A stretch of 64,000 bases of DNA from the NCBI RefSeq assembly GCF_947503795.1, contig NZ_CANNEZ010000001.1, forward strand, positions 859,001 through 923,000, read 5' to 3'. A program made the translations under genes and the position numbers. The notes beneath the pieces are model-generated. The model was not told where the DNA came from and made no database searches. It worked only from the letters and a program-made list of their open reading frames with translations. This DNA is from an uncultured Jannaschia sp. (GTDB lineage: Bacteria; Pseudomonadota; Alphaproteobacteria; Rhodobacterales; Rhodobacteraceae). Each line of letters opens with the position of its first letter. Positions within the stretch are counted from its first letter, which is position 1. This document shows positions 1-64,000 of the stretch, piece by piece.

Positions 1-930
1 CGCCAGATGGAGCCGCTGCGCGCCGCCGCCGAGGGCCTCGTGGCCAAGATGCCCGGCGTCGCCCGCGTGCAGGCCGTGCTCACCGCGCCGACCGAGACCA
101 AGGCGCCACCGTCCCTGAAGGTGGGCGGTCACCCGAAGTCACAGGACGGGCCGATGCGCGTGCCCGGCGTGGATCGCGTCGTCGCCATCGCGTCCGGCAA
201 GGGCGGCGTGGGCAAGTCCACGCTCGCCGCGAACCTCGCCGTGGCGCTGGCACGGCAGGGACGGCGCGTCGGTCTGCTCGACGCCGATATCTACGGCCCG
301 TCCCAGCCTCGCATGATGGGGGCCAACCAGCGCCCCGCTTCGCCCGACGGCAAGACCATCCATCCGCTTCAGGCCCATGGCGTCACGCTGATGTCGATCG
401 GCCTGATGCTCGATGCCGACAAGGCCGTGGTCTGGCGCGGCCCGATGCTGATGGGTGCCTTGCAGCAGATGTTGGGACAGGTGGCCTGGACGCATCACAC
501 CGATGGCGCCAACCTCGACGTCCTCATCGTCGATCTGCCGCCGGGGACCGGCGACGTGCAGCTCACGCTCTCGACCAAGGCCGTCGTGACCGGCGCGGTC
601 GTTGTCTCGACCCCGCAGGACGTGGCCCTTCTGGATGCACGCAAGGCGCTCGACATGTTCGCCACGCTCAAGACCCCGGTGCTGGGGCTGGTCGAGAACA
701 TGAGCCTCTTTCACTGCCCGAATTGCGGCCATGAGGCGCATATCTTCGGCCACGGGGGCGTCGCGGCCGAAGCGGAAGCGCTGGGCCTGCCGCTTCTGGG
801 AACACTGCCCATCGACCTCGAGACCCGGCTGGCCGGGGACGAGGGGACACCCATCGCGGCCGGTGACGGGCCGATGGCCGACGCCTTCGCCGACCTCGCG
901 CGGCGTCTGATCGAGATGGACGCCGGCTAA
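1..930 (+). CDS. mrp: Mrp/NBP35-family iron-sulfur cluster carrier ATPase (5' end outside window)
   Basis: The frame is open from base 1, so the true start is upstream; an internal ATG lies at 7. The first ~35 residues resemble the end of the MIP18/DUF59 domain that precedes the ATPase in alphaproteobacterial Mrp. The deviant Walker A GKGGVGKST follows at about residue 63, and a C-x2-C pair (HCPNCGH) near residue 238 is the site known in the family to hold a bridging Fe-S cluster between two subunits. The family carries Fe-S clusters to apo-proteins in the cytosol. It stands alone upstream of the dcw cluster on the same strand. Confidence 0.93.
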   Translation, partial: RQMEPLRAAAEGLVAKMPGVARVQAVLTAPTETKAPPSLKVGGHPKSQDGPMRVPGVDRVVAIASGKGGVGKSTLAANLAVALARQGRRVGLLDADIYGPSQPRMMGANQRPASPDGKTIHPLQAHGVTLMSIGLMLDADKAVVWRGPMLMGALQQMLGQVAWTHHTDGANLDVLIVDLPPGTGDVQLTLSTKAVVTGAVVVSTPQDVALLDARKALDMFATLKTPVLGLVENMSLFHCPNCGHEAHIFGHGGVAAEAEALGLPLLGTLPIDLETRLAGDEGTPIAAGDGPMADAFADLARRLIEMDAG

Positions 931-1266
931 AGCCGATCACACGAGGGCATGGAATCTCATGCCACCACGTCCACCAGTCGAGCCGTCGTTCAATGACGCG
1001 CAGAGGCCCGCTCCGATTCGGAATCATGCCTCGAATGGGTGATTCTGAAGCAAACCCCTGACTCCACGGAAGGATTCAGGGTTCAGCCGGAAATTCAGGC
1101 AGTTTGAGAACGCCGCCATCGGTTGGTCGAGGCTGACGCAGGGGCCCATTCTGTGGGCAATTTGCCACTGTTGCGCCGGAAGAACGGAACTTTTCTCCGT
1201 TTGAGAAAAACACAACAATTTCCGAAATTTCTCAACAGACATACAAGATATTGTGCCGATTTCCGC
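931..1266. other. Gene-free stretch upstream of the mraZ control region
   Basis: No credible coding frame is seen between mrp and the mraZ control region. The end (about 1190-1260) is AT-rich and contains an inverted repeat, TTGAGAAA at 1201-1208 and TTTCTCAA at 1228-1235. The short word GTTTGAGAA also occurs near 1100 and 1198. No function is assigned. Confidence 0.5.
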
Positions 1267-1299
1267 TTATCCCCAGTGTTATCCCAAGCCTGTGGATAA
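1267..1299. promoter_or_regulatory. Cluster of DnaA-box-like 9-mers
   Basis: Three 9-mers lie within 33 bp: TTATCCCCA (1267-1275), TTATCCCAA (1279-1287) and, inverted, TGTGGATAA (1291-1299). The last is the exact complement of the consensus DnaA box TTATCCACA; the other two differ from it by one and two bases. They sit directly upstream of the mraZ promoter. DnaA control of the dcw leader is an inference. Confidence 0.45.
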
Positions 1300-1304
1300 C
1301 TCTG

Positions 1305-1329
1305 GTGGCGTGAAGTGGCATATAGTGGG
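1305..1329 (+). promoter_or_regulatory. mraZ/dcw promoter with three MraZ-type repeats
   Basis: GTGGC at 1305, GTGGC at 1315 and GTGGG at 1325 are spaced at exactly 10 bp, one helical turn. This is the arrangement known for MraZ binding (TGGGN boxes with 5-bp spacers). A good -10 element, TATAGT, at 1321-1326 lies between boxes 2 and 3, so MraZ binding would block it. No clear -35 is seen. The layout suggests autorepression of the dcw transcript by MraZ. Confidence 0.65.
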
Positions 1330-1332
1330 TTC

Positions 1333-1575
1333 CCAGGGCGGTCCGTCTCTGGCATCAAGATTTCACAGAGCAGAGGGTGGCTACGGAGCGAAGACTTCAG
1401 ACCCCCAAATCGAGTTGAGGCAGGTTAAAACAGGCACCCCCCTTCGTCTCTGAACGACGAAAAGATCCAAAGCGCGCCGTGGCAGACATCCCCCCAGGTG
1501 ACAGCGCGCCAAGGACGCCCGGCAACGGGACACCAAGGCGGACCGGGTATTGGCAGACACCCGGTCCGCTTTTTT
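1333..1575 (+). ncRNA. UpsM-like small RNA from the mraZ leader
   Basis: The segment between the TATAGT -10 and a strong intrinsic terminator has no convincing reading frame and lies about 300 bp upstream of the mraZ start. In Rhodobacter sphaeroides the same place gives the abundant sRNA UpsM (about 206 nt), made when transcription from the dcw promoter stops at a leader terminator. Position, length and terminator match. Sequence identity to UpsM was not tested and the 5' end is an estimate from the -10 element. Confidence 0.6.
1538..1575 (+). terminator. Intrinsic terminator inside the mraZ leader
   Basis: An 11-bp perfect stem (GCGGACCGGGT at 1538-1548, ACCCGGTCCGC at 1559-1569) with a 10-nt loop is followed by six T (1570-1575). 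It stands after the promoter and before mraZ, so most transcripts should end here unless they read through. It defines the 3' end of the UpsM-like RNA. Confidence 0.85.
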
Positions 1576-1638
1576 ACGTCCGGGGGGCAAATTCAACCCT
1601 GGCGTGTGCTCTCCCGCACGCCGAAACGGATTAGATCG

Positions 1639-2148
1639 GTGACGCTCCGCTTTCGAGGCAACAGCACGCACAAGGTCGATGGCAAGGGCCGGGTATCCAT
1701 CCCGGCGGATTTTCGCCGCGTCCTCGATGCCGCCGATCCCGATCGCGAGCCGGGCACGAATGCCCGCGTCCACGTCCTTTACGGCGACACGCGCAACCCC
1801 TGGTTGACCTGCTATTCGGTCGCGGCGCTGGCCGAGGAGGACGCCAAGATCGAGCGGCTTCCCGACGGTCACCCCGACCGCGAGGTGCTCGAGGATTACT
1901 TCTACACCTTCGTCGAGACGCTCAGCATCGACGATAGCGGGCGGCTCGTGCTGCCCCGCGCGTTGCGCGATCAGGTCGGCATCGGCGACGAGGCGGTCTT
2001 CGCCTCGAAGGGCCGCACCTTCCGCATCCTGTCGCCGCAAGTGCCCGAAGTGGCGGCCAACCCGCTCAAGACCCGGCTGGGCGAGTTGCCCGAGGGCTTC
2101 TCGATCACGCGGCTGCTTCCGTCCGACACGCCGCCCGCCGCATCGTGA
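1639..2148 (+). CDS. mraZ: Transcriptional regulator MraZ
   Basis: MraZ is an AbrB-fold DNA-binding protein that represses its own dcw operon in the species studied. The product is 169 residues from GTG 1639. I chose this start because the family begins close to the [16 protein letters not shown] motif; the longer open frame from 1498 would run through the leader terminator. The two family repeats are visible: [11 protein letters not shown] near residue 18 and [11 protein letters not shown] near residue 103. The stop overlaps the rsmH start by 4 bp (GTGA). Confidence 0.93.
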
Positions 2149-3119
2149 CCGCGCCGAGTGAGTCCGGGGCGCCACATGTCCCCGTTTTGCTGTCGGCGAT
2201 CCTCGAAACCGTGGCTCCCGTGCGTGGCGTCTGGTTGGATGGCACCATGGGCGCCGGCGGATACACGCGGGGGCTGCTGGATGCGGGGGCGGACCGGGTG
2301 ATCGGCCTCGACCGCGATCCGACGGCTCACCAGATGGCGCGCGAATGGGCAGACGAACGGGTCGAGTTGGTGAAGACGGTTTTTTCGCGGATGGACGAGG
2401 TCGCGCGCGATCTCGATGGTGTGGTTCTCGATCTCGGGGTCAGCTCGATGCAGCTCGACCAGGCCGAGCGCGGCTTCAGCTTCATGCGGGACGGCCCGCT
2501 GGACATGCGGATGGGCGATGACGGGCCCAGTGCCGCCGATGTCGTCAACACGGCCCCCGAAGCGCTCCTCTCCGACATCCTGCACCGCTACGGCGAAGAG
2601 CGGGCCGCCCGGCGCATCGCCCGCTCCATCGTGCGCCGGCGTGACGAGGCCCCGTTCGAGACGACGCTCGATCTGGCCGAGACGGTCGCCGCCAACCTGC
2701 CGCGCCAGAAGCCCGGCCAGTCCCATCCCGCCACCCGCAGCTTCCAGGCCATCCGCATCGCGGTGAACGACGAGTTCGGCGAGCTGGCCCGCGGGCTGTC
2801 GGCCGCCGAGCGCGCGCTGGCTCCCGGCGGCTGGCTGGCCGTCGTGACCTTCCATTCGGTCGAGGACCGCGCCGTCAAACGCTTCCTGGCCGACCGGTCG
2901 GACGCGGGCGGCGGCGGGTCGCGCCATGCCGCACCCCAGCCGCCCCGGAATCCTGCCTTCGACGTGATCCACAAGGCCATCGCCCCCAGCCCCGAAGAGG
3001 TCGCGAACAACCCGCGCGCCCGCTCGGCCCGGCTCCGCGTCGCCCGCCGCACCGATGCGCCCGCGGGCGAGGTCGATCGCCGGACGCTGGGCCTTCCCGA
3101 CCCGGTCGAGGGGATCTGA
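2145..3119 (+). CDS. rsmH: 16S rRNA (cytosine-1402-N4) methyltransferase RsmH
   Basis: RsmH (MraW) transfers a methyl group from S-adenosylmethionine to N4 of C1402 in the 16S rRNA P site. The 324-residue product begins at GTG 2145 inside the mraZ stop. Family motifs are HVPVLL at the N-terminus, the SAM-binding [10 protein letters not shown] near residue 33, [10 protein letters not shown] near residue 96 and the C-terminal TFHSVEDR. It is translationally coupled to mraZ and followed 2 bp later by ftsL. Confidence 0.96.
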
Positions 3120-3121
3120 CG

Positions 3122-3565
3122 ATGCGCGGTCTTCTCTATGCCCTTTCCATCGCCGCCGTCGTGGGGCTCGCCTTCTGGGCCTACCGCGAAGGCTATGACA
3201 CCCGCGACACCGAGCGGCAGGTGGCCCAGCTCAAGCGCGAGATCGGCGCCCGGCACCAGGAGCTGTCGATGCTGCGCGCCGAATGGGCCTACCTGAACCG
3301 CCCCGACCGCCTGACGGCGCTGGCCGAGATGAATTTCGAACGGCTGGGACTGATGCCGCTGCAGGCGGACCATTTCGCGCTGGCCGAGCAGATCCCGTTC
3401 CCGCCCCCCGCGACGCCCGCCTTTCCGACCGTCTGGGCCGCCGACGAGGGGCTCGAGGAGAAGCTGGGCGAGGTCATCATCATGAACCATCGCTTCGGCG
3501 CCGATGCGGCCCCCGCGCTGATTGCGCCGCCGACGCTGGCCGATGACGGGGAGCAACTGCCGTGA
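3122..3565 (+). CDS. ftsL: Cell division protein FtsL
   Basis: A 147-residue bitopic membrane protein. A single transmembrane segment at about residues 3-20 is followed by a periplasmic coiled-coil-like stretch (RQVAQLKREI to LTALAEMNF, residues 30-75). FtsL links FtsB/FtsQ to FtsWI at the septum in the family. The assignment rests on position between rsmH and ftsI, length and topology, because FtsL sequences diverge strongly. The proline- and alanine-rich tail beyond residue 95 is longer than in E. coli. A GAGGGG ribosome site precedes the ATG. Confidence 0.88.
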   Translation: MRGLLYALSIAAVVGLAFWAYREGYDTRDTERQVAQLKREIGARHQELSMLRAEWAYLNRPDRLTALAEMNFERLGLMPLQADHFALAEQIPFPPPATPAFPTVWAADEGLEEKLGEVIIMNHRFGADAAPALIAPPTLADDGEQLP

Positions 3566-5358
3566 TCCGCCGCCGCCGTCGCCCTTCCGTCGCCACCGAC
3601 CCGTTCCAGCCGGTCGTCCCGACCATTCCACGCGCCCGGACCGAACCCGTCGCCATCCCCCGCGAGGCGCCCGAACGCGTGCGCCTGCGGGCCGAGCGTC
3701 GCCTCAAGTTCACCGCCGCCTGCTTTCTGGTGGGCTTCGCCGCGATCGGCCTGAAGATGGGCGCGATCTCGGCCTCCGAGGCGCGCGAGCCGTCCATCGG
3801 CGCGCGCGCCGGCGCCTCGATCGTCTCGGAGCGGTCCGACATCACCGACCGCGCGGGCCGCGTGCTGGCGACGAACGTGGTGGCCACCGCGCTCTATGCG
3901 CAGCCGCATCTTATGGTCGATCCGGTCGCCGCCGCCGAGGGCCTCGCGCGGGTCTTTCCGGACATGGATGCCGACGTCTGGTCCCGCCGCTTCCAGAGCG
4001 GGTCCAAGTTCTTCTGGATCAAGGGAAATATCTCTCCTGAGCAGCAACAGGCCGTCCACGATCTGGGCGAGCCGGGGCTTCTCTTCGGCGAGCGCGAGAT
4101 GCGGCTCTATCCCAACGGCCCGCTTGCCAGCCACGTGCTCGGAGGCGCGCGCTACGGCGAGCAGGACGTCCGCGCCGCCGAGATCAAGGGCATCGCCGGC
4201 GTCGAGGCCGTGTTCGACGACTACCTCCGCGATCCCGCGCAGCAGGGCGCGCCCCTGCGCCTGAGCATCGACCTGTCGGTGCAAACCGCGCTGGAGCAGG
4301 TCCTCTCGGGGGGCATGCGCCTGATGAACGCCAAGGGCGCGGCCGCGATCCTGATGGACGTGCATACGGGCGAGGTCGTGGCTCTGGCCAGCCTGCCCGA
4401 TTTCGACCCCAACGACCGGCCGCGCGCCGCCATCGAGGGCGATCCCGCCGACAGCCCGCTGTTCAACCGCGCGGTGCAGGGCGTCTACGAGCTGGGCTCG
4501 ACCTTCAAGATCTTCACCGCCGCCCAGAGCCTCGAGCTGGGGCTGACCAATGCGGGCACGATGGTGAACACCCAGGGGCCGCTCCGCCAGGGGCGCCACC
4601 GCATCCGCGACTTCCACGATTACGGCCCGCGTCTCTCGGTGACGGACGTGATCGTGAAATCCTCGAATATCGGCACCGCGCGCATGGCGCTCGACATTGG
4701 CGCCAAGCGGCAGCAGGACTTCCTGCGCGCGCTCGGGTTCTTCGAGCCGACCGCGATCGAACTGACCGAGGCGCCCGGCGCCCGCCCGCTCGTCCCGACG
4801 CGCTGGCCCGAGATCTCGACCATGACCATCAGCTACGGCCACGGCCTCTCGGCCTCGCCGCTACATCTCGCGCAAGGCTACGCCTCGCTCCTGAACGGCG
4901 GCACGCGGGTCCGCCCGACGCTTCTGGCCCGGAGCGCCGTGCCCGATCCCGGCGCGCGGGTCGTCAGCACGCGCGTCTCGGCCGAGGCGCGGCACATGCT
5001 GCGGCAGGTCGTGATGCGGGGGACGGCATCGATGGGCGAGGTGCCCGGCTACCAGGTCGGCGGCAAGACCGGGACGGCCGACAAGCCCAAGCACACGGGC
5101 GGCTATTGGGACGACAAGGTCATCACCACCTTCGCCAGCGTCTTCCCGGCGCAGGACCCGAAATTCGTCCTCGTCGTCACGCTGGACGAGCCCGAGATCG
5201 ACGCGGCGGGCGAGCGGCGGCGCACGGCCGGCTGGACGGCGGTGCCCGTCGCCTCCGAGATCACCGCGCGCGTCGGCCCGCTTCTGGGGATGCGGCCCGA
5301 TTTCGATCCCGCACAGGATGCCTTCGGTGCATATCTGACACAGGCGGGTCTGCGCTGA
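3562..5358 (+). CDS. ftsI: Peptidoglycan D,D-transpeptidase FtsI (PBP3)
   Basis: The septal class B penicillin-binding protein cross-links peptidoglycan during division. The product is 598 residues from GTG 3562, which overlaps the ftsL stop (GTGA). A transmembrane segment lies near residues 50-70, then the dimerisation/pedestal domain, then the transpeptidase. The three catalytic motifs are intact: S313-T-F-K316 (nucleophile Ser313), S367-S-N369 and K502-T-G504. It lies in the expected dcw position between ftsL and murE. Confidence 0.96.
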   Translation: MIRRRRRPSVATDPFQPVVPTIPRARTEPVAIPREAPERVRLRAERRLKFTAACFLVGFAAIGLKMGAISASEAREPSIGARAGASIVSERSDITDRAGRVLATNVVATALYAQPHLMVDPVAAAEGLARVFPDMDADVWSRRFQSGSKFFWIKGNISPEQQQAVHDLGEPGLLFGEREMRLYPNGPLASHVLGGARYGEQDVRAAEIKGIAGVEAVFDDYLRDPAQQGAPLRLSIDLSVQTALEQVLSGGMRLMNAKGAAAILMDVHTGEVVALASLPDFDPNDRPRAAIEGDPADSPLFNRAVQGVYELGSTFKIFTAAQSLELGLTNAGTMVNTQGPLRQGRHRIRDFHDYGPRLSVTDVIVKSSNIGTARMALDIGAKRQQDFLRALGFFEPTAIELTEAPGARPLVPTRWPEISTMTISYGHGLSASPLHLAQGYASLLNGGTRVRPTLLARSAVPDPGARVVSTRVSAEARHMLRQVVMRGTASMGEVPGYQVGGKTGTADKPKHTGGYWDDKVITTFASVFPAQDPKFVLVVTLDEPEIDAAGERRRTAGWTAVPVASEITARVGPLLGMRPDFDPAQDAFGAYLTQAGLR

Positions 5359-5420
5359 TGGACGGGGCGCGCCGGGCGGGATAATCCGGGCGCGCGACAC
5401 GAGGCACGGGCGAGGGCGCC

Positions 5421-6875
5421 ATGATCAGGACACTGGCGGAACTGGGGCTGACGGGACCATCGGACCTGCGCGTGTCGGGTCTGGCCGTCGACAACCGCCG
5501 CGTCCGGCCGGGCGATCTCTTCGCCGCCTTGCCCGGCGAGAAGACCCATGGCGCGCGTTTCGCCGCCGACGCGGTCGCGCGCGGTGCCGTCGCGATCCTG
5601 ACCGACCCCGCAGGGGCCGCCGTCGCCGGGGATGTCGCCCCCGTCATCGTCGTCGAAGACCCGCGCGCCGCCTTGGCCTTTGCCGCCGCGCTGATGGCCG
5701 GGCGCCAGCCCGAAACGGTCGTCGCCGTCACCGGGACCAACGGCAAGACCAGCGTCGCCAGCTTCACACGCCAGATCTGGGACGCGCTGGGCATCCAGGC
5801 CGTCAATATCGGCACCACCGGGGTCGAGGGCGCCTTCCACGCCCCCGCCACCCACACCACGCCCGAGCCCATCACGCTGCATCGCCTCTTGGCCGAGATG
5901 GCCGAGTTCGGCGTCACCCATGCCGCGATGGAGGCCTCGTCCCACGGGCTCGACCAGCGCCGTCTCGAGGCGGTCCGGCTGGCCGCTGCCGGCTTCACCA
6001 ACCTGACGCAGGATCATCTCGACTATCACGGCACGATGGAGGCCTATTTCGACGCCAAGGCCGGCCTGTTTGACCGCATCCTGCCTGTCGACGGCGTCGC
6101 GGTGATCGATTTCGACGACCCCCACGGCCCCGACCTCGCCGCCGCCTGCACCGCGCGCGGGCAGGAGGTGATCGGCGTCGGCCGTCACGACGATGCCCGC
6201 ATCCGCCTGACTGGCCAGCGCTTCGATGCGACGGGACAGGACGTCCTGTTCCAGTGGCAGGGCCATGCCCATACCGCCCGGCTCGAGCTAATCGGCGGCT
6301 TCCAGGCGGCGAACGCGCTTCTGGCGGCGGGGTTGGTCATCGGCGCGGGCGAGGAGGCCGAGGCCGTCTTCCGCGCGCTGGCCAAGCTCGAGGGTGTGCG
6401 CGGCCGGATGGAGCTGGCCGCGACGCGCGACAACGGGGCGGCGGTCTTCGTCGATTACGCCCACACGCCCGACGCCATCGCCACCGCGCTGCAGGCGCTG
6501 CGCCCGCATGTGATGGGTCGCATCGTCGCCATCATTGGCGCGGGCGGCGACCGCGACACAGGCAAGCGGTCGCTGATGGGCGAGGCTGCGATGTCGCATG
6601 CCGACGCGGTGATCGTGACCGACGACAACCCCCGCTCCGAAGATCCGGCGGCCATCCGCGCCGCCGTGATGCAGGGCGCGCCCGGCGCGACCGAGATCGG
6701 CGACCGCGCCGAAGCGATCCTGCGCGGTGCGGGCGAGCTCGAACCCGGCGACGCGCTTCTGGTGATGGGCAAGGGGCACGAGACCGGCCAGACCGTCGGC
6801 GACATGGTCCTGCCCTTCGACGATGTCGAGCAGGCCTCGATCTCCGTCGCGGCCCTCGAAGGCCGCGAGGCATGA
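5421..6875 (+). CDS. murE: UDP-MurNAc-L-Ala-D-Glu:meso-diaminopimelate ligase MurE
   Basis: The cytosolic Mur ligase adds meso-diaminopimelate to UDP-MurNAc-dipeptide using ATP. The product is 484 residues. The ATP-binding motif GTNGKT is at 105-110 and the amino-acid specificity motif D402-N-P-R405 is the form that selects diaminopimelate, as expected in a Gram-negative. There is a 62-bp gap after ftsI. The stop overlaps the murF start (ATGA). Confidence 0.97.
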   Translation: MIRTLAELGLTGPSDLRVSGLAVDNRRVRPGDLFAALPGEKTHGARFAADAVARGAVAILTDPAGAAVAGDVAPVIVVEDPRAALAFAAALMAGRQPETVVAVTGTNGKTSVASFTRQIWDALGIQAVNIGTTGVEGAFHAPATHTTPEPITLHRLLAEMAEFGVTHAAMEASSHGLDQRRLEAVRLAAAGFTNLTQDHLDYHGTMEAYFDAKAGLFDRILPVDGVAVIDFDDPHGPDLAAACTARGQEVIGVGRHDDARIRLTGQRFDATGQDVLFQWQGHAHTARLELIGGFQAANALLAAGLVIGAGEEAEAVFRALAKLEGVRGRMELAATRDNGAAVFVDYAHTPDAIATALQALRPHVMGRIVAIIGAGGDRDTGKRSLMGEAAMSHADAVIVTDDNPRSEDPAAIRAAVMQGAPGATEIGDRAEAILRGAGELEPGDALLVMGKGHETGQTVGDMVLPFDDVEQASISVAALEGREA

Positions 6876-8269
6876 CGCTCTGGACCGCAGCCGAGGCCGC
6901 GGCCGCCACGGGCGGCACCGCGTCAGGCGACTGGGTCGCGACCGGCCTCAGCATCGACACGCGCACGCTCGCGCCCGGCGATCTCTTCGTGGCGCTGACG
7001 GCCGCGCGCGACGGCCATGATTTCGTCGCCGGCGCCCTCGCGGCCGGGGCGGCCGCGGCGCTCGTCTCGCGCGTGCCGGACGGGGTCGACGCGGCGCGCT
7101 GCCTCGTGGTGCCGGATGTGCAGGCGGGGCTCGAGGCGTTGGGCCGCGCAGGGCGCGCACGCACGTCCGCGCGGGTCATCGCCATCACCGGCAGCGTCGG
7201 CAAGACCTCGACCAAGGAGATGCTGCGCCATGCGCTCGCCCGCCAGGGCCGTGTCCATGCCGCCATCAAGTCTTTCAACAACCATTGGGGCGTGCCGCTG
7301 ACGCTGGCCGGATGCCCGGCCGACGCCGATTTCGCCGTCATCGAGATCGGCATGAACCACCCCGGCGAGATCGCGCCCCTGGCCGTTCAGGCCGCGCCCG
7401 ATGTCGCCATGGTCACCAATGTCGCGCCGGTTCATCTCGAGGCCTTCGCCGACGGCGTGCCCGGTATCGCGCGCGAGAAGGCGGCGATCTTCGACGGGCT
7501 GCGCCCCGGCGGGGCCGCGATCTGGAATGCCGATCTCGAGACCTCAGACATCCTCGCGCAGGCGGGCACCGTCTCGTTCGGACGGGCGGGGGCGGCGGAC
7601 TGGCACCTGATCGACGCCAATCCCGGCCCCGACGGGACCGCCTGCCGCGCCATGACGCCCTTGGGCGAGGTGCTGTTCCGCGTCGGCGCGCCGGGCGCGC
7701 ATTTCGCGCTCAACGCGCTGGCCGTGCTGGCCGCCATCCACGAAGCGGGGGGCGACGTGGCGCTGGCCGCGCTGTCGCTCGCCGACTGGACCCCGCCCGA
7801 GGGGCGCGGCCAGCGGCTCGCGCTGATCCTCCACCCCGACGAGCCGCCGGTCGACCTGATCGACGACGCCTACAACGCCAACCCGGCTTCGGTCGGCGCG
7901 GCGCTGGACCTCCTGGCCGCGACGCCGGTGCCGCCCCGCGCCCGCCGCATCGCGATCCTCGGCGACATGAAGGAGCTGGGGCCGACCGGACCCGAACGCC
8001 ATGCCGCGCTGGCCGATCACGACGGGCTGGCCGCGCTCGACCGCATCCATACCGTCGGCCCGCTGATGCGGCACCTGCACGACGCGCTTCCCGGCGATGC
8101 GCGCGGGCTGCACGTGGACACGAGCGACGCGCTCCTGCGCAAACTTCGCGACATGGTGCGGCCCGGCGACGCCGTGCTTGTGAAGGGCTCGCTTTCGATG
8201 AAGATGGCCAAGCTGGTCGCGGGTCTCCGCGCCCTGGGCGAGGCCGGCGCCTCCACTCCGAAGGACTAG
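6872..8269 (+). CDS. murF: UDP-MurNAc-tripeptide:D-Ala-D-Ala ligase MurF
   Basis: MurF adds D-alanyl-D-alanine to complete the pentapeptide precursor in the cytosol. The product is 465 residues. I chose ATG 6872, which overlaps the murE stop (ATGA), over an open frame that runs far upstream into murE. The ATP motif GSVGKTST is near residue 106, and the Mur ligase signatures [17 protein letters not shown] and DDAYNANP are present. mraY begins 8 bp after the stop. Confidence 0.96.
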
Positions 8270-8277
8270 GACCGCAC

Positions 8278-9360
8278 ATGCTCTACTGGCTCACCCAGCT
8301 CTCGGATGGCGGCGACGTCTTCAATCTCTTTCGCTACATCACCGTCCGCGCGGGCGGCGCGTTCTTCGTCGCGCTGATCTTCGGCTTCATCTTCGGGCGA
8401 CCGCTGATCGACCTCCTCCGTCGCCGGCAAGGTAAGGGCCAGCCGATCCGTGACGACGGCCCCGAGACCCATTTCGCCAAGGCGGGCACGCCGACCATGG
8501 GCGGGGTCCTGATCCTCGGCGCGGTGACGGTCGCCACGCTGATGTTTGGGCGGCTCGACAACCCTTACGTCTGGCTCGTTCTCTTCGTGACCATCGCGTT
8601 CGGCGCCATCGGCTTCGTCGACGACTACGCCAAGGTTTCGGCAGGCAACGCCAAGGGCGTGCCGGGTCGCGTGCGGCTGGCGCTAGGCTTCGTGATCGCG
8701 CTGGTCGCGGCGCTGGTCGCGGTCTGGGTCCACCCGCCCGAGCTGGAGAACCAGCTCGCCTTCCCGGTCTTCGCCGACGTGCTTCTGAACATGGGATGGG
8801 TCTTCATCCCCTTCGTGATGATCGTGATCGTGGGCTCGGCCAACGCGGTGAACCTGACCGATGGGCTCGACGGGCTGGCGATCATGCCGGTGATGATCGC
8901 GGCGGGGACGCTCGGGGTCATCTCCTATGCCGTGGGGCGGACGGACTTCACCGAATATCTCGGCGTGCATTACGTGCCGGGCACGGGCGAGCTTCTGATC
9001 TTCTGCGCCGGTCTGATCGGCGGGGGGCTCGGGTTCCTCTGGTACAACGCACCGCCCGCCGCGGTCTTCATGGGCGACACCGGCTCGCTGGCACTGGGCG
9101 GTGCGCTCGGGACCATCGCCGTCGTCACCAAGCATGAACTGGTCTGGGCCATCATCGGTGGGCTGTTCGTGGTCGAGGCGCTCTCGGTCATCATCCAGGT
9201 CCTCTACTTCAAATCGACCGGCAAGCGCGTCTTTCTGATGGCGCCGATCCACCACCATTTCGAAAAGAAGGGCTGGGCCGAGCCGCAGGTCGTGATCCGC
9301 TTCTGGATCATCGCGCTGATCCTCGCCCTGATCGGGCTGGCCACGCTGAAGGTCCGCTGA
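8278..9360 (+). CDS. mraY: Phospho-MurNAc-pentapeptide transferase MraY
   Basis: MraY makes lipid I from UDP-MurNAc-pentapeptide and undecaprenyl phosphate in the inner membrane. The product is 360 residues with about ten hydrophobic segments. The Asp-rich catalytic motifs are visible: [18 protein letters not shown] and [12 protein letters not shown]. The family HHHFEKKGW loop lies near the C-terminus. The start ATG 8278 follows murF by 8 bp. Confidence 0.97.
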
Positions 9361-9466
9361 GGATGGCGCGGACCCCGATCCTTCAAGGGATTTGGCGGGA
9401 TTCGCCGTCGATGAACCTTCGCGCCCGACCCTCGGCGTGGCGGGACGGCCGGGCCGGGTGCACCCG

Positions 9467-9679
9467 ATGCTAGGTCAGCCGCGCAACCCGCTCTCGCTGT
9501 CGGAGAAGGCCGCGCGCTACGGGGCGGTCGCGCTCCTCGTGGGGGTGCTCATCATTGGCTGGCCGATCGTCGAGGGCTACCGCATCGCGGGCGCGGGGAT
9601 GCCGATGCCACCCGAGGGCGACGGCTGGCAGGAGCTTCGGCGCTTCGGCTGGGATTACGGCATGTCGACGCGGAAATGA
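9467..9679 (+). CDS. Small single-span membrane protein between mraY and murD
   Basis: A 70-residue product if started at ATG 9467; an open frame continues upstream to 9392, so the start is uncertain. One hydrophobic segment (about residues 17-36) is followed by a short polar tail. Its stop overlaps the murD start (ATGA), the same coupling used by the real neighbours, which supports translation. I do not recognise a family. A small division or wall-synthesis accessory is possible from position only. Confidence 0.6.
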
Positions 9680-11064
9680 TGCCCGTGCGCGGATACGACG
9701 GCGTCACGGTCGCGGTCCTGGGCCTCGGGCGGTCGGGGCTGACGGCGGCGCGGGCGCTGACGGCGGGCGGCGCGATGGTCGTAGCGTGGGACGACGGCGC
9801 GGCCAGCCGCGCGGCGGCCGAGGCCGAGGGCTTCGAGCTGCGCGAGCTGACCCGTGCGGGCGCGTTCGAGGACGTGGCGACCCTCGTCACCTCGCCGGGC
9901 ATCCCGCATCTTTACCCCGCACCCCATCCCGCCATCGCCGCCGCGTGGGAGGCGGGCGTGGCGGTCGACAACGATATCGGGCTCTTCTTTCGCTCGCTGG
10001 GATGGGAGGGCGAGGCGCCCCGCGTCGTCGCGATCACCGGCTCGAACGGCAAGTCCACGACCTCGGCGCTGCTGCATCACGTCCTGACGCAGGCGGGTCG
10101 CACCGCGCATCTGGCGGGCAATATCGGGCGTGGCGTGCTGGATCTCGATCCGCCCGGTCCCGAGGATGTCATCGTCCTCGAACTCTCCTCGTACCAGATC
10201 GAACTGGCGCGCGCGCTGACGCCCGACGTGGGCGTCTTCACGAACCTCTCGCCGGACCATCTGGACCGGCATGGCGGCTTCGGGGGCTATTTCGCGGCCA
10301 AGCGTCGGCTCTTTGCCGAAGGCGGGCCGGATCGTGCGGTGATCGGCGTCGACGAGAACGAGGGTCGCTTCCTCGCGATGCAGATGCAGGAGGCGCGGGG
10401 CGACGATCGGGTGATCCGCGTCTCGACCGGAAAGCTGGCCACGCCCGGCTGGCAGGTGACGGCGCGAAAGGGCTGGCTGGCCGAGACGCGCAAGGGGCGC
10501 CAGGTCGCTTCGGTCGACCTGCGCGACATTCCAGGGCTGCCCGGACGGCACAACCACCAGAACGCCTGCTGCGCCTGGGCCGCCGCGCGCAGCCTCGGGC
10601 TGGGCCCGCGCGAGATCGAGGCGGGCCTGCGCTCCTATCCGGGGCTGCCGCATCGCAGCCAGGTCGTCGCGGAGCGCGGCGGCGTCACCTTCGTCAACGA
10701 CTCGAAGGCCACGAACGTGGATGCCGCGGCCCAGGCACTCGCTGCCTTCCCGCGCATCCGCTGGATCGTGGGGGGGTTGGTCAAGGAGGGCGGCTTCGAC
10801 CTCCTGCATCCCCATTACGACCACGTCGCCCGCGCCTATGTCATCGGGCGCGAGGCCGCGGGGACTGCGCTGGCGCTGGGACCGGTCGAGACCGAGATCT
10901 GCGGCGACATGGAAACGGCGGTCGCACGCGCGGCGGCGGATGCGGAGCCGGGCGAGACGGTGCTTCTGGCTCCTGCCGCGGCGAGCTTCGATCAATACGA
11001 TAATTTCGAGCGGCGGGGCGAGGATTTCGCAGCGCGGGTCGCGGCACTGGACGACGCGGGCTGA
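9676..11064 (+). CDS. murD: UDP-MurNAc-L-alanine:D-glutamate ligase MurD
   Basis: MurD adds D-glutamate to UDP-MurNAc-L-Ala in the cytosol. The product is 462 residues. An N-terminal Rossmann region ([12 protein letters not shown]) is followed by the ATP motif GSNGKST near residue 121, then [10 protein letters not shown] and the C-terminal NDSKATN substrate motif. Start ATG 9676 overlaps the previous stop. In relatives ftsW and murG follow; here the next gene is an unrelated zinc-finger protein, so the dcw cluster ends. Confidence 0.97.
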
Positions 11065-11096
11065 GGCGCGCAGGCTCGGGCCGGAGGAGACGCGCC

Positions 11097-11375
11097 ATGA
11101 CCTGCACCCATACCGAGGCCATCACCCGCCCGCGCCTGACCGAGGACGAGAAGACCGGCGCGGTCTGCGCGGATTGCGTGAAGATCGGCGGCGTGTGGCT
11201 GCATCTGCGGCACTGCCGAACCTGCGGCGCGGTGCTGTGCTGCGACGACAGCCCCAACCGCCACGCCCGCGCCCATGCGGATGCCGAGGGCCATCCGATC
11301 ATCACCTCGGCCGAGCCGCGCGAGATCTGGTCCTACTGCTATGTCGACGACGAGATGCTGCCGCGCGGAACCTGA
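11097..11375 (+). CDS. UBP-type zinc-finger protein
   Basis: A 92-residue protein that is almost entirely a ZnF-UBP domain. The ligand pattern is visible: CTH at the N-terminus, CADC, CRTCGAVLCC, then HARAHAD and HPI. In eukaryotes this fold binds the ubiquitin C-terminus; in bacteria the stand-alone form has no settled role. A GGAGGA ribosome site lies upstream. It is in the same direction as murD, 32 bp downstream. Confidence 0.85.
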   Translation: MTCTHTEAITRPRLTEDEKTGAVCADCVKIGGVWLHLRHCRTCGAVLCCDDSPNRHARAHADAEGHPIITSAEPREIWSYCYVDDEMLPRGT

Positions 11376-11377
11376 GG

Positions 11378-12088
11378 TCAGCTGACGACGGTCGCGCCCT
11401 CGGGCACCTCTTTCGGGAGCTGGCTGGCCGGGTAGACGAGCCCCGCCGAGATCACGAGCTTGGCCGCGTCCTCGACCGTCATGTCGAGCATGATGATGTC
11501 CGAGAGCGGAAGGAATAGCAGAAACCCCGAGGTCGGGTTCGGTGTGGTCGGCAGGAAGACCGACATCATGGGTTCGGCCGCACGGCTCGCGATCTCGCCC
11601 TTGGCGGTGGTCGAGACAAAGGCGATGGCCCAGATCCCCTTGCGCGGATACTCGATCAGGCACGCCTGCTCGAACGAGGTCTGGTCCTGCGCGAGGATCG
11701 TCTCGGCGATCTGCTTGAGCCCGCCGTAGATGGAGCGGATCACCGGCGTCTTCTGCACCAGACCCTCGGCCCAGCGGATGATCGAGCGCCCGATGAACCC
11801 CTTGGCCAGCCACCCCACAAGGATGGTGAAGACGAAGAAGAACGCGACACCGATACCGCGGATGTCGACGTCGAGTCCGAAGCGCTGCAGAAGCCAGATA
11901 TCGGGGCGGTAGGCGGCAGGGACGAAGGGGAGGACCCAGCTGTCGAACCAGCCGATCACCGACCAGATCAGCCAGAAGGTCAGGCCCACCGGCGCGATCA
12001 CGATCAGGCCGGTCAGGAAGCTGTTCCTGAGCCGGGTCAGCAGCCCCGCGCGGGGCGGCTTCACCTTGATGTCGTCGCCAAGCTGCAT
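11378..12088 (-). CDS. DUF502 family membrane protein
   Basis: A 236-residue inner-membrane protein of the DUF502 family. The typical start LLTRLRNSFLTGLIVIAPVGLT forms the first membrane segment, a second lies around residues 70-90, and the family PNPTSGF motif is near residue 180. Plant homologues (COV/LCV) affect vascular patterning, but the bacterial role is unknown. It converges on the zinc-finger gene with only a 2-bp gap. Confidence 0.85.
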   Translation of the reverse strand: MQLGDDIKVKPPRAGLLTRLRNSFLTGLIVIAPVGLTFWLIWSVIGWFDSWVLPFVPAAYRPDIWLLQRFGLDVDIRGIGVAFFFVFTILVGWLAKGFIGRSIIRWAEGLVQKTPVIRSIYGGLKQIAETILAQDQTSFEQACLIEYPRKGIWAIAFVSTTAKGEIASRAAEPMMSVFLPTTPNPTSGFLLFLPLSDIIMLDMTVEDAAKLVISAGLVYPASQLPKEVPEGATVVS

Positions 12089-12229
12089 CGGATCTCGATC
12101 TTTGTCGGGTTCGACATATTCCCCGCATCCGGCGGGAACAAGGACAGGTTGAGCCGCCGCCCGGGCAGCCGCCCCGCGCCACGCCGGGTGCCGCGGGCTT
12201 GGGCGCGGTGCTCGGCGATGCGGCGGGGC

Positions 12230-12622
12230 TCAGGTCGTCCAGGCCGCGTTCTGCAATACGGTGCGCCAGCCTTCGGGGTCGGCATAGGTTCGGCCCCGCG
12301 CATCCCAGTAGGGGTTCGCGGCATCGACCGGCGGGAACCCGGCGCGGGCCATCCGCTCGGTTGCCGCCCGCCAGTCACCGGGATCGGGCAGATAGAGGAC
12401 GAGCAGGCTCTCGGGGCCGGGCGGCGGCGGGGCGGGCGCATCGCCGTGGCGGGTGAATTCCAGGTGCCAGGGCGCGTTCGGGTGGCCGAGCATCAGCCCG
12501 TCGAACCCGTCGTGATCCGCGAACCGCCCGAGCACGTCGAACCCGAGGCCCTCGACGTAGAAGGGCAGGAGCGCGTCGAGATCGGTCGCCGCCCGCGCGA
12601 CCCGAAGCGTCGGGGCCGCCAT
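12230..12622 (-). CDS. VOC-superfamily (glyoxalase/bleomycin-resistance fold) protein
   Basis: A 130-residue single VOC module. It opens with LRVARAATDLDALLPFYVEGLGF, the usual first beta-alpha-beta unit, and ends with YADPEGWRTVLQ, the second metal-side motif. Substrate cannot be told; VOC proteins include glyoxalases, dioxygenases and drug-binding proteins. The start overlaps the upstream kinase stop (ATGA), so the two are co-translated. Confidence 0.82.
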   Translation of the reverse strand: MAAPTLRVARAATDLDALLPFYVEGLGFDVLGRFADHDGFDGLMLGHPNAPWHLEFTRHGDAPAPPPPGPESLLVLYLPDPGDWRAATERMARAGFPPVDAANPYWDARGRTYADPEGWRTVLQNAAWTT

Positions 12623-13485
12623 CAGTAGCTGTCGCCGGAGACGTAGATCGCCGCTGCTTCAAGGGCCCGCTCCAGCGCGGCATCCGGCGCGGCTCCGCCC
12701 GCCTCGGCGGCGATATGGGCGGCCATGAACGTGTCGCCCGCGCCGGTGACGCGGGTCACCATCACCTCGCGCGGCGGCCGGGTCAGCACGCCGCCCGGAT
12801 GGGCGCAGGCGGCCATGCGCGGTCCATTCGTCACCAGCGCGCGGTGAAGGCCGCGGGCGCGCAGGGCCGCGGCGGCGGCGGGCGCGTCGGGCTGGGGCGC
12901 GTGGAGAAGCGTGCCCGCTTCCTCGAGATTGACGTAGAGCGTCGCAGCGCCGTGGCCGAGGAACGGCATCAGCCGGTCGGCCTTGCCCGGCGAGGCGGGC
13001 GCGATCCGGAGGTCGGCGGCGGCGAAGCGCGGGTCGGTCGCGATCCGCGACAGCAGGTCCTGCGTCAGGTTGCCGTCGAGCGCGATCGGCCCCTCGAAGC
13101 CCAAGCCATCCAACGGCCGCAGGATCTTGTCGCCGGCCGCCTCGAGCGAGTGGGCATCGGCGATGGCGGCGATCAGGCCGTTGGCGCCTTCGACCGCCAT
13201 GTAGACATCCGTGGGCAGGTCGTCCGAGCGGTAGAGCGTGTCGGTCACGAGCCCCAGCCGGCCGAGTGCCGCCACCAGTTCCTCGCCCTCGGGATCGCGG
13301 CCGACGCAAGAGAGGAGCGCGGGCGTCATCCCGTAGGCGCGGGCGGCCATCGCGATGTTGAGGGCGACCCCGCCCGGCAGGCGGGTGATGCGGCCACCGA
13401 CATCGGTGCCGCGCTCCATGTGGACGGGGGCGCGGCCGATGATGTCCCAGAGGACCGAGCCGATGCAGAGAAGGTCAGGCGTCAT
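12622..13485 (-). CDS. PfkB-family sugar/nucleoside kinase
   Basis: A ribokinase-fold kinase of 287 residues from ATG 13485, chosen because the family begins just before CIGSVLWDIIG; an upstream ATG at 13539 adds an unconserved Pro-rich tail. The signatures are GGVALNIAMAARAYG near residue 38 and the catalytic TGAGDTFMAAH, with the Asp as base, near residue 247. The opening resembles pseudouridine kinases, but no pseudouridine glycosidase gene is adjacent, so the substrate is left open. Confidence 0.85.
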   Translation of the reverse strand: MTPDLLCIGSVLWDIIGRAPVHMERGTDVGGRITRLPGGVALNIAMAARAYGMTPALLSCVGRDPEGEELVAALGRLGLVTDTLYRSDDLPTDVYMAVEGANGLIAAIADAHSLEAAGDKILRPLDGLGFEGPIALDGNLTQDLLSRIATDPRFAAADLRIAPASPGKADRLMPFLGHGAATLYVNLEEAGTLLHAPQPDAPAAAAALRARGLHRALVTNGPRMAACAHPGGVLTRPPREVMVTRVTGAGDTFMAAHIAAEAGGAAPDAALERALEAAAIYVSGDSY

Positions 13486-13616
13486 GGCGGGAGTGATGGC
13501 GGCTGGACGCGGCGGGGGCAAGGTCGGGACAGGTCGCACACGGTACTGGGGCGGGCATCCCCCCGGACGCCCCGGTCATATGCCCGGAGGACAGAATGTG
13601 GGCGCGGGGCGTTCGG

Positions 13617-14309
13617 TCAGGGGCCCTCGATGCCCCATTTGCGCTCCAGCCCTTCGATGGCGGCGATGCGCTCCTCGGTCTTCGGGTGGCTCATCAGCCA
13701 GGCGGGTGCGCCGTTGCCCCCGAGGCCCGAGAGCTTCTCGAGCTTGGAGAAGAGCGCCTTTTGCGGCGCCGTCCCGATCCCCGCCTTGACGAGAAGCGCG
13801 CTGGCATAGGCGTCGGCCTCGTACTCGTCCTGCCGCGAGAGACGGGCGGCCACCAGCGAGGCGACCGCATTGGCGATCCAGATGCCGACGCCGGGGATGA
13901 TGCGCCCGAGAACGCCCGCCAGCACGACACGGATCGCGTTCTGGCCCGAGAAGTCGATCAGCCGTCGCCGGGCATGGCCCAACGCCACATGGCCCAATTC
14001 GTGTGCCACGACCGAGGCCAGCTCGTCTGGCGTCACCGCGCCGGAATCGAGCTTTCTCAGGAAGCCGCGCGTCAGGAAGATGCGGCCGTCGGGCGCGGCG
14101 AGGCCGTTGACCGGCTCGACCTCGTGGACGTTGACGCGAATGCGCTCGACCTCGAGGACCTTCGCCATGCGAGCGAGGACGGGGGCCAGCCGGGGGTCGT
14201 CGAGCGGGGTCGAGGTCTGGTCCATCTGGCGCTTGAGCCGCCAGGCCGAGAAGAGCCAGAGGACGAGGCCGTAACCGATCGCGAGGGCGAGGGCGGGGAT
14301 CTTGAGCAT
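13617..14309 (-). CDS. M48-family membrane zinc metalloprotease
   Basis: A 230-residue product from ATG 14309, placed just before the first hydrophobic segment; an ATG at 14375 gives an N-terminus that looks non-coding. The zinc motif HELGH (VAHELGHVALGH) and the downstream EYEADAYA glutamate region define the M48 (HtpX/Ste24-like) family. The MSHPKTEERIAAIE tail is typical. It likely cleaves membrane or envelope proteins. Divergent from the DUF421 gene. Confidence 0.88.
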   Translation of the reverse strand: MLKIPALALAIGYGLVLWLFSAWRLKRQMDQTSTPLDDPRLAPVLARMAKVLEVERIRVNVHEVEPVNGLAAPDGRIFLTRGFLRKLDSGAVTPDELASVVAHELGHVALGHARRRLIDFSGQNAIRVVLAGVLGRIIPGVGIWIANAVASLVAARLSRQDEYEADAYASALLVKAGIGTAPQKALFSKLEKLSGLGGNGAPAWLMSHPKTEERIAAIEGLERKWGIEGP

Positions 14310-14390
14310 GACCTGCGATATGGGGTCGTTGCGCGCGGAAGGGAACCTCGGGGCATCCCGTGCGTCGTTATGCACTGGGGGAGCGCCGAC

Positions 14391-14885
14391 ATGCCCGACT
14401 GGACGACCTATTTCGTGGACGCCGCCGTCCTGGTACCGGTGATGGTGCTATTCGTGCGGCTGGCGGGGCTGCGCGCTTTCTCCAAGATGTCGAGCTACGA
14501 CTTCGCGGTGACCGTGTCCTTCGGCTCGGTGCTGGCGGCGACGGTCGTCAATCCGGGCGTCACGCTGGGACAGGGCGTGCTGGCGATGGCGGCGCTTTTC
14601 GGGGTGCAATGGGTGATCGGCTGGGTGCGTGCGCGCTGGGACGCGGTCGAGGACGCCGCCGACAACGATCCGGTCCTTCTGATGCGGGACGGCACGATCC
14701 TTCACGATGCGCTGCGGCGGACCCGCGTGACCGAGGGTGACCTGCGGGCGAAGCTGCGCGAGGCGAATGTGCTGGATTACGGAATGGTCCGCGCCGTCGT
14801 GCTGGAGGCGACGGGCGACGTGTCGGTCCTCCATGGCGAGACGATGGACGATGGTCTGCTGGACGGGGTGCGCGGCACCGGCTGA
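14391..14885 (+). CDS. DUF421 (YetF/YcaP-type) membrane protein
   Basis: A 164-residue protein with three N-terminal hydrophobic segments, then a soluble DUF421 domain. The family motifs RLAGLRAFSKMSSYDFAVTV and GSVLAATVV are clear. ATG 14391 is favoured over ATG 14370 because a GGGGGAG ribosome site lies at the right distance. The role of the family is not established. Confidence 0.87.
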   Translation: MPDWTTYFVDAAVLVPVMVLFVRLAGLRAFSKMSSYDFAVTVSFGSVLAATVVNPGVTLGQGVLAMAALFGVQWVIGWVRARWDAVEDAADNDPVLLMRDGTILHDALRRTRVTEGDLRAKLREANVLDYGMVRAVVLEATGDVSVLHGETMDDGLLDGVRGTG

Positions 14886-14894
14886 GTCGGGGCC

Positions 14895-16079
14895 TCAGCG
14901 GGTCAGGAGCTTCATGCCCGCCGTCAGGCCTTCGAGTGTCATCGGCACCATCCGGTCCTCGAAGATCTCGCGGATCATGCGGACCGAATGGGTGCCGTCC
15001 CAATGCGTGCGCGGCAGCGGGTTGATCCAGAGGTTCGAGGCCCATTGCGCGCGGGCACGCTCCAGCCAGACTTGCCCGGCCTCGGCGTTCCAGTGCTCGT
15101 TGGCCCCGCCCGGATAGGCGATCTCGTAGGGCGACATGGACGCGTCTCCTACGAAGATCGCGCGGTAGTCGGGGCCGTAGGTGTTGAGCACGTCGCGCGT
15201 GGGCGTCACCGCGTCCCACCGGCGACGATTGTCGGTCCAGACCCCTTCGTAGAGGCAGTTGTGAAAGTAGAAATGCTGGAGCGTCTTGAACTCGGCGCGG
15301 GCGGCCGAGAACAGCTCCTCCAGCACCTTCACATACGGGTCCATCGAGCCGCCGATGTCGAGAAACAGGAGCACCTTGACCGCGTTGCGCCGCTCGGGCC
15401 GGGTCTTCACGTCGAGATAGCCGTTCCGCGCCGTCGCCCCGATCGTGCCGTCGAGATCCAGCTCGTCCTCGGCGCCGTTGCGAGCCCAGTTCCGCAGGCG
15501 CTTGAGCGCAACCTTGATGTTGCGCGTCCCCAGCTCGACCCCGTCGTCGAGATTGCGGAACTCGCGCTTGTCCCAGACCTTCACCGCGCGCTGGTGGCGG
15601 CTTTCGTCCTGGCCGATGCGGATGCCCTCGGGGTTGTAGCCGTAGGCGCCGAACGGCGAGGTTCCGGCGGTGCCGATCCATTTAGACCCGCCCTGGTGGC
15701 GGCCCTGCTGCTCCTTGAGGCGCTGCTTGAGGGTCTCCATCAGCTTGTCGAAGCCGCCCAGCGCCTCGATCTCGGCGCGCTCTTCGGGGGTGAGGTGCTT
15801 TTCGGCCTGCTTTTCGAGCCAGTCGGCGGGCAGGTCGACGGCGTTCAGGACGTCGGCGGCGGTGATGTCCTCGAGCCCGGCGAAGGTCGCCGAGAAGGCG
15901 CGGTCGAATCGGTCGATATGCCGCTCGTCCTTCACCAGCGCGCTGCGGGCGAGGTAGTAGAAGCCTTCGGCGTCGTAGATCACCAGCTCGGCGGCCATCG
16001 CCTCGAGAAAGGTCAGATGTTCGCGGAGCGAGACGGGGACGCCGGCCTCGCGGAGGGTCTGGAAGAAGCGCAGGAACAT
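14895..16079 (-). CDS. CoxE-like von Willebrand factor A domain protein
   Basis: A 394-residue cytosolic VWA protein of the CoxE/DUF58-like group. The metal-ion-dependent adhesion site is degenerate but present as FLDIGGSMDPY (D-x-G-x-S) near residue 245. These proteins work with MoxR-type AAA+ ATPases as chaperone pairs that insert metals or remodel complexes. A matching AAA+ gene lies 4 kb downstream at 20102-20941 on the same strand; relatives often keep the two adjacent. Confidence 0.85.
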   Translation of the reverse strand: MFLRFFQTLREAGVPVSLREHLTFLEAMAAELVIYDAEGFYYLARSALVKDERHIDRFDRAFSATFAGLEDITAADVLNAVDLPADWLEKQAEKHLTPEERAEIEALGGFDKLMETLKQRLKEQQGRHQGGSKWIGTAGTSPFGAYGYNPEGIRIGQDESRHQRAVKVWDKREFRNLDDGVELGTRNIKVALKRLRNWARNGAEDELDLDGTIGATARNGYLDVKTRPERRNAVKVLLFLDIGGSMDPYVKVLEELFSAARAEFKTLQHFYFHNCLYEGVWTDNRRRWDAVTPTRDVLNTYGPDYRAIFVGDASMSPYEIAYPGGANEHWNAEAGQVWLERARAQWASNLWINPLPRTHWDGTHSVRMIREIFEDRMVPMTLEGLTAGMKLLTR

Positions 16080-16112
16080 GGCGGCGATTCTAGCGCGGCG
16101 GGCCCGCGGGGC

Positions 16113-16274
16113 CTAGAGCCGCGCCAGCACGATCAGCGCAATCAGGCCCAGGAGCCCGCCGATGATCGCCCAGACAGCGGCCCATTGCGCCATGTCGAAG
16201 CCCGTGCCGCGACGGCGGCGGGCGGCGAGGGCGCCGAGGACGGCGCCGATGAGGGCTGTAAGGATCGGCAACAT
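16113..16274 (-). CDS. Small two-span membrane protein (53 residues)
   Basis: ATG 16274 to TAG 16113 encodes 53 residues: a hydrophobic N-terminus (about 1-17), an Arg-rich turn (RRRR), then a second hydrophobic helix (about 31-51). It fits between two same-strand genes with short gaps (9 and 33 bp), which supports it as real. Function unknown. Confidence 0.55.
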   Translation of the reverse strand: MLPILTALIGAVLGALAARRRRGTGFDMAQWAAVWAIIGGLLGLIALIVLARL

Positions 16275-16283
16275 GGGGGCGGC

Positions 16284-17648
16284 TTACGCGCCCGGTGCCA
16301 GACCCGCAACCTCGGCCACGCGAAGCGCGAGGACGCGGTCGCCCCAAGCGTAGCGGCCCCAGGCGAGGCCTTCGCGCCGGATGCGCGCGGCAGCGGCGGA
16401 GGCGCCCTGCATCTCGGCGGCCTCGGCCCTGAGGAGGAGGAGCGTCGCGAGAAGGGCCGCGTTCTGCGCGCCGTCGGCGGCAGGGATGGCGCGGTCGAGC
16501 ACGGCGAGGGCGGCGTCTGGCTGGCCGGAGGAGAGCGCGAAGGCCCCGAGTTGCAGCGCGACCTGTGCTTCGTGGATGCCGTCGCCGCCGCGCGCGGCAT
16601 AGAGGCTGCCCGCTTCGAGGAAGGACGCGATGGCCAGTTCGCCGTCGCGGCTGAGCGCGGCGCGCCCGAGGGCCAGGTGCGAGAAGGCCAGCCGTTCGTC
16701 GCCCCAGCCCGCCGCGCGCGCCAGAGTCACCGCGTTCTGCGCATGGGTCAGGCGGCCGCGTTCGGAGCCGCGCGGGTCGAGGGCGCCCCGGATCGAGGCG
16801 ATCCACTGGGGCGAGGATTCGGGCACGGGTCCCCGGTCCGCGACGCGGCCGCGCGGGTTGATCCGGGCCAGGATGGCGGGCAGCCGGGCGGCGAGGTCCG
16901 CCTGGCTCATCCCCGAACGAAGGTCGCGGTCATAGGTCGCGCGCAGCACCAGCATGTCGAAGCTGGTCAGCGCGACATGGGTGTTGTCGTCGTTGAAGAC
17001 GGACCAGGGCATCCGGTAGAGATCGTTGAGCGGCCCGAGCGCCTGCGCGATTTCCTCGTGGAGGCAGTCGCGGATCTCCTGCGGGGAGACGTCGGCGGGC
17101 AGGAAGACGCTGGCGCGCCGGCGGGTCTTGAGCGTGGTCCAGTCGGTCGCGGGACCGAGCCGCTTGGAAAGATAGTCCTTCCAGCCCGCGACGCGCGGCA
17201 CCACGAAACAGGCGGCACCGGGCACGAAGCGCTGGAGAGTCTTGCGGGGAAGGGCGGAGACGGTGATCGAGCCCATCTCGCCCTTGGCGGCGCGGCGAAT
17301 GTCGATGCCGGCTTCCGCGCGCAGCCGGGCGATCAGGTCGTTGAGATCGGGGGTCAGGGTCGGCGGGGCGGCGCCCTCGACGGCGACGGTGATCGGGCCT
17401 TCGAAGCGCGTGAAGACCGGCAGCGCGCGGCCCGTCTCGAGCTGGAACGACAGCGCCATGATGTCGCGCGCGAGCTGGCCGTTGGGCTGGACCGGGACCG
17501 CAATCTTCGGGGCGCCGGTGAAGCGTCGGGCGTCCGGCAGGGCGTCGGACATGGTTGCGACCGAGGCGCGCGCCGCCTGCGGCCCGCCGGTCGGCGCGCA
17601 GGACGCGACGGCCATCGCGGCGGCAAGGAGCGTGGCGCGCAGCATCAT
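16284..17648 (-). CDS. DUF2927 lipoprotein
   Basis: A 454-residue exported lipoprotein. The signal peptide ends in a lipobox (VAS|C) at about residues 14-17. The central part has the DUF2927 features, including CLHEEIAQALGPLND near residue 200, a His-Glu pair in a metzincin-like setting. The C-terminal third is alpha-helical, alanine-rich and TPR-like. Its role in the envelope is unknown. The stop side is close to the small membrane gene and the start overlaps the GNAT gene by 4 bp. Confidence 0.8.
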   Translation of the reverse strand: MMLRATLLAAAMAVASCAPTGGPQAARASVATMSDALPDARRFTGAPKIAVPVQPNGQLARDIMALSFQLETGRALPVFTRFEGPITVAVEGAAPPTLTPDLNDLIARLRAEAGIDIRRAAKGEMGSITVSALPRKTLQRFVPGAACFVVPRVAGWKDYLSKRLGPATDWTTLKTRRRASVFLPADVSPQEIRDCLHEEIAQALGPLNDLYRMPWSVFNDDNTHVALTSFDMLVLRATYDRDLRSGMSQADLAARLPAILARINPRGRVADRGPVPESSPQWIASIRGALDPRGSERGRLTHAQNAVTLARAAGWGDERLAFSHLALGRAALSRDGELAIASFLEAGSLYAARGGDGIHEAQVALQLGAFALSSGQPDAALAVLDRAIPAADGAQNAALLATLLLLRAEAAEMQGASAAAARIRREGLAWGRYAWGDRVLALRVAEVAGLAPGA

Positions 17649-18106
17649 GCGGCGGGCCGGTCGTAGCGGATGAAATCGGTCTGCGTGCCGATCCGGTCAT
17701 AGAGCGCGCGGGCCGCGTGATTTTGCGATTGCGTCAGCCAGTAGACGCGCGGCGTGCCATGGGCGTCGGCATCGGCATAGACCGCCTCGATCAGGCGACG
17801 GGCGACGCCGTGGCCGCGCGCCTCGGGTGCGGTGTAGAGATCCTGGAGATAGCATGTCCCCTCGGGGCGCCACATATGCGGGTGGAACACCCAGTGGACC
17901 AGCCCGACGGCGCGGTCCCCGGCCCAGGCGAGACGGCCGCGAAAGCTGGCAGGATTGTCCGAAAGTAGACGTTCGAAGGCGGTGTCGTAGATCGCATCGG
18001 GCAGCGCGGTCCCGTAGAATTCGAGATAGGCGCGCCACAGCTGACCCCAGGCGTCACGGTCGCCCGTCGCCACGGGCCGGAGCCCGATCGTTTCCATATC
18101 CATCAC
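17645..18106 (-). CDS. GNAT-family N-acetyltransferase
   Basis: A 153-residue acetyl-CoA-dependent acyltransferase. The coenzyme A binding motif A is APEARGHGVARRLIEAV (R-x-x-G-x-A/G) near residue 95, followed by YWLTQSQNHAARALYDRIG, the usual motif B. Substrate unknown. It overlaps the DUF2927 gene start region by 4 bp, so it is first in a two-gene unit. Confidence 0.88.
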   Translation of the reverse strand: MMDMETIGLRPVATGDRDAWGQLWRAYLEFYGTALPDAIYDTAFERLLSDNPASFRGRLAWAGDRAVGLVHWVFHPHMWRPEGTCYLQDLYTAPEARGHGVARRLIEAVYADADAHGTPRVYWLTQSQNHAARALYDRIGTQTDFIRYDRPAA

Positions 18107-18188
18107 TGCTCGTCCGCATCTGCGTGCTTTGCGTCGAGGCTAGGTGTCCAATGTGGCGGGAATGGGGCGCGGAGCCCGTCCGGCGGCG

Positions 18189-18902
18189 TCAGAACCGATA
18201 GGAGAGCCCGAGTGTTGCACTGCGGATCGGACCGTTCTCGACGGTGTAGGCCTGCGAACCGGGCGCGCCCTGTCGATTGGCCCGGCGGAAGGACGGAATG
18301 TCGATCTGCATGAGTTCGCCGCGCAGCGACCAGCGCTCGGTCACGCGCTGCTCGAAGCCCACGCCCAGCGCGAGGCCCGAGCGGACGGTGTCGCTGCGGT
18401 AGGCGTCGTTCTCGTCGAGGCGGCCGCCGTCGATATCGCCCCCGAGATTGGCGACCTGCGCCGCGCCCCAGCCGCCGCGCACATAGACGAGCGTGTCCCC
18501 CGCAGCATAGCCGATCCGCGTGGTCACATGCCCGGTCCAGTCGATCTCGAGCACGTCGATCGCCCCGTCGGCCCCCGAATTGGGCAGGCGAACGGTCGAC
18601 CCCAGCGGGGAGGCGGCGATCGCGGCCCCGAGCCCGAACACGAACGAGCCCCGTTGCCAGTCCCAGCCACCGTGGAGCTCGACCACAGGGCCGACATCGC
18701 CATGGGTGACGCGGTTGGCGGCGCGGCCAATGTCGTAGGTGTTGCGCGTGCCGGTGACGTCGGCGCCCCCTGATGCGACGCCGAACCCGATCCCGATATG
18801 GCCGCCGGACCAGATGTCCTGGGCCGTGGCGAGGCCGGCGGATGCGGCGACGAGGATCGCGGCGACCGCGGCGGCGCGGAGAGTTCGGAATGTGTTCGCC
18901 AT
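18189..18902 (-). CDS. Outer-membrane beta-barrel protein
   Basis: A 237-residue product from ATG 18902, chosen because it starts directly with a signal peptide ending AGLATA|QD; upstream in-frame codons are Arg/Pro-rich and unlike protein. Alternating hydrophobic strands and the C-terminal LGLSYRF with terminal Phe are marks of a small 8-stranded barrel (OmpW/opacity-like). Function unknown; such porin-like proteins are common in this family. Confidence 0.82.
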   Translation of the reverse strand: MANTFRTLRAAAVAAILVAASAGLATAQDIWSGGHIGIGFGVASGGADVTGTRNTYDIGRAANRVTHGDVGPVVELHGGWDWQRGSFVFGLGAAIAASPLGSTVRLPNSGADGAIDVLEIDWTGHVTTRIGYAAGDTLVYVRGGWGAAQVANLGGDIDGGRLDENDAYRSDTVRSGLALGVGFEQRVTERWSLRGELMQIDIPSFRRANRQGAPGSQAYTVENGPIRSATLGLSYRF

Positions 18903-19256
18903 GCTCCGGGGATGACACCCGACGGGCCGCGGGGCAAGCGCCGGGGCGGCGATCGGGCGCGCGCCGCGGCCCAGACGCCACGGCGAAGACCCGGCGGGAC
19001 GCGTGGTCCGGGCCGGTCGATCCGGGGTCTCGCGTCGGGGATCGTGAGGTGGGGTGGCGCCACCCCGGTTCGGGGGGACGGCCCCTCGCGTCACGGGACG
19101 CCGCCTTGGGCGCCCCGCCTGGGGTCGGGCCCGACCCCGCGCAGAGCGGAGCCGTCCTGTGGGATGGGCGGTGATGTCAGCACCGCCCGGATGTCGCGAC
19201 AGACGGGGTTCTGGGCCCGAGCGGTTAACGGGAGGTGAATGGCGCGTGCGCCGGGG
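18903..19256. other. Gene-free stretch
   Basis: About 350 bp of very GC-rich sequence upstream of the beta-barrel gene and downstream of the SRPBCC gene. No frame here looks like protein. Promoter elements for the barrel gene should lie at the left end, but none is clear. Confidence 0.4.
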
Positions 19257-19670
19257 TCACTCGTCGGGAGCGGCCGCACGCAGGCGTCCCAGATGCTCGT
19301 CCCAGCCCTTGTCGAGCGCGAGGGTCAGGTCGAACGCGTCCGCCCCCTGCGGCAGCCCCTCGTGGCGGAGCGTCAGGTTGGTGCCGCCGGGCACTTCGGT
19401 CAGGCGGAACCGCACGGTGCTCGTGGCGCCTGCCATCTGCTTGATCGAGAAGGTGTATTCCAGCCGCTCGAACGGATCGGCCACGAGGATTTCGCCCCAC
19501 ATCAGGCGGTCGCCGCTTTCGGTGCCGAACATCTCGTATTCGCCCTCGACCAGTGGGGTCTTCGGCGCGTGGAACCAGACGGCGAGCTTCTCCGGCTCGG
19601 TCAGATAGGCCCAGACGCGGGCCGGGGTGGCGCGCAGATAGATGGATTTCTCGAGAACCGTATCGGTCAT
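19257..19670 (-). CDS. SRPBCC/AHSA1-type domain protein
   Basis: A 137-residue START-like fold protein. The family opening LEKSIYLRATPARVWAYLTEPEKLAVWF and the closing GWDEHLGRLR are typical of the AHSA1 group. It is paired with an ArsR-family gene whose stop it overlaps by 4 bp (ATGA), the standard pairing for this group. It probably binds a small hydrophobic ligand; the ligand is unknown. Confidence 0.87.
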   Translation of the reverse strand: MTDTVLEKSIYLRATPARVWAYLTEPEKLAVWFHAPKTPLVEGEYEMFGTESGDRLMWGEILVADPFERLEYTFSIKQMAGATSTVRFRLTEVPGGTNLTLRHEGLPQGADAFDLTLALDKGWDEHLGRLRAAAPDE

Positions 19671-20032
19671 TGGACGTCCTTTTCGATTGCGGATTTGAGC
19701 GAGTCGAGACGGCTGTCCCAGAAGGCGTCGAAGTAGCCGAACCAGTCGAACAGGGGCCGGAGCCCGTCCGCGTTGATCGCGTTGCGGCGCGCGCGGCCCT
19801 CGGCGCGGACCGAGATCAGGTTGCCGTCCTCGAGGATCGTCAGGTGCTTCTTGACGGCGGCGCGGGTCATGTCGAACCGGTCGGCCACCTCGGCGATGGT
19901 CATGTCGTCGGTGGCGAGCATCCGCAGGATGCGGCGACGCGTCGGATCGGCGAGCGCGCGGAACCCGGCCTGTTCGGGCGCGGGGGCGGGCGGTCCGGTG
20001 GACGGGTCGAACCGGGGCGGGGGCTGGGTCAT
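19667..20032 (-). CDS. ArsR-family helix-turn-helix repressor
   Basis: A 121-residue winged-helix regulator: LADPTRRRILRMLATDDMTIAEVADRF, then DMTRAAVKKHLTILEDGNLI (recognition helix) and RAEGRARRNAIN (wing). It lacks the cysteine metal sites, so it belongs to the non-metal class linked to AHSA1 genes. It probably represses its own two-gene operon through the operator just upstream. Confidence 0.88.
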   Translation of the reverse strand: MTQPPPRFDPSTGPPAPAPEQAGFRALADPTRRRILRMLATDDMTIAEVADRFDMTRAAVKKHLTILEDGNLISVRAEGRARRNAINADGLRPLFDWFGYFDAFWDSRLDSLKSAIEKDVQ

Positions 20033-20047
20033 GTCGGCTCCTGAAGA

Positions 20048-20088
20048 GATACCGTTTGGTATCCTTTCATATGAAACCGAATGGTATC
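20048..20088. promoter_or_regulatory. Two-site operator of the ArsR-SRPBCC operon
   Basis: A perfect inverted repeat GATACC-GTTT-GGTATC (20048-20063) is followed 25 bp on, centre to centre, by a second copy with one weaker arm (AAACC-GAAT-GGTATC, 20074-20088). Both lie directly upstream of the ArsR start at 20032, where a repressor would bind. Confidence 0.65.
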
Positions 20089-20101
20089 ATGTCAACGGGG
20101 T

Positions 20102-20941
20102 CTAGCGCTGGCCTCGCGCCATGAAGGCCAACCGCTCAAAAAGATGGACGTCCGCCTCATTCTTCAAAAGCGCGCCGTGCAGCCGGGGCAGGGCGTTGGT
20201 GCCGTCGGCGGCCAGGTCCTCGGGCGAGAGATCCTCGGCGAGGATGAGCTTCAGCCAATCGAGCACCTCGGAGGTGGACGGCTTCTTCTTCAGCCCCTGC
20301 TGGTCGCGGATCGCATAGAACCGCGTCAGCGCGGCGGTCAGGAGCTGCGCCTTGATGTCGGGGAAATGGACGCCGACGATCTTCTTCAGCGTCTCCATCT
20401 CGGGAAAGCGGATGTAGTGGAAGAAGCAGCGGCGCAGGAAGGCGTCGGGCAGCTCCTTTTCGTTGTTGGACGTGATGATGACGATGGGGCGATGGACCGC
20501 GCGGATCGTCTCGCCGGTCTCGTAGACGTGGAACTCCATGCGGTCGAGCTCCTGCAGCAGATCGTTCGGGAACTCGATATCAGCCTTGTCGATCTCGTCG
20601 ATCAGGAGGACGACGCGCTCGTCCGCGTCGAAGGCCTGCCAGAGTTTGCCCTTGCGGATGTAGTTGGCGACGTCGTGGACCCGCGCCTCGCCCAGCTGGC
20701 TGTCCCGGAGCCGCGAGACGGCATCGTATTCATAGAGGCCCTGCTGCGCCTTGGTTGTCGACTTCACCGCCCATTCGAGCATCGGCACGCCGAGGCTCGC
20801 GGCGACCTGCCGGGCCAGCTCGGTCTTGCCCGTCCCCGGCTCGCCCTTCACCAGCAGCGGACGCTGCAAGGTGATCGCGGCATTGACCGCGACCGTCAGG
20901 TCATCGGTCGCGACGTAGTCTTCCGTGCCTTCGAAACGCAT
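20102..20941 (-). CDS. MoxR-type AAA+ ATPase
   Basis: A 279-residue ATPase from ATG 20941; an open frame extends much further upstream but opposite the monooxygenase gene and reads as non-protein. Walker A is GEPGTGKTE near residue 33 and Walker B is VVLLIDEID near residue 104, with a sensor asparagine in ITSNNEKELPDAFLRRC. These ATPases act with VWA proteins such as the CoxE-like product at 14895-16079. Confidence 0.9.
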   Translation of the reverse strand: MRFEGTEDYVATDDLTVAVNAAITLQRPLLVKGEPGTGKTELARQVAASLGVPMLEWAVKSTTKAQQGLYEYDAVSRLRDSQLGEARVHDVANYIRKGKLWQAFDADERVVLLIDEIDKADIEFPNDLLQELDRMEFHVYETGETIRAVHRPIVIITSNNEKELPDAFLRRCFFHYIRFPEMETLKKIVGVHFPDIKAQLLTAALTRFYAIRDQQGLKKKPSTSEVLDWLKLILAEDLSPEDLAADGTNALPRLHGALLKNEADVHLFERLAFMARGQR

Positions 20942-21124
20942 GTCGGTCCCCGTGCCGTTCGGTGCGCGCGCGACCCTATCAGCGGGGCGATGGGGCGCAA
21001 CCGACCGGACCCGCGAAGGACGTGACAAGGCACGTGACGTGATGTAAGCGCCGTCCCACAGACCCCGGCCCGCCATCCAAGACGGACTGAAACCTGCAAC
21101 GGGCCGGTGTGAGGGAGCCACCGA

Positions 21125-21547
21125 ATGAAAGCCGAGACCTTTCTTCCGAACGACTACTCGCCCGCCGAGGACGAGCCTTTCATGAACGAGCGCCAGACGG
21201 AATATTTCCGCCGCAAGCTGCAAGCCTGGAAGGCGGATCTGCTGGACGAGACCGAGCGCACCATCAGCGGCCTGCAAGGCGCGGCGCGCAACATCCCCGA
21301 CATCGCCGATCGCGCCAGCGAGGAGACGGACCGCGCACTCGAGCTGCGCACCCGCGACCGCCAGCGCAAGCTGATCGCCAAGATCGATTCGGCCATGCGC
21401 CGCATCGACGAGGGCGAGTACGGCTATTGCGAGGTGACCGGTGATCCGATCTCGCTCAAGCGGCTGGACGCGCGTCCCATCGCGACCATGTCGCTCGAAG
21501 CGCAGGAGCGGCACGAGCGGCGCGAGAAGGTGCATCGCGACGACTGA
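21125..21547 (+). CDS. dksA: RNA polymerase-binding transcription factor DksA
   Basis: A 140-residue DksA. A coiled coil (about residues 25-95) carries the tip region IADRASEETDR with the Asp/Ala residues known to enter the polymerase secondary channel, followed by the globular GYCEVTGDPISLKRLDARP domain. Only C102 of the four zinc-finger cysteines of E. coli DksA remains; this is the form described for Rhodobacter sphaeroides DksA. An AGGGAG ribosome site precedes ATG 21125. Confidence 0.94.
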   Translation: MKAETFLPNDYSPAEDEPFMNERQTEYFRRKLQAWKADLLDETERTISGLQGAARNIPDIADRASEETDRALELRTRDRQRKLIAKIDSAMRRIDEGEYGYCEVTGDPISLKRLDARPIATMSLEAQERHERREKVHRDD

Positions 21548-21559
21548 CGCGATGCGCGG

Positions 21560-22696
21560 ATGCACGATGTGGTCGGTCGTCCCGCGGTGACGGCCGACGT
21601 CACGATCCTCGGCGCGGGCATCGCCGGGCTGGCCGCAGCGATCGCCTGCGCGCGTCGCGGACTTGCCGTCGAGGTGATCGAACAGGCCCCGGCCCTGCGG
21701 GAGGTGGGGGCGGGCCTGCAGATCGCCCCCAACGGGGCCCGCGTGCTGGACGCGCTGGGCGTCGACATCCCCCATATCGAATCCCGGACTGTCGCACTGG
21801 TTGACGGCCCCACGGGGCAGCCGGTCCTGCGGATGCCGCTGGCGGCACCCTTCCGGCTGGTGCATCGCGCCGACCTGATCGCGGGCCTTGCGTCTGTGGC
21901 CGAGAATGCGGGCGTCGCACTCCATTTGGGGCAACAGGTCCGGCGCGTGACCGAGGCGGGGCTGGAGACGGCGGGCGGGCTCCGGCCCTACGGGCGCCTG
22001 ATCGGGGCCGATGGCGTGCGCGGCGCGTCCCGCGCCTTCGTGGCGCCGGACCATGCCGCCGGGCAGGGGCGGCGCTTCACGGGGCAGGTCGCGTGGCGCG
22101 CGACGGTGCCGGTGACCGATTGGCCGCACGAGACGCGAGTCCAGATGGGGCCGGGGCGGCACCTCGTCCTCTATCCCCTGCGGGACGGCCGCCTTCTCAA
22201 CATCGTGGGCGTCGAGGAGCGGGCCGACTGGACGCCCGAGGGCTGGGACATCGACGACGATCCCGACCATCTGCGCGCGGCCTTCGCGGGGTACGCGGCA
22301 CCGGTTCGCGCCCTGCTCGATCGGGTCGAGGTGGTGAAGCTCTGGGGTCTGATGGATCACGGTGCGACGCCGCGCTGGACCCGGGGACGCGTTACGCTGA
22401 TCGGTGACGCGGCGCACCCGACGCTGCCGTTTCTCGCCCAAGGCGCGAACCTCGCGCTGGAGGATGCCTGGACGCTCGCCGCCACGCTGGACGATCCCGC
22501 AGGGTGGGAGGCCTCGCGCCGCCCTCGCGTCGAGCGCGCGCTGGCCGCAGCGCGCGGGAACGCCACGAACTACCACCTGAGCGGGATGCGACGGATCGTC
22601 GGGCATGGCGTGCTGCGCGCGCTCGACCGGGTCACACCGGGCGCGATGGCGCGACGGTATGACTGGCTCTACGGGCATGACGTGACGAAGGGGTAG
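21560..22696 (+). CDS. FAD-dependent aromatic-ring monooxygenase family protein
   Basis: A 378-residue flavoprotein of the UbiH/salicylate hydroxylase type. The FAD-binding GAGIAGLAAA is near residue 18, the middle motif is LIGADGVRGASR near residue 148, and GDAAHPTLPFLAQGANLALED near residue 287 completes the fold. It uses NAD(P)H and oxygen. The substrate cannot be told and no catabolic cluster surrounds it. ATG 21560 is assumed. Confidence 0.86.
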   Translation: MHDVVGRPAVTADVTILGAGIAGLAAAIACARRGLAVEVIEQAPALREVGAGLQIAPNGARVLDALGVDIPHIESRTVALVDGPTGQPVLRMPLAAPFRLVHRADLIAGLASVAENAGVALHLGQQVRRVTEAGLETAGGLRPYGRLIGADGVRGASRAFVAPDHAAGQGRRFTGQVAWRATVPVTDWPHETRVQMGPGRHLVLYPLRDGRLLNIVGVEERADWTPEGWDIDDDPDHLRAAFAGYAAPVRALLDRVEVVKLWGLMDHGATPRWTRGRVTLIGDAAHPTLPFLAQGANLALEDAWTLAATLDDPAGWEASRRPRVERALAAARGNATNYHLSGMRRIVGHGVLRALDRVTPGAMARRYDWLYGHDVTKG

Positions 22697-22880
22697 GTTG
22701 CGCGTTCGTGGGTTCTTGGCGGGACCCCGTATTCCGGTCTGGCCAGACGGGACCCGCCGCCGAGCCGCGTGTGCGCTGACGATGCCGCTTAGAACCGCAG
22801 ATTTCTGCGGCGCAGAATTCGCGGGTCTTGGGTTCTCGGGGAGACACCCGACAGGTTCGGCTTCGCCGAAACGCGAGGGG
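22697..22880. repeat. Non-coding region with a perfect 16-bp palindrome
   Basis: CCGCAGA-TT-TCTGCGG (22795-22810) is a perfect dyad in the non-coding stretch after the monooxygenase gene. It lacks a T run, so it is not a standard terminator. No other structure is clear. Confidence 0.4.
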
Positions 22881-23106
22881 ATGGTGCTGTGAGAGAGGAT
22901 CGAACTCTCGACTCAGCGTCCCCGGCGGGGGGGGGCGTCAGTCGAGACCTGACGGTGGCAGGAGGCGCAGCGGGTCGTCGGGACGGGCGGGGGATGGTGC
23001 TGTGAGAGAGGATTGAACTCTCGACTCAGCGTCCCCGGCGGGGGGCGCGTCAGTCGAGACCTGACGGTGGCAGGAGGCGCAGCGGGTCGTCGGGAAGGGC
23101 AAGGGG
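22881..23106. repeat. Two 113-bp tandem repeats carrying the tRNA-Thr 3' end
   Basis: Units at 22881-22993 and 22994-23106 are near identical, and the real tRNA starts the third period at 23107, so the spacing is exactly 113 bp. Each unit begins with the last ~30 nt of tRNA-Thr in the tRNA's own orientation, then a shared spacer. Unit 1 has TTCGATCC where unit 2 and the tRNA have TTCAATCC. These are truncated tRNA copies, not functional tRNAs. Confidence 0.9.
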
Positions 23107-23107
23107 A

Positions 23108-23182
23108 TGGTGCTGTGAGAGAGGATTGAACTCTCGACCTCACCCTTACCAAGGGTGTGCTCTACCACTGAGCTACCACAGC
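23108..23182 (-). tRNA. tRNA-Thr (GGT anticodon)
   Basis: Read on the minus strand, 75 nt from GCTGTGGTAGCTC to the encoded CCA. The acceptor stem pairs GCTGTGG with TCACAGC, the anticodon loop is TTGGTAA (anticodon GGT, codon ACC), and the T-arm is GAGAGTTCAATCCTCTC. All four arms fold. Confidence 0.95.
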
Positions 23183-23293
23183 ATCCGGTGCGCGGATTAG
23201 ACCGAACCGCGCGGCCCCGCAACCCCCTAGGCGCGGCTCTCTGGACCCCCGTGCCACCACCGGCTATGTCGGCCCGAGGCAACAGGACCGCGC

Positions 23294-23440
23294 ATGGCGA
23301 AGCGACCCCCCGAGACCCGCGAAGACCGGCTGAAGGCCGCGCTGAAGGCCAATATGGGTCGGCGCAAGGCGCAGGCGCGAGCCCGGGACGAGGAGGAGCC
23401 GCCGAAGAAGCCGGCCGAGCAGGAGAACGACAATGGATAG
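23294..23440 (+). CDS. Small basic/acidic protein overlapping murA (48 residues)
   Basis: ATG 23294 to TAG 23440 encodes 48 highly charged residues: a basic first half ([20 protein letters not shown]) and a Glu/Pro/Lys-rich end. It overlaps the murA start by 8 bp in another frame, the tight packing typical of a translated leader gene. No family recognised; it could be a co-expressed small protein or a coupling frame. Confidence 0.6.
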
Positions 23441-24707
23441 CATCATCGTGACGGGCGGCGGCCCGCTGAAGGGCGACATCCCGATCGCCGGCGCCAAGAA
23501 TGCCTGCCTCACGCTGATGCCCGCGACGCTGCTGTCGGACGAGCCGCTGACGCTGACCAACGCGCCGCGCCTGTCGGACATCCGCACCATGTCGACGCTG
23601 CTCGAAAGCCTCGGGGCCGAGGTCTCGCCGCTGTCGGACGGGCTGGTGCTGGCGATGTCGTCCCATGCGCTGAACGGGGCGCGGGCCGATTACGACATTG
23701 TCCGAAAGATGCGCGCTTCGATCCTCGTGCTCGGCCCGCTTCTGGCGCGGTTGGGCGAGGCGATTGTCTCGCTTCCGGGTGGCTGCGCCATCGGGGCGCG
23801 ACCGGTCGATCTGCACCTCAAGGCGCTCGAGGCGCTGGGGGCGGAGCTGGACCTCCGTGACGGCTACGTCCACGCCAAGGCACCGTCGGGCGGGCTGCGC
23901 GGCGGGAATGTCGAGTTTCCCTTCGTTTCGGTGGGTGCGACCGAGAACGCGCTGATGGCCGCGACGTTGGCGCGGGGCACGACCCGCTTGAAGAACGCCG
24001 CGCAAGAGCCTGAGATCGTTGATCTTGCCGATTGCCTGCGCGCGATGGGCGCGCAGATTTCGGGCGACGGCACCGACACGATCGAGATCCAGGGCGTCGA
24101 CCGGATGCATGGCGCGACCCACCGTGTCGTGACCGACCGGATCGAACTCGGGACCTACATGCTGGCCCCGCTGATCGCGGGCGGCGAGGTGACGTGCCTC
24201 GGCGGGCGGCGCGATCTGCTCTCGGCCTTCTGCGACAAGATCGAGGCGGCTGGCGGGTCCGTGATCGAGAGCCCCGAGGGCCTGACCGTGACGCGAGCGA
24301 ACGGGCCCATCCAGGCGGTCGATGTCGAGACCGAACCCTTCCCCGGGTTTCCGACCGACCTGCAGGCGCAGATGATGGCGCTTCTCTGCACCGCAGAGGG
24401 GACGAGCGTGCTCGAGGAGAAGATTTTCGAGAACCGCTTCATGCACGCCCCCGAATTGATCCGCATGGGCGCGCAGATCGACGTCCATGGCGGAACGGCG
24501 ACGGTCACGGGCGTCGAGCGGCTGCGCGGCGCGCAGGTGATGGCGACCGATCTGCGCGCCTCGGTGTCGCTGATCCTCGCAGGCCTCGCCGCCGAGGGGG
24601 AGACGCGGGTGGGCCGCGTCTATCACCTCGATCGCGGCTACGAGCATGTCGTCCGCAAGCTTTCGGCGGTCGGCGCCAAGATCGAACGGGTGCGCGACGA
24701 TGAGTGA
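23433..24707 (+). CDS. murA: UDP-N-acetylglucosamine 1-carboxyvinyltransferase MurA
   Basis: The first committed step of peptidoglycan synthesis: transfer of enolpyruvate from PEP to UDP-GlcNAc, in the cytosol. The product is 424 residues with the two-domain inverted fold. The active-site cysteine C118 sits in [13 protein letters not shown], so the enzyme should be fosfomycin sensitive by that residue. [10 protein letters not shown] near residue 20 and FPTDLQAQ near residue 303 are further signatures. It overlaps genes on both sides. Confidence 0.97.
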
Positions 24708-25158
24708 CGCGCGCTTCCACGATGCCGACGGCGCACCGCTGCGCCTCTGGGCGACCGATCCCGAGGATCTGCAGATCGTCGCGGCGCTGTGTCAGGACGC
24801 GGTCCTGCCCGCGTCGGAGATGCGCTGGTCGCGGGAGGCGCGGACACTCGACCTTCTCCTGAACCGGTTCCGGTGGGAGCATGGGGCACGAACGCCCGAA
24901 CGGGTGCGGTGCGTGCTGCGTGCGACCGACGTGCGGAACGTCCGCGGGCAGGGGGTCGTGCCGGGCGATCCGGATACGATCCTGTCGCTTCTGACCGTGG
25001 AATGGGTGCCGGGTCCCGACGCCTGCGGTGCGTTGCGGCTGACCTTTGCGGGCGATGGCGTGATCGAAGCGGCCTGCGACTGCCTCGACGTGACGCTGTC
25101 CGACGTCACGCGGCCCTATGCCGCGCCGTCGGGCCGGACGCCCAGTCACGACCCGTGA
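24700..25158 (+). CDS. DUF2948 family protein
   Basis: A 152-residue protein of the alphaproteobacterial DUF2948 family, recognised from [22 protein letters not shown] and LNRFRWE. ATG 24700 overlaps the murA end by 8 bp. The family sits after murA and before hisD in many Rhodobacteraceae. No function is known. Confidence 0.82.
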
Positions 25159-25664
25159 CGACGGTCCGACCGCTCGGACTGGCGGACGGACCGGCCTGGG
25201 CCGCGCTGTTCCGCGAGGCGACGCGCACCCATCCTGCGGCCTTTATCACCACGGCGGCAGAGGCCGAGGCGTTGACCGAAGACGCGATCGCGGCCCGGAT
25301 GGATGGCGATCTGTTGGGCGCCTTCGACGGTGCGCATCTCATCGGGTTCGGCAGTCTCGTTCGCACGGACCGCCCGAGCCTGCGCCACCGCGCGGAACTG
25401 GGCCCGCTTTATGCCGCGTCGCGCCACCACGGAAAGGGTGCGGGGCAGGCGCTGATGGACGCGCTCGTGGCCCATGCCCGTGCGCATGATGTCGCATGGC
25501 TCGACCTCTGGGTCGCCGAGGAGAACGCCCGCGCGCGCGCCTTTTACCGGAGAAACGGATTCTCCGACGTCGCCCGCAGGCCGGACGCGGTCCGGGGCGC
25601 GGACGGGCCGGAGACCGACATCTTGATGACGCGCTGCCTTGAGGCCTGGGCAGGGCGAGGCTAG
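25155..25664 (+). CDS. GNAT-family N-acetyltransferase
   Basis: A 169-residue acyltransferase from GTG 25155, which overlaps the DUF2948 stop (GTGA). Motif A is LYAASRHHGKGAGQALMDAL with the acetyl-CoA loop near residue 92, and WVAEENARARAFYRRNGF is motif B. Substrate unknown. hisD starts 8 bp later. Confidence 0.88.
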   Translation: MTTVRPLGLADGPAWAALFREATRTHPAAFITTAAEAEALTEDAIAARMDGDLLGAFDGAHLIGFGSLVRTDRPSLRHRAELGPLYAASRHHGKGAGQALMDALVAHARAHDVAWLDLWVAEENARARAFYRRNGFSDVARRPDAVRGADGPETDILMTRCLEAWAGRG

Positions 25665-25672
25665 AGGGCGGC

Positions 25673-26977
25673 ATGCCCCAATTCCTCGATACGACCGACG
25701 CCGACTTCGATGCCCGCTTCTCCGCGCTCCTGACCATGAAGCGCGAGGATGCACCCGACGTGGACGACGCGGTCGCGGCGATCATCGCGGACGTGCGGAC
25801 GCGGGGCGACGCGGCGGTGCTGGAGCTGACGGCGCGCTTCGACCGGCTGGAGCTGACGGCGGACCGAATGCGCGTGTCGGAGGCCGAGATCGACGCCGCC
25901 GTGGCCGAGGTCTCGCCCGAGGATCGCGCGGCACTCGAGTTGGCGTCGGCGCGGATCGAGGCCTACCACGCACGCCAGATGCCCGCGGACGAGAGCTGGA
26001 CCGACGAGACCGGCGCGACGCTCGGCTGGCGCTGGGGGCCGGTCGACGCGGCGGGGCTCTACGTGCCCGGCGGCCTCGCCTCCTACCCGTCGAGCGTGCT
26101 GATGAACGCGGTGCCCGCGCGGGTGGCCGGCGTGGGCCGGCTGGTGATGTGCGTGCCGAGCCCCGACGGCGTGCTGAACCCGCTGGTCCTCCTGGCGGCG
26201 CGGCTTTCGGGCGTGGACGAGGTCTACCGGATCGGCGGCGCGCAGGCGGTAGCGGCCATGGCCTATGGCACGGCGACGATCGCACCGGTCGACAAGATCA
26301 CCGGGCCGGGCAATGCCTATGTCGCGGCCGCCAAACGGCGCGTCTTCGGACGCGTCGGGATCGACATGATCGCGGGGCCGTCAGAGATCCTGGTGATCGC
26401 GGATGGCGAGAACGATCCGGACTGGATCGCCGTCGACCTGCTCAGCCAGGCCGAGCACGACGAGAGCGCGCAGTCGATCCTGATCACGGATGACGCGGGC
26501 TTCGGACGGGCGGTCGCGGCGGCGGTCGAGGCCCGGCTGGAGACGTTGGAGCGGCGCGCGATCGCGGGCGCGTCCTGGCGCGATTTCGGGGCGGTGGTGA
26601 TCGTGCGAGACCTCGACGAGGCCGCGGCGCTGTCGAACCGGATCGCGCCGGAGCACCTGGAGCTGGCGGTTGCGGACCCGGACGCGCTGGCCGCGCGGAT
26701 TACCCATGCGGGCGCGATCTTCCTCGGGGCGTGGACGCCCGAAGCGGTCGGCGACTATATCGGCGGGCCGAACCACGTGCTGCCGACGGCGCGGTCGGCG
26801 CGCTTCTCTTCGGGGTTGTCGGTGATGGATTTCCTCAAGCGGACGACGCTGGCGCGGATGACGCCCGAGAGCCTGCGCGCGGTCGGGCCTGCCGCCGTGC
26901 GGCTCGCGACCTCCGAGAGCCTCAAGGCGCACGCGCTCTCGGTGCAGGCCCGGCTGGACCGTTTGAACCGCGAATAG
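25673..26977 (+). CDS. hisD: Histidinol dehydrogenase HisD
   Basis: The last two steps of histidine synthesis: L-histidinol to L-histidine with two NAD+ and a zinc ion. The product is 434 residues, normal for the family. Signatures are YVPGGLASYPSSVLMNA, KITGPGNAYVAAAKR, IDMIAGPSEILV, LSQAEHDESAQ and IAPEHLEL. The gene is co-directional with murA and packed closely behind a GNAT gene. Confidence 0.97.
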   Translation: MPQFLDTTDADFDARFSALLTMKREDAPDVDDAVAAIIADVRTRGDAAVLELTARFDRLELTADRMRVSEAEIDAAVAEVSPEDRAALELASARIEAYHARQMPADESWTDETGATLGWRWGPVDAAGLYVPGGLASYPSSVLMNAVPARVAGVGRLVMCVPSPDGVLNPLVLLAARLSGVDEVYRIGGAQAVAAMAYGTATIAPVDKITGPGNAYVAAAKRRVFGRVGIDMIAGPSEILVIADGENDPDWIAVDLLSQAEHDESAQSILITDDAGFGRAVAAAVEARLETLERRAIAGASWRDFGAVVIVRDLDEAAALSNRIAPEHLELAVADPDALAARITHAGAIFLGAWTPEAVGDYIGGPNHVLPTARSARFSSGLSVMDFLKRTTLARMTPESLRAVGPAAVRLATSESLKAHALSVQARLDRLNRE

Positions 26978-27040
26978 TGGATCCGGGCCAAAAAACTCCC
27001 TAAGACACGATCTCTGTGCTAAATATTAGTTGACATAAGA

Positions 27041-28450
27041 CTAGTCAGGATCGCCAGAAAGAGTCGCGAACCGGCCGATCATCGCGTCCGGCATCGGGGT
27101 CGATCGGCGGCTCTCCATGTCGACATGGAGCAAGAGCTGATCGCATTCCGCGAGGATTTCGCCGTCTCGTTGCATGGAATGGACAAGTCTCAGCTTCTTG
27201 CCCTCCGCCGCCTCGACCCGCGTCGTCACGGTGATCGCGTCGCCGATCCGCGTCTCGGCGCGGTAGTGTATCGTCGTCTCGACCGTGAAGAAGGACCAGT
27301 CGTCGCCGTCGCCCGGCATCGCGCCTGCCACCTCCAGCACCCTGTCGGCGGCATCCGAGAAGACCTGTCCGTAGCGACCCTCGTTCATATGACCGTTCCA
27401 ATCGCCCCAGGTGACGGGCACGATGCGGGCGACCGTCACCGGGAATTCGGGCGGGGGCAGGGCCGCGTCATGCGCCGCGACAACGGCCCCCGCGCCCTGG
27501 TCCCGGCGGCGAAGGCCGCGCAGGATCGACACCAGCGCATCGTCGCGGACCCGTTCCAGCGCGCGGTGTTCGAGATGACCGGACTGCGCGTCCGACTGTG
27601 CCGCGATCTTCGCGACCAGCGCATCATCGAGATCGGGGACGTCCATCAGCTTGGTCCAGGGCCATTTCAGCGCGGGGCCGAACTGCGCGAGGAAATGCGC
27701 CATTCCGGCGGGCCCGCCCGCGATGCGATAGGTCTCGAATAACCCCATCTGCGCCCAGCGGAGGCCGAAGCCCATGCGGATCGCCTCGTCGATCTGGCCG
27801 GTCGTGGCGATGTCGTCGCGCACCAGCCAGAGCGCCTCGCGCCAGACCGCCTCCAGCAGGCGGTCGGCGATATGGGCGTCGATCTCGGAGCCGATCTCGA
27901 GGGGATACATGCCGATGTCGCGCAGGATGGCGGCGGCGGGCGCGGTGTCGGGGCCGACAAGCTCGACCAAGGGCAGCAGATAGACCGGATTGAAGGGGTG
28001 GGCGACGATGGCGCGGGCCCCGGTCGCGTTCAGGTCCGAGGGTTTGAAGCCCGAGGTGGAGGAGGCGACGATACCGGTGGCGTGGGCGCAGGCCTCCGTC
28101 AAGACGGCGTGCTTGAGCTCGAGCCGCTCGGGCACGCTCTCCTGCACCCAATGGGCGCCTGCCACGGCCTCGGCCAGCGTGGGGCGGAACGTCAGCCGTC
28201 CATCGGGCGGCAGGCTCCGGTCGTGGAGCATCGGCAGCGCGCGGCGCGCCCCTGCGAGAACCTCGTCCAGCGCTGCGGCCGCACCCGCGCCGGGGTCGAA
28301 GACATCCACGTCCCAGCCGTTCAGGAGGAACCGGGCGGCCCAGCCGCCGCCGATCACGCCGCCGCCGAGGATGGCGGCCTTCTTCCTCTGGCCGGAAATA
28401 CCTCGGGGGTCCGGGGGCTGGCCCCCGGCCCGGTCAACCGGGCGGCTCAT
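27041..28450 (-). CDS. cdhA: Carnitine 3-dehydrogenase fused to betainyl-CoA thioesterase
   Basis: A 469-residue fusion. Residues ~25-325 are an L-carnitine dehydrogenase of the 3-hydroxyacyl-CoA dehydrogenase fold (NAD-binding GGGVIGGG at 29-36, later ASSTSGFKPSDL and HPFNPVYLLPLVE). Residues ~330-469 are a hotdog thioesterase with WGDWNGHMNEGRYG. The first half makes 3-dehydrocarnitine; the second should release glycine betaine from betainyl-CoA. ATG 28450 overlaps the stop of the upstream cleavage enzyme, so the whole route is in one operon. Confidence 0.88.
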   Translation of the reverse strand: MSRPVDRAGGQPPDPRGISGQRKKAAILGGGVIGGGWAARFLLNGWDVDVFDPGAGAAAALDEVLAGARRALPMLHDRSLPPDGRLTFRPTLAEAVAGAHWVQESVPERLELKHAVLTEACAHATGIVASSTSGFKPSDLNATGARAIVAHPFNPVYLLPLVELVGPDTAPAAAILRDIGMYPLEIGSEIDAHIADRLLEAVWREALWLVRDDIATTGQIDEAIRMGFGLRWAQMGLFETYRIAGGPAGMAHFLAQFGPALKWPWTKLMDVPDLDDALVAKIAAQSDAQSGHLEHRALERVRDDALVSILRGLRRRDQGAGAVVAAHDAALPPPEFPVTVARIVPVTWGDWNGHMNEGRYGQVFSDAADRVLEVAGAMPGDGDDWSFFTVETTIHYRAETRIGDAITVTTRVEAAEGKKLRLVHSMQRDGEILAECDQLLLHVDMESRRSTPMPDAMIGRFATLSGDPD

Positions 28451-29355
28451 GCCGGCTCCCGGCGTGTCAGGCCGAGCTTGGTGCGCACCTCGTCGGGCCC
28501 GAGGATGCGCGCGCCCATGCGGGTCACGATCTCGACCGCGCGGGATACCAGTTGCGCGTTGGTCGCGAGCACCCCGCGGTCGAGCATCAGGTTGTCCTCG
28601 AGCCCCACGCGCACGTGCCCGCCCGCCAGCACCGCCGCCGCCGCGTAGGCCATCTGGTCGCGCCCGAGCGAGAAGGCGGACCAGGTCCAGCCGTCCGGCA
28701 CGGCGTTCACCATCGCCATCAGGGTGTTCAGGTCGTTGGGCGCCCCCCACGGCACGCCCATGCAGAGCTGGACCAACGCGGGCGAGTCGAGCACGCCTTC
28801 GCGCGCAAGTTCGGTGGCGAGCCAGAGATGGCCGGTGTCGAAACATTCGACCTCGGGGCGCACACCCAGGTCGCGCATGCCCGTGGCCATCGCGCGCAGC
28901 ATGCCCGGCGTGTTGACCATGACGTAATCGGCCTCGGCGAAGTTCATCGTGCCGCAATCGAGGGTGCAGATCTCGGGGCGGCACTCGGCGATATGGGCCA
29001 GCCGGGCCTCGGCGCCGACCATGTCCGTCCCGTCCACGAGCGGCAGGGGCGCATCGGGCGCACCGAAGACGAGGTCACCGCCCATGCCGGCCGTGAGATT
29101 GAGGACGACATCCACATCCGACGCGCGAACCCGGTCCACCACCGCGCGGTAGAGTGCGGGGTCGCGGGCGGGGGCGCCGGTTTCCGGGTCGCGCACGTGG
29201 ACATGGGCGATGGCGGCGCCCGCGCGGGCGGCGGCGATGCAGTCGTCGGCGATGGCCTCGGGCGTGCGGGGGACATGGGGGCTGCGGTCCTGGGTGGCCC
29301 CCGATCCGGTCACGGCGCAGGTCACGAAGACCTCTCGGTTCATCTGTAGCGGCAT
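28447..29355 (-). CDS. cdhC: 3-dehydrocarnitine cleavage enzyme (BKACE/DUF849 family)
   Basis: A 302-residue beta-keto acid cleavage enzyme. It condenses a beta-keto acid with acetyl-CoA, giving acetoacetate plus an acyl-CoA; beside a carnitine dehydrogenase the product is betainyl-CoA. The zinc-site HVHVRD lies near residue 50, and GLEDN near residue 255 is the family end motif. ATG 29355 is chosen because GGAGG lies 6 nt upstream; a second ATG at 29343 is possible. First gene of the operon. Confidence 0.88.
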   Translation of the reverse strand: MPLQMNREVFVTCAVTGSGATQDRSPHVPRTPEAIADDCIAAARAGAAIAHVHVRDPETGAPARDPALYRAVVDRVRASDVDVVLNLTAGMGGDLVFGAPDAPLPLVDGTDMVGAEARLAHIAECRPEICTLDCGTMNFAEADYVMVNTPGMLRAMATGMRDLGVRPEVECFDTGHLWLATELAREGVLDSPALVQLCMGVPWGAPNDLNTLMAMVNAVPDGWTWSAFSLGRDQMAYAAAAVLAGGHVRVGLEDNLMLDRGVLATNAQLVSRAVEIVTRMGARILGPDEVRTKLGLTRREPA

Positions 29356-29465
29356 GGGCCCTCCTGATCTCCGGGGGGACCGTCGCGGCCCGATCGCGAC
29401 GCGTCTCGCCCACGCGCGACAGGATGGCATGGCGCGGCGGCGCGGGCTGCGGTAATGGCGGGTCC

Positions 29466-29936
29466 ATGACGAACCGCATCGCCAATATCCGCATCGACGA
29501 CGCCAATCTGCCGACGCCCACGCCCGAAATCGAGCAGGAGCGGGCGGTGGCGATCTTCGACCTTCTGGAAGCGAATTCCTTCGCGCTGGCCGCCGAGGAC
29601 GCGCCCGCCGGGCCCTATGATCTGGCGCTGGCGATCCGCGAGCGGCGGCTGGTCTTCGCGCTGGCCGCGGGCGACGGCGCGGCGGGCGAGTTCCATCTGG
29701 CGTTGGGGCCGTTCCGGCAGGTCGTGAAGGACTATTGGCAGATCTGCGAAGCTTATTTCGACGCGGTCAAGAAGCTGCCGCCCAGCCAGATCGAGGCGAT
29801 CGACATGGCGCGGCGCGGCATCCATGACGAGGGCGCGCGAGTGCTGCAGGAGCGGCTGGAGGGCAAGGCCGAGATCGACAAGGACACGGCGCGGCGGCTG
29901 TTTACCCTGATCTGCGTGCTGCATTTCGGCAAATGA
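29466..29936 (+). CDS. UPF0262 family protein
   Basis: A 156-residue protein of the alphaproteobacterial UPF0262 family, with the typical opening RIANIRIDDANLPTPTPEIE and the end DTARRLFTLICVLHFGK. No function is known. In relatives it follows hisD directly; here the carnitine operon has been placed between them. It precedes the phosphatase-like gene by 34 bp. Confidence 0.85.
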   Translation: MTNRIANIRIDDANLPTPTPEIEQERAVAIFDLLEANSFALAAEDAPAGPYDLALAIRERRLVFALAAGDGAAGEFHLALGPFRQVVKDYWQICEAYFDAVKKLPPSQIEAIDMARRGIHDEGARVLQERLEGKAEIDKDTARRLFTLICVLHFGK

Positions 29937-29970
29937 GCCGCGCGGGCACATATGCTGCGGGGGCGCGCGC

Positions 29971-30417
29971 GTGAGCCTGCCGCAATCGGTTCTCTTCTGC
30001 TGCGACCACAATGCCGTCCGCTCGCCCATGGCCGAGGGGCTGATGAAGAAGATGCACGGGCATGATATCTACGTGCAGTCGGCGGGCGTGAAGAACGACC
30101 TCGAGATCGACGGATTCACCATCTCGGTCTGCGAGGAGATCGGGGTCGAGTTGTCGCGCCACCGGACGCGCAGCTTCGACGAGATGCGCGAATGGGGCGA
30201 CGACCTCGAGGGGTTCGACCTGATCGTGGCGCTGTCGCCCGCGTCGCAGCGCATGGCCCAGGAGCTGGCGCGCCACGCGCATATCGAGGTCGAGTACTGG
30301 CCGATCATGGACCCGACCGGTCTGGGCGAGGGGCGCGAGGCGAAACTTGCCAGCTACCGCCAGACCCGCGACCAGATCATGGATCGCCTGCAGGGACGCT
30401 TCGGCGGCGCAGTATGA
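29971..30417 (+). CDS. Low-molecular-weight phosphatase-like protein
   Basis: A 148-residue protein with the LMW tyrosine phosphatase / arsenate reductase fold, from GTG 29971. The P-loop is C-DHNAV-R-S (FCCDHNAVRSP, residues ~9-19), a C-x5-R loop as required, but with Asp after the Cys where most active enzymes have Leu, Val or Thr. The YWPIMDPTG segment near residue 110 supplies the aspartate general acid. Activity is likely but the substrate is unknown. Confidence 0.8.
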   Translation: MSLPQSVLFCCDHNAVRSPMAEGLMKKMHGHDIYVQSAGVKNDLEIDGFTISVCEEIGVELSRHRTRSFDEMREWGDDLEGFDLIVALSPASQRMAQELARHAHIEVEYWPIMDPTGLGEGREAKLASYRQTRDQIMDRLQGRFGGAV

Positions 30418-30436
30418 GGCAACGGTTCTTTCTGTC

Positions 30437-30465
30437 TTGAACATTCGGGCCGTTGCGCCCATCTA
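30437..30465 (+). promoter_or_regulatory. Probable infA promoter
   Basis: TTGAAC (30437-30442), a 17-bp spacer and CATCTA (30460-30465) lie 45 bp before the infA start. The -10 is weak. It is the best sigma-70-type match in the gap. Confidence 0.4.
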
Positions 30466-30510
30466 GCGGCATCGCGCCGCACGCTCGCGGCGACAGTCTC
30501 AGGAGAGAGC

Positions 30511-30729
30511 ATGGCCAAGGAAGAACTTCTTGAATTCCCCGGCGTCGTGAAGGAACTCCTGCCGAACGCGACATTCCGGGTCGAACTCGAGAACGGCCAT
30601 GAAATCATCGCGCATACGGCAGGCAAGATGCGGAAGAACCGCATCCGGGTTCTGGCCGGCGACAAGGTGCAGGTCGAGATGACGCCCTACGACCTGACCA
30701 AGGGCCGCATCAACTATCGCTTCAAGTAG
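30511..30729 (+). CDS. infA: Translation initiation factor IF-1
   Basis: A 72-residue single S1/OB-fold protein that occupies the ribosomal A site during initiation. The sequence is highly conserved: [20 protein letters not shown] at the start and [16 protein letters not shown] at the end. A strong AGGAGAG ribosome site precedes ATG 30511. Confidence 0.98.
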
Positions 30730-30811
30730 CGACGGCGCCGCCGCGGCGCAGGTGGTCGGTTCCGCCGGCTGCGTCGCGGCGATCGCTGCAGATGGGGTGG
30801 AGGATTTTGAA

Positions 30812-31408
30812 ATGAAATCAGCCCCGTCCAGGCCGAAGCTCATCCTCGGATCCGGCTCGCCCCGGCGGGCGGAGCTTCTGGCCGTGCTCGGGGTCGTCGC
30901 CGATGATGTGCGCGCCCCGGACGTCGACGAGACACCCCGGAAGGGCGAGGTGCCGCGCGTCTATTGCGAGCGGATCACAGCCGCCAAGATCGCCGCCGTG
31001 CCCGTCGATCCCGACGATGTCGTGCTGTGCGCCGATACCACGGTCGCGGTGGGCCGGCGCATCTTGGGCAAGCCCGGTGACGAGGCCGAAGCGCGCGCGT
31101 TTCTCGACCTCCTCTCGGGACGCCGACACAAGGTCGTGACGGCGCTGGCCGTGCGGCGGGGCGGGCGGACATGGTTGCGGACAAACGTGACCTCGGTGCG
31201 CCTGAAGCGCCTCGCGGCGCATGAGATCGACGGCTACATCGCCACCGGTGACTGGCGTGGCAAGGCGGGCGGCTATGCCATCCAGGGCCCGGCCGCGGCG
31301 TTCGTCGCCTGGATCGAGGGCAGCCATTCGGGCGTCATGGGCCTGCCGGTCCACGAGACGGCGAACCTGCTGGCCGCGGCCGGCTACGACATATGGGGGC
31401 CGCGATGA
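30812..31408 (+). CDS. maf: Maf-family nucleotide pyrophosphatase
   Basis: A 198-residue house-cleaning enzyme that hydrolyses non-canonical or modified nucleoside triphosphates. Signatures are [31 protein letters not shown] and [10 protein letters not shown], with the catalytic Asp in ADT. ATG 30812 has GTGGAGG upstream; the frame is open further back. The stop overlaps the rng start (ATGA). Confidence 0.93.
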
Positions 31409-32412
31409 TCGGCACGCAGATCCATCTTGGAACGCATGAGGGGCGCGGGGCGGCGGGCCTGATGGAAGACGGCCGCCTGATCGACGTGCTGATCGACGCC
31501 GATGACGATATCCCCGTGCCGGGCACCGTGTTCCGCGCCATCTGCGACCGACCGGTCAAGGGGCAGGGCGGCATGATCCTGAAGCTCGGGGGCGGCCTGA
31601 CGGGCTGGCATCGCAACGCCAAGGGTCTGGCTCCGGGGCAGGCGCTTCTGGTGCAGGTCACGGGCCATGCCGAGCCGGGCAAGGCGGTGCCTGTAACGGA
31701 TCGCGTGCTCTTCAAGTCGCGGCTCTGTATCGTGACGCCGGGTGCACCGGGCCTCAACGTCGCGCGCTCGCTCACCGATGACGAGGAGCGGGATCGCCTG
31801 CTTGAAATCGCCCATGACGTGCTCACCGAGGATCGCGGCGAGACGGGCGTGATCCTGCGGACGGCCGCCGAAGGAGCAGATGCCGAGGCGCTGGCCGAGG
31901 ATCTCGCCACGACCTGGGCTGCGGCGATGACCGTCCTCGGCGACGAGGGCACAGGTGCCGAGCGCCTGCTCGACGGGCCAGATGCACAGACCCTGGCGTG
32001 GCGCGACTGGCCCGATGCGCCGGTCACCGACGACTGGGGACCTGTCGCCGATGCGCTCGACGCGCTGCGCACCCCGGAGGTGCGGATCGGCGCCGTGACG
32101 CTCTGGATCGAGCCGACGCGCGCGCTTACGGCGGTGGATGTGAACACGCCGGATGGCGGCGCGGGCGGGTTGCGCGCCAATCTCGCCGCGGCCAAGGAGT
32201 TGCCGCGCCAGTTGCGGTTGCGCGGGATCGGCGGGCAGGTGGTGGTGGACCTCGCGCCGACCTCCAAGAAGGACCGCAAGGCAGTCGAGAGCGCATTTCG
32301 CCATGCCTTCCGCGCCGACAGCGTCGAGACCTCTTTCATCGGCTGGACACCGCTCGGCCACGTGGAACTGACCCGGCGGCGCGAACGCCGTCCCCTGACG
32401 GACCTGCTCTGA
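31405..32412 (+). CDS. rng: Ribonuclease E/G-type protein, short form
   Basis: A 335-residue RNase E/G-family protein, much shorter than E. coli RNase G (489). The catalytic DNase I-like signatures remain: [14 protein letters not shown], with an Asp metal ligand, near residue 240 and [12 protein letters not shown] near residue 278. The C-terminal zinc-link and small domain are absent and the N-terminal S1 region looks reduced. Start ATG 31405 overlaps maf. This short form beside maf and yacG is usual in this group. Confidence 0.85.
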
Positions 32413-32422
32413 GGAGGCACCC

Positions 32423-32620
32423 ATGGCCTGCCCGATCTGCGAAAAACCGACGACACCCGCCTACCGGCCCTTCTGCTCGAAGCGCTGCGCCGACGTGGAT
32501 CTCGGCCGCTGGCTGAACGGCAGCTACGCCGTCCCGTCCACTGACCCCGACGATGCCGAGGCGGCGTCCGATGCCATCGACGCCGAAGCGGCCCAAGCGG
32601 CGCGAGACCGCACCCACTAG
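32423..32620 (+). CDS. yacG: DNA gyrase inhibitor / zinc-binding protein YacG
   Basis: A 65-residue zinc protein. The four ligands are C3, C6, C18 and C22 (CPIC and CSKRC), followed by the conserved CADVDLGRWLNGSYAVP. In E. coli YacG binds GyrB and blocks DNA binding. It lies 10 bp after rng with GGAGG upstream and closes the operon before tRNA-Phe. Confidence 0.93.
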   Translation: MACPICEKPTTPAYRPFCSKRCADVDLGRWLNGSYAVPSTDPDDAEAASDAIDAEAAQAARDRTH

Positions 32621-32912
32621 GCCCGGCGCCGAGCCGAGCTGGGCGTCATCACCGGTTGAGGTGCGAAGACGCCGGCGCGCGCAGTCTCGGTTCCGCCCAA
32701 TGGCACCGCCGAGGCGGCGTTCCGACCGACGCGAGGACGTCCAACCAACGCCATTCCGCATCCTTCGATCATCGTCCCGGCCCACCCGCGTCGTCCCCGA
32801 CCCGTCGCGTGGGCGCCGGACGCTCGGACAGGAGCAAAACGGCCCTTGCCACCCAAATCGCCCTGCCCTAGACGGTGCCCACCCCGCGCCGGGAAACCCG
32901 CGCGAACCCGGT

Positions 32913-32987
32913 GCCTGGGTAGCTCAGGGGTAGAGCAGTGGATTGAAAATCCTCGTGTCGGTGGTTCGATTCCGCCCCCGGGCACCA
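32913..32987 (+). tRNA. tRNA-Phe (GAA anticodon)
   Basis: 75 nt with encoded CCA. The acceptor GCCTGGG pairs with CCCGGGC, the anticodon loop TTGAAAA gives GAA, and the T-arm is GGTGGTTCGATTCCGCC. Its 3' part is the integration site of the elements to the right and remains intact. Confidence 0.96.
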
Positions 32988-32989
32988 CT
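32943..32989 (+). repeat. Attachment site attL of element 1 (47-bp direct repeat, copy 1)
   Basis: The segment from the anticodon arm to two bases past the CCA of tRNA-Phe, 47 bp, is repeated exactly at 44151-44197. The integrase gene ends 30 bp to the right. This is the standard layout of a tRNA-targeted element. Confidence 0.93.
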
Positions 32990-33018
32990 TAACAAGCTGA
33001 TATAATTGCGATTTCTGC

Positions 33019-34131
33019 TCATGTCTGATCCTCTTTTTGGTCGGGTTTGACGCTTTTATGCGAAGGTTTGACACTTTCGGCCCGCCTTCGGTTCTCTTCT
33101 TCCAATGTCGCCATGGTCTCGCGGTTCTTGTCGGCAAGGTTCGCAGACCGCGAATAGTGCCGCGCCATGGACGGTGTCTTCTGTCCCAGAAGGTCCGCGA
33201 TGCGGCGTTCATCGAGGCCTGCTTCGCGCAAAGTCGTGGCGACCGTGTGCCTCAAGCCCTTGAGGGTCAGGCCTTTTTCAATAAGGCCTTCATTCTCAAG
33301 GGCGGTTTTGAAGCGGTGCCAAACGGTCGAAAAGCCGTTATAAGTCCACGCCTCACCGCGCGAATTGGAAAGCACGGTCTCGGCGTCGTGGTTAGGCATG
33401 CGGTCAAGCGCGGCCTGAAGGGTCGGGCTGACCGGAATCGCAACCTCTTCGCCTGTCTTGCCGCGCACGCCCCAAATTGTCCCGTCATCGACCTGATCAT
33501 TCCGTAATCGCAGGGCGTCGGACGGGTCGAGGCCGGTGTTCATCATCAGGGCAAGGGCCACGCGCACATGTGGCTTCGCCTTGCCCAAGACGGTGTCTCG
33601 CTCCTCGATGGTCCAAGGACGGTTGGCATATGCACGGTCGCGCGGGCGGCGCTTGGGAATGACGTCTTTGGCGAAGTTGGCGGAGATAAGACCCTTCGGT
33701 ATATTGTAGCGAAACACCTCACTCAGAAGCGTGCGGACCATGTTCGCCCGCCGCCAGCCGATCTTCTTCGCCGCCTTGTCGTGAATACCTGCGATCAGCG
33801 GCGTGTCGATCACGTGGATCGGCGTATAGCGGATCGGTTCAAGGAAATCGGCACATTTGCGATAGTCGCGCCGGGTCGCCTCAGCCAGGTTCTGATAGTG
33901 CTCAGTCTCGAAATAGGACTGGATCAGCCCGCCAAGCGTTCCGGTCTTTGGGGCTTTCGCTCGCTGCGCCTCGGCGATGGCGCGGATCGTTTCGCACTCA
34001 GCGAAGAACTCGGCGGAACCAATAGGAGCGTTGCTCAGGTCAACCTTGTGGCCAGTCTCGCGATGATAGCATCGCTGCTTGCCGTGCCGGTCCTTGAATA
34101 TCTTGAACCCTTTGACACGCACCTGTGTCAT
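33019..34131 (-). CDS. Tyrosine recombinase (integrase of element 1)
   Basis: A 370-residue integrase from ATG 34131, which overlaps the upstream excisionase-like stop (ATGA). An N-terminal core-binding domain (TRRDYRKCADFL) is followed by the catalytic domain. Box II is LKGLRHTVATTL and the end is MARHYSRSAN with the probable Tyr nucleophile. Where most members have Arg in the first catalytic box (TGLR), this one reads NTGLDPSDALRL, with Asp at that place. The gene sits 30 bp from attL. Confidence 0.9.
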   Translation of the reverse strand: MTQVRVKGFKIFKDRHGKQRCYHRETGHKVDLSNAPIGSAEFFAECETIRAIAEAQRAKAPKTGTLGGLIQSYFETEHYQNLAEATRRDYRKCADFLEPIRYTPIHVIDTPLIAGIHDKAAKKIGWRRANMVRTLLSEVFRYNIPKGLISANFAKDVIPKRRPRDRAYANRPWTIEERDTVLGKAKPHVRVALALMMNTGLDPSDALRLRNDQVDDGTIWGVRGKTGEEVAIPVSPTLQAALDRMPNHDAETVLSNSRGEAWTYNGFSTVWHRFKTALENEGLIEKGLTLKGLRHTVATTLREAGLDERRIADLLGQKTPSMARHYSRSANLADKNRETMATLEEENRRRAESVKPSHKSVKPDQKEDQT

Positions 34132-34367
34132 CAAAGACGGTCCAGAATGGTGTCGCGGGTATCGGTCACAGCCCCAGACTTCACATCATCGATCCATAGA
34201 TCGAGGTCGCGGCGATCCCAAAGCAGCGTGCCTTGCTTCAACTCAACGGGGCGCACGGGACAAGCCGCCTTGAAGTGCTTCACCGGCAACCCGGCATAAC
34301 TCGCGGCCTCAGACTGCTTCAGCATGCGCTTGTCGATCACGCTGATATTGAGATTGGTCGTCGCCAT
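34131..34367 (-). CDS. Small HTH protein, probable excisionase
   Basis: A 78-residue AlpA/MerR-like DNA-binding protein: LKQSEAASYAGLPVKHFKAACPVRPVEL followed by WDRRDLDLWIDD, the usual winged-helix pattern of excisionases. It is immediately upstream of and overlaps the integrase gene, which fits a directionality factor. Confidence 0.78.
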   Translation of the reverse strand: MATTNLNISVIDKRMLKQSEAASYAGLPVKHFKAACPVRPVELKQGTLLWDRRDLDLWIDDVKSGAVTDTRDTILDRL

Positions 34368-34382
34368 CGCCAGACACCCCCG

Positions 34383-34604
34383 TCAATTCGCCACCGAGCC
34401 CTCGGCCCTTTTGACCTTGGTCGCGTTCTTCTGGAATCGCTCCCAACCGCTCATGGTCAGCATTTTGGTTTTCGATGAAATCTCCACGAACTCCAGTTTG
34501 CCGGTGTTCATGAGCGCGCGAATTTGCGCAGGGCTGAGCCCAACGATCTCGCTGAGCTGTTTAGGTGAAAGCAGGCGTTCTTGTTCCAAAATGACCTCCT
34601 TCAT
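34383..34604 (-). CDS. Small HTH-domain protein
   Basis: A 73-residue protein with one predicted HTH, LLSPKQLSEIVGLSPAQIRALMNTGKL, then a basic tail. It is 15 bp upstream of the excisionase-like gene on the same strand and may be a second recombination accessory or a regulator. It diverges from the XRE gene. Confidence 0.7.
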   Translation of the reverse strand: MKEVILEQERLLSPKQLSEIVGLSPAQIRALMNTGKLEFVEISSKTKMLTMSGWERFQKNATKVKRAEGSVAN

Positions 34605-34725
34605 TGGGTTTGCTCGGAATCGGTTGTTTTGGCGAGGCTGGCGTGGTCAGATAAGAAACAACCGTCACTGTGCTATTTTTTGCATATTTGTTTAAAATGG
34701 CACATCCGTCAATAGGAAGCCGCAT

Positions 34726-35148
34726 TTGAGGCAAAATCCCACCGATTTGCTTGTTGGCATAGGGGCCAGACTTGCAATCACGCGCAATGAAATCGGACTG
34801 TCCCAGTCGGACATGGCCAAGGAAATCGGCGTCTCGCTGCGAGCCTATCATAGCTATGAGAAGGGCGAGCGGGGGCTGCCGATTGAGGCCCTGGTCATGC
34901 TCGATGAGAAATTTGGGGCCGATGTGACCTGGGTTCTTCTGGGTACGAAGGCTGCGCGCGTGCAGCACGATATCGACGCGCTGGAGGAGTTTGAAACCTC
35001 GCTTGATCGCTTCCTGACTGACCAAGGCATTAGGATCAAAAGCGAGAAGCGCGGTGCTATTGTGGCGCGGTGGTATCGGTCTCTAATCGATGGGCCGGAA
35101 ATCAAGATGGAAGACGTTCACACCTGGATCGAGTTGTTGAGGGAGTAG
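34726..35148 (+). CDS. XRE-family transcriptional regulator
   Basis: A 140-residue protein with a Cro/C1-type HTH at about residues 12-70 (LSQSDMAKEIGVSLRAYHSYEKGERGLP) and a helical C-terminal part. The best start is TTG 34726 with GGAAG upstream; no ATG fits. It diverges from the integrase-side genes and precedes the cargo, so it may control either. Confidence 0.85.
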   Translation: MRQNPTDLLVGIGARLAITRNEIGLSQSDMAKEIGVSLRAYHSYEKGERGLPIEALVMLDEKFGADVTWVLLGTKAARVQHDIDALEEFETSLDRFLTDQGIRIKSEKRGAIVARWYRSLIDGPEIKMEDVHTWIELLRE

Positions 35149-35152
35149 TGCC

Positions 35153-35449
35153 TTGATTGAGCAAAATACGAGTTGGACAAGGCTCCGCTTGGCGGTGCTG
35201 GACCGCGTCTATGGGGCAGCTATTGCTCCGATAAACAGCCTTTATCATGCCCACATCGCGGTATGTCTGTTCTATCTGGCAGGGCTCTTCGTGCTCTTCA
35301 ATGGAGTGGGGCGCGGCCCTATTGGCATTCTCGAAGCTGGCTTGATCGTTTCAGTCGCTGTTGCCGCAGTCTTGGTGCCTATGCTAACCGGGGCAACGAT
35401 TACGCTACAATTTGTCGAGCGCAAACTCAGAAAGCTTTCTAGTGGTTAG
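35153..35449 (+). CDS. Small two-span membrane protein
   Basis: A 98-residue protein from TTG 35153, 4 bp after the XRE gene. Two hydrophobic segments (about residues 27-46 and 56-80) are followed by a short basic tail ERKLRKL. No family recognised. Tight spacing means it shares the XRE transcript. Confidence 0.65.
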   Translation: MIEQNTSWTRLRLAVLDRVYGAAIAPINSLYHAHIAVCLFYLAGLFVLFNGVGRGPIGILEAGLIVSVAVAAVLVPMLTGATITLQFVERKLRKLSSG

Positions 35450-35559
35450 GATCACTATCAGATTTCCATCTCGAAAAGTTCTCGTTAACTTGCGAGCCAC
35501 AACCAGAGGTGTAAATCTGCCGTAAACCGGAGAAATTTGAACAGTTGAGTAAATTTTGA

Positions 35560-36357
35560 ATGGCTATTGAGGACATCGAAACGCCCTTTCTTGACCTGAC
35601 AGTACGGCAACGGCTTGTTGACGACGACAATCTAGAAGATGCGAAAACCGAAGAAGCACTGACACACTGCCAAGTGGGCGCTGAAGATGAGGTAGAAGCG
35701 GCGTTCAATGAATTTGCTGCTGGCAATCGCCTAGTGGGTATTCAGGCTGTCGAGCTCGATGCTGGCGAGTGGGTCGGCCATATTAAGCGGATAGACGCGG
35801 TCACACGCTACTTATCAGGCGCACTAAATGATCTCCCGGGGTCGCCTAGAGACTTTTCCCCAGCTCAAGTTGAAGCCCGGATACGGGCTTTGGCGTTGCC
35901 GGGTAGCCCTCTAAGCAAGAAAGAGGCGTTGCTGTGGTTCGAGGAGGAAGTATTCGACCAGCTGCCCAACTACACCGTAGCGGGCCGCCCGACATGGTTG
36001 TTTGAAGCCGATGGTGGTGACGCTAGGTCGCTACTGGCGTCAACAGAGTGTTCAACACTTCCATGCCGCTTGGGGTTGCCTGAACCTCTTCTGTGGGGTG
36101 ACCCGCCTGTCTACCCCAGAGGGTTAGAGTTCGTGGGGTTCGCTTTCTCGGGAGATAATTTCGACGGTGGTAGACGACCGACCGCACTCGATGGAGATTA
36201 TGACTCTGTCAGGAAGATTTGGATTATTGGCGGGCGGACACAGCCACTTCCTCATGGTCCGGACGACATGAAGGCGCTTAACGGCTTGGGCGAGGTCGTT
36301 TCGGAGCCGCCTCTACTTTCCAATGCAGTCAACAACGTTTATGTGTTTTTAAACTAG
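35560..36357 (+). CDS. Orphan protein 1 of the ATPase cargo operon (265 residues)
   Basis: I do not recognise this family. The product is acidic in its N-terminal third (DIETPFLDLTVRQRLVDDDNLED), with a mixed alpha/beta C-terminal half containing GLEFVGFAFSGDNFDGG and DYDSVRKIWIIGG. There is no signal peptide, membrane segment or nuclease motif. The next gene starts 13 bp after the stop, so it is the first gene of a three-gene operon. Codon use is more AT-rich than the chromosome. Confidence 0.75.
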   Translation: MAIEDIETPFLDLTVRQRLVDDDNLEDAKTEEALTHCQVGAEDEVEAAFNEFAAGNRLVGIQAVELDAGEWVGHIKRIDAVTRYLSGALNDLPGSPRDFSPAQVEARIRALALPGSPLSKKEALLWFEEEVFDQLPNYTVAGRPTWLFEADGGDARSLLASTECSTLPCRLGLPEPLLWGDPPVYPRGLEFVGFAFSGDNFDGGRRPTALDGDYDSVRKIWIIGGRTQPLPHGPDDMKALNGLGEVVSEPPLLSNAVNNVYVFLN

Positions 36358-36370
36358 TGAGGGGACGTAA

Positions 36371-37153
36371 ATGAGCCTTCTTCAAGCCTTTCAGGAAACG
36401 ATCGCCGGTAAGGAGGATCGTTCCGGTATCACTGCAGTCGATGTGTACACGTCAGCGGCCTTGGAGAACGGCGACCACTCTCAACAGGATAAATTTGTTG
36501 AGATGCAAGAGGTTATTGACACCAATCTGGCTGACGCTGAACGCAAGTGGTTCCTGTTGACTGGCGTGATCGCCAAGTGGAGGCTAGTATCTGAAGCGCT
36601 GTCTGAACGTATCCGCGTTAAGGTGTCAGATGATGCCGCTCCTTTGCCAGCTGTCGCGCAGTACCACGCGCTGCGCGCCATGGGCGTAGCAGCCGGTGGC
36701 TTACTGCCAGCGGATGTGCTGAATGAGCATGCGTTACGACAGTCCCACCCAAAACTTTGGGCGGAGCTGTTCTTGAGTGCATACCAAAATGGAAATCCTG
36801 CTCAAATCACCAAGCAGATGGTCAAATTACTCGCAGGCGACAACCCATTGATGCCTTGGAAGAGCCTTCGTGCGTTATTCCCTGAAATGCGATTGGCTTA
36901 CGGCTCGCCAGCTGAGTTTCGTAAGCAGGTTCAAATAATAGCGTACGAACTCGCTGATCTTACTGCTAGAAAAGGAATTCTTGAGGCTGCAGACAAAAGA
37001 GTTGGTGGAGGAATTTCGGACAGAGTTGTAGAGATGCCGAGAAGAGCCGGCGGCAGAAAGAAGTTCGAGATTCCGAGCTCGCCAATTAGGACAGACAAGA
37101 ACTATAGCCAAATATATGTCGTTCCCGATGGGCAACTCGCTGTAGCGATGTGA
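36371..37153 (+). CDS. Orphan protein 2 of the ATPase cargo operon (260 residues)
   Basis: No family recognised. The product is mostly alpha-helical, with a Lys/Arg-rich C-terminal linker (MPRRAGGRKKFEIP near residue 223) and a hydrophobic short tail. A GAGGGG ribosome site precedes ATG 36371, and the ATPase gene follows 13 bp later. A helical adaptor or DNA-binding partner of the ATPase is possible, from context only. Confidence 0.75.
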   Translation: MSLLQAFQETIAGKEDRSGITAVDVYTSAALENGDHSQQDKFVEMQEVIDTNLADAERKWFLLTGVIAKWRLVSEALSERIRVKVSDDAAPLPAVAQYHALRAMGVAAGGLLPADVLNEHALRQSHPKLWAELFLSAYQNGNPAQITKQMVKLLAGDNPLMPWKSLRALFPEMRLAYGSPAEFRKQVQIIAYELADLTARKGILEAADKRVGGGISDRVVEMPRRAGGRKKFEIPSSPIRTDKNYSQIYVVPDGQLAVAM

Positions 37154-37166
37154 TGGGTAATAATTA

Positions 37167-39791
37167 ATGGAACAATACGCCGCCAAACGACCAATTTCAG
37201 ACAAAGACTTTCTGATTGAGCGGCCGTTCGGTGATATCTCGAGAAGCCTTTTTGAAGAATGGTTTGATGCCGCGACTCTTTTTGTTGATGCAAAGGAGAT
37301 GTACTCCGACGAGGAGAGTTTTGTTTCTGCAGTAAACGAGTGTTTTTCCAGCCTCGCAAAACATTCTACTCGATATGATGACCACATATCTGGTGGGCGA
37401 CCAGGAGTCTACGAAACTGCGCGTGTGGCCGGCTCTACCAAAGGAAAATCAAGAAAAACGCGGGCGTTTCTCTTGTTGGAGCAGATGTTTCAGGGATTTT
37501 CGTTCAATCAACATCCACTTTTGGAAAAAGCCGACATCACCAAAGAGCAGATGCGAATTCCGTCGCCTCTGCTCTTCATCCGCCGGTTGCTTACTTCGGA
37601 AGACTATCTGGCCAGTGAAGCATACGCGCATGCAGTTGTTAGGGCGGAAATATTTGCGGCAACTGCGCGCAGCTTTCCTCCGAACGAGAAGCAAAACCTC
37701 TACAAGTACATTGCCGACCAAATAAACTACAAGTCCGTTGGTGATACGCTCAAGACCATGACCTCTTACGCCGAAAAGAGGGAATCTACCAACATAACCA
37801 AGCCGATACAGTTCATAGTCGGGCACTATCTAGCTTCATTGGGCCTAGCTAAGTTAAGCCTGTCGAGAAATCCTCAAACAAGCGGCCCAAGTCGTAATGA
37901 ATACAGACTGTTTTCAGTCCACGAATTTCTGAACCGCAAGTCGCTGGATATACTCCCGAATAAGTCCTCTGATCGCCGTGACGACTACGGCTATGAGATC
38001 AAGCTGACTGTGTCTCCAAGTGAACTGCCGTCGATACCACAGATCTTAAATGATCTGGAGGGTATTCCTTTCCCAGTTCCTGGCGCAAAGACCGTTTTTG
38101 CTGGTGGCATTCGGATGACCGAGCATGGTGGTGCAGTGGTCAGAATAAGTGGCAAAAGCGGCAGTGGAAAGACAAGCCTCGCGCTCGCAGCCTGCGTGGG
38201 GCTGGCGCCGCTCGGCACTGAAACATTCTATTTGTCTTGCGAAGAAGAAAGGGATGATCTCCTCGACCGAATTTCCACGGTCACACCAGCTTTTGTAAGC
38301 ACCAATCGGGTTTTTTCAGCAAAATCAGTGCACGGAGCAGCAGGCAGTGCCTCGACCACTGTTGCATCAGAAGACCAGTACGAAGACGCGTGGTTTCACA
38401 CTTATCACCTGGATAGTAACGACGCCCGTAGCAATTTCGAAGATGCTTTGTCTTTTGTTGACCAGATCATGGAGAAATACGACGCAGAGCCGGGTGATCA
38501 ACCGCGCTACCGAGCACCGGGAACTGTGCCTTATGTTGTCGTTCTAGATGGGGTTCACGAACTTGTAGATCGTGATGCGTATGAGCTGATCCTGAAAGAC
38601 ACCCCTGAGGATGATGAAGCTGGTTACGGTCCTATTTCGGAGCTACATCGGTTGATTGAGAAATATCGGAAGCTCAACGTTCTGGTCATATTGGTCTCCG
38701 CTGATTTTGACACACCTGTTTTCAGTTCGCTGGATTACCTCGTTGATGTGGTTGTCGAACTCGGCAATAATCAGGATGTAGATGCTCCTCACAAACCTTT
38801 GCGTACTGCTAGCCTAACAAAGACGCGCCGCCAGTTTTCCAATACAGGCACGCACAAGTTTCATATCTCGAAAAGGGATGGCGTCCGCTTCTACCCGAAT
38901 CTTGAAGCGACGGTTGAACAGTTCAAGTCCAGAAATTGGCAACAGCCGGATGATAACTTTGTTTTCGATTTTCTGCTTGGGCAAGAGCCTTCCTTGAAGA
39001 TTTTCAATAAATCTCATACGGTTATAGCGGGAAAAGGAAGTGGCGGTAAGGCAGGCTTTGCACTCCGGCTTCTCACGTCACCGCTCACCCCGAGAAAGGA
39101 AAGAACTCCCAGTTTTTCGGAAGCAAACGGCGTGGGCCTTGTTGGCTTGGCCCGGCGTTGCCTGATCATATCCTTTCTCTATCCAGAGTCCTACTACTCC
39201 GGGTTGGTCAAGAAGATCAAACAGTCGAAGTTTTCCGATAACTCAACTGACTATCCAAACCCAGAGTTCGATTTCTCTACTCTTACTTTCTACCCTGGCT
39301 ACGTGTCCCCAGAAGTGCTCCTCACCAAGGTTGCGGATGAATTACGCTCGGCAGAATTACAAGGTTACCCGTTTGACAGCATTCTTCTCGACGGTCTGCA
39401 CAATGTGTTCCTACAGTTTCCACTACTGGAAAAAAGCACTCTGATTTGGCCGATGCTTTCTGAAATGTTTAGGCGCTTGGGGGTAAACGTAGTTACAACC
39501 CACTCACACTTTGATGTGTTAGGGATGGGAAATTCTCCCCTCTTAGCGGCGGACGTAATGTCGGTTGCGCATAGATCAACTCCTCTGCTTCAAGCGCTGA
39601 TCAACTCTGCAGACTATTATCTCGATGTCTCGTCTGCTTATAACAATGAAATAGTTAGAAGCCGGTCTGACAGGGATAATCTCTACGAAGTCAGGGTAGC
39701 AACAGCATTCGGTCAAGCAGTGCCCCGAAGTGGTGTGGCATTTTGGGATAGAGAGGCTATGCAAATCAAAGACTTAGGCAAGCTCATCTGA
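37167..39791 (+). CDS. Large tandem RecA/KaiC-like P-loop ATPase (874 residues)
   Basis: Residues 1-~280 are a helical N-terminal region of unknown type. Domain 1 has Walker A GKSGSGKTS at 329-337 and Walker B VVVLD with D461, followed by the strand NVLVILVSADFD. Domain 2 has a P-loop-like G622-KGSGG-K628-A, with Ala replacing the usual Thr/Ser, and a Walker B SILLD with D742, then NVVTTHSHFD. The order resembles KaiC/RadA tandem RecA folds, with domain 1 likely active and domain 2 likely impaired. It ends one base from the convergent methyltransferase gene. Function unknown; defence or DNA transaction is inferred. Confidence 0.82.
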   Translation: MEQYAAKRPISDKDFLIERPFGDISRSLFEEWFDAATLFVDAKEMYSDEESFVSAVNECFSSLAKHSTRYDDHISGGRPGVYETARVAGSTKGKSRKTRAFLLLEQMFQGFSFNQHPLLEKADITKEQMRIPSPLLFIRRLLTSEDYLASEAYAHAVVRAEIFAATARSFPPNEKQNLYKYIADQINYKSVGDTLKTMTSYAEKRESTNITKPIQFIVGHYLASLGLAKLSLSRNPQTSGPSRNEYRLFSVHEFLNRKSLDILPNKSSDRRDDYGYEIKLTVSPSELPSIPQILNDLEGIPFPVPGAKTVFAGGIRMTEHGGAVVRISGKSGSGKTSLALAACVGLAPLGTETFYLSCEEERDDLLDRISTVTPAFVSTNRVFSAKSVHGAAGSASTTVASEDQYEDAWFHTYHLDSNDARSNFEDALSFVDQIMEKYDAEPGDQPRYRAPGTVPYVVVLDGVHELVDRDAYELILKDTPEDDEAGYGPISELHRLIEKYRKLNVLVILVSADFDTPVFSSLDYLVDVVVELGNNQDVDAPHKPLRTASLTKTRRQFSNTGTHKFHISKRDGVRFYPNLEATVEQFKSRNWQQPDDNFVFDFLLGQEPSLKIFNKSHTVIAGKGSGGKAGFALRLLTSPLTPRKERTPSFSEANGVGLVGLARRCLIISFLYPESYYSGLVKKIKQSKFSDNSTDYPNPEFDFSTLTFYPGYVSPEVLLTKVADELRSAELQGYPFDSILLDGLHNVFLQFPLLEKSTLIWPMLSEMFRRLGVNVVTTHSHFDVLGMGNSPLLAADVMSVAHRSTPLLQALINSADYYLDVSSAYNNEIVRSRSDRDNLYEVRVATAFGQAVPRSGVAFWDREAMQIKDLGKLI

Positions 39792-39792
39792 C

Positions 39793-41058
39793 TTAGGCCA
39801 GCACTAGGACTGCTTCCCCTAGCCTGGGGGAACCGCCTTGTTGAGGTGATGTCCGTAGCTTTCTGCTTATCTCGTTCTTTACGACCGTATAACCCAGTCC
39901 TTTCGCGATTTCAGCTAAGATGCGTCCTGTTTCAATTTGCACGCCCGCATACTGACTATTCCCCACAACGACCCACACTCGTCCATTCCGCTTCTTGGAT
40001 TTCGCAAGTTTTTCCAGAAGGTTAGACATCTCGAAGAAGTATGTTTCGATCATTCGAGGTATTCGTTTGTCCCACAGTAGATCTTCTTGAAGTCGCAACT
40101 GCGCTACTGTTTCGGTGAGAAGCCGAGGTTGATCCACCAAGCGCGAAAAGGTTTTCGAAACTTGAACGTGTGAAGTGAGAGTCTGTTTTCTCAGATCAAC
40201 GTTTTGGTTTCGGTTGTTGAGGTAGCCGAGCATCCAAAGCTCAACATTGTAAACATCTGTATAGTCAAAGGAGTTTGGGTAAGGTGGCGAAAAAATACTG
40301 ACGTCGAATTCTGGAAAGCAAAGGCCTTCATCGCGGACATCCTGCAGTTCTATTCTGGCCGGAGTCGCTGACTTGGAGTTGAAGCTCTCAATATCGAGAA
40401 AGCAACGCTCGGCTCGCACCTGAAGAGTGTCGAGAAGATCGTATTTTGTCTTGGGTCGTTGCTGCCAATTTCTTCGGTAGCGCCTTCCCTTACCGTTGAT
40501 CACCACGTTTGAGTTTTCTATCAGTGAGCTTCCAAGAATAACCTCAAAGAGTCGCTTTACCGTAGGGTCTTTGATACGCGAAATCGCGTCTCGAAATTGA
40601 AACACTTGGTGAGCAACATCTGCGTTGAAGAGCCATTTGCCGTTCTTTCCAGGTTCGACGAACGTTTCGGGGAGCCATGCCCCGCTGTTGCGGTCGAATG
40701 AGTTCTCCTGGTCTCGGGTCGATTCAATCACAGATCGGAACGAAGACCGAAGTTCATCGATATCATAGCATTCGGTCTTCGCGCGACCGAGATCCGCCAA
40801 GAAGGGGTTCACCTCAAATGAAGTGCTTGGAACACCGAGAAACTGTGCTGTTAGCGCTGTGGTTCCAGAGCCGGAGAATGGATCAATACATGTCTCTACT
40901 TTCGCCGGATGATCGACAATCGCCTGTCTAACAATTTCCGGTGAGAATGCCTCTTTGAAGCGATACCAACTGGAAAACGGCAATTCTTGTGATAGGTGGT
41001 TTGTCCCCAGAAATACTGGAGTGCTTTCCCCTATCCATTTGTCGAAAAGTGCCGTCAT
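39793..41058 (-). CDS. Site-specific DNA methyltransferase (amino-methylating type)
   Basis: A 421-residue SAM-dependent enzyme. Motif I is D59-PFSGSGTT (residues 59-67), the N-terminal WYRFKEAFSP at 31-40 is the region that precedes it in the family, and catalytic motif IV is S257-PPY260. SPPY is most common in N4-cytosine enzymes, while DPPY marks N6-adenine, so N4-cytosine is favoured. The region 100-240 is a candidate target-recognition domain. No restriction endonuclease gene is adjacent. It is convergent with the ATPase gene. Confidence 0.86.
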   Translation of the reverse strand: MTALFDKWIGESTPVFLGTNHLSQELPFSSWYRFKEAFSPEIVRQAIVDHPAKVETCIDPFSGSGTTALTAQFLGVPSTSFEVNPFLADLGRAKTECYDIDELRSSFRSVIESTRDQENSFDRNSGAWLPETFVEPGKNGKWLFNADVAHQVFQFRDAISRIKDPTVKRLFEVILGSSLIENSNVVINGKGRRYRRNWQQRPKTKYDLLDTLQVRAERCFLDIESFNSKSATPARIELQDVRDEGLCFPEFDVSIFSPPYPNSFDYTDVYNVELWMLGYLNNRNQNVDLRKQTLTSHVQVSKTFSRLVDQPRLLTETVAQLRLQEDLLWDKRIPRMIETYFFEMSNLLEKLAKSKKRNGRVWVVVGNSQYAGVQIETGRILAEIAKGLGYTVVKNEISRKLRTSPQQGGSPRLGEAVLVLA

Positions 41059-41164
41059 TGGTTTTTGCTCGATTGATCATGTGCGACTGTCTCACTGACG
41101 TCGCAGTACCTTATGGCACGCAGTGCTTCTTTCGCCAATAACGCGCAACCATACTTCTGGGATT

Positions 41165-42718
41165 TCAATGCCTCAATCCCCGTTCCGCTTGGGCCTCCTG
41201 GCTGTCTAGCTGTCCCTCAATCTCTCGGCGGCGGCTTTCGCTAAAGTCAAGCTCTGCTGCAAGTTCTCGTCCAGCGTTTTGTAGCTCGCCTCGTCGTTCA
41301 GCAATCCGTTCAAGGCCTTCATGGACGCGGTGTGCGAACGAATGAGCAAGGCCACGCAGTCTTTCAAGCCAGCCAGTTCCCTCTCGATCTTGCCGGTCGA
41401 GCGTGTTTCCAAGGCGGTCAAACCCTTCGCGGAGGCCTCTGAGGCCTTCACCAACCGCTCGACGCAGGCGAGCAAGTCGCGTTCCAAGGCTGTCAGTTGG
41501 CTCATCTAGTCCTCCTCGATCCGAATGCAGGTGACGTGCCGCTCGTCCATCGTGCAGGTCCTGAGCCGCGTCTTCGATGGGTCGAGGATCAGCCATGTCC
41601 CCTCGGGCCGCTCGATCCGCGTCAGGCCCAGCTCGGTCAGTTCCGAGCGCGTCAGATGTACCATCCAGAAAAAGCTCCCGGCCATCATCAAGGCGATCCC
41701 TGTCAGCACCATCCCCGCGATCAGCCAGGGCGAGATCGTCAGCCAAAGTCGGATCGAGCTCAGCCGCGTCTCGAACAGGCTCGCTGTCTCGGTCTGAAAC
41801 CGGCGCGTATCGCTCGCGATGGTATGCTGCGCGGCGCCCACAATGTTCTTCAAATCGATCCTGAAGCTCTTGAGCTGGGACGGGATCGAGGCGACGTGTT
41901 CCTGCCTGATCTCGTCGAGCTCCGCGTTCAGCTTCTCGCTCAGTCGGACCCTGTTGCCAGTCTTCACGGAAAATCTCTCCTTTCAGCCGCCAGCGCTCGC
42001 CAGTGTCGGGATCGCGGGCGGTGATGTAGGCCTTGCCGGTCCGTGGCAGGTCGAAGCCTGCGTCGGTGAGGGCGTCGATCATGGATGCGCGGTCGCTGAT
42101 CAGGCCGAGGTCGATCTGGTCCTGTATCCAGGCGTGCAACTCGTCCCGGTCCTGCGCGCGGGTCGGGGCTTCGACCGCGTCACGAACCTCCTGCGCGCGC
42201 TCCACATCCATCGGATCGGCCCAGCCGTGGCGCTGGTTCATCACGTCCCGCAGGCTGTCATAGGCGTCCTGATATCCGGGCGGCGCAATGTTGAGGCTTT
42301 TGCCAGCCGTCAACTCCAGGCGCGGGGTGCAGAAGTGAAGCTCGACCCGGCCTTCGTGGCGATGGCGGACCCAGAGCACCTCATATTGCTCAGGGTCCAG
42401 CCCCGCGAAGGCCAGCCGCTCGAACTGGTCCATGACCTTGGCCTGCTGGTCCTCGGTCGGGTCGTCGCTGTCGACAAAGCTGATCACGCCCGCGCGGTAG
42501 GTCCACTGGTGGCGGCTGGCGTCGATCAGGGCCTCGGTGCGCTCCGGGTTGCCACGCAGAACCTCGGGCAGTGGATCGCGGGTGACAGTCAATGGCTGAC
42601 CGTCCGCATCGCGGATCAGGTCGCGGTTGCTGTCATAGGCCAGCACGCGCTCGGCCACGAGGTAGCCAACCGGCCCTGCGCCCGCGCCTTTGCCGTTGGG
42701 GAAGAACTTGATCAGCAC
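41165..42718 (-). CDS. MbeA-type mobilization relaxase
   Basis: A 517-residue relaxase from GTG 42718. The first ~190 residues match the ColE1 MbeA pattern: FFPNGKGAGAGPVGYL at the start, then VLWVRHRHEGRVELHF, the H-E-N-type metal site of the MOBP5/HEN group. It nicks and binds oriT during mobilization. The C-terminal ~270 residues are Arg/Asp-rich and low in complexity because two other genes are encoded in a second frame there. Confidence 0.85.
   Translation of the reverse strand: MLIKFFPNGKGAGAGPVGYLVAERVLAYDSNRDLIRDADGQPLTVTRDPLPEVLRGNPERTEALIDASRHQWTYRAGVISFVDSDDPTEDQQAKVMDQFERLAFAGLDPEQYEVLWVRHRHEGRVELHFCTPRLELTAGKSLNIAPPGYQDAYDSLRDVMNQRHGWADPMDVERAQEVRDAVEAPTRAQDRDELHAWIQDQIDLGLISDRASMIDALTDAGFDLPRTGKAYITARDPDTGERWRLKGEIFREDWQQGPTEREAERGARRDQAGTRRLDPVPAQELQDRFEEHCGRRAAYHRERYAPVSDRDSEPVRDAAELDPTLADDLALADRGDGADRDRLDDGRELFLDGTSDALGTDRAGPDADRAARGDMADPRPIEDAAQDLHDGRAARHLHSDRGGLDEPTDSLGTRLARLRRAVGEGLRGLREGFDRLGNTLDRQDREGTGWLERLRGLAHSFAHRVHEGLERIAERRGELQNAGRELAAELDFSESRRREIEGQLDSQEAQAERGLRH
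41206..41505 (-). CDS. MbeD-like mobilization protein nested in the relaxase gene
   Basis: A 99-residue coiled-coil-like protein (LTALERDLLACVERL, then ALETRSTGKIERELAGLKD) read in a different frame inside the relaxase 3' end. ATG 41505 has AGGAGG exactly 6 nt upstream, and the gene starts right after the MbeB-like stop. ColE1 mbeD has the same nested position. Confidence 0.72.
   Translation of the reverse strand: MSQLTALERDLLACVERLVKASEASAKGLTALETRSTGKIERELAGLKDCVALLIRSHTASMKALNGLLNDEASYKTLDENLQQSLTLAKAAAERLRDS
41506..41967 (-). CDS. MbeB-like membrane mobilization protein nested in the relaxase gene
   Basis: A 153-residue protein from GTG 41967 with an AAGGAGAG ribosome site, wholly inside the relaxase frame. 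An amphipathic N-terminal half (QHTIASDTRRFQTETASLF) is followed by one membrane helix at about residues 75-101 (SPWLIAGMVLTGIALMMAG) and a soluble end. MbeB/MobB of ColE1 and IncQ plasmids has this plan and stabilises the relaxosome at the membrane. Confidence 0.76.
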   Translation of the reverse strand: MKTGNRVRLSEKLNAELDEIRQEHVASIPSQLKSFRIDLKNIVGAAQHTIASDTRRFQTETASLFETRLSSIRLWLTISPWLIAGMVLTGIALMMAGSFFWMVHLTRSELTELGLTRIERPEGTWLILDPSKTRLRTCTMDERHVTCIRIEED

Positions 42719-43185
42719 CGCCGCGCCTCATTGAGAAGCGCGGCGAGCCGGCGTTCGATCACCACAAGGCGACGCGCCACGGTCAGCGTGTCGAGGTCGT
42801 TGCGCCCGACCTTCATGGCGCGGTTCAGCAAGCGGGCTATCTGGTTGAGGTTGCCGCCGATGCGCCCGACGGCCAGCACCAACGCGGGGTCGACGCGCGG
42901 CACGGGCTTGCGGCGGCGTGCTTCGGTCAGGCCAAGCGCCTCACGCAGAAGGGTCGAAGCGGGCAGTCCAGCGGCCTCGGCCTTGGCGCGCAGCTGGGCC
43001 TTCTCGGACTCGGTGCAGCGGAAGACGAAGGTCTCGGTGAGCGGCTCTTTGGCGGGGGCTTTGCCCGCGCCGGTGGGGTTCGAAGGGGAGGCGTGCCGCC
43101 CCTCGCAAGGTCCCGTGTCAGCAGCGCCAGCGTATGACATGGGTCGCCTTGCTGTTTGCTCTTCTGTGGGATCGGAAGCGGTCAT
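42712..43185 (-). CDS. MobC/MbeC-type relaxosome accessory protein
   Basis: A 157-residue protein from ATG 43185, which overlaps the preceding stop (ATGA). It has a ribbon-helix-helix start (TETFVFRCTESEKAQLRAKAE) and the MobC signature VGRIGGNLNQIARLLNRA near residue 112. Such proteins open the DNA near nic for the relaxase. The stop overlaps the relaxase start. Confidence 0.85.
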   Translation of the reverse strand: MTASDPTEEQTARRPMSYAGAADTGPCEGRHASPSNPTGAGKAPAKEPLTETFVFRCTESEKAQLRAKAEAAGLPASTLLREALGLTEARRRKPVPRVDPALVLAVGRIGGNLNQIARLLNRAMKVGRNDLDTLTVARRLVVIERRLAALLNEARRC

Positions 43186-44036
43186 GATCTGAGGCCTACC
43201 GCTTGGATTTGGGCCTGCGTTACCAGCTTCGACGCCAGCAATCCCTCGATCTGCTTGGCCGTGATGTGTTTGCACATCGGGCTGCGATCAATGATCCAGC
43301 AGACCAACCGTGCATGGTGATCGGCCTCCAACGCTGCTGACTTTTTTCGGGCTGCTGCCTGCTTCTCGACATAGGCCTGCCAGCGCCGCGACTGAAACCA
43401 GTTGTCGGAAAAGCAGACCTTGGAACGGGTGAAACCAGCGCTGTTGGTCGCGTAGGCTTGGACAGCCTGCAACAAGCGCTCCGGCTTGATCCCTTCCTTC
43501 ACGGCCTCTTCGATCTGGGCAAGGCAGGCCGCTTTGCCGCGCAATCGGTCGGATGGATACGCCGCCAAAATCTTCTCAGCTTCTGAAGCCTCCGCCGCCT
43601 CGCGCTTGCGCGTAGGTGGTTTATGGATGGTTTTAGGGTGGTTTGGGGGCCGTGGTGGCCCCGGTACCCCGGCCACAGAGGCCCCCGTACCGGGTCCAGA
43701 CTGGACGGGGTCCACTGTGGACCCCGTCTCAATCTCGGGTTCTGCGGTCGGTTCCAGCGCTTCGACCTTGGCAAGATCGATCCGGTAAACGACGGTGAAA
43801 CCGTTCTTGCAGGTCCGTGCGCCGGTCTCGACCAGGATGCCATCTTTCAAGAACTCGCGGACGGTTCGCTTGACCGTAGTCTCCCCCAGCTCGGTGTGGC
43901 GCTGGATTGTTCCTTTCGAACACCAGATGCCCGACCCGTCATCAGAGGCCTTGTCCGCCAAAAACATTATGATCTGCTTGCGCGTCGCACTCCCAAACTT
44001 CCTCTCGGCACAAGCGTTTGCCACGCGCCAGCTCAT
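43182..44036 (-). CDS. Winged-helix protein resembling plasmid replication initiators
   Basis: A 284-residue protein. The N-terminal ~90 residues form a helix-turn-helix module (KGTIQRHTELGETTVKRTVREFLKDGILVE). A Pro-rich linker at ~120-145 (GPPRPPNHPKTIHKPP) leads to a helical C-terminal domain. The layout is like helix-turn-helix initiator/primase-accessory proteins on alphaproteobacterial plasmids. It leads the mobilization operon by overlap with mobC; a role in copying the excised circle is inferred. Confidence 0.7.
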   Translation of the reverse strand: MSWRVANACAERKFGSATRKQIIMFLADKASDDGSGIWCSKGTIQRHTELGETTVKRTVREFLKDGILVETGARTCKNGFTVVYRIDLAKVEALEPTAEPEIETGSTVDPVQSGPGTGASVAGVPGPPRPPNHPKTIHKPPTRKREAAEASEAEKILAAYPSDRLRGKAACLAQIEEAVKEGIKPERLLQAVQAYATNSAGFTRSKVCFSDNWFQSRRWQAYVEKQAAARKKSAALEADHHARLVCWIIDRSPMCKHITAKQIEGLLASKLVTQAQIQAVGLRS

Positions 44037-44150
44037 TGGAAGGCCTCAGGGGCAAGGTTTGACAATTCGCCGCTAAGTGCTTGATGCGCCGTGGTCGGTT
44101 TGACAGATTTTTCGTGACTAACGTGTTGAGCCCTATCAATAAGCTTCGGT

Positions 44151-44197
44151 TTGAAAATCCTCGTGTCGGTGGTTCGATTCCGCCCCCGGGCACCACT
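44151..44197 (+). repeat. Attachment site attR of element 1 / left site of element 2 (47-bp repeat, copy 2)
   Basis: Identical to 32943-32989 over 47 bp, but the 5' half of the tRNA is missing, so it is not a tRNA gene. It is the right end of element 1 and the junction with element 2. Confidence 0.93.
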
Positions 44198-44417
44198 AAT
44201 GCAATAAAAATACATTTATTTCATATGGTTAGAAGATTTTCTGGGGTCTTTATCCCCCAGTGAATCCCCCAGCCTTTGGATCGCTTGGCACGTTTCAGTA
44301 TGTCAGCGAGGCCACTACTACTTCGGTTGGTACAACGGGTTTAGCCTACGTCTCAAAATCCGCTTTTCGCTTGCAGGGCAGTCCAATGAATCGTGGAGGG
44401 CGACAACCCTTACGATT

Positions 44418-44437
44418 TTGGTCACATATGTGACCAA
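44418..44437. promoter_or_regulatory. Perfect 20-bp palindrome in a gene-free stretch
   Basis: TTGGTCACATATGTGACCAA is a perfect dyad, and a half-site AAGGTCATTG follows 4 bp later. It lies in the 454-bp gene-free region between the element junction and the first efflux gene. It looks like a dimeric regulator site; no matching regulator is adjacent. Confidence 0.55.
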
Positions 44438-44651
44438 TCAAGGTCATTGATTTCGCTGCATAAATGGGAACGGCTCGGCTATGTTTGTGGCTTAGACGCC
44501 ACTAAAGCGGTGGTCAAAAACCTGCCAAAACTGCAAAGGTTTTGCCGGTTTTTTTTGTCTAAGTGATCGGTTTTGCGTGGGGCAGAGCGGACCAGCACAA
44601 AGGACCGTTTTCGCCCGTACAGTTCTGGCAAGGGGTTTCTGTCCGCCCGTC

Positions 44652-45500
44652 CTATGTTTCGGCCAAATCGCTCCGCGCATCGCGGATGATCATCCAAGAA
44701 GAATGCAGGAACAGCCCTGCGATGGCGAAGGCAACGATGAGGTCGGGCCAAGCGCTGCCAAGCCACGCGACCAGTCCGGCTGCGATCACCACGGCGAGGT
44801 TGCCGATGGCGTCGTTGCGCGAAAAGAGCCAGACCGCCCGCATGTTCGCGTCCCCCTTGCGGTGTTTCAGGAGCGGCAGGACCGCGAGGATGTTCACGAT
44901 CAGCGCACCTACGGCGAACGCTCCCATCAACCCGGCTTCGGGCGTCGTCTGATTGAGAACGCGCCAAAGCGTGCTGCCGACGACACCGAGGCCCAGAAGC
45001 CCCAAAAACACTCCTTGGATAATCGCTGATCGCGCCCGCCATGTCAGGCTCCAGCCGATGGCGAGCAGACCCAGAAACGTGATTGCGCCGTCGCCCAGAA
45101 AATCGAGCGCGTCCGCCTTCAAAGCCTGCGACCCTGACAGGAACCCGCCGAACATCTCGACCACGCCGTAGCCGAGATTGAGCAGGACCACGATCCAGAG
45201 GGCGCGGCGATAGCTCGGGTCCTTGTAGGCCGGATCGGAGGATGTATCACCGTCCTCGATCTTCTCGAAGCCGTAGCCGGTCGCGTCGAGGGCCGGACGC
45301 ACTTTCGGCAAGTCACCCTCAGCGATCCGCAATGTCATGACGTGGGTCGCGGCAGACACCTTCACATCGCCTACGGCCACGCCCGCAGACCGTGCCGCGC
45401 GCTCGATCTCGGCGGCGTCCTTGGCGCAGTCCATGCCCTGCACCCGCATCCGGATCGGTGAGGATGCCGTAGGCAACGTGCTGTTCTCGGCTTGGCTCAT
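44652..45500 (-). CDS. Cation transporter with N-terminal HMA-like domain
   Basis: A 282-residue protein. Residues 15-80 resemble a heavy-metal-associated domain, but the metal loop is GMDCAKD with only C25 (second Cys replaced by K27). Residues 95-282 are a six-span CDF/AitP-like transporter with GSQALKADALDFLGDG and FSRNDAIGNLAVV, two Asp/His-type metal sites. It should export Zn, Cd or a similar ion. Divergent from its ArsR-type regulator, 63 bp apart. Confidence 0.85.
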   Translation of the reverse strand: MSQAENSTLPTASSPIRMRVQGMDCAKDAAEIERAARSAGVAVGDVKVSAATHVMTLRIAEGDLPKVRPALDATGYGFEKIEDGDTSSDPAYKDPSYRRALWIVVLLNLGYGVVEMFGGFLSGSQALKADALDFLGDGAITFLGLLAIGWSLTWRARSAIIQGVFLGLLGLGVVGSTLWRVLNQTTPEAGLMGAFAVGALIVNILAVLPLLKHRKGDANMRAVWLFSRNDAIGNLAVVIAAGLVAWLGSAWPDLIVAFAIAGLFLHSSWMIIRDARSDLAET

Positions 45501-45546
45501 GTGCGATCCTCTTCAAGGTGGCGGGCGAAAGGGTTCGCCGCTAACG

Positions 45547-45564
45547 TATCAGTGGATAATGATA
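45547..45564. promoter_or_regulatory. Possible ArsR operator
   Basis: TATCA (45547-45551) and TGATA (45560-45564) form an inverted repeat with an 8-bp centre in the gap between the two divergent genes, touching the ArsR start codon. It is a fair candidate for the metal-responsive repressor site. Confidence 0.4.
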
Positions 45565-45914
45565 TGATGACGAACGACGCGCAAGGCGATCTTTTGGCAG
45601 CCGACGCTCTGGAACTGCGGGCAAAGCTCTTCCGGGGCTTCGGCGATCCCAGCCGTTTGGCAATCCTCGATGCGCTGGTGTCGGGCGAACGCAGCGTGCA
45701 GGAAATTGTCGGCGATACGGGGTTGGGTCAGCCCAATGTATCGAACCATCTGCGCTGCCTGCTCGACTGCGGATTGGTCAGCCGCCGCAGCGAGGGCCGG
45801 TTCGTCCGGTATCGTTTGGCGGGCAGGCAGGTCGCCAATCTGATCCGCGATGCGGACCGGCTCCTCGCCGCGACGGGGACCGGGATCGACGACTGCGAGA
45901 GCTACACAGAGTAG
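45564..45914 (+). CDS. ArsR/SmtB-family metal-responsive repressor
   Basis: A 116-residue winged-helix protein from ATG 45564 (the open frame extends upstream). FRGFGDPSRLAILDALVSGERSVQEIV leads to the recognition helix GLGQPNVSNHLRCLLDCGLVSRR, which has a cysteine (HLRCLLDC) as in the CmtR type of Cd/Pb sensor. A C-terminal DDCESYTE adds another. It most likely controls the divergent efflux gene. Confidence 0.87.
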   Translation: MMTNDAQGDLLAADALELRAKLFRGFGDPSRLAILDALVSGERSVQEIVGDTGLGQPNVSNHLRCLLDCGLVSRRSEGRFVRYRLAGRQVANLIRDADRLLAATGTGIDDCESYTE

Positions 45915-45918
45915 ACGG

Positions 45919-46854
45919 TCATCCGTGCCGCTCCTCGCCATGGCCGCGCCCGCCGAACTCAGCCGGGTCGTCGCAGGCGTGGCGCGCGCACTCCAGCTCA
46001 AGCGTCGTATGCTCGATGTCGAACCGGTCAGATAGTGCGGCCTTGATCCGCTCCTTCACGGCGTCTGCTTCGGACCAACGACCCTCGGTTATGACGATAT
46101 GCGCGTCCAGCGCCGCACGGTGTTCGTCCATCTGCCAGAAATGCGCGTGGTGGATGCCCGTCACGCCGTCGATTCCGCGCACGGTCTCCAGCACCGCTTC
46201 CGTCTCGATATCAGGTGGTGAGCCGAGCATCAGGATACGTATCACCGGGCCGATTTCCTGGAACGATTGCCAGAGAATGTAGCCCGCGATCATCACCGTC
46301 ACGAGCGGGTCGATCAGCCGCCAGTCGTAGAGAAGGATCAATGTGCCAGCGACAATTACTGCGACAGAGCCGAGCGCATCGGCAACGTTGTGCAGGAACG
46401 CCGCGCGAATGTTCACACTGGATTTGGACATGGCGTAGGTCAGCGCCGCCGTCACGGCGTCCACGATCAGCGCGATTCCAGCGATGATGACGATCAGCCA
46501 GCCCTCGACGGGCTGCGGATCGGCAAAGCGCATTGCGGCCTCGTAAAGCAGATAGAGGCCGATCACGATCAGCGTGGTGTAGTTGATGAGCGCGGCGACG
46601 ACCTCGACCCGGCCATAGCCGAACGTCATATCCGCGTCCCTTGGCCGTCGCGCGATCTTGCGAGCGCCGAAAGCGATGATGAGCGAGATCGCGTCGGAAA
46701 AGTTGTGCAGCGCGTCGGCGATCAGGGCGAGCGAGCCGGAAACGATGCCACCGACGATCTGCGCGACCGTCAGGCCCATATTGACCGCGATGGCGGCGAA
46801 GACGCGGCGGTCGCCTGCCTCGGGATCGACGTGATGATGATGGCCATGACCCAT
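45919..46854 (-). CDS. CzcD-type cation diffusion facilitator
   Basis: A 311-residue six-span exporter of Zn2+/Cd2+/Co2+. A His-rich start (MGHGHHHH), the metal-site HNFSDAISL and HNVADALGS pairs and a cytosolic C-terminal domain (HHAHFWQMDEHRAALDAHIVI) are typical; the C-terminal His-rich tail is GGRGHGEERHG. It is transcribed from a MerR-type promoter. An AAGGAG ribosome site precedes ATG 46854. Confidence 0.92.
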   Translation of the reverse strand: MGHGHHHHVDPEAGDRRVFAAIAVNMGLTVAQIVGGIVSGSLALIADALHNFSDAISLIIAFGARKIARRPRDADMTFGYGRVEVVAALINYTTLIVIGLYLLYEAAMRFADPQPVEGWLIVIIAGIALIVDAVTAALTYAMSKSSVNIRAAFLHNVADALGSVAVIVAGTLILLYDWRLIDPLVTVMIAGYILWQSFQEIGPVIRILMLGSPPDIETEAVLETVRGIDGVTGIHHAHFWQMDEHRAALDAHIVITEGRWSEADAVKERIKAALSDRFDIEHTTLELECARHACDDPAEFGGRGHGEERHG

Positions 46855-46886
46855 GACGGCTCCTTTCGATTCGTATCGTTTTCAGT

Positions 46887-46917
46887 TAGATACGATCTAC
46901 AGCGACTGTAGGTTCAA
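46887..46917 (-). promoter_or_regulatory. MerR-type promoter of the czcD-like gene
   Basis: On the minus strand, -35 TTGAAC (46912-46917) and -10 TATCTA (46887-46892) are separated by 19 bp, the overlong spacer used by MerR activators. The spacer contains the dyad CTACAG-CGA-CTGTAG (46897-46911). It lies between the transporter and the divergent MerR gene. Confidence 0.8.
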
Positions 46918-46923
46918 GGGGCA

Positions 46924-47352
46924 ATGATGAAAGAATACTCCATCGGGCAGATGTCGCGCCGGACCGGCGTGAAGGTGACGACGATCCGCTACTATGAAAG
47001 CCGAGGCCTGATCCTGTCTCCGGCTCGCACGACAGGCGGGCAACGGCGCTACGATGAAGCCGCCCTCGAACGCCTCGCCTTCTTGCGCCATGCGCGGGAA
47101 CTGGGCTTCGGTCTTGATGACATCGCCGATCTGATGGCATTGGCTGAAGCCCCGTTAAAGGACTGCGCACCCGCCCACGAGATCGCACGCAAGCAGCTCG
47201 CGGCCGTGGATCGGCGTATGAAAATTCTCGCGCAGCTTCGGGAGGAACTGGCGCGGATGGCGAACGCGGACGATCCGGGCCATGCCGGAAAGTGTCGCGT
47301 CATCGAGGTTCTTGGTGATCATCGGCTCTGTATCGGTGCGCATGAAGCGTAG
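46924..47352 (+). CDS. MerR-family metal-responsive activator (ZntR-like)
   Basis: A 142-residue regulator: SIGQMSRRTGVKVTTIRYYESRGLI is the DNA-binding part, followed by a dimerisation helix at ~85-115. The metal-site cysteines C81, C124 and C136, plus nearby histidines, match the Zn/Cd-type layout more than the copper (CueR) type. It should bind the dyad at 46897-46911 and turn on the czcD-like gene. Confidence 0.88.
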   Translation: MMKEYSIGQMSRRTGVKVTTIRYYESRGLILSPARTTGGQRRYDEAALERLAFLRHARELGFGLDDIADLMALAEAPLKDCAPAHEIARKQLAAVDRRMKILAQLREELARMANADDPGHAGKCRVIEVLGDHRLCIGAHEA

Positions 47353-47446
47353 AGAAGAATAGCGGGTGAGGCTGGCCGTCGAAAATACGCACGCGCATTA
47401 TGCCAGCGACAGAACGTATAGCAGCTTGCAGCTTGCAAATATCCGC

Positions 47447-47463
47447 ATACCCCATGTAGGTAT
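47447..47463. promoter_or_regulatory. CsoR-type operator, site A
   Basis: ATACC-N7-GGTAT, the same 5-7-5 pattern as site B at 49209-49225, placed just before the 47469 gene. A CsoR gene lies in the same cluster. The close distance to ATG 47469 suggests that gene may start at a later codon (for example 47499). Confidence 0.55.
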
Positions 47464-47468
47464 ATAGC

Positions 47469-47783
47469 ATGGGTTTGATCCGACTTCTTCTTGTTGTCAT
47501 GGTCGCGCTGTCCGCTTCGATCTCCGGGGCGATGGACGCGGGCCATGCGGCTGTGGTGGAACATAGCCACGCGGCGACGGATGAAGCGGCCGACGATCAG
47601 CCGGTCTGCTGTTCGGAAAGCTCTGAGCGCTCCCAGCCCTGCCATGCGCTTCCCGCGCTGCTTCCTGGTGTAGGCCACCATGACGACGCCCCGGCGACCT
47701 GCGAGGATGTCTACGTCTCCGCAAGTCTGCCGCTGACGGGCATAAAGCCTTCCGGCCCTCTCGACCCGCCCCGCGCAGCGTGA
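47469..47783 (+). CDS. Small secreted Cys/His-rich protein
   Basis: A 104-residue protein with an N-terminal signal peptide (about residues 1-27). The mature part carries CCSESSERSQPC and GHHDDAPATCED, suggestive of metal binding. I do not recognise the family. It leads the copper-type gene run; ATG 47499 is an alternative start. Confidence 0.62.
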   Translation: MGLIRLLLVVMVALSASISGAMDAGHAAVVEHSHAATDEAADDQPVCCSESSERSQPCHALPALLPGVGHHDDAPATCEDVYVSASLPLTGIKPSGPLDPPRAA

Positions 47784-47874
47784 TGCCTGCCGCGTCCCCT
47801 GTGTCGCGGTCCTTTCGTTGTAATCACATCAGAACGGGCTCTGCCCGTGCGTATTTCTGTCGAGAGGAAAAGAC

Positions 47875-48369
47875 ATGAAACCGATCAAGACAATACTCAC
47901 TCTCACCCCCGCTGCTGCGCTGTCGCTTGGCCTCGCCTCTTTCGGCTCTGTCGGGATGGCCCATGCCGACAACCATTCCGGCATGAGCGATCACGGCACG
48001 ATGCACGTGACCAAAAGCCCGACCTGCGGCTGTTGTGGTGCCTGGGTCGCCCTGGCTCGGGAGGAAGGCTACGAAATCGAGGTCACGGACACTCGCGATG
48101 TCACCAGCGTAAAGCTGCACAACGATGTGCCCGGCACGATGTGGTCCTGTCATACCGCGATGATCGACGGCTATGTGGTCGAAGGTCATGTGCCGTTCGC
48201 GGCACTTGCGAAACTGCTCGAAGAACGCCCCGAAATTGACGGGATCGCGGTCCCCGGAATGCCCGGTGGCTCCCCCGGCATGGGGGATGATCCGACCGCG
48301 CGGTATGACGTGCTGGCCTTTGGTGGCGACGCCGGTGAGGGCGAGGTCTTCTACCAGGCCGGTCTGTGA
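47875..48369 (+). CDS. DUF411 periplasmic metal-binding protein
   Basis: A 164-residue exported protein (signal peptide to about residue 31). DUF411 signatures are KSPTCGCCGAWV, with C51, C53 and C54, and MWSCHTAMIDGYVVEGHVP. The family is found beside copper-resistance genes and is thought to bind copper. Its stop overlaps the cytochrome start (GTGA). Confidence 0.88.
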   Translation: MKPIKTILTLTPAAALSLGLASFGSVGMAHADNHSGMSDHGTMHVTKSPTCGCCGAWVALAREEGYEIEVTDTRDVTSVKLHNDVPGTMWSCHTAMIDGYVVEGHVPFAALAKLLEERPEIDGIAVPGMPGGSPGMGDDPTARYDVLAFGGDAGEGEVFYQAGL

Positions 48370-48830
48370 ACCGGACTGTCGCGCTCGGTCTGGGGGCAGT
48401 GGTTCTTGCGGGAGCCGCTGCCCTCGCCTTTGGGTGGGGAACATCGGCACCGGCCCAGACCGTGCTGATGCCTTCCGACCCGGACGTGGTGGCCCTTGGT
48501 CAAACGGTCTACTCCGAGAATTGCGCCTCCTGCCACGGTGCAAACCTTGAGGGTCAGCCAAACTGGCGCTCACCCGGTGCGGACGGACGGCTTCCCGCAC
48601 CGCCTCACGATGAAACCGGGCATACGTGGCACCATGACGGCGATACGCTGTTCCGTTTGACCAAATACGGGACCGGCGCACTGATCGGCGATCCCGACTA
48701 TGAATCCAACATGCCCATCTACGAGGGCGTTCTGACGGATGACCAGATCATCGTCGTGCTCAGCTACATCAAATCGACATGGCCGCAGGACATCCGCGAA
48801 CGCCACGATGAAATGGAGAACCGACAGTAA
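48366..48830 (+). CDS. Monohaem c-type cytochrome
   Basis: A 154-residue periplasmic cytochrome from GTG 48366. An N-terminal hydrophobic signal/anchor (about residues 5-24) is followed by haem motif C53-AS-C56-H57, with a probable axial Met in SNMPIYEG. It is coupled to the DUF411 gene, which suggests electron transfer linked to copper handling. Confidence 0.87.
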   Translation: MNRTVALGLGAVVLAGAAALAFGWGTSAPAQTVLMPSDPDVVALGQTVYSENCASCHGANLEGQPNWRSPGADGRLPAPPHDETGHTWHHDGDTLFRLTKYGTGALIGDPDYESNMPIYEGVLTDDQIIVVLSYIKSTWPQDIRERHDEMENRQ

Positions 48831-48889
48831 AGCGAACCCTTTGGCCGTCGCGATGATGCTCTCGACCGGGCGGACGTTCACAAACGACC

Positions 48890-49162
48890 CTACCGCGATG
48901 CCTTTTGCAAAAGTCCGATCAACTCATCGAACTTGGCGCGCTGTTCCTCCGGATCGCCGCTCGCAATCGCGGATTCGACACAGTGTTCGGCGTGGTTCTC
49001 CAAAATCAGCTTTTCGACCCCAAGCACCGCTGACCGGATTGCAGCCGTCTGTGCCAGGATGTCCATACAATAGCGGTCGCTCTCGACCATCTTGGCGACA
49101 CCGCGCACCTGTCCTTCAAGCCGCGACAGGCGGTCCAGCGTCTTTTCCTTGTTGGCCTTCAT
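48890..49162 (-). CDS. csoR: CsoR-family copper-sensing repressor
   Basis: A 90-residue all-helical repressor. The Cu(I) ligand set C32-H57-C61 is intact (YCMDIL and ENHAEHC), distinguishing it from RcnR (Ni/Co) and FrmR (formaldehyde). On Cu(I) binding such proteins leave the DNA. It is divergent from the DUF305 gene and next to operator site B. Confidence 0.86.
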   Translation of the reverse strand: MKANKEKTLDRLSRLEGQVRGVAKMVESDRYCMDILAQTAAIRSAVLGVEKLILENHAEHCVESAIASGDPEEQRAKFDELIGLLQKASR

Positions 49163-49207
49163 CCGGTGGCACTCCTTTTCTGGAACCTTTGGTCGCCATC
49201 CTTGTTA

Positions 49208-49226
49208 TATACCCTATAGGGGTATA
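49208..49226. promoter_or_regulatory. CsoR-type operator, site B
   Basis: TATACCC-TATAG-GGGTATA is a perfect 19-bp dyad with the GC-tract look of CsoR boxes. It lies in the gap between csoR and the DUF305 gene, where it could control both. Confidence 0.75.
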
Positions 49227-49265
49227 CTGAATTGGCAGACAATGGCTTATTGACGAGGTTCTACA

Positions 49266-49796
49266 ATGGTTTCAAGCAAAGCGCATCAGGGTAGCAAGGG
49301 CGGTGGCTACGGCCGGTTCTTTGCCATGATCGGTACCTCGACGGTGGTGATGTATGGCTTGATGTATCTCAACACCTACGCGCTCGATCACGTCTTCTTC
49401 TCGCAGACCCGCATGTGGATGGCGCTCTACATGGGCGGCATGATGGCGATCGTCATGCTCGCCTTCATGCTCGGCATGTATTCCAACCGGAAAGCCAACA
49501 TCGCGATCTTCGCGGGCGCTGCCATCGCCTTTGCCGCCGGTGTCTATCTGGTCCGGTCGCAAGACACGGTGGGCGATATTGCCTGGATGAAGGCGATGAT
49601 CCCGCACCATTCCATCGCGATCCTCACCAGCGAACGGGCGAACATCTCCGATCCGCGCGTGCGCGAGTTGGCCGATGCGATCATCGAGGCTCAGCGCAGC
49701 GAGATCGAGGAAATGAAACTCTACATCGCGGACATCGAAGCCAACGGGGACGCGGCTCCCGGTACGGATCGTGTCGAAGTCAGCCCCCAAAACTGA
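49266..49796 (+). CDS. DUF305 membrane-anchored protein
   Basis: A 176-residue protein with three hydrophobic segments in the first ~95 residues, then a helical DUF305 domain with the hallmark MIPHHSIAILTSERA near residue 113. The His pair and Met-rich spans suit metal binding; the family is linked to copper tolerance (CopM-like). First gene of the operon to the right of operator B. Confidence 0.85.
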   Translation: MVSSKAHQGSKGGGYGRFFAMIGTSTVVMYGLMYLNTYALDHVFFSQTRMWMALYMGGMMAIVMLAFMLGMYSNRKANIAIFAGAAIAFAAGVYLVRSQDTVGDIAWMKAMIPHHSIAILTSERANISDPRVRELADAIIEAQRSEIEEMKLYIADIEANGDAAPGTDRVEVSPQN

Positions 49797-49820
49797 AGAT
49801 CGATTTAAGGAAGCAATGAC

Positions 49821-49952
49821 ATGATGAACGAAGATCAAATGATGGACGGAAGCGGTTGGATGATGGGCGGTATGGGTTTGATTTCCCTGCTCGTGATCGT
49901 CTTTCTGATCGCCGGTATCGTCTATTTCATCCGCAACTCTCGCGGACGCTAA
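49821..49952 (+). CDS. Small Met-rich single-span protein (43 residues)
   Basis: ATG 49821 to TAA 49952 encodes a Met-rich N-terminus (MMNEDQMMDG, WMMGGMG) and one membrane helix. An AAGGAAG ribosome site is upstream. It sits between two copper-cluster genes with gaps of 24 and 14 bp. Short Met-rich membrane peptides of this kind occur in copper clusters. Confidence 0.7.
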   Translation: MMNEDQMMDGSGWMMGGMGLISLLVIVFLIAGIVYFIRNSRGR

Positions 49953-49966
49953 ACGCAAGGAGACTG

Positions 49967-50758
49967 ATGATGCCAAAAGACACCCGCGACGTCGCAGACG
50001 TAACAACCGACCCCGCAACTGCCGCGACCGGGAAAACCGCCGTTCTCTACCGCATGGCCCTGCCGAACCATCTTTGCCCGGCGGGCCAAAAGGCCCGCTG
50101 GCTGCTGAAGTCCAAGGGCTATGAAGTCGATGATCGCCTGTTCCGTGAACGCCCCGAGGTGGATGCGTTCAAGGAAGAATACGACGTTCCCACGACACCG
50201 CAGGTGTGGATCGAAGGTGAGCGCGTCGGCGGATATGACGCTCTTCGGCAAAAGCTCACTGACTACGATCCCGACGCGACGACCTACACGCCGGTAATGT
50301 ATCTTTTCGCGGTCGCCGCCGCGACGGCGCTTGCGCTGTCAATCGGCTTTCTCGGCACGATATCTTGGCAGACGCTCGGCTGGTTCATCTCCGTTTCGAT
50401 GATCCTGCTGGGAATGCAGAAGCTCCGCGACATCGAGGGCTTCACAACGATGTTCCTCAACTACGACCTGCTAGCACGGAGGTGGGTGCCCTATGCGTAT
50501 GTCTATCCGTGGGTCGAGACGGGGGCAGGTATACTGATGACGGGTATGCTGCTGACCCCACTCGCAGCCCCAGCGGCGCTCTTCATCGCCATGGTGGGCG
50601 CGATCAGCGTGTTCAAAGCCGTCTATATCGACAAGCGGGAGTTGAAATGCGCCTGCGTCGGCGGCAACTCGAACGTGCCGCTCGGGTTCGTCAGCCTGAC
50701 TGAAAACCTGATGATGATGGGCATGGCCATCGTCATGCTCTTCCAGATCATATTCTGA
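49967..50758 (+). CDS. Glutaredoxin-like domain fused to MauE/DoxX-type membrane domain
   Basis: A 263-residue protein from ATG 49967 (or 49970), with AAGGAGA upstream. Residues ~20-100 are a glutaredoxin-like fold with a monothiol HLCPAGQKARW site and TTPQVWIEGERVGGYD. The rest has four or five membrane spans with KCACVGGNSNVPLGFVSL near the end, two cysteines that could form a redox pair. It may supply thiol reduction or metal transfer at the membrane in the copper operon. Confidence 0.78.
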   Translation: MMPKDTRDVADVTTDPATAATGKTAVLYRMALPNHLCPAGQKARWLLKSKGYEVDDRLFRERPEVDAFKEEYDVPTTPQVWIEGERVGGYDALRQKLTDYDPDATTYTPVMYLFAVAAATALALSIGFLGTISWQTLGWFISVSMILLGMQKLRDIEGFTTMFLNYDLLARRWVPYAYVYPWVETGAGILMTGMLLTPLAAPAALFIAMVGAISVFKAVYIDKRELKCACVGGNSNVPLGFVSLTENLMMMGMAIVMLFQIIF

Positions 50759-50900
50759 AGCTGATTTGCGCGAAAAATAGAGCTTGGGTTTGGGGCACGA
50801 AGCGCCGACCCTGAAAACGCCCCATCACCGTCATTGAACCACTACGCAAAAGGCTCCCGCCTGCTGACGGGGGCCTCGATCATTTCGGCGGTGCGGGCTG

Positions 50901-51785
50901 CTACTCGGCAGCCATCCTGTCGGCCTGCGCGGTGCGCTCCATGATGTAATCCACGGCCTTCTGCGCCTCTGACGCGGCGCGGAATATCGCGCGGCTGTCT
51001 TCCTTCATCGCCTCAAGCCAACCCTCGACATAGGCCGCACTCTGGTCGAATTCAGGCTCCACCCCGATCTGCGCGCAAAGCATGCAGTTGCCAATCTCTG
51101 CGACCAGCTCCTCGAAGGCGTAGGCCTTGCGGTCATTGAACCGGCCCAAACGGTCCAGCCGCTTTGCTGCGCCTGTCCAATGGATTGTCTCGTGGGCCAA
51201 GGTGCCAAAATATCCAGCCGCCCGATAAAACGTGCCAATCGGCGGCATGTGAATCCGGTCTGTCTTGATGTTGTAATTGGCGCGCGGCTCCTCGGTCACG
51301 TCGATCTGCGCGCCGGTCGCTGTAAAGAACGCCTCCAGCTCAGGGTCTGCCACGGTGCCAAGATCGCGGGGCGGATCGGCCAGGATGTAGAATTCAGCGG
51401 GCAAACCCTCGATCTGGTCGGCGTTGAACACGCGGTAGGCACGGGCATAGGGGATCCGGCGTTCCTCGCCATTCTCGTCTTCCCGCTCGACGGTGCCGTA
51501 TTTCACGACCGTGGCGGATTTCTCGCCCTTACGAACATGACCCCCAAGCTGCTTGGCCTGATTGAACGTCATCCAGCGGGCTGAGCTGTAATCCTTGGCC
51601 ATCGCTGTCGCCCAAAGCATCAGGATGTTGATGCCCCGATAGGCCTCGCCGTTGAAGCGTTCCGGCAAGCTGACAGACACCCCGCCGCCGGTCCACGGCT
51701 TGCGCCAAGGCGGCGTTCCCGCCTTGATCTGCGCGACGATCTGGTTGGTGACATGGGTGTAAACGTCAAACTTCTCTGCGGTCAT
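50901..51785 (-). CDS. ardC: ArdC-family antirestriction protein
   Basis: A 294-residue product from ATG 51785 with GGAGG upstream. An N-terminal ssDNA-binding domain (PPWRKPWTGGGVSVSLP) precedes a zincin-like peptidase domain with HETIHW. ArdC protects incoming DNA from host restriction during conjugation. It is common on alphaproteobacterial plasmids and elements. Confidence 0.9.
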   Translation of the reverse strand: MTAEKFDVYTHVTNQIVAQIKAGTPPWRKPWTGGGVSVSLPERFNGEAYRGINILMLWATAMAKDYSSARWMTFNQAKQLGGHVRKGEKSATVVKYGTVEREDENGEERRIPYARAYRVFNADQIEGLPAEFYILADPPRDLGTVADPELEAFFTATGAQIDVTEEPRANYNIKTDRIHMPPIGTFYRAAGYFGTLAHETIHWTGAAKRLDRLGRFNDRKAYAFEELVAEIGNCMLCAQIGVEPEFDQSAAYVEGWLEAMKEDSRAIFRAASEAQKAVDYIMERTAQADRMAAE

Positions 51786-52522
51786 TTGTGACCCTCCTTG
51801 AGTGACGCGGGCCGGGTCTCTTCCCCTTTCCGCCATGGGCGGGCCTTCCTGTTCTGATCTTTGGAATGCCCATGCATTCCGAAGGGCAGAGCAGGTAAGG
51901 GCAAAGCCCGTCCTGCGGCCTGGCGGGGCCGTGACAACCGGGTGGAGGGCGTGAATTTGGGAGGGAACCGCGCGGCTCGCCCTCGTGGGAGGAACCGGAA
52001 TTCTCGACCGGAACCGACGCCGCAGGCGGCGCTTGCCAGTTTTCTCGGACCTGACAGGATGGCAGGCGGATCAACAGGAAATTGAAACTGTCAGGGGTGG
52101 GGTGAGCGGGCGTTAGCCCGTCGATCCCCAACTCTGTCTATCGCTCAAGGCGATCCCGGCACTAACGCTGGGGTCACAGAATCTCTATGGCTAATTTTTG
52201 CGTGTGTTCTGGAACTGCGTTGTCCGGCCAAAAACTGGGCCTTGCATCACCCCTAGGACCAATGGTGCTGGAGCAGTGCAACTGTCGACATCATAGTTTG
52301 TTGGATGGTCTACAACGAGAGCTGCAAGTGCCCGTCAAGAGCAACCGACGACCGATGCTGTTGCACCCGTGTACCACACGGAGGGTGGAATGCGGTCATT
52401 CGCTGCGAGTGCATTTATCCTTCGGGCGGTGTTAGAAAGCGGACCTACAGACAGTGGTATGGAGCTCCGATCACACTAAGATTGCGTTTTACGAGGCATA
52501 ACTCTGCTAAAAACCACACGGA
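51786..52522. other. Gene-free stretch upstream of ardC
   Basis: About 740 bp between ardC and the next gene. The left half is GC-rich and the right half AT-richer. No frame looks like protein. The ardC promoter should lie at the left end. No oriT-like sequence was recognised here. Confidence 0.4.
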
Positions 52523-53386
52523 TCAACTCGGTCCGTGCTCTGTCAGGTAGCTGGCCTCCTCATCTGACAACTTGATGGGAACCAATGAGTATTCGCAGCT
52601 ATAGCCGTCATCATCACTATAATAACCGGTATAGAGCCAAACAGACTTGAATGGCAATTCATCCAGGAAGTCGCCCAAATCATCCACAGCGTCAAAGAAA
52701 TCCTCTGGTTGGGAGTGGGTGGTTAGGTTATCCAAGACAATGATGGTGCGGTCTTTACCAGCATGTTTTTTCGCCGATTTTTTCTTGAGCGCAATCTCGA
52801 TCTCTGTCTTCAAGTTCAGATGAGGGTTCATTGGAGCGCGCAAAAATAGATCAGGACCTCCACCAGGTTTTTCCAATAAATATCTACGCTGCTTGTCAGC
52901 CTTAGTTTGAACTTTTTCAACAAGATTAACGGGCAAGGTACCCGGAAAGTGCTTCTCGATTTTCTCGATCTCAAAGCCCTTCAGTTCAGACTTCATGAGT
53001 AGGGCTGTTACATCATTCTCAATCTTGATTGCCTTGAGCAAGTCCTTGTCTGCAACCCTACATATTTCCAAGAAGAACGTCGTGCCATCATGCATGACGT
53101 ACTCAATATCCCATGGATTGTCTCTGCCGACGATGTAGAACTGAGGTTGCTCCAGCTTCTCCCCAAAGTGGATTTTTGCGTATTGCTGAGCAAAATGAAA
53201 TCCGATTATGTCTTCGCGATGTCGGTCATTTAAGATGTTTAATCGTACGGCTTCGGAAAGGCTCCCATCACGTTCGATAAAGACATGCCTGCTGAAATTG
53301 CGCTTATCTGACAAGTCAGAAAGAGGGGCAAATCGGCGATTTTCGCCCTGTAGGAACTGGTTTCTGAACACTTGATCTGCGCACAT
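52523..53386 (-). CDS. Orphan operon protein A (287 residues, nuclease-like region possible)
   Basis: No family recognised. A cytosolic alpha/beta protein with DIEYVMHDGTTFFLEIC near residue 92, which faintly recalls the D-x(n)-E-x-K core of PD-(D/E)xK nucleases, but with Cys in place of the Lys. A basic patch (ALKKKSAKKHAGKDR) is near residue 200 and the C-terminus is acidic. Its start overlaps the upstream gene (ATGA). Last gene of a three-gene operon. Confidence 0.72.
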   Translation of the reverse strand: MCADQVFRNQFLQGENRRFAPLSDLSDKRNFSRHVFIERDGSLSEAVRLNILNDRHREDIIGFHFAQQYAKIHFGEKLEQPQFYIVGRDNPWDIEYVMHDGTTFFLEICRVADKDLLKAIKIENDVTALLMKSELKGFEIEKIEKHFPGTLPVNLVEKVQTKADKQRRYLLEKPGGGPDLFLRAPMNPHLNLKTEIEIALKKKSAKKHAGKDRTIIVLDNLTTHSQPEDFFDAVDDLGDFLDELPFKSVWLYTGYYSDDDGYSCEYSLVPIKLSDEEASYLTEHGPS

Positions 53387-54192
53387 CAGTCGATATGCCC
53401 ATTTGGATCACGTGCCATTTCGCCAGTGAATTCATCTATGCGTGACCTGGCGTTTTCAAGATATTGGGTAGCTGCCTCTAAACAGATAGCACAGAAGCTC
53501 ATTTGAAAATCTGTTGGTGCTTCAAACGAAATTTTCTCCTGTCGCAGCAGGCTGACAGGGTGACTGTGCACGTGATTGGAGAGATAGGTATGTATAAACT
53601 CAAATCCATTCTTATCGATCCCAGCTTCACTCACGGCACCACGAACGCCGTTAATGAATACAAATTGGCCATTCGAAAGATCTTCGATTCTGGCTTCGTC
53701 CAACCCAAGCTCTTTGCCGCGTTGCATGATCACCTTTAGAAGGCCATCCTTGTTCTGACGATGAGCGTCTAATTCGTCGGTTGAAAGCGTTGTACCAACA
53801 TGCTTATTCATAGAAATCAGAAAGCGTTTTCTGTTGGATGCGTCGTGCAAAAACAGAACGTTTCGTCTCAAGTCCCATTCTGCTTCGCTGAGACTTGGTT
53901 CAGACAGGTACAGAGTCATGATCGATGCATCGATAAGAGTACGAGTGAGCGCCCCGATTGAGAAATGATCAAGGAACCCGAACTCGGTTTTCTGCCTCAC
54001 GGAGTTTCTGTAGATTAATTGAATGCTCATGGCGTGCGCGAGTGTCTTCGCATACGCCATGAGCACGCGGTTCTGCCTTCCCGTATGGGCGACACCAAGT
54101 CGGCTTTCAGAAAGAGCGACTGCTTGCTCAGTTGCCTTTTCGAACGCCTCCATTGTTTCGAGAAGATAACTCTTTGAATCAAGATCACTCAT
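53386..54192 (-). CDS. Orphan operon protein B (268 residues)
   Basis: An alpha-helical protein without membrane segments. Central HFSIGALTRTLIDASIMTLYL and SNHVHSHPVS are suggestive of the DUF5677-like group of helical proteins with conserved Arg and His residues; that link is tentative. It overlaps both neighbours, so the three genes are translated together. Confidence 0.72.
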   Translation of the reverse strand: MSDLDSKSYLLETMEAFEKATEQAVALSESRLGVAHTGRQNRVLMAYAKTLAHAMSIQLIYRNSVRQKTEFGFLDHFSIGALTRTLIDASIMTLYLSEPSLSEAEWDLRRNVLFLHDASNRKRFLISMNKHVGTTLSTDELDAHRQNKDGLLKVIMQRGKELGLDEARIEDLSNGQFVFINGVRGAVSEAGIDKNGFEFIHTYLSNHVHSHPVSLLRQEKISFEAPTDFQMSFCAICLEAATQYLENARSRIDEFTGEMARDPNGHID

Positions 54193-55031
54193 TATCTTCC
54201 GATCTGCGAGACGACTTCGACTGATGTGATGATCGTTGGGATGGAGAGCAGCACACCTCCCAATGCAAACATTATCGTACAGGATAGTCGCGCTCTAAAT
54301 TTTGACCATTCGTCAAAGGAGTAGGCCATGTAGAACACATCCCTTGCACGATCATCCACGATGACACCAATCGCATTGTGCCAAAGTGCTCTATCGACAC
54401 GTCTTTTGGACAGTATGCATTCAAGAACCCGGTCAGTCATCACATTGCCCAAGCCGTTATAGAAGCCCATATCCGGGTCGTCCTGAATGTGCTCACTCGG
54501 TTCTTCGTCGTCAACAAAGGCATTGTGACCAGCGTGCTCCAATATGGCGTCAAGCTGGTAAAGCGTGTCCTCAGTAAAGCTCAGTGAAGTTTTTCCATAA
54601 CTTTCGGGATCTTTGGACCATTCCCCGTCCCATGCAGAGCCACCGACGCGCGTCAAGTTATCGACGATCAACCACTCGGTTTGAGCTGCTCCCATTGCAA
54701 GAACGTATTCCTCAGGTGTCTTATACTTTCGGATACTGCTGGGAGCAAAGAACCCGAAAAGGATTGCTCCAACACCGAACGACACTAAACCAAAATAAAG
54801 GAAGGTTAGTTTAAGATCTCTCAGAAGATCCAGAACGGATAATGTTGATCCATCTGGCACGGTATCGCGGGTCGAAAGGAAGAAGAACTCAGCGATGAAT
54901 TGGTTGTAGATGATAAGATAGCCGATCAACGGCGCGAGCGCGGTTAGGCGCGCAGGAGTGGAGTTGCCGATACTTGCGATTGAAGACCAAGGTATCAACG
55001 GGTTTATTCTCTGATAAATCGTGATTTTCAA
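54192..55031 (-). CDS. Orphan operon protein C, membrane protein (279 residues)
   Basis: The first gene of the operon. Hydrophobic segments are at about residues 30-50, 78-98 and 250-272, with a soluble acidic region between the second and third. No family recognised. A membrane protein coupled to two cytosolic partners recalls abortive-infection or sensing modules, but nothing specific supports that. Confidence 0.7.
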   Translation of the reverse strand: MKITIYQRINPLIPWSSIASIGNSTPARLTALAPLIGYLIIYNQFIAEFFFLSTRDTVPDGSTLSVLDLLRDLKLTFLYFGLVSFGVGAILFGFFAPSSIRKYKTPEEYVLAMGAAQTEWLIVDNLTRVGGSAWDGEWSKDPESYGKTSLSFTEDTLYQLDAILEHAGHNAFVDDEEPSEHIQDDPDMGFYNGLGNVMTDRVLECILSKRRVDRALWHNAIGVIVDDRARDVFYMAYSFDEWSKFRARLSCTIMFALGGVLLSIPTIITSVEVVSQIGR

Positions 55032-55287
55032 AGTAGAATCTGCCTTACTGTCACTTCCAAATGCCTTGCGAAGATACTACTGGCATCCTTGATCTGATGG
55101 TTGTCTTGCATTCAGGACATATTCAAGCATTCTTCTTGTCATGCTAATAGGTTAAGTCGCTACCTTACAGAAGAGTTATTGCCGACGCGCTCGCAGCGAA
55201 TGGCAGCAATGCGGGCTGCGCCCGCAGCATCGTGAAGGTAGGGCCAAGGTCGGGTTTGGGCCGCCTCTTCCCTCTAAGAGCGGCTTC

Positions 55288-55794
55288 TCACCACTTCCGC
55301 CAACCTAGCCCCATTGTCGCGGCGATGGCTTCTGGGCAACCAGCCTGCACCCGGCTGCGATATGCGCGCACAGATAACCCGTTTTCGAGCGCTATTACTT
55401 CCCATTCATCATCCGGATTATGCGCCATTTCCCGCACCCCTTCAGTTGCTGCCCTTTCTCCCGACCAGCCTCGGTTGAGTCGTTGCTTAAATGTTTGGAA
55501 CGCTATCCCATTTTCTTCAGCAACAGGCCATGCCGGGAAGCCGTTGTCCAAAGTAGCTAAGCCATCCCGACACCTATTTTCAAAGGCAGCGCGGTCATAA
55601 GGGTATTGGGTATGCTCGCAAGGAACCGTCCACACCTTCGCTCCATTCTCAGCATCCTCTAAACTCACCGCAGAGGCATCAGTCAAAGGATAAGGCTTAA
55701 GGCCATAGCGACTACAAAGCCACCAGGCATCTTCGCGACTTGCGGCTTTGCCGATTATCTGCCCGTCCAGCGGAGCAACAAAGTGGATCATCAA
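55288..55794 (-). CDS. Orphan protein with repeated HTH-like modules
   Basis: A 168-residue protein. The second half has two related units, AFQTFKQRLNRGWSGERAAT and SVRAYRSRVQAGCPEAIAAT, about 45 residues apart. Each has the R-x(n)-G-W/C-x-E-x-A-A-T pattern of small helical DNA-binding repeats. The N-terminal half is unrecognised. It ends beside the IS481-family element. Confidence 0.65.
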   Translation of the reverse strand: MMIHFVAPLDGQIIGKAASREDAWWLCSRYGLKPYPLTDASAVSLEDAENGAKVWTVPCEHTQYPYDRAAFENRCRDGLATLDNGFPAWPVAEENGIAFQTFKQRLNRGWSGERAATEGVREMAHNPDDEWEVIALENGLSVRAYRSRVQAGCPEAIAATMGLGWRKW

Positions 55795-55829
55795 TTATTT
55801 CCGTTTCAAGACGATCGTGACTCGCTCCC

Positions 55830-56804
55830 TTAGGTGTTCAGTCCCGGCATTTGGTGGATCGGATCGATGATGAATCTGTTTGGCTCTGATGTCCAGATTT
55901 TGCAGATGTATTCGTAGGGCGTGAGCCCGCTGAGGGTCTTCAGTCTGCGAGCAAAATTGTAGGCTGCCATGAAGTCTGCGAGGTGCGTGCGCAGCTGGTC
56001 GTGGCTGTCGTAGTGGTATCGTTTGACGGTAGCATCCTTGATCGTGCGGTTCATCCGCTCGACCTGACCATTGGTCCAAGGGTGGTTGGGCTTTGTGAGC
56101 CTATGCTCAATCTCATTTGCCTCGCAGATCATGTCAAACCGCATCTGCCTGGATGATGCGGTATTGCGGTTGCGGGGTTGCTCGGCGAACTGGATCCCGT
56201 TGTCCGTCAGGATCGTATGGATACGGTAGGGAACGGACTTCAGCAGGTGCTCGAGGAACTCCCATGCTGTCTTGCGGTCAGCCTTATCCACCAGTTGCGT
56301 AACCGCAAACTTGCTAGTCCGGTCGATGCCTACGAAGAGAAATAGCTTGCCCTCCACCGTTTGAACCTCGGCGATGTCGATATGGAAGAACCCGATGGGG
56401 TATCGCTTGAACTTCTGTCGCTTTGGCTTGTCGCCTTCGACATCTGGTAAGCGAGAGACCCCATGTCGCTGCAGACACCGATGCAGCGCTGAACGTGTCA
56501 GGTGCGGGGTCGAGGGCTGAAGGGCATAGAGACAGTCATCAAGCGGTAGCAGCGTGTGGCGCCGGAAAGCGACGATCATAGCTTCCTCTGCCTCGGTCAG
56601 AACGGTTGAGCGCGGCTCTCTCGGACCGGTCTTCAAATCTTCGACGGTCGCACGCTTCCGCCATTTCGCGACCGTCTTGGGATTAATGCCCAACTCCTCG
56701 CTTAGCTGCGCGAGCGAAGCTTGCGATCGCTGTATTGCAGCTCTGACGGCGTACGTGGTCGTGGCGCTCCCGTGACGAACTTGTCCCATAATGCTTCCTT
56801 CCAA
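55830..56804 (-). CDS. IS481-family DDE transposase
   Basis: A 324-residue transposase. An N-terminal HTH (LAQLSEELGINPKTVAKWRKR) precedes the DDE core: HIDIAEV, LTDNGIQF and GQVERMNRTIKDATV supply D, D and E. Full length and intact. The stop codon TAA at 55830-55832 lies outside the left inverted repeat, in flanking DNA. Confidence 0.92.
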   Translation of the reverse strand: MEGSIMGQVRHGSATTTYAVRAAIQRSQASLAQLSEELGINPKTVAKWRKRATVEDLKTGPREPRSTVLTEAEEAMIVAFRRHTLLPLDDCLYALQPSTPHLTRSALHRCLQRHGVSRLPDVEGDKPKRQKFKRYPIGFFHIDIAEVQTVEGKLFLFVGIDRTSKFAVTQLVDKADRKTAWEFLEHLLKSVPYRIHTILTDNGIQFAEQPRNRNTASSRQMRFDMICEANEIEHRLTKPNHPWTNGQVERMNRTIKDATVKRYHYDSHDQLRTHLADFMAAYNFARRLKTLSGLTPYEYICKIWTSEPNRFIIDPIHQMPGLNT

Positions 56805-56845
56805 GCCTGAGAAAGGATCGCACCATCAAACCGTGGGATCAAACA
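55835..56845. mobile_element. IS481-family insertion sequence
   Basis: About 1,011 bp with imperfect ends: left TGTTCAGTCCCGGCATTTGG and right, read inward, TGTTTGATCCCACGGTTTGA. The flanks are CCTTAGG at 55828-55834 on the left and CCTAGG at 56846-56851 on the right, agreeing with the NCTAGN target duplication known for the family, with one extra T at left. Confidence 0.85.
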
Positions 56846-56851
56846 CCTAGG

Positions 56852-57174
56852 GAGCTCTGTCTGTCGGCATGTAAGCATTCGGGACCGCTGAAAAAACAGA
56901 TGGCGCAGCCCTTTCATATCTAAACCACAAACGAATGCTGCGTCCGCGATCTGTGAGTTCGCACGCCAACTGGCTTTGCAGTTGCGGCTAGAGTCCGCGA
57001 TGACGTGCCGCACCGCAACATGCAAGCACCTGATCGAGTAACCGCCATGGGCTGTTTGAGCCGGTTTCCCGCGCCACGGCAAGCAACAGTTTCGTCTTAC
57101 AGCTTGTTCTTCGGCTGAGATTGCATGGCTGATGTGCGACGCAATCCAACAACACCGCAAAACCCTCGCTGCTG
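56852..57174. other. Gene-free stretch between the IS and alpA-like gene
   Basis: No frame in these ~320 bp reads as protein. It may be remains of a gene cut by the insertion, but no fragment can be identified. Confidence 0.4.
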
Positions 57175-57381
57175 TCAGCGTCCCTCTCGCTCCAATCGCC
57201 AGCCTGCTGGGTTTTCAACCCAACGGTTGATGTCGGACTCGCGCCATCCCGCACCGTGGATGCTGATCCTGAGCTGGGCGGGGAAGGTGCCCTCGGAGAT
57301 CTTTCGATAAATGGTGGAACGGGACAGACCGGTTCGGTCGAGGACTGTGTTCAGGCGGATGATACGATCTGGGTCGGACAT
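57175..57381 (-). CDS. AlpA-family DNA-binding regulator
   Basis: A 68-residue winged-helix protein: IIRLNTVLDRTGLSRSTIYRKISEGTFPAQLRI and GWRESDINRWVEN. AlpA proteins of integrated elements act as excisionase or as activators of the integrase. The matching integrase is at 61261-62436. Confidence 0.88.
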   Translation of the reverse strand: MSDPDRIIRLNTVLDRTGLSRSTIYRKISEGTFPAQLRISIHGAGWRESDINRWVENPAGWRLEREGR

Positions 57382-57501
57382 GGGTTTATTGCCTCCTGCT
57401 GGATGTTCTTGAACCAGTCAGCCCACGCCACGTTAACTGCGCAAGAGCGCCCGACCCATCGTCGCACAGGGGCGTCGAATGGGCGGCAGATCGGACGGGT
57501 C

Positions 57502-60486
57502 TCAGAGACCAAGACCACGTCCCCTTGTGATGTCGATGCCGTGGCAAAAGGCGAGCTCGACCCCGAGTCTGCGGCCCGAGTCCATCCGGATGCCCAGCTC
57601 GGCCTTGCGGTTGGCAAGCAGAGATTCCAGCTGCGGATCGCGTTGCAGGCTCTTGGCCATCTCGCCCATCTCCGCTCGTGTCGCGCGGTAGTCGGACATC
57701 GTGCCCGACCGGTAGTGCGACAGGCTGGTCCGATCAAGGTGCTGCCAGCGCTCCACGAACTGCGCGGCTCGGCGCTCTGGAGAGGTGCGCAACTGCGTCT
57801 CAAGTTGAAGCGCCCGGATAGCGCGGTTGGCTTGGCCCGATCCGGCCTCGCGGGCAAGCGACGGGTCCTTGGCATAGGCTGCTTCGGCATCGCGCCAGCC
57901 GTCTGGCCGGACCTCTTCGAAGGACGCGCGAGACTCGGCGAGGTCGCGCAACTGGTCAGGCGTGCCCGAGTTCCCCCTCTCCTGAGCCGTGAAGATCGCA
58001 TCCACCGCGCGGGCATGGCGTTTGAGGGCTTCGGTGCGGGCTTTTCGCATTGCCGCTTCCGGGTCATACGCCACGGCTTTTTGCAGCGCATCCGCGCTGG
58101 GACGGATATCCTTCCTTGCCTCTTCCCTTCCCGGCCTCTGCGCGACATCCGAGCCAAGCGCGCCGTCTCTGGCAGGGCGCGACCCATCAATCCTATCGCG
58201 CAACTTCTCCGGCACAACCTTGCGGAGTACCTCAATGACACGTTCCCGGAACGTGATTCCGCGCCGTTCGGCAAAGTCCTGCGCCGGATCGGCCTTCGCA
58301 TAGTCGAGCGCCATGTCCTTGGGCCGGTCGCGCGACAGGGTGCGGATCAGGCGATCTTGTGTGGAGAAGTCGTCACGACCGTAATGCAGGTTCAGTCCGT
58401 CCCTATGCCGCGAAAGGGCGACATAGCTGCCATGGGCATCGAGGCCCGGCGTCGCGAGGACATGGGCGCGGTCGACGGTCATGCCCTGGGCCTTGTGGAT
58501 GGTCGCCGCATAGCCATGGTCGAGGCGGTTGTAGTCCTTGAGATCGAAGCGGACCGACCGACCGTCGTCGGTCAGAACAGACATGCTTTGCGCGCTGACC
58601 GCATCGACGGTGCCGAGCGTGCCGTTCTTTACCCCAAGGCCGCGGTCATTCTGCAGGAACATCACCCGGTCGCCATTGGCAAAGCGACGGTCACCGCGCT
58701 CGACCGTCAAGGAGACGTCCTCTCCCAGATCGCCCGCCTCCCGCTTTCGCTGTCGCGCCAGTTCATTGAGCAAGCCCACTTCGGCGTTGGTGTGGGTCAG
58801 GATGATCCGGCTCTGGTTCGGTGCCGCTTGCCGGTCGCGGTCCCAGCGGTCGATCAAATCGGCGCGCGCGTCGTCGCGGGTCGCAGAACCATGCACCATG
58901 CCATGGCTGTCGTAGGCATCAATTGCCGCGCCGGTCCGGCCGGTGGCGAGACCGCGGGTGGCGTCACGCTGCCAGTCTTCGCGCTGGCGGCGCACCTCGC
59001 CGATTTCGGCGCCGCCGTGACGCTCGTGGAGCGACCGGAGGGCCGCGCCCGCCTCAATGGATTGCAGCTGTTGCGGATCGCCGACCAGCACGACCTTGGC
59101 TCCGGCATCTGCCGCATGTGACAGTACCCGCTCCAGTTGCCGCGTGCCGACCATGCCCGCCTCGTCGATCACAAGGACATCGCGCGCGGTGAGCCGGTCG
59201 CAGTCCTGCGCCCAACCGTGCTCAAGGCTCGCGATGGTGCGCGACGCGATGCCCGATCCGCTTTCGAGACCGTCCGCTGCGATGCCGGAAAGGGCTGCGC
59301 CGCGCACCTGATAGCCCGTCCCCTCCCAGGCCTCTCGCGCCACGCCCAACATTGCGCTCTTTCCCGTCCCGGCATGGCCGACGACGATGCCCAGATCGCG
59401 TCCGGTGGTGATTTGCGTCAGGGCGTCGGCCTGCTCGCGCGACAGAACCAGGCCGCGCGCTTCAGCACGCGCCAAAGCTGCTTTGCGATCCGCATCCCGA
59501 ACCTCATGACGTTGCTTCTCGGCCAAGACTTCGGCGGCGTGAAGAAGGCGCTGTTCAGCCTCGATCATAGCCCGGGTGGTGAAGCGCACCTCGCCGCGCC
59601 CGTCCTGACCGAGTTCTAACAGATCGGGCGCATTGCGGATTGCGCCGGTCACTGCATTGAACTGTTCCACGCTGTCGCTGTGCCGATGCGCGAACCGTGC
59701 CATGTCGCGGCTCGTGAACGTCGATTGTTGATGTGTGATGGCCTCCAGTGCGAGGGCGGGATTGTCGATAATCCTCTCGCCGTTGCCACGTGCGATCTCG
59801 CGGTGCATCTCGGCCCGGTCGGCGGCCTCAAGACCGTCGCCCTCAATCCGCTGTGCGGGCGCACCGATCTGGTTTTGCGGCTCCAGTTCAATGTTCTGTG
59901 CTTCGAAACTGCGGTGATCGATGCGCACGTCGATGTCGAGTTCCGCCAGCCGCTCATTGGCAAGCGCAGCCCATCGTTCCCGCCAGCGTTCCAGCATCCC
60001 CGTACGGTTCCAGTCCCGCATCTTCGGGCCAAAGCCGGTCATGTCGACAGACCGCATCGTCAGCATGAGATGGGCATGAGGCTTCGATAACCCGTTTTCG
60101 CCCCTGTCCCAATGCACGTTGAGATCAGCGATCATGCCCTGGTCCACGAACTCGGCTTGCACGAAGTCGCGGGCGAGCGCGATGCCCTGCGCCTCACTCA
60201 TCTCGCGCGGAATGGCGAACTCCACCTCCCGGGCCAGCTGCGCATCGCGCCTGACTTCGACCGCCTCGACGGCGTTCCAGAGCTGTTCGCGGTCAGACCA
60301 TGCGTCAGGCGCGGTCTCCGGCAGCAGCACCTCGGAATGCACGACACCGCGCTTGGCCGTGAAGTCATGGCTCCGTTCGATCCGGTCATCGCGCAACCGC
60401 GATGCCGCGCGGTAGGCAGCGGACGCCACCGCGCTGGAACCAGCTGCGCGCCCGATGACCTTCGCGTGGAGATGATAGATCGCCAT
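57502..60486 (-). CDS. traA: Ti-type conjugative relaxase-helicase TraA
   Basis: A 994-residue two-part enzyme. The N-terminal relaxase (about 1-230) has Y25 in SAAYRA and metal-site H125, H137 and H139 (PHAHLML), the MOBQ layout. A RecD-like helicase follows with Walker A GHAGTGKSA near residue 372 and Walker B VLVIDEAGM near residue 440. The C-terminal 200 residues are helical. It nicks oriT and unwinds DNA for transfer. Divergent from traC. Confidence 0.93.
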   Translation of the reverse strand: MAIYHLHAKVIGRAAGSSAVASAAYRAASRLRDDRIERSHDFTAKRGVVHSEVLLPETAPDAWSDREQLWNAVEAVEVRRDAQLAREVEFAIPREMSEAQGIALARDFVQAEFVDQGMIADLNVHWDRGENGLSKPHAHLMLTMRSVDMTGFGPKMRDWNRTGMLERWRERWAALANERLAELDIDVRIDHRSFEAQNIELEPQNQIGAPAQRIEGDGLEAADRAEMHREIARGNGERIIDNPALALEAITHQQSTFTSRDMARFAHRHSDSVEQFNAVTGAIRNAPDLLELGQDGRGEVRFTTRAMIEAEQRLLHAAEVLAEKQRHEVRDADRKAALARAEARGLVLSREQADALTQITTGRDLGIVVGHAGTGKSAMLGVAREAWEGTGYQVRGAALSGIAADGLESGSGIASRTIASLEHGWAQDCDRLTARDVLVIDEAGMVGTRQLERVLSHAADAGAKVVLVGDPQQLQSIEAGAALRSLHERHGGAEIGEVRRQREDWQRDATRGLATGRTGAAIDAYDSHGMVHGSATRDDARADLIDRWDRDRQAAPNQSRIILTHTNAEVGLLNELARQRKREAGDLGEDVSLTVERGDRRFANGDRVMFLQNDRGLGVKNGTLGTVDAVSAQSMSVLTDDGRSVRFDLKDYNRLDHGYAATIHKAQGMTVDRAHVLATPGLDAHGSYVALSRHRDGLNLHYGRDDFSTQDRLIRTLSRDRPKDMALDYAKADPAQDFAERRGITFRERVIEVLRKVVPEKLRDRIDGSRPARDGALGSDVAQRPGREEARKDIRPSADALQKAVAYDPEAAMRKARTEALKRHARAVDAIFTAQERGNSGTPDQLRDLAESRASFEEVRPDGWRDAEAAYAKDPSLAREAGSGQANRAIRALQLETQLRTSPERRAAQFVERWQHLDRTSLSHYRSGTMSDYRATRAEMGEMAKSLQRDPQLESLLANRKAELGIRMDSGRRLGVELAFCHGIDITRGRGLGL

Positions 60487-60516
60487 AGCGACCCGATCAT
60501 CTACACAAGAACGCCG

Positions 60517-60546
60517 ACGTCGAAACGACGTATAAGCGCGCCCTCC
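60517..60546 (+). other. Ti/IncQ-type origin of transfer with predicted nick site
   Basis: The gap between traA and traC has a 6-bp inverted repeat ACGTCG-AAA-CGACGT (60517-60531) followed by ATAAGCGCGCCCT. The core CGACGTATAA-N2-GCGCCCT matches the Ti-plasmid nic region as I recall it, with nicking expected between G60540 and C60541. Its place between divergent traA and traC is also as in Ti plasmids. Confidence 0.78.
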
Positions 60547-60658
60547 CTCAATAAAATCTCGGGAGCGATCAGCACGGGTCGGACCGTCCCGACGACCCTG
60601 AAGCCTTCTGCGAAGTGCTCGGCTATCATCACTGCATCAACAGATCATGGAGGCAGGA

Positions 60659-60985
60659 ATGCGCAAACCACGGGATTACGACGCGGAGTTGAAAGGACTG
60701 GAACAGAAAGCGAAAGAGCTGAAGACCCGCAAGATGCAACAGCTTGGCGAGCTCGTTATTGCCACCGGAGCGGACGGGTTCAGCGCCGAACAACTCGCCG
60801 GTGCGTTGATCGTGCTGGCCGAGACTACGGATGTTGCAAAAAGGGAGGCCTGGTCAAAACGCGGGGCCGCGTTCTTTCAAGGTCGGTCGCGGAAACCTGC
60901 AAAAGCGACTGATCGCGACGCGAAAAGCACTCCGACACAATCTGGCGGCGCGCCGTCGGCATCAGGCCGCCCGGGCGCGGCATGA
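60659..60985 (+). CDS. traC: TraC-like conjugal transfer protein
   Basis: A 108-residue helical, Lys-rich protein. ATG 60659 has GGAGG 7 nt upstream and is preferred to ATG 60647. The part AELKGLEQKAKELKTRKMQQLGELV and the AEQLAGALI end are like Ti TraC, a relaxosome accessory. The C-terminus is Ser/Pro/Gly-rich. traD follows 1 bp after the stop. Confidence 0.8.
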   Translation: MRKPRDYDAELKGLEQKAKELKTRKMQQLGELVIATGADGFSAEQLAGALIVLAETTDVAKREAWSKRGAAFFQGRSRKPAKATDRDAKSTPTQSGGAPSASGRPGAA

Positions 60986-60986
60986 T

Positions 60987-61232
60987 ATGTGCAGCTGGCA
61001 GGTCGACCGCCGCAAACGCACCCGGCATCTGATCGAATTGGGTGGCCTGGTCGTCAAGGCCGGGATCGTTGATGTAACCAAAGACGACCGCGCGCTGATT
61101 TACGGCGGGCTCCTGTGGATGGCCGCGAAGCTGCAGAGCGACCAAGGAGAACATGCGCGGGAGGTCTGGGCCGAAAAGGGGAAAAGCGCTTTCAAGGCGG
61201 ATCGGAAGGGTGACCTGCCCTCTGACAGGTAA
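60987..61232 (+). CDS. traD: TraD-like conjugal transfer protein
   Basis: An 81-residue protein with the family core RKRTRHLIELGGLVVKAGI. The open frame extends upstream inside traC, but ATG 60987 lies just behind the traC stop. It should assist TraA at oriT. TraG, the coupling protein that follows in Ti plasmids, is missing. Confidence 0.83.
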   Translation: MCSWQVDRRKRTRHLIELGGLVVKAGIVDVTKDDRALIYGGLLWMAAKLQSDQGEHAREVWAEKGKSAFKADRKGDLPSDR

Positions 61233-61260
61233 CGTTCAAGATATCCGCTGCCCGCGGCGT

Positions 61261-62436
61261 CTACCCCATGCACAACTGTGCCCACCTCTCCATCAGCGGC
61301 CGCCGCTGATCCAGGAAGTCGGTCTTGCGATAGGTGCGGACCACCTTGTTGTCGGATACGTGCGCCAGGACCATCTCGGCCACCTCATGCGGTGCGTCCG
61401 TCTCGTCTGCGAGCCAGGTTCGCAGGCTTGTTCTGAAGCCGTGCGGACGGGACTTAAGTCCCCTGCGCTCCATCAACCGCGCCATCGTCGCGTCACTGAT
61501 GACCCCCTTGCGAACCGACGGAAACAGATACCCATCTCGCTCGTAGGGACGGGCAAGCTCGATAACACGTTGTGCCTCTTCACTGAGAGGGACTCGGAAG
61601 TCCTCCGCAGCGCCGAGGCGCGCCTTCATGTTCTCGGCGGGTACGATCCAGACATCGCCGTTGATTTCTTCCAGCCGCGCAAACCGCACGGGCTGTGAGC
61701 GAAGCCCTGTAAGGATGAGCAGCCGCAGCGCGAGATGCGTGATCGTCGGCTCCTCCAGCGATGCGTAGAACGCAGGCACGTCCTCCCACGGCATGCTCGG
61801 GATCGACGTGGCTTGGTGCCGTTGCCGACCCAAGAGCTGTTTCGCCTTGGCGACGGCCTGCAAGTCGGCATCGAGGCCCAGAGCGGCTGCGTGATCCAGG
61901 ACGATCTTGAGGCGATTGGCAGCCTTCGTGGCCGTCGCAGCCTTGGAATGCCAGATCGGTGCAAGGGTGTCTCTTATATCGTTCTGGGTGATCTCGGTGA
62001 CAGGCATCCGCCCGAGTTTGGGCAGCACATGATGCTCCAACGGGCTATACCATCGTCCCGCAGCCCCGTCCCCCTTGAGATCGGCCTTGCGGCTTTCGAA
62101 GGCATCCAAAGCTACATCCTTTAGAAGATGGCGGTTGCGCATGGCGTCCTGGCGTTGCCTGCGCCGATGCTCGATGGGGTCTTTGCCTTTGGCGACCAAA
62201 GTCCGATACTCGGAGGCGAGGTCCCGTGCGTCTTTCAAGGAGAGAGCCCTAAGGCCTCCGAGACCCATTTCCCTACGGCGTCCGTAAAGCGTGTAGCGGA
62301 AGACCCATTGACCGCCGCCATCCTCGCGCTTGATCAGTCGCAGGCCGTGGCCATCCTCATGCTTGCCCGGCGGCGCGGATTTGATGAAGAGGGCTGTTAG
62401 GTTCCCCAAGAATATATCCCCCAAATTATCCCCCAC
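61261..62436 (-). CDS. P4-type tyrosine integrase of element 2
   Basis: A 391-residue integrase with an N-terminal DUF4102 DNA-binding domain (DGHGLRLIKREDGGGQWVFRY) and a catalytic domain in which all key residues are visible: Arg in TGLRSQ, RPHGFRTSLRTW, LAHVSDN and the Tyr in RTYRKTDF. This type inserts at tRNA 3' ends. It lies 118 bp from the right end of the element. Confidence 0.93.
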   Translation of the reverse strand: MGDNLGDIFLGNLTALFIKSAPPGKHEDGHGLRLIKREDGGGQWVFRYTLYGRRREMGLGGLRALSLKDARDLASEYRTLVAKGKDPIEHRRRQRQDAMRNRHLLKDVALDAFESRKADLKGDGAAGRWYSPLEHHVLPKLGRMPVTEITQNDIRDTLAPIWHSKAATATKAANRLKIVLDHAAALGLDADLQAVAKAKQLLGRQRHQATSIPSMPWEDVPAFYASLEEPTITHLALRLLILTGLRSQPVRFARLEEINGDVWIVPAENMKARLGAAEDFRVPLSEEAQRVIELARPYERDGYLFPSVRKGVISDATMARLMERRGLKSRPHGFRTSLRTWLADETDAPHEVAEMVLAHVSDNKVVRTYRKTDFLDQRRPLMERWAQLCMG

Positions 62437-62554
62437 AAGCTACGGGATTTACTGGGATGGCGCAAGGTCTGCTGGGAGCAGCCGTGCTAGGAAAACACAT
62501 TCATTACAAGCTGCTAAGGTACTAGTTGGGTTCCTATGAGACTAGAATGCCATG

Positions 62555-62571
62555 CCGCCCCCGGGCACCAC
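62555..62571 (+). repeat. Right attachment site of element 2 (17-bp tRNA-Phe remnant)
   Basis: CCGCCCCCGGGCACCAC equals the last 16 nt of tRNA-Phe plus one base and matches the 47-bp repeats over 17 bp only. It marks the right border; chromosomal ureG ends 9 bp further on. Confidence 0.78.
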
Positions 62572-62580
62572 ATTATTCCC

Positions 62581-63189
62581 TCAAAGACCCCCCACCGCGC
62601 GCAGCGTGGCGACGATCGCGTCGACCCCCTCGCCATGCCGCAGCCGGGCGAACACCACCGGGCGGTCGCCGCGCATGCGGGCGGCGTCGCGGGCCATCAC
62701 GTCGAGGGACGCGCCGACATGGGGGGCGAGGTCGGTCTTGTTGATGACGAGAAGATCCGAGCGGGTGATCGCGGGTCCGCCCTTTCGCGGGATTTCCTCG
62801 CCCGCGGCGACATCGATCACGTAGATGGTGACGTCCGCCAGCTCGGGACTGAACGTGGCCGAGAGGTTGTCGCCACCGCTTTCGATCAGCACGACGTCGA
62901 GATCGGCGTGGCGGCCACGCATCTCGGCCACGGCGGCGAGGTTGATCGACGCATCCTCGCGGATCGCGGTATGCGGGCAACCGCCCGTCTCGACACCGAT
63001 GATCCGGTCGCGCGGCAGGATCTGCATCCGCATCAGCGCCTCGGCATCCTCCTGCGTGTAGATGTCGTTGGTGATGACGCCGACCGAATGGGTGTCGCGC
63101 AGTGCCTCGGCCAGCCGCGCGGTCAGCGTGGTCTTGCCGGCGCCAACGGGGCCGCCGATGCCGACGCGGAGGGGGCCGTGATCGCTCAT
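62581..63189 (-). CDS. ureG: Urease accessory GTPase UreG
   Basis: A 202-residue SIMIBI GTPase that delivers nickel to urease with UreD/F/H. The P-loop [11 protein letters not shown] is near residue 12, the nickel-binding C-P-H is in [15 protein letters not shown] near residue 70, and the [11 protein letters not shown] guanine motif is near residue 150. It is the last gene of a urease operon running to the left. Confidence 0.96.
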
Positions 63190-63563
63190 GCGTCCTCCTC
63201 CGCGAAGACCTCGAGTGCTGCGTTCAACCCGTTGATCGCCGCGGGCAGGCCGCCATAGAGGCTCATCTGCCAGATCGTCTCGGCGATCTCCTCGCGGCTG
63301 AGGCCCGCGCGGCGTCCGGCGGCGATGTTGACCTTGAGCTGCGGCCTGGTCTGTCCACCGAGGGCCGTCAGCGCGGCGATGGTGGCGATGAACCGGTCGC
63401 GCAGGGGCAATCCGGGCCGGGCGTATTGGCGCCCATAGGCGAAGTCGACGACGCCCTCGGCCATCCCCGGCAGAAGGTGGCCGTAGCGCGCGTCGAGCGC
63501 GGCCTCCATGCCGGGGTTCAGGGTCTCGGAGAGGGCGCGCCCGGTCTCGGTGCTGTCGGTCAT
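63186..63563 (-). CDS. Carboxymuconolactone decarboxylase/AhpD-like protein
   Basis: A 125-residue CMD-fold protein: [42 protein letters not shown] is the full core helix set. The C-x2-C redox pair of AhpD is missing, so it is of the decarboxylase-like, non-peroxidase kind. It overlaps ureG and ureF by 4 bp each, so it is firmly inside the urease operon. Role there unknown. Confidence 0.86.
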
Positions 63564-64000
63564 GTGCGGCAGATCCTCGGGGCCAGCGTTTCGTGGCGCA
63601 TGGATGCGATGTCGGAGAGGAAGGCCGTGCTGCGCAAGGCGGCGAGGTCGCCCTCGGCGGTCTCGGTCGCGATGCGCGCGCAGGCGGGCGCCAGGTCGCG
63701 AAGGATGCGCTGGCCGTCGGTCTGGCCCAGCGGGATCAGGCGCATCCCCACGGCGGCGAGGTTGCCCACGAACGCCTGGAGCGCCATCTGCGCCGCAAGA
63801 AGCGGGGGCAGGGCGGCCAGCCGCGTCGCCCGCCCGAGCGCCACCGGATAGGTCAGCCCCCCGAGGTCGCCGGGCCAGAGGGCGGCGGTGATCTCGCAGA
63901 AGGCGGCACCCATCAGCTCGGTCTCGCGCAGGCGTTCGACGCTGGCCGCGAAGGCGCGGGCAGTGGAGTCAATGCGGGGGATGTTGGCGGCGTCGGCGTG
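63560..64000 (-). CDS. ureF: Urease accessory protein UreF (5' end outside window)
   Basis: The frame is open to base 64000, so the N-terminus is missing. The visible 146 residues match the UreF C-terminal part: [30 protein letters not shown] and [13 protein letters not shown]. UreF bridges urease and UreG during nickel insertion. The gene continues to the right, where urease structural genes are expected. Confidence 0.9.

Follow-up and report, generated by a model that had tools for sequence, protein, structure and literature searches.

The locus and its carrier element

The window, that is, the whole stretch of 64,000 nucleotides that was analysed, contains four genes (P0001 to P0004) carried by an 11.2-kb integrative mobilizable element inserted in tRNA-Phe (Table 1). 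Three of them form an operon with intergenic gaps of 13 bp each, and the stop of its last gene converges with that of the methyltransferase gene, with one base between them; the ORF coordinates thus agree with the preliminary description of an operon for 265, 260 and 874 residues and an opposing 421-residue methyltransferase one base away. The four frames are genes rather than chance frames, since they are conserved in a viral contig (L037) and in a Pelagimonas locus (L010), with dN/dS values of 0.06–0.24 between the window and the latter, which indicate purifying selection (0.084 for P0001, 0.241 for P0002, which evolves fastest among the four, 0.061 for P0003 and 0.128 for P0004).

Table 1. 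Features of the element and its cargo. Identities are those of the proteins of the related element L062 unless stated otherwise.
Feature	Coordinates	Strand	Remarks
attL, 3' end of tRNA-Phe (32913-32987)	32940..32989	+	50-bp direct repeat
Tyrosine integrase	33019..34134	-	Pfam Phage_integrase 61.4 bits; 96% identical
HTH regulator, backbone	34726..35148	+	left edge of cargo slot; Pfam HTH_3 36.8 bits; 60% identical
Small hydrophobic ORF	35153..35449	+	98 aa, start codon TTG; separates the HTH gene from the operon
Span of DNA similarity to L010	35555..41077		84.7%; the window matches L010 DNA over this span alone
P0001	35560..36357	+	265 aa; first gene of operon
P0002	36371..37153	+	260 aa; second gene of operon
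P0003	37167..39791	+	874 aa; KaiC/RecA-class ATPase, third gene of operon
P0004	39793..41058	-	421 aa; DNA methyltransferase, convergent to operon
Relaxase (MobA/VirD2-like), backbone	41165..42718	-	right edge of cargo slot; 90% identical
NikA/MobC-like mobilisation protein	42712..43275	-
HTH protein	43182..44036	-	HTH_36 weak; homologues in related elements L089, L099
attR	44148..44197	+	49/50 bases equal to attL

The carrier has an integrase, tRNA att repeats and a relaxase, and its ORF list holds no conjugation genes, as is characteristic of integrative mobilizable elements. The view that the four genes are the main cargo of a mobile element is upheld by the 50-bp repeats, the integrase, the MobC/NikA-like protein and the relaxase, which scores slightly below the Pfam Relaxase cut-off (23.9 against 24.6 bits). 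From its position, the second HTH protein would be replication-initiator-like. The 98-aa ORF, for which no relative was found in 17 integrase neighbourhoods and which lies beyond the stretch common to L010, may belong to the backbone or may not be a gene. An ArdC-like anti-restriction gene is located at 50901-51836, in a neighbouring element.

The four proteins

P0003 matches Pfam KaiC (PF06745) with 33.2 bits (cut-off 26.6; 48.8 bits for its homologue in the viral contig). When the single protein was searched against PDB sequences KaiC was not returned and the best match was ArsA (E 0.23); the three-row profile matched KaiC with 3.2e-4. After an N-terminal region of about 290 residues, mostly helical in a low-confidence model, there is a first domain with an intact Walker A (329-336, the canonical GKSGSGKT), a Walker B and, past the strand that follows Walker A, a CEE(E/D) motif read by eye from the alignment. 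The P-loop of the second domain (622-629, GKGSGGKA) is degenerate, and its T/S is absent in 3/3 homologues. A KaiC/RecA domain, Walker A, Walker B and the Glu pair place P0003 in the KaiC/RecA class. The best Foldseek matches, KaiC and RadA, are consistent with this class in what is a low-confidence model with TM-scores, by query length, of about 0.2 or less. The claim of two RecA-type domains therefore stands as regards the class and the two P-loop regions, and has to be corrected in that the second P-loop is non-canonical; presumably the first domain hydrolyses ATP and the second has a structural or regulatory role. Structure predictions from three-row alignments gave no usable folds (pLDDT 34 and 41).

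P0001 and P0002 reached no family cut-off in PADLOC, Pfam, NCBIfam or PHROGs, and P0002 matched one Pfam model, far below its cut-off. In the three-row alignment of P0001, whose homologues are 91% (L010) and about 33–34% (L037) identical, an RPTAxDxDxD block is conserved near the C-terminus, and no His or Lys is invariant.

P0004 is a DNA methyltransferase, as had been proposed: it scores 29.8 bits with Pfam N6_N4_Mtase (cut-off 26.7) and 1.3e-53 with PADLOC MTase_II, and it has motif I (DPFSGSGTT) and motif IV (SPPYPNSFDYTD). Searches of PADLOC, Pfam, NCBIfam and PHROGs assigned no endonuclease family to P0001–P0003, and family-profile searches found no nuclease motif in any of the four proteins, so that the reported absence of an endonuclease holds to the extent that family profiles can tell.

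Recurrence, cargo exchange and related methyltransferases

Loci of the P0003 family were found in the window, in Pelagimonas L010 and in the viral contig, and in 3/3 the other three genes adjoin, with order and convergence kept. Protein identities are 73–92% in L010 and 34, 21, 42 and 41% (P0001 to P0004) in the viral contig; flanks differ among the three loci, and protein divergence reaches 79%. The four genes are inherited together, and the span shared with L010 is the transferable unit. Three of the four L010 flanking proteins tested are defence-like in PADLOC (OLD/Ari-like, 4e-21; ThsB/TIR-like, 3e-7; caspase-like, 4e-12). The preliminary description had asked how often homologues co-occur and whether their neighbours are defence genes; the counts are 3/3 loci and, for the flanks of L010, 3/4 proteins.

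Known members thus number three, two of which (window and L010) are 85% identical in DNA. Searches with P0003 found no relatives in plasmids or phages, nor in viral contigs when the single protein or a two-row alignment was used; P0001 and the three-row profile of P0003 returned only the L037 contig already known. P0001 and P0002 had no match in plasmids, nor P0002 in viral contigs, and a DNA comparison of positions 35500-41100 gave no match in E. coli genomes. The order sample (244 genomes, three-row P0003 profile, E 1e-8) returned the genome of the window alone. Beyond that genome, P0003 had three matches in the class sample (385 genomes) and two in the family sample (295), each limited to a stretch of 53–80 residues at the first P-loop, with E from 5e-5 to 8e-4. 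Two of these ORFs were inspected, an ABC transporter (L031, by eye and PADLOC) and an ordinary KaiC-like protein (L033, named by eye), and all five matches were discarded as relatives. Among the matches listed in the literature search, no description of the four-gene set was found.

The element itself can be compared with its siblings, defined as complete relatives that share its integrase, its HTH gene and its relaxase, in which the slot is the region between the HTH gene and the relaxase. MTase-based sets fill this slot in 4/4 siblings found: in L062, a Type III Mod (2.9e-132) accompanied by an Mrr-like protein and by a weak match to Type III Res (6e-5); in L086, a Type IIG protein (4.5e-136) alongside an HNH protein and a homologue of Mrr; in L089, a NotI-like REase (2.4e-29) convergent to a C5-MTase; and in L099, a C5-MTase with a GHKL ATPase. 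The argument from cargo swapping draws on few elements, four in all; L089 has its relaxase in two pieces and L099 its integrase. Since the siblings hold MTase-based restriction sets in the slot, the element can do without the four-gene module.

The nearest methyltransferases outside the set are 38–43% identical to P0004. The three KaiC-type enzymes (window, L010, L037) may or may not form one group, with a support of 39/30 in a tree in which L034, whose partner is unreadable, was entered as SMC. Eight of the 11 related enzymes with readable neighbours adjoin a Lamassu/ABC-3C-like trio formed by an SMC/LmuB-like ATPase, a small protein and a protein of about 300–450 aa (L007, L008, L022–L025, L035, L036), which is directly convergent to the methyltransferase in 4/8 loci. 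Two of the trio ATPases match LmuB in PADLOC (2e-20 and 2.2e-11). The third protein has a PD-(D/E)XK-like motif of the GRxD...ELK type in 7/8 loci and 8/9 proteins, by a pattern composed after viewing the alignment and without a control; none of five third proteins tested matched in PADLOC, and three of six matched Pfam PDDEXK_9 below cut-off. Two more distant methyltransferases (25 and 28% identity) face a protein of about 950 aa. In L038 this protein matches PADLOC REase_MTase_IIG (4.9e-96) as well as the ResIII helicase, and its match to the AlwI endonuclease falls slightly short of the cut-off.

Profiles of the window proteins and the trio were compared in five pairs, P0001 and P0002 each with the middle protein and the nuclease, and P0003 with the nuclease. 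P0001 and P0002 gave hhalign probabilities of 0.1–0.2% with the middle protein and the nuclease of the trio, and no similarity of P0003 to the nuclease was detected; profiles built from three rows have little power, and distant kinship could escape them. Without profile similarity, the trio supports the idea of restriction by analogy alone.

Probable function and comparison with known systems

Given that the unit recurs in three genomic places and occupies the restriction slot of the siblings, the four genes probably form an undescribed bacterial defence system. At a probability of roughly 0.68, they would constitute one restriction-type module in which the methyltransferase marks the host and the ATP-driven operon proteins stop unmarked DNA. 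P0004 would mark sites in host DNA, and the operon would encode a machine driven by the two-domain ATPase P0003, with P0001 and P0002 as sensor/adaptor and executor. Such a machine would recognise DNA that lacks the mark (phage, plasmid) and stop it, either by cutting, if P0001, P0002 or the N-terminus of P0003 contains a nuclease that the profiles did not recognise, or by blocking alone. P0004 would thus protect against its three partners, whose target would be unmodified incoming DNA. Defence, epigenetic switching and element maintenance by an unnamed system had all been proposed; these options are narrowed towards restriction-like defence by the cargo swap, the defence-like flanks in L010 and the pairing of related methyltransferases with a Lamassu-like trio, with maintenance as a possible by-product.

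It is well known that selfish restriction-modification systems stabilise their carriers by addiction. Here, loss of the element would dilute the methyl mark, the operon proteins would attack the host chromosome and the module would mainly stabilise the element, by a biochemistry identical to that of the restriction-defence model; besides the 98-aa ORF, the module is the sole non-backbone set in the element. This reading appears unlikely, for the module also exists outside the element, amid defence-like genes in L010 and in a viral contig, and addiction and defence are compatible with each other. It is still less probable that the methyltransferase and the ATPase tune how the element replicates, transfers or is expressed, with no attack on foreign DNA: KaiC, which is a regulator, offers a precedent, and family profiles found no nuclease, but the siblings carry MTase-based restriction sets instead and the L010 copy is outside such an element. 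The proximity of the ArdC-like gene would suit anti-defence, in which P0004 shields the element against restriction by the host while the operon proteins block the host's own systems; the tie of the operon to the methyltransferase in 3/3 loci and the restriction sets in the slot of four relatives make this very improbable. A chance neighbourhood of unrelated genes is refuted, practically beyond doubt, by the recurrence of all four genes, in one and the same arrangement, at three loci whose flanks differ.

If the genes do form a restriction-type defence module, methylation-guarded defence would gain a new type of executor, a KaiC/RecA-class motor with two family-less proteins, and P0001 and P0002 may hold new folds or activities. 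The methyltransferase may keep its role while its partner machine, Lamassu-like or KaiC-type, is exchanged, a testable route to defence systems, and siblings with different restriction sets in one slot are a natural experiment on cargo. A more tentative proposal, which we regard as possible at somewhat less than even odds, is a new class of methylation-guarded immunity: a two-domain motor of the KaiC class, not a nuclease-helicase or an SMC ring, and two proteins of unknown fold might act on unmethylated foreign DNA. Related methyltransferases might provide a self mark that can be exchanged between at least two executors of unrelated kind (the KaiC-type and the Lamassu-like trio), so that swapping of executors around a methyltransferase would give rise to new defence systems.

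In the preliminary description the set was not recognised as BREX, DISARM or another named system, and its proposal as a system would fall if homologues never co-occurred or all belonged to a named one. That view and the proposal survive: the homologues co-occur, and the generic methyltransferase is the sole convincing PADLOC match of the four proteins; the others are a weak mad8 (P0003) and a weak mad2 (P0004). DISARM comprises the helicase DrmA, DrmB and DrmC. With BREX, DISARM and Dnd/Ssp the set shares modification and a multi-gene ATPase machine, and P0001–P0004 had no PADLOC match to PglZ, BrxC/PglY, Drm, Dnd or Ssp (for P0004, among the best 25 of 31 matches). BREX is described, in the abstract of PMC13326643, as inhibiting phage DNA replication. 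With MADS the set has in common a methyltransferase, ATPases and weak matches to mad8 (P0003, E 4e-4; L037 homologue, 1.9e-4) and mad2 (P0004, 0.0035); it differs in that the mad8 match spans residues 408-513 of P0003 alone and no further Mad protein occurs among the four. MADS is a set of Mad proteins that includes a kinase.

Tandem RecA-type domains and the Pfam match relate P0003 to KaiC, from which it differs in its mostly helical N-terminus of about 290 residues (low-confidence model), its methyltransferase context and its degenerate second P-loop, present in 3/3 homologues where a KaiC clock has two active ATPase domains; profile searches with P0001, P0002 and P0004 gave no match to the clock partners KaiA and KaiB. 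As for the Lamassu superfamily, which according to PMC10586767 includes ABC-3C, with an effector (LmuA), a small LmuC ("MC") and an SMC-like LmuB, the trio shares with the window set a related methyltransferase and a three-gene partner with an ATPase; that ATPase is SMC/LmuB-like, whereas that of the window is of the KaiC/RecA class, and gene order is unlike. P0003 did not match LmuB, mad8 being its single PADLOC match, and hhalign did not identify a Lamassu middle component or effector in P0001 or P0002. Finally, the set lies in the slot that restriction-modification fills in the siblings, and P0004 is, as in Type II systems, a DNA methyltransferase (MTase_II class), which may be site-specific. 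Unlike Type II, IIG and III systems, the set has no endonuclease or Res/Mod protein: no cognate endonuclease was recognised in P0001–P0003 by PADLOC, Pfam, NCBIfam or PHROGs (one of unknown fold could be present), and its ATPase is of the RecA/KaiC class. Judged from its genes, the composition is most likely new, that of a methylation-guarded, ATP-driven restriction system.

The carrier element and its cargo

All four ORFs announced in the preliminary description, the operon P0001–P0003 and the convergent DNA methyltransferase (MTase) P0004, were recovered in the ORF list with the positions, sizes and strands claimed (see table), and the stop codons of P0003 and P0004 are separated by one base. 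The GC content goes from ~0.70 upstream to 0.48–0.53 across 35–41 kb of the window. A 50-bp direct repeat, which is the 3' end of tRNA-Phe and has two copies alike at 49 of 50 bases, encloses, in order, a tyrosine integrase, an HTH gene, a small hydrophobic ORF, the four-gene set, a relaxase (Pfam score of 23.9 bits, just below the cut-off of 24.6), a MobC/NikA-like protein and an HTH protein. Judged from its sequence, this 11.2-kb stretch is an integrative mobilizable element with the set as its cargo; the repeats, integrase, relaxase and MobC/NikA-like protein bear out the earlier claim that the set is carried by a mobile element.

Features of the window and of the viral contig L037
Feature	Coordinates	Strand	Remarks
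tRNA-Phe	32913-32987		
Repeat copy 1	32940-32989		
Tyrosine integrase	33019-34134		inside repeats
P0001	35560-36357	+	265 aa
P0002	36371-37153	+	260 aa
P0003 (ATPase)	37167-39791	+	874 aa
P0004 (MTase)	39793-41058	-	421 aa
Repeat copy 2	44148-44197		
Second element	44198-62571		apparent extent
Cation-efflux gene	44652-45500		second element
MerR gene	46924-47352		second element
ArdC-like anti-restriction gene	50901-51836		second element
Three consecutive low-GC ORFs	52523-55031		287, 268, 279 aa
Long ORF reading as relaxase/helicase	57502-60486		second element; by eye
Integrase	61261-62436		second element
Third repeat copy	62552-62571		20 bp
L037 MTase	7992-9254	+	
L037 ATPase	9246-11795	opposite to MTase	
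L037 274-aa, then 279-aa protein		opposite to MTase	after ATPase

Directly adjoining this element at its tRNA-Phe there appears to be a second one, which seems to end near the third repeat copy (19 of 20 bases alike). Three low-GC ORFs at 52523-55031 have almost no family match (DUF5677 is below cut-off) and are possibly further cargo.

The same element is found at the same tRNA-Phe in a congener (G1183, locus L062), whose DNA matches the window at 32861-35147 (82%) and 41169-44223 (88%), with no match between 35147 and 41169. Its slot, the cargo stretch between the HTH gene and the relaxase, encodes a Type III Mod protein (2.9e-132), another with a weak match to Type III Res (6e-5) and a third that is Mrr-like (9e-28), besides two smaller ORFs without any match. 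The integrase is present (E 1e-90) in 18 of 295 family genomes, own included. Neighbourhoods were taken for all 17 others, several of which end at contig ends, and integrase, HTH gene and relaxase occur together in three: L086, whose slot encodes an Mrr homologue and an HNH protein beside a Type IIG protein (4.5e-136); L089, where a NotI-like REase (REase_II in PADLOC, 2.4e-29) and a C5-MTase converge and the relaxase is split over two ORFs; and L099, with a C5-MTase, a GHKL ATPase and an integrase in two pieces. All four complete relatives (L062, L086, L089, L099) thus counted carry MTase-based sets in the slot; the other 14 neighbourhoods, in which the relaxase is absent or a fragment only (L096), or which are cut or belong to other elements, were not counted. 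With L089:5299-7572 as the example, an ordinary R-M set carried by these elements shares the convergent layout of the four-gene set. In the uncounted L087, integrase and HTH gene are followed by apparent metabolic genes (by eye), and L091:3130-12529, beside a related integrase, is a candidate for another defence cluster, with genes resembling Vsr, C5-MTase, GHKL ATPase and large proteins (by eye).

Another congener (G1193, L063) has a different tRNA-Phe element with Shedu-like SduA (2e-20) and PD-Lambda-2_B-like (1e-28) matches, and a further att copy of 46–49 bp lies near tRNA-Phe in three of 19 other congeners (G1183, G1193, G1186). The tRNA-Phe may be a defence hotspot in the genus.

The proteins of the set

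By sequence criteria P0003 belongs to the KaiC/RecA class, as had been proposed: it scores 33.2 bits against Pfam KaiC (cut-off 26.6), and its L037 homologue 48.8 bits. A three-row profile found KaiC among PDB sequences at 3.2e-4 to 4.6e-4; the single sequence found no KaiC there, its best match being ArsA (E 0.23). Two Walker B regions (DGVHE and DGLHN) are conserved and the first Walker A is intact, while the second is without T/S in all three homologues.

P0004 is a DNA MTase by both Pfam (N6_N4_Mtase, 29.8 bits against a cut-off of 26.7) and PADLOC (MTase_II, 1.3e-53); in an eight-row alignment, motif I DPF.GSGTT is followed by SPPYPNSFDYTD. SPPY is frequent in m4C enzymes.

P0001 has no match at E <= 1 in four libraries (PADLOC, Pfam, NCBIfam, PHROGs), in which the sole match of P0002 is one Pfam model, far below cut-off; neither has plasmid matches. 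In three rows P0001 conserves an RPTAxDxDxD block and has no invariant His/Lys, and it does not look like a PD-(D/E)XK, HNH or PLD nuclease.

Recurrence of the set and relatives of the methyltransferase

In a genome-contig scan of GTDB species genomes P0003 had a single relative, in Pelagimonas phthalicica (L010), where the set of four is complete. The DNA match covers 35555-41077 (84.7%) and ends there on both sides; it begins five bases ahead of the operon's first start codon and runs nineteen bases past the start of the MTase gene. Compared with L010, dN/dS is 0.084 for P0001, 0.241 for P0002, 0.061 for P0003 and 0.128 for P0004; P0002 is the fastest evolving of the four and may, at a guess, face phage or target variation. 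An MTase-alignment scan of viral contigs found L037 (IMGVR_UViG_2517287028_000002, 52 kb), where gene order and convergence are those of the window, at identities of 41% (MTase), 42% (ATPase), 21% (P0002) and 34% (P0001). Homologues of the four genes thus occur together in all three loci with a P0003-type ATPase (window, L010, L037), and the earlier proposal's refuting condition, that they never co-occur, did not hold. The set looks rare: outside its own genome, P0003 had nothing beyond P-loop-only matches in samples of the class (385 genomes), the family (295) and the order (244), and no match in plasmids or phages. Since the genome-contig scan searched with short patterns from one protein, it will have missed diverged members.

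In L010, three of four flank proteins tested match PADLOC defence models (OLD/Ari-type 4e-21, TIR, ThsB-like, 3e-7, and caspase-like 4e-12); the fourth matches none, and an additional one is ParB-like. Downstream of the set, L010:14840-21892 holds the TIR-like and caspase-like proteins and a tyrosinase-like ORF (the last by eye). The L037 set lies ~1.5 kb from an ORF reading as phage lysozyme (by eye) and some 2 kb from the contig end.

The MTase group comprises eleven members besides P0004, namely that of L010 (85%) and ten at 38–43% identity to P0004 (L007, L008, L022-L025, L034-L037); relatives at ~21–29% were left out (31 of 33 plasmid records, five of 10 genomes, three of seven viral loci), as was L034 from the partner count, its contig ending after the MTase. 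Among the 11 MTases with neighbours, own included, three adjoin the KaiC-type trio (P0001–P0003 and homologues) and eight a Lamassu-like trio of SMC/LmuB-like ATPase, middle protein of ~200–250 aa (recognised by eye in L024) and third protein of ~300–450 aa. Two sister ATPases scanned match LmuB (2e-20 and 2.2e-11); that of L008 is split. The third protein matches Pfam PDDEXK_9 in three of six tested, all below cut-off, and PADLOC in none of five. A GRxD...ELK-type pattern, written after the alignment was seen, occurs in eight of nine third proteins (L007 has two trios; L008 is the one without it), those of L008 and L036 being assigned by position only. Four of the eight sister loci (L022, L023, L025, L035) are directly convergent with the MTase; with its PD-(D/E)XK-like third protein, their Lamassu/ABC-3C-like trio makes up a methylation-coupled Lamassu-like system, itself perhaps undescribed. 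The others are not convergent or have an intervening gene. On a Burkholderia stagnalis replicon (L007:4436-14559) one MTase lies between two different Lamassu-like trios, which adjoin TniA/TniB/TniQ-like transposon genes (names by eye).

The two kinds of trio have no profile similarity in five pairs compared, and the MTase tree does not resolve the grouping of the MTases. Facing the distant MTases of L038 (25%) and L039 (28%) is a protein of ~950 aa, which in L038 has a ResIII helicase match and an AlwI endonuclease match just below cut-off. A Pseudanabaena relative has an annotated HNH endonuclease two genes away.

Proposed mechanism and comparison with known systems

The set most likely works by restriction logic, in which the MTase would mark self and the operon would act on unmarked DNA, with ATP presumably used at domain 1 of P0003. 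The trio would be harmful without the MTase and would act on foreign DNA, by cutting or blocking it.

The PADLOC search of the four proteins agrees with the preliminary description in finding no endonuclease and no convincing match to a named system apart from the generic MTase. Unlike Type II R-M the set is without a REase, unlike Lamassu it is without the SMC ATPase, and the defining parts of BREX, DISARM and MADS are not among its listed PADLOC matches; nor was the set described in any of the papers that the literature searches listed. Methylation-guarded defence is a known principle, and the gene composition of the set is not a known one; the set is therefore regarded as a variant of methylation-guarded defence, with a real chance of being a new class.
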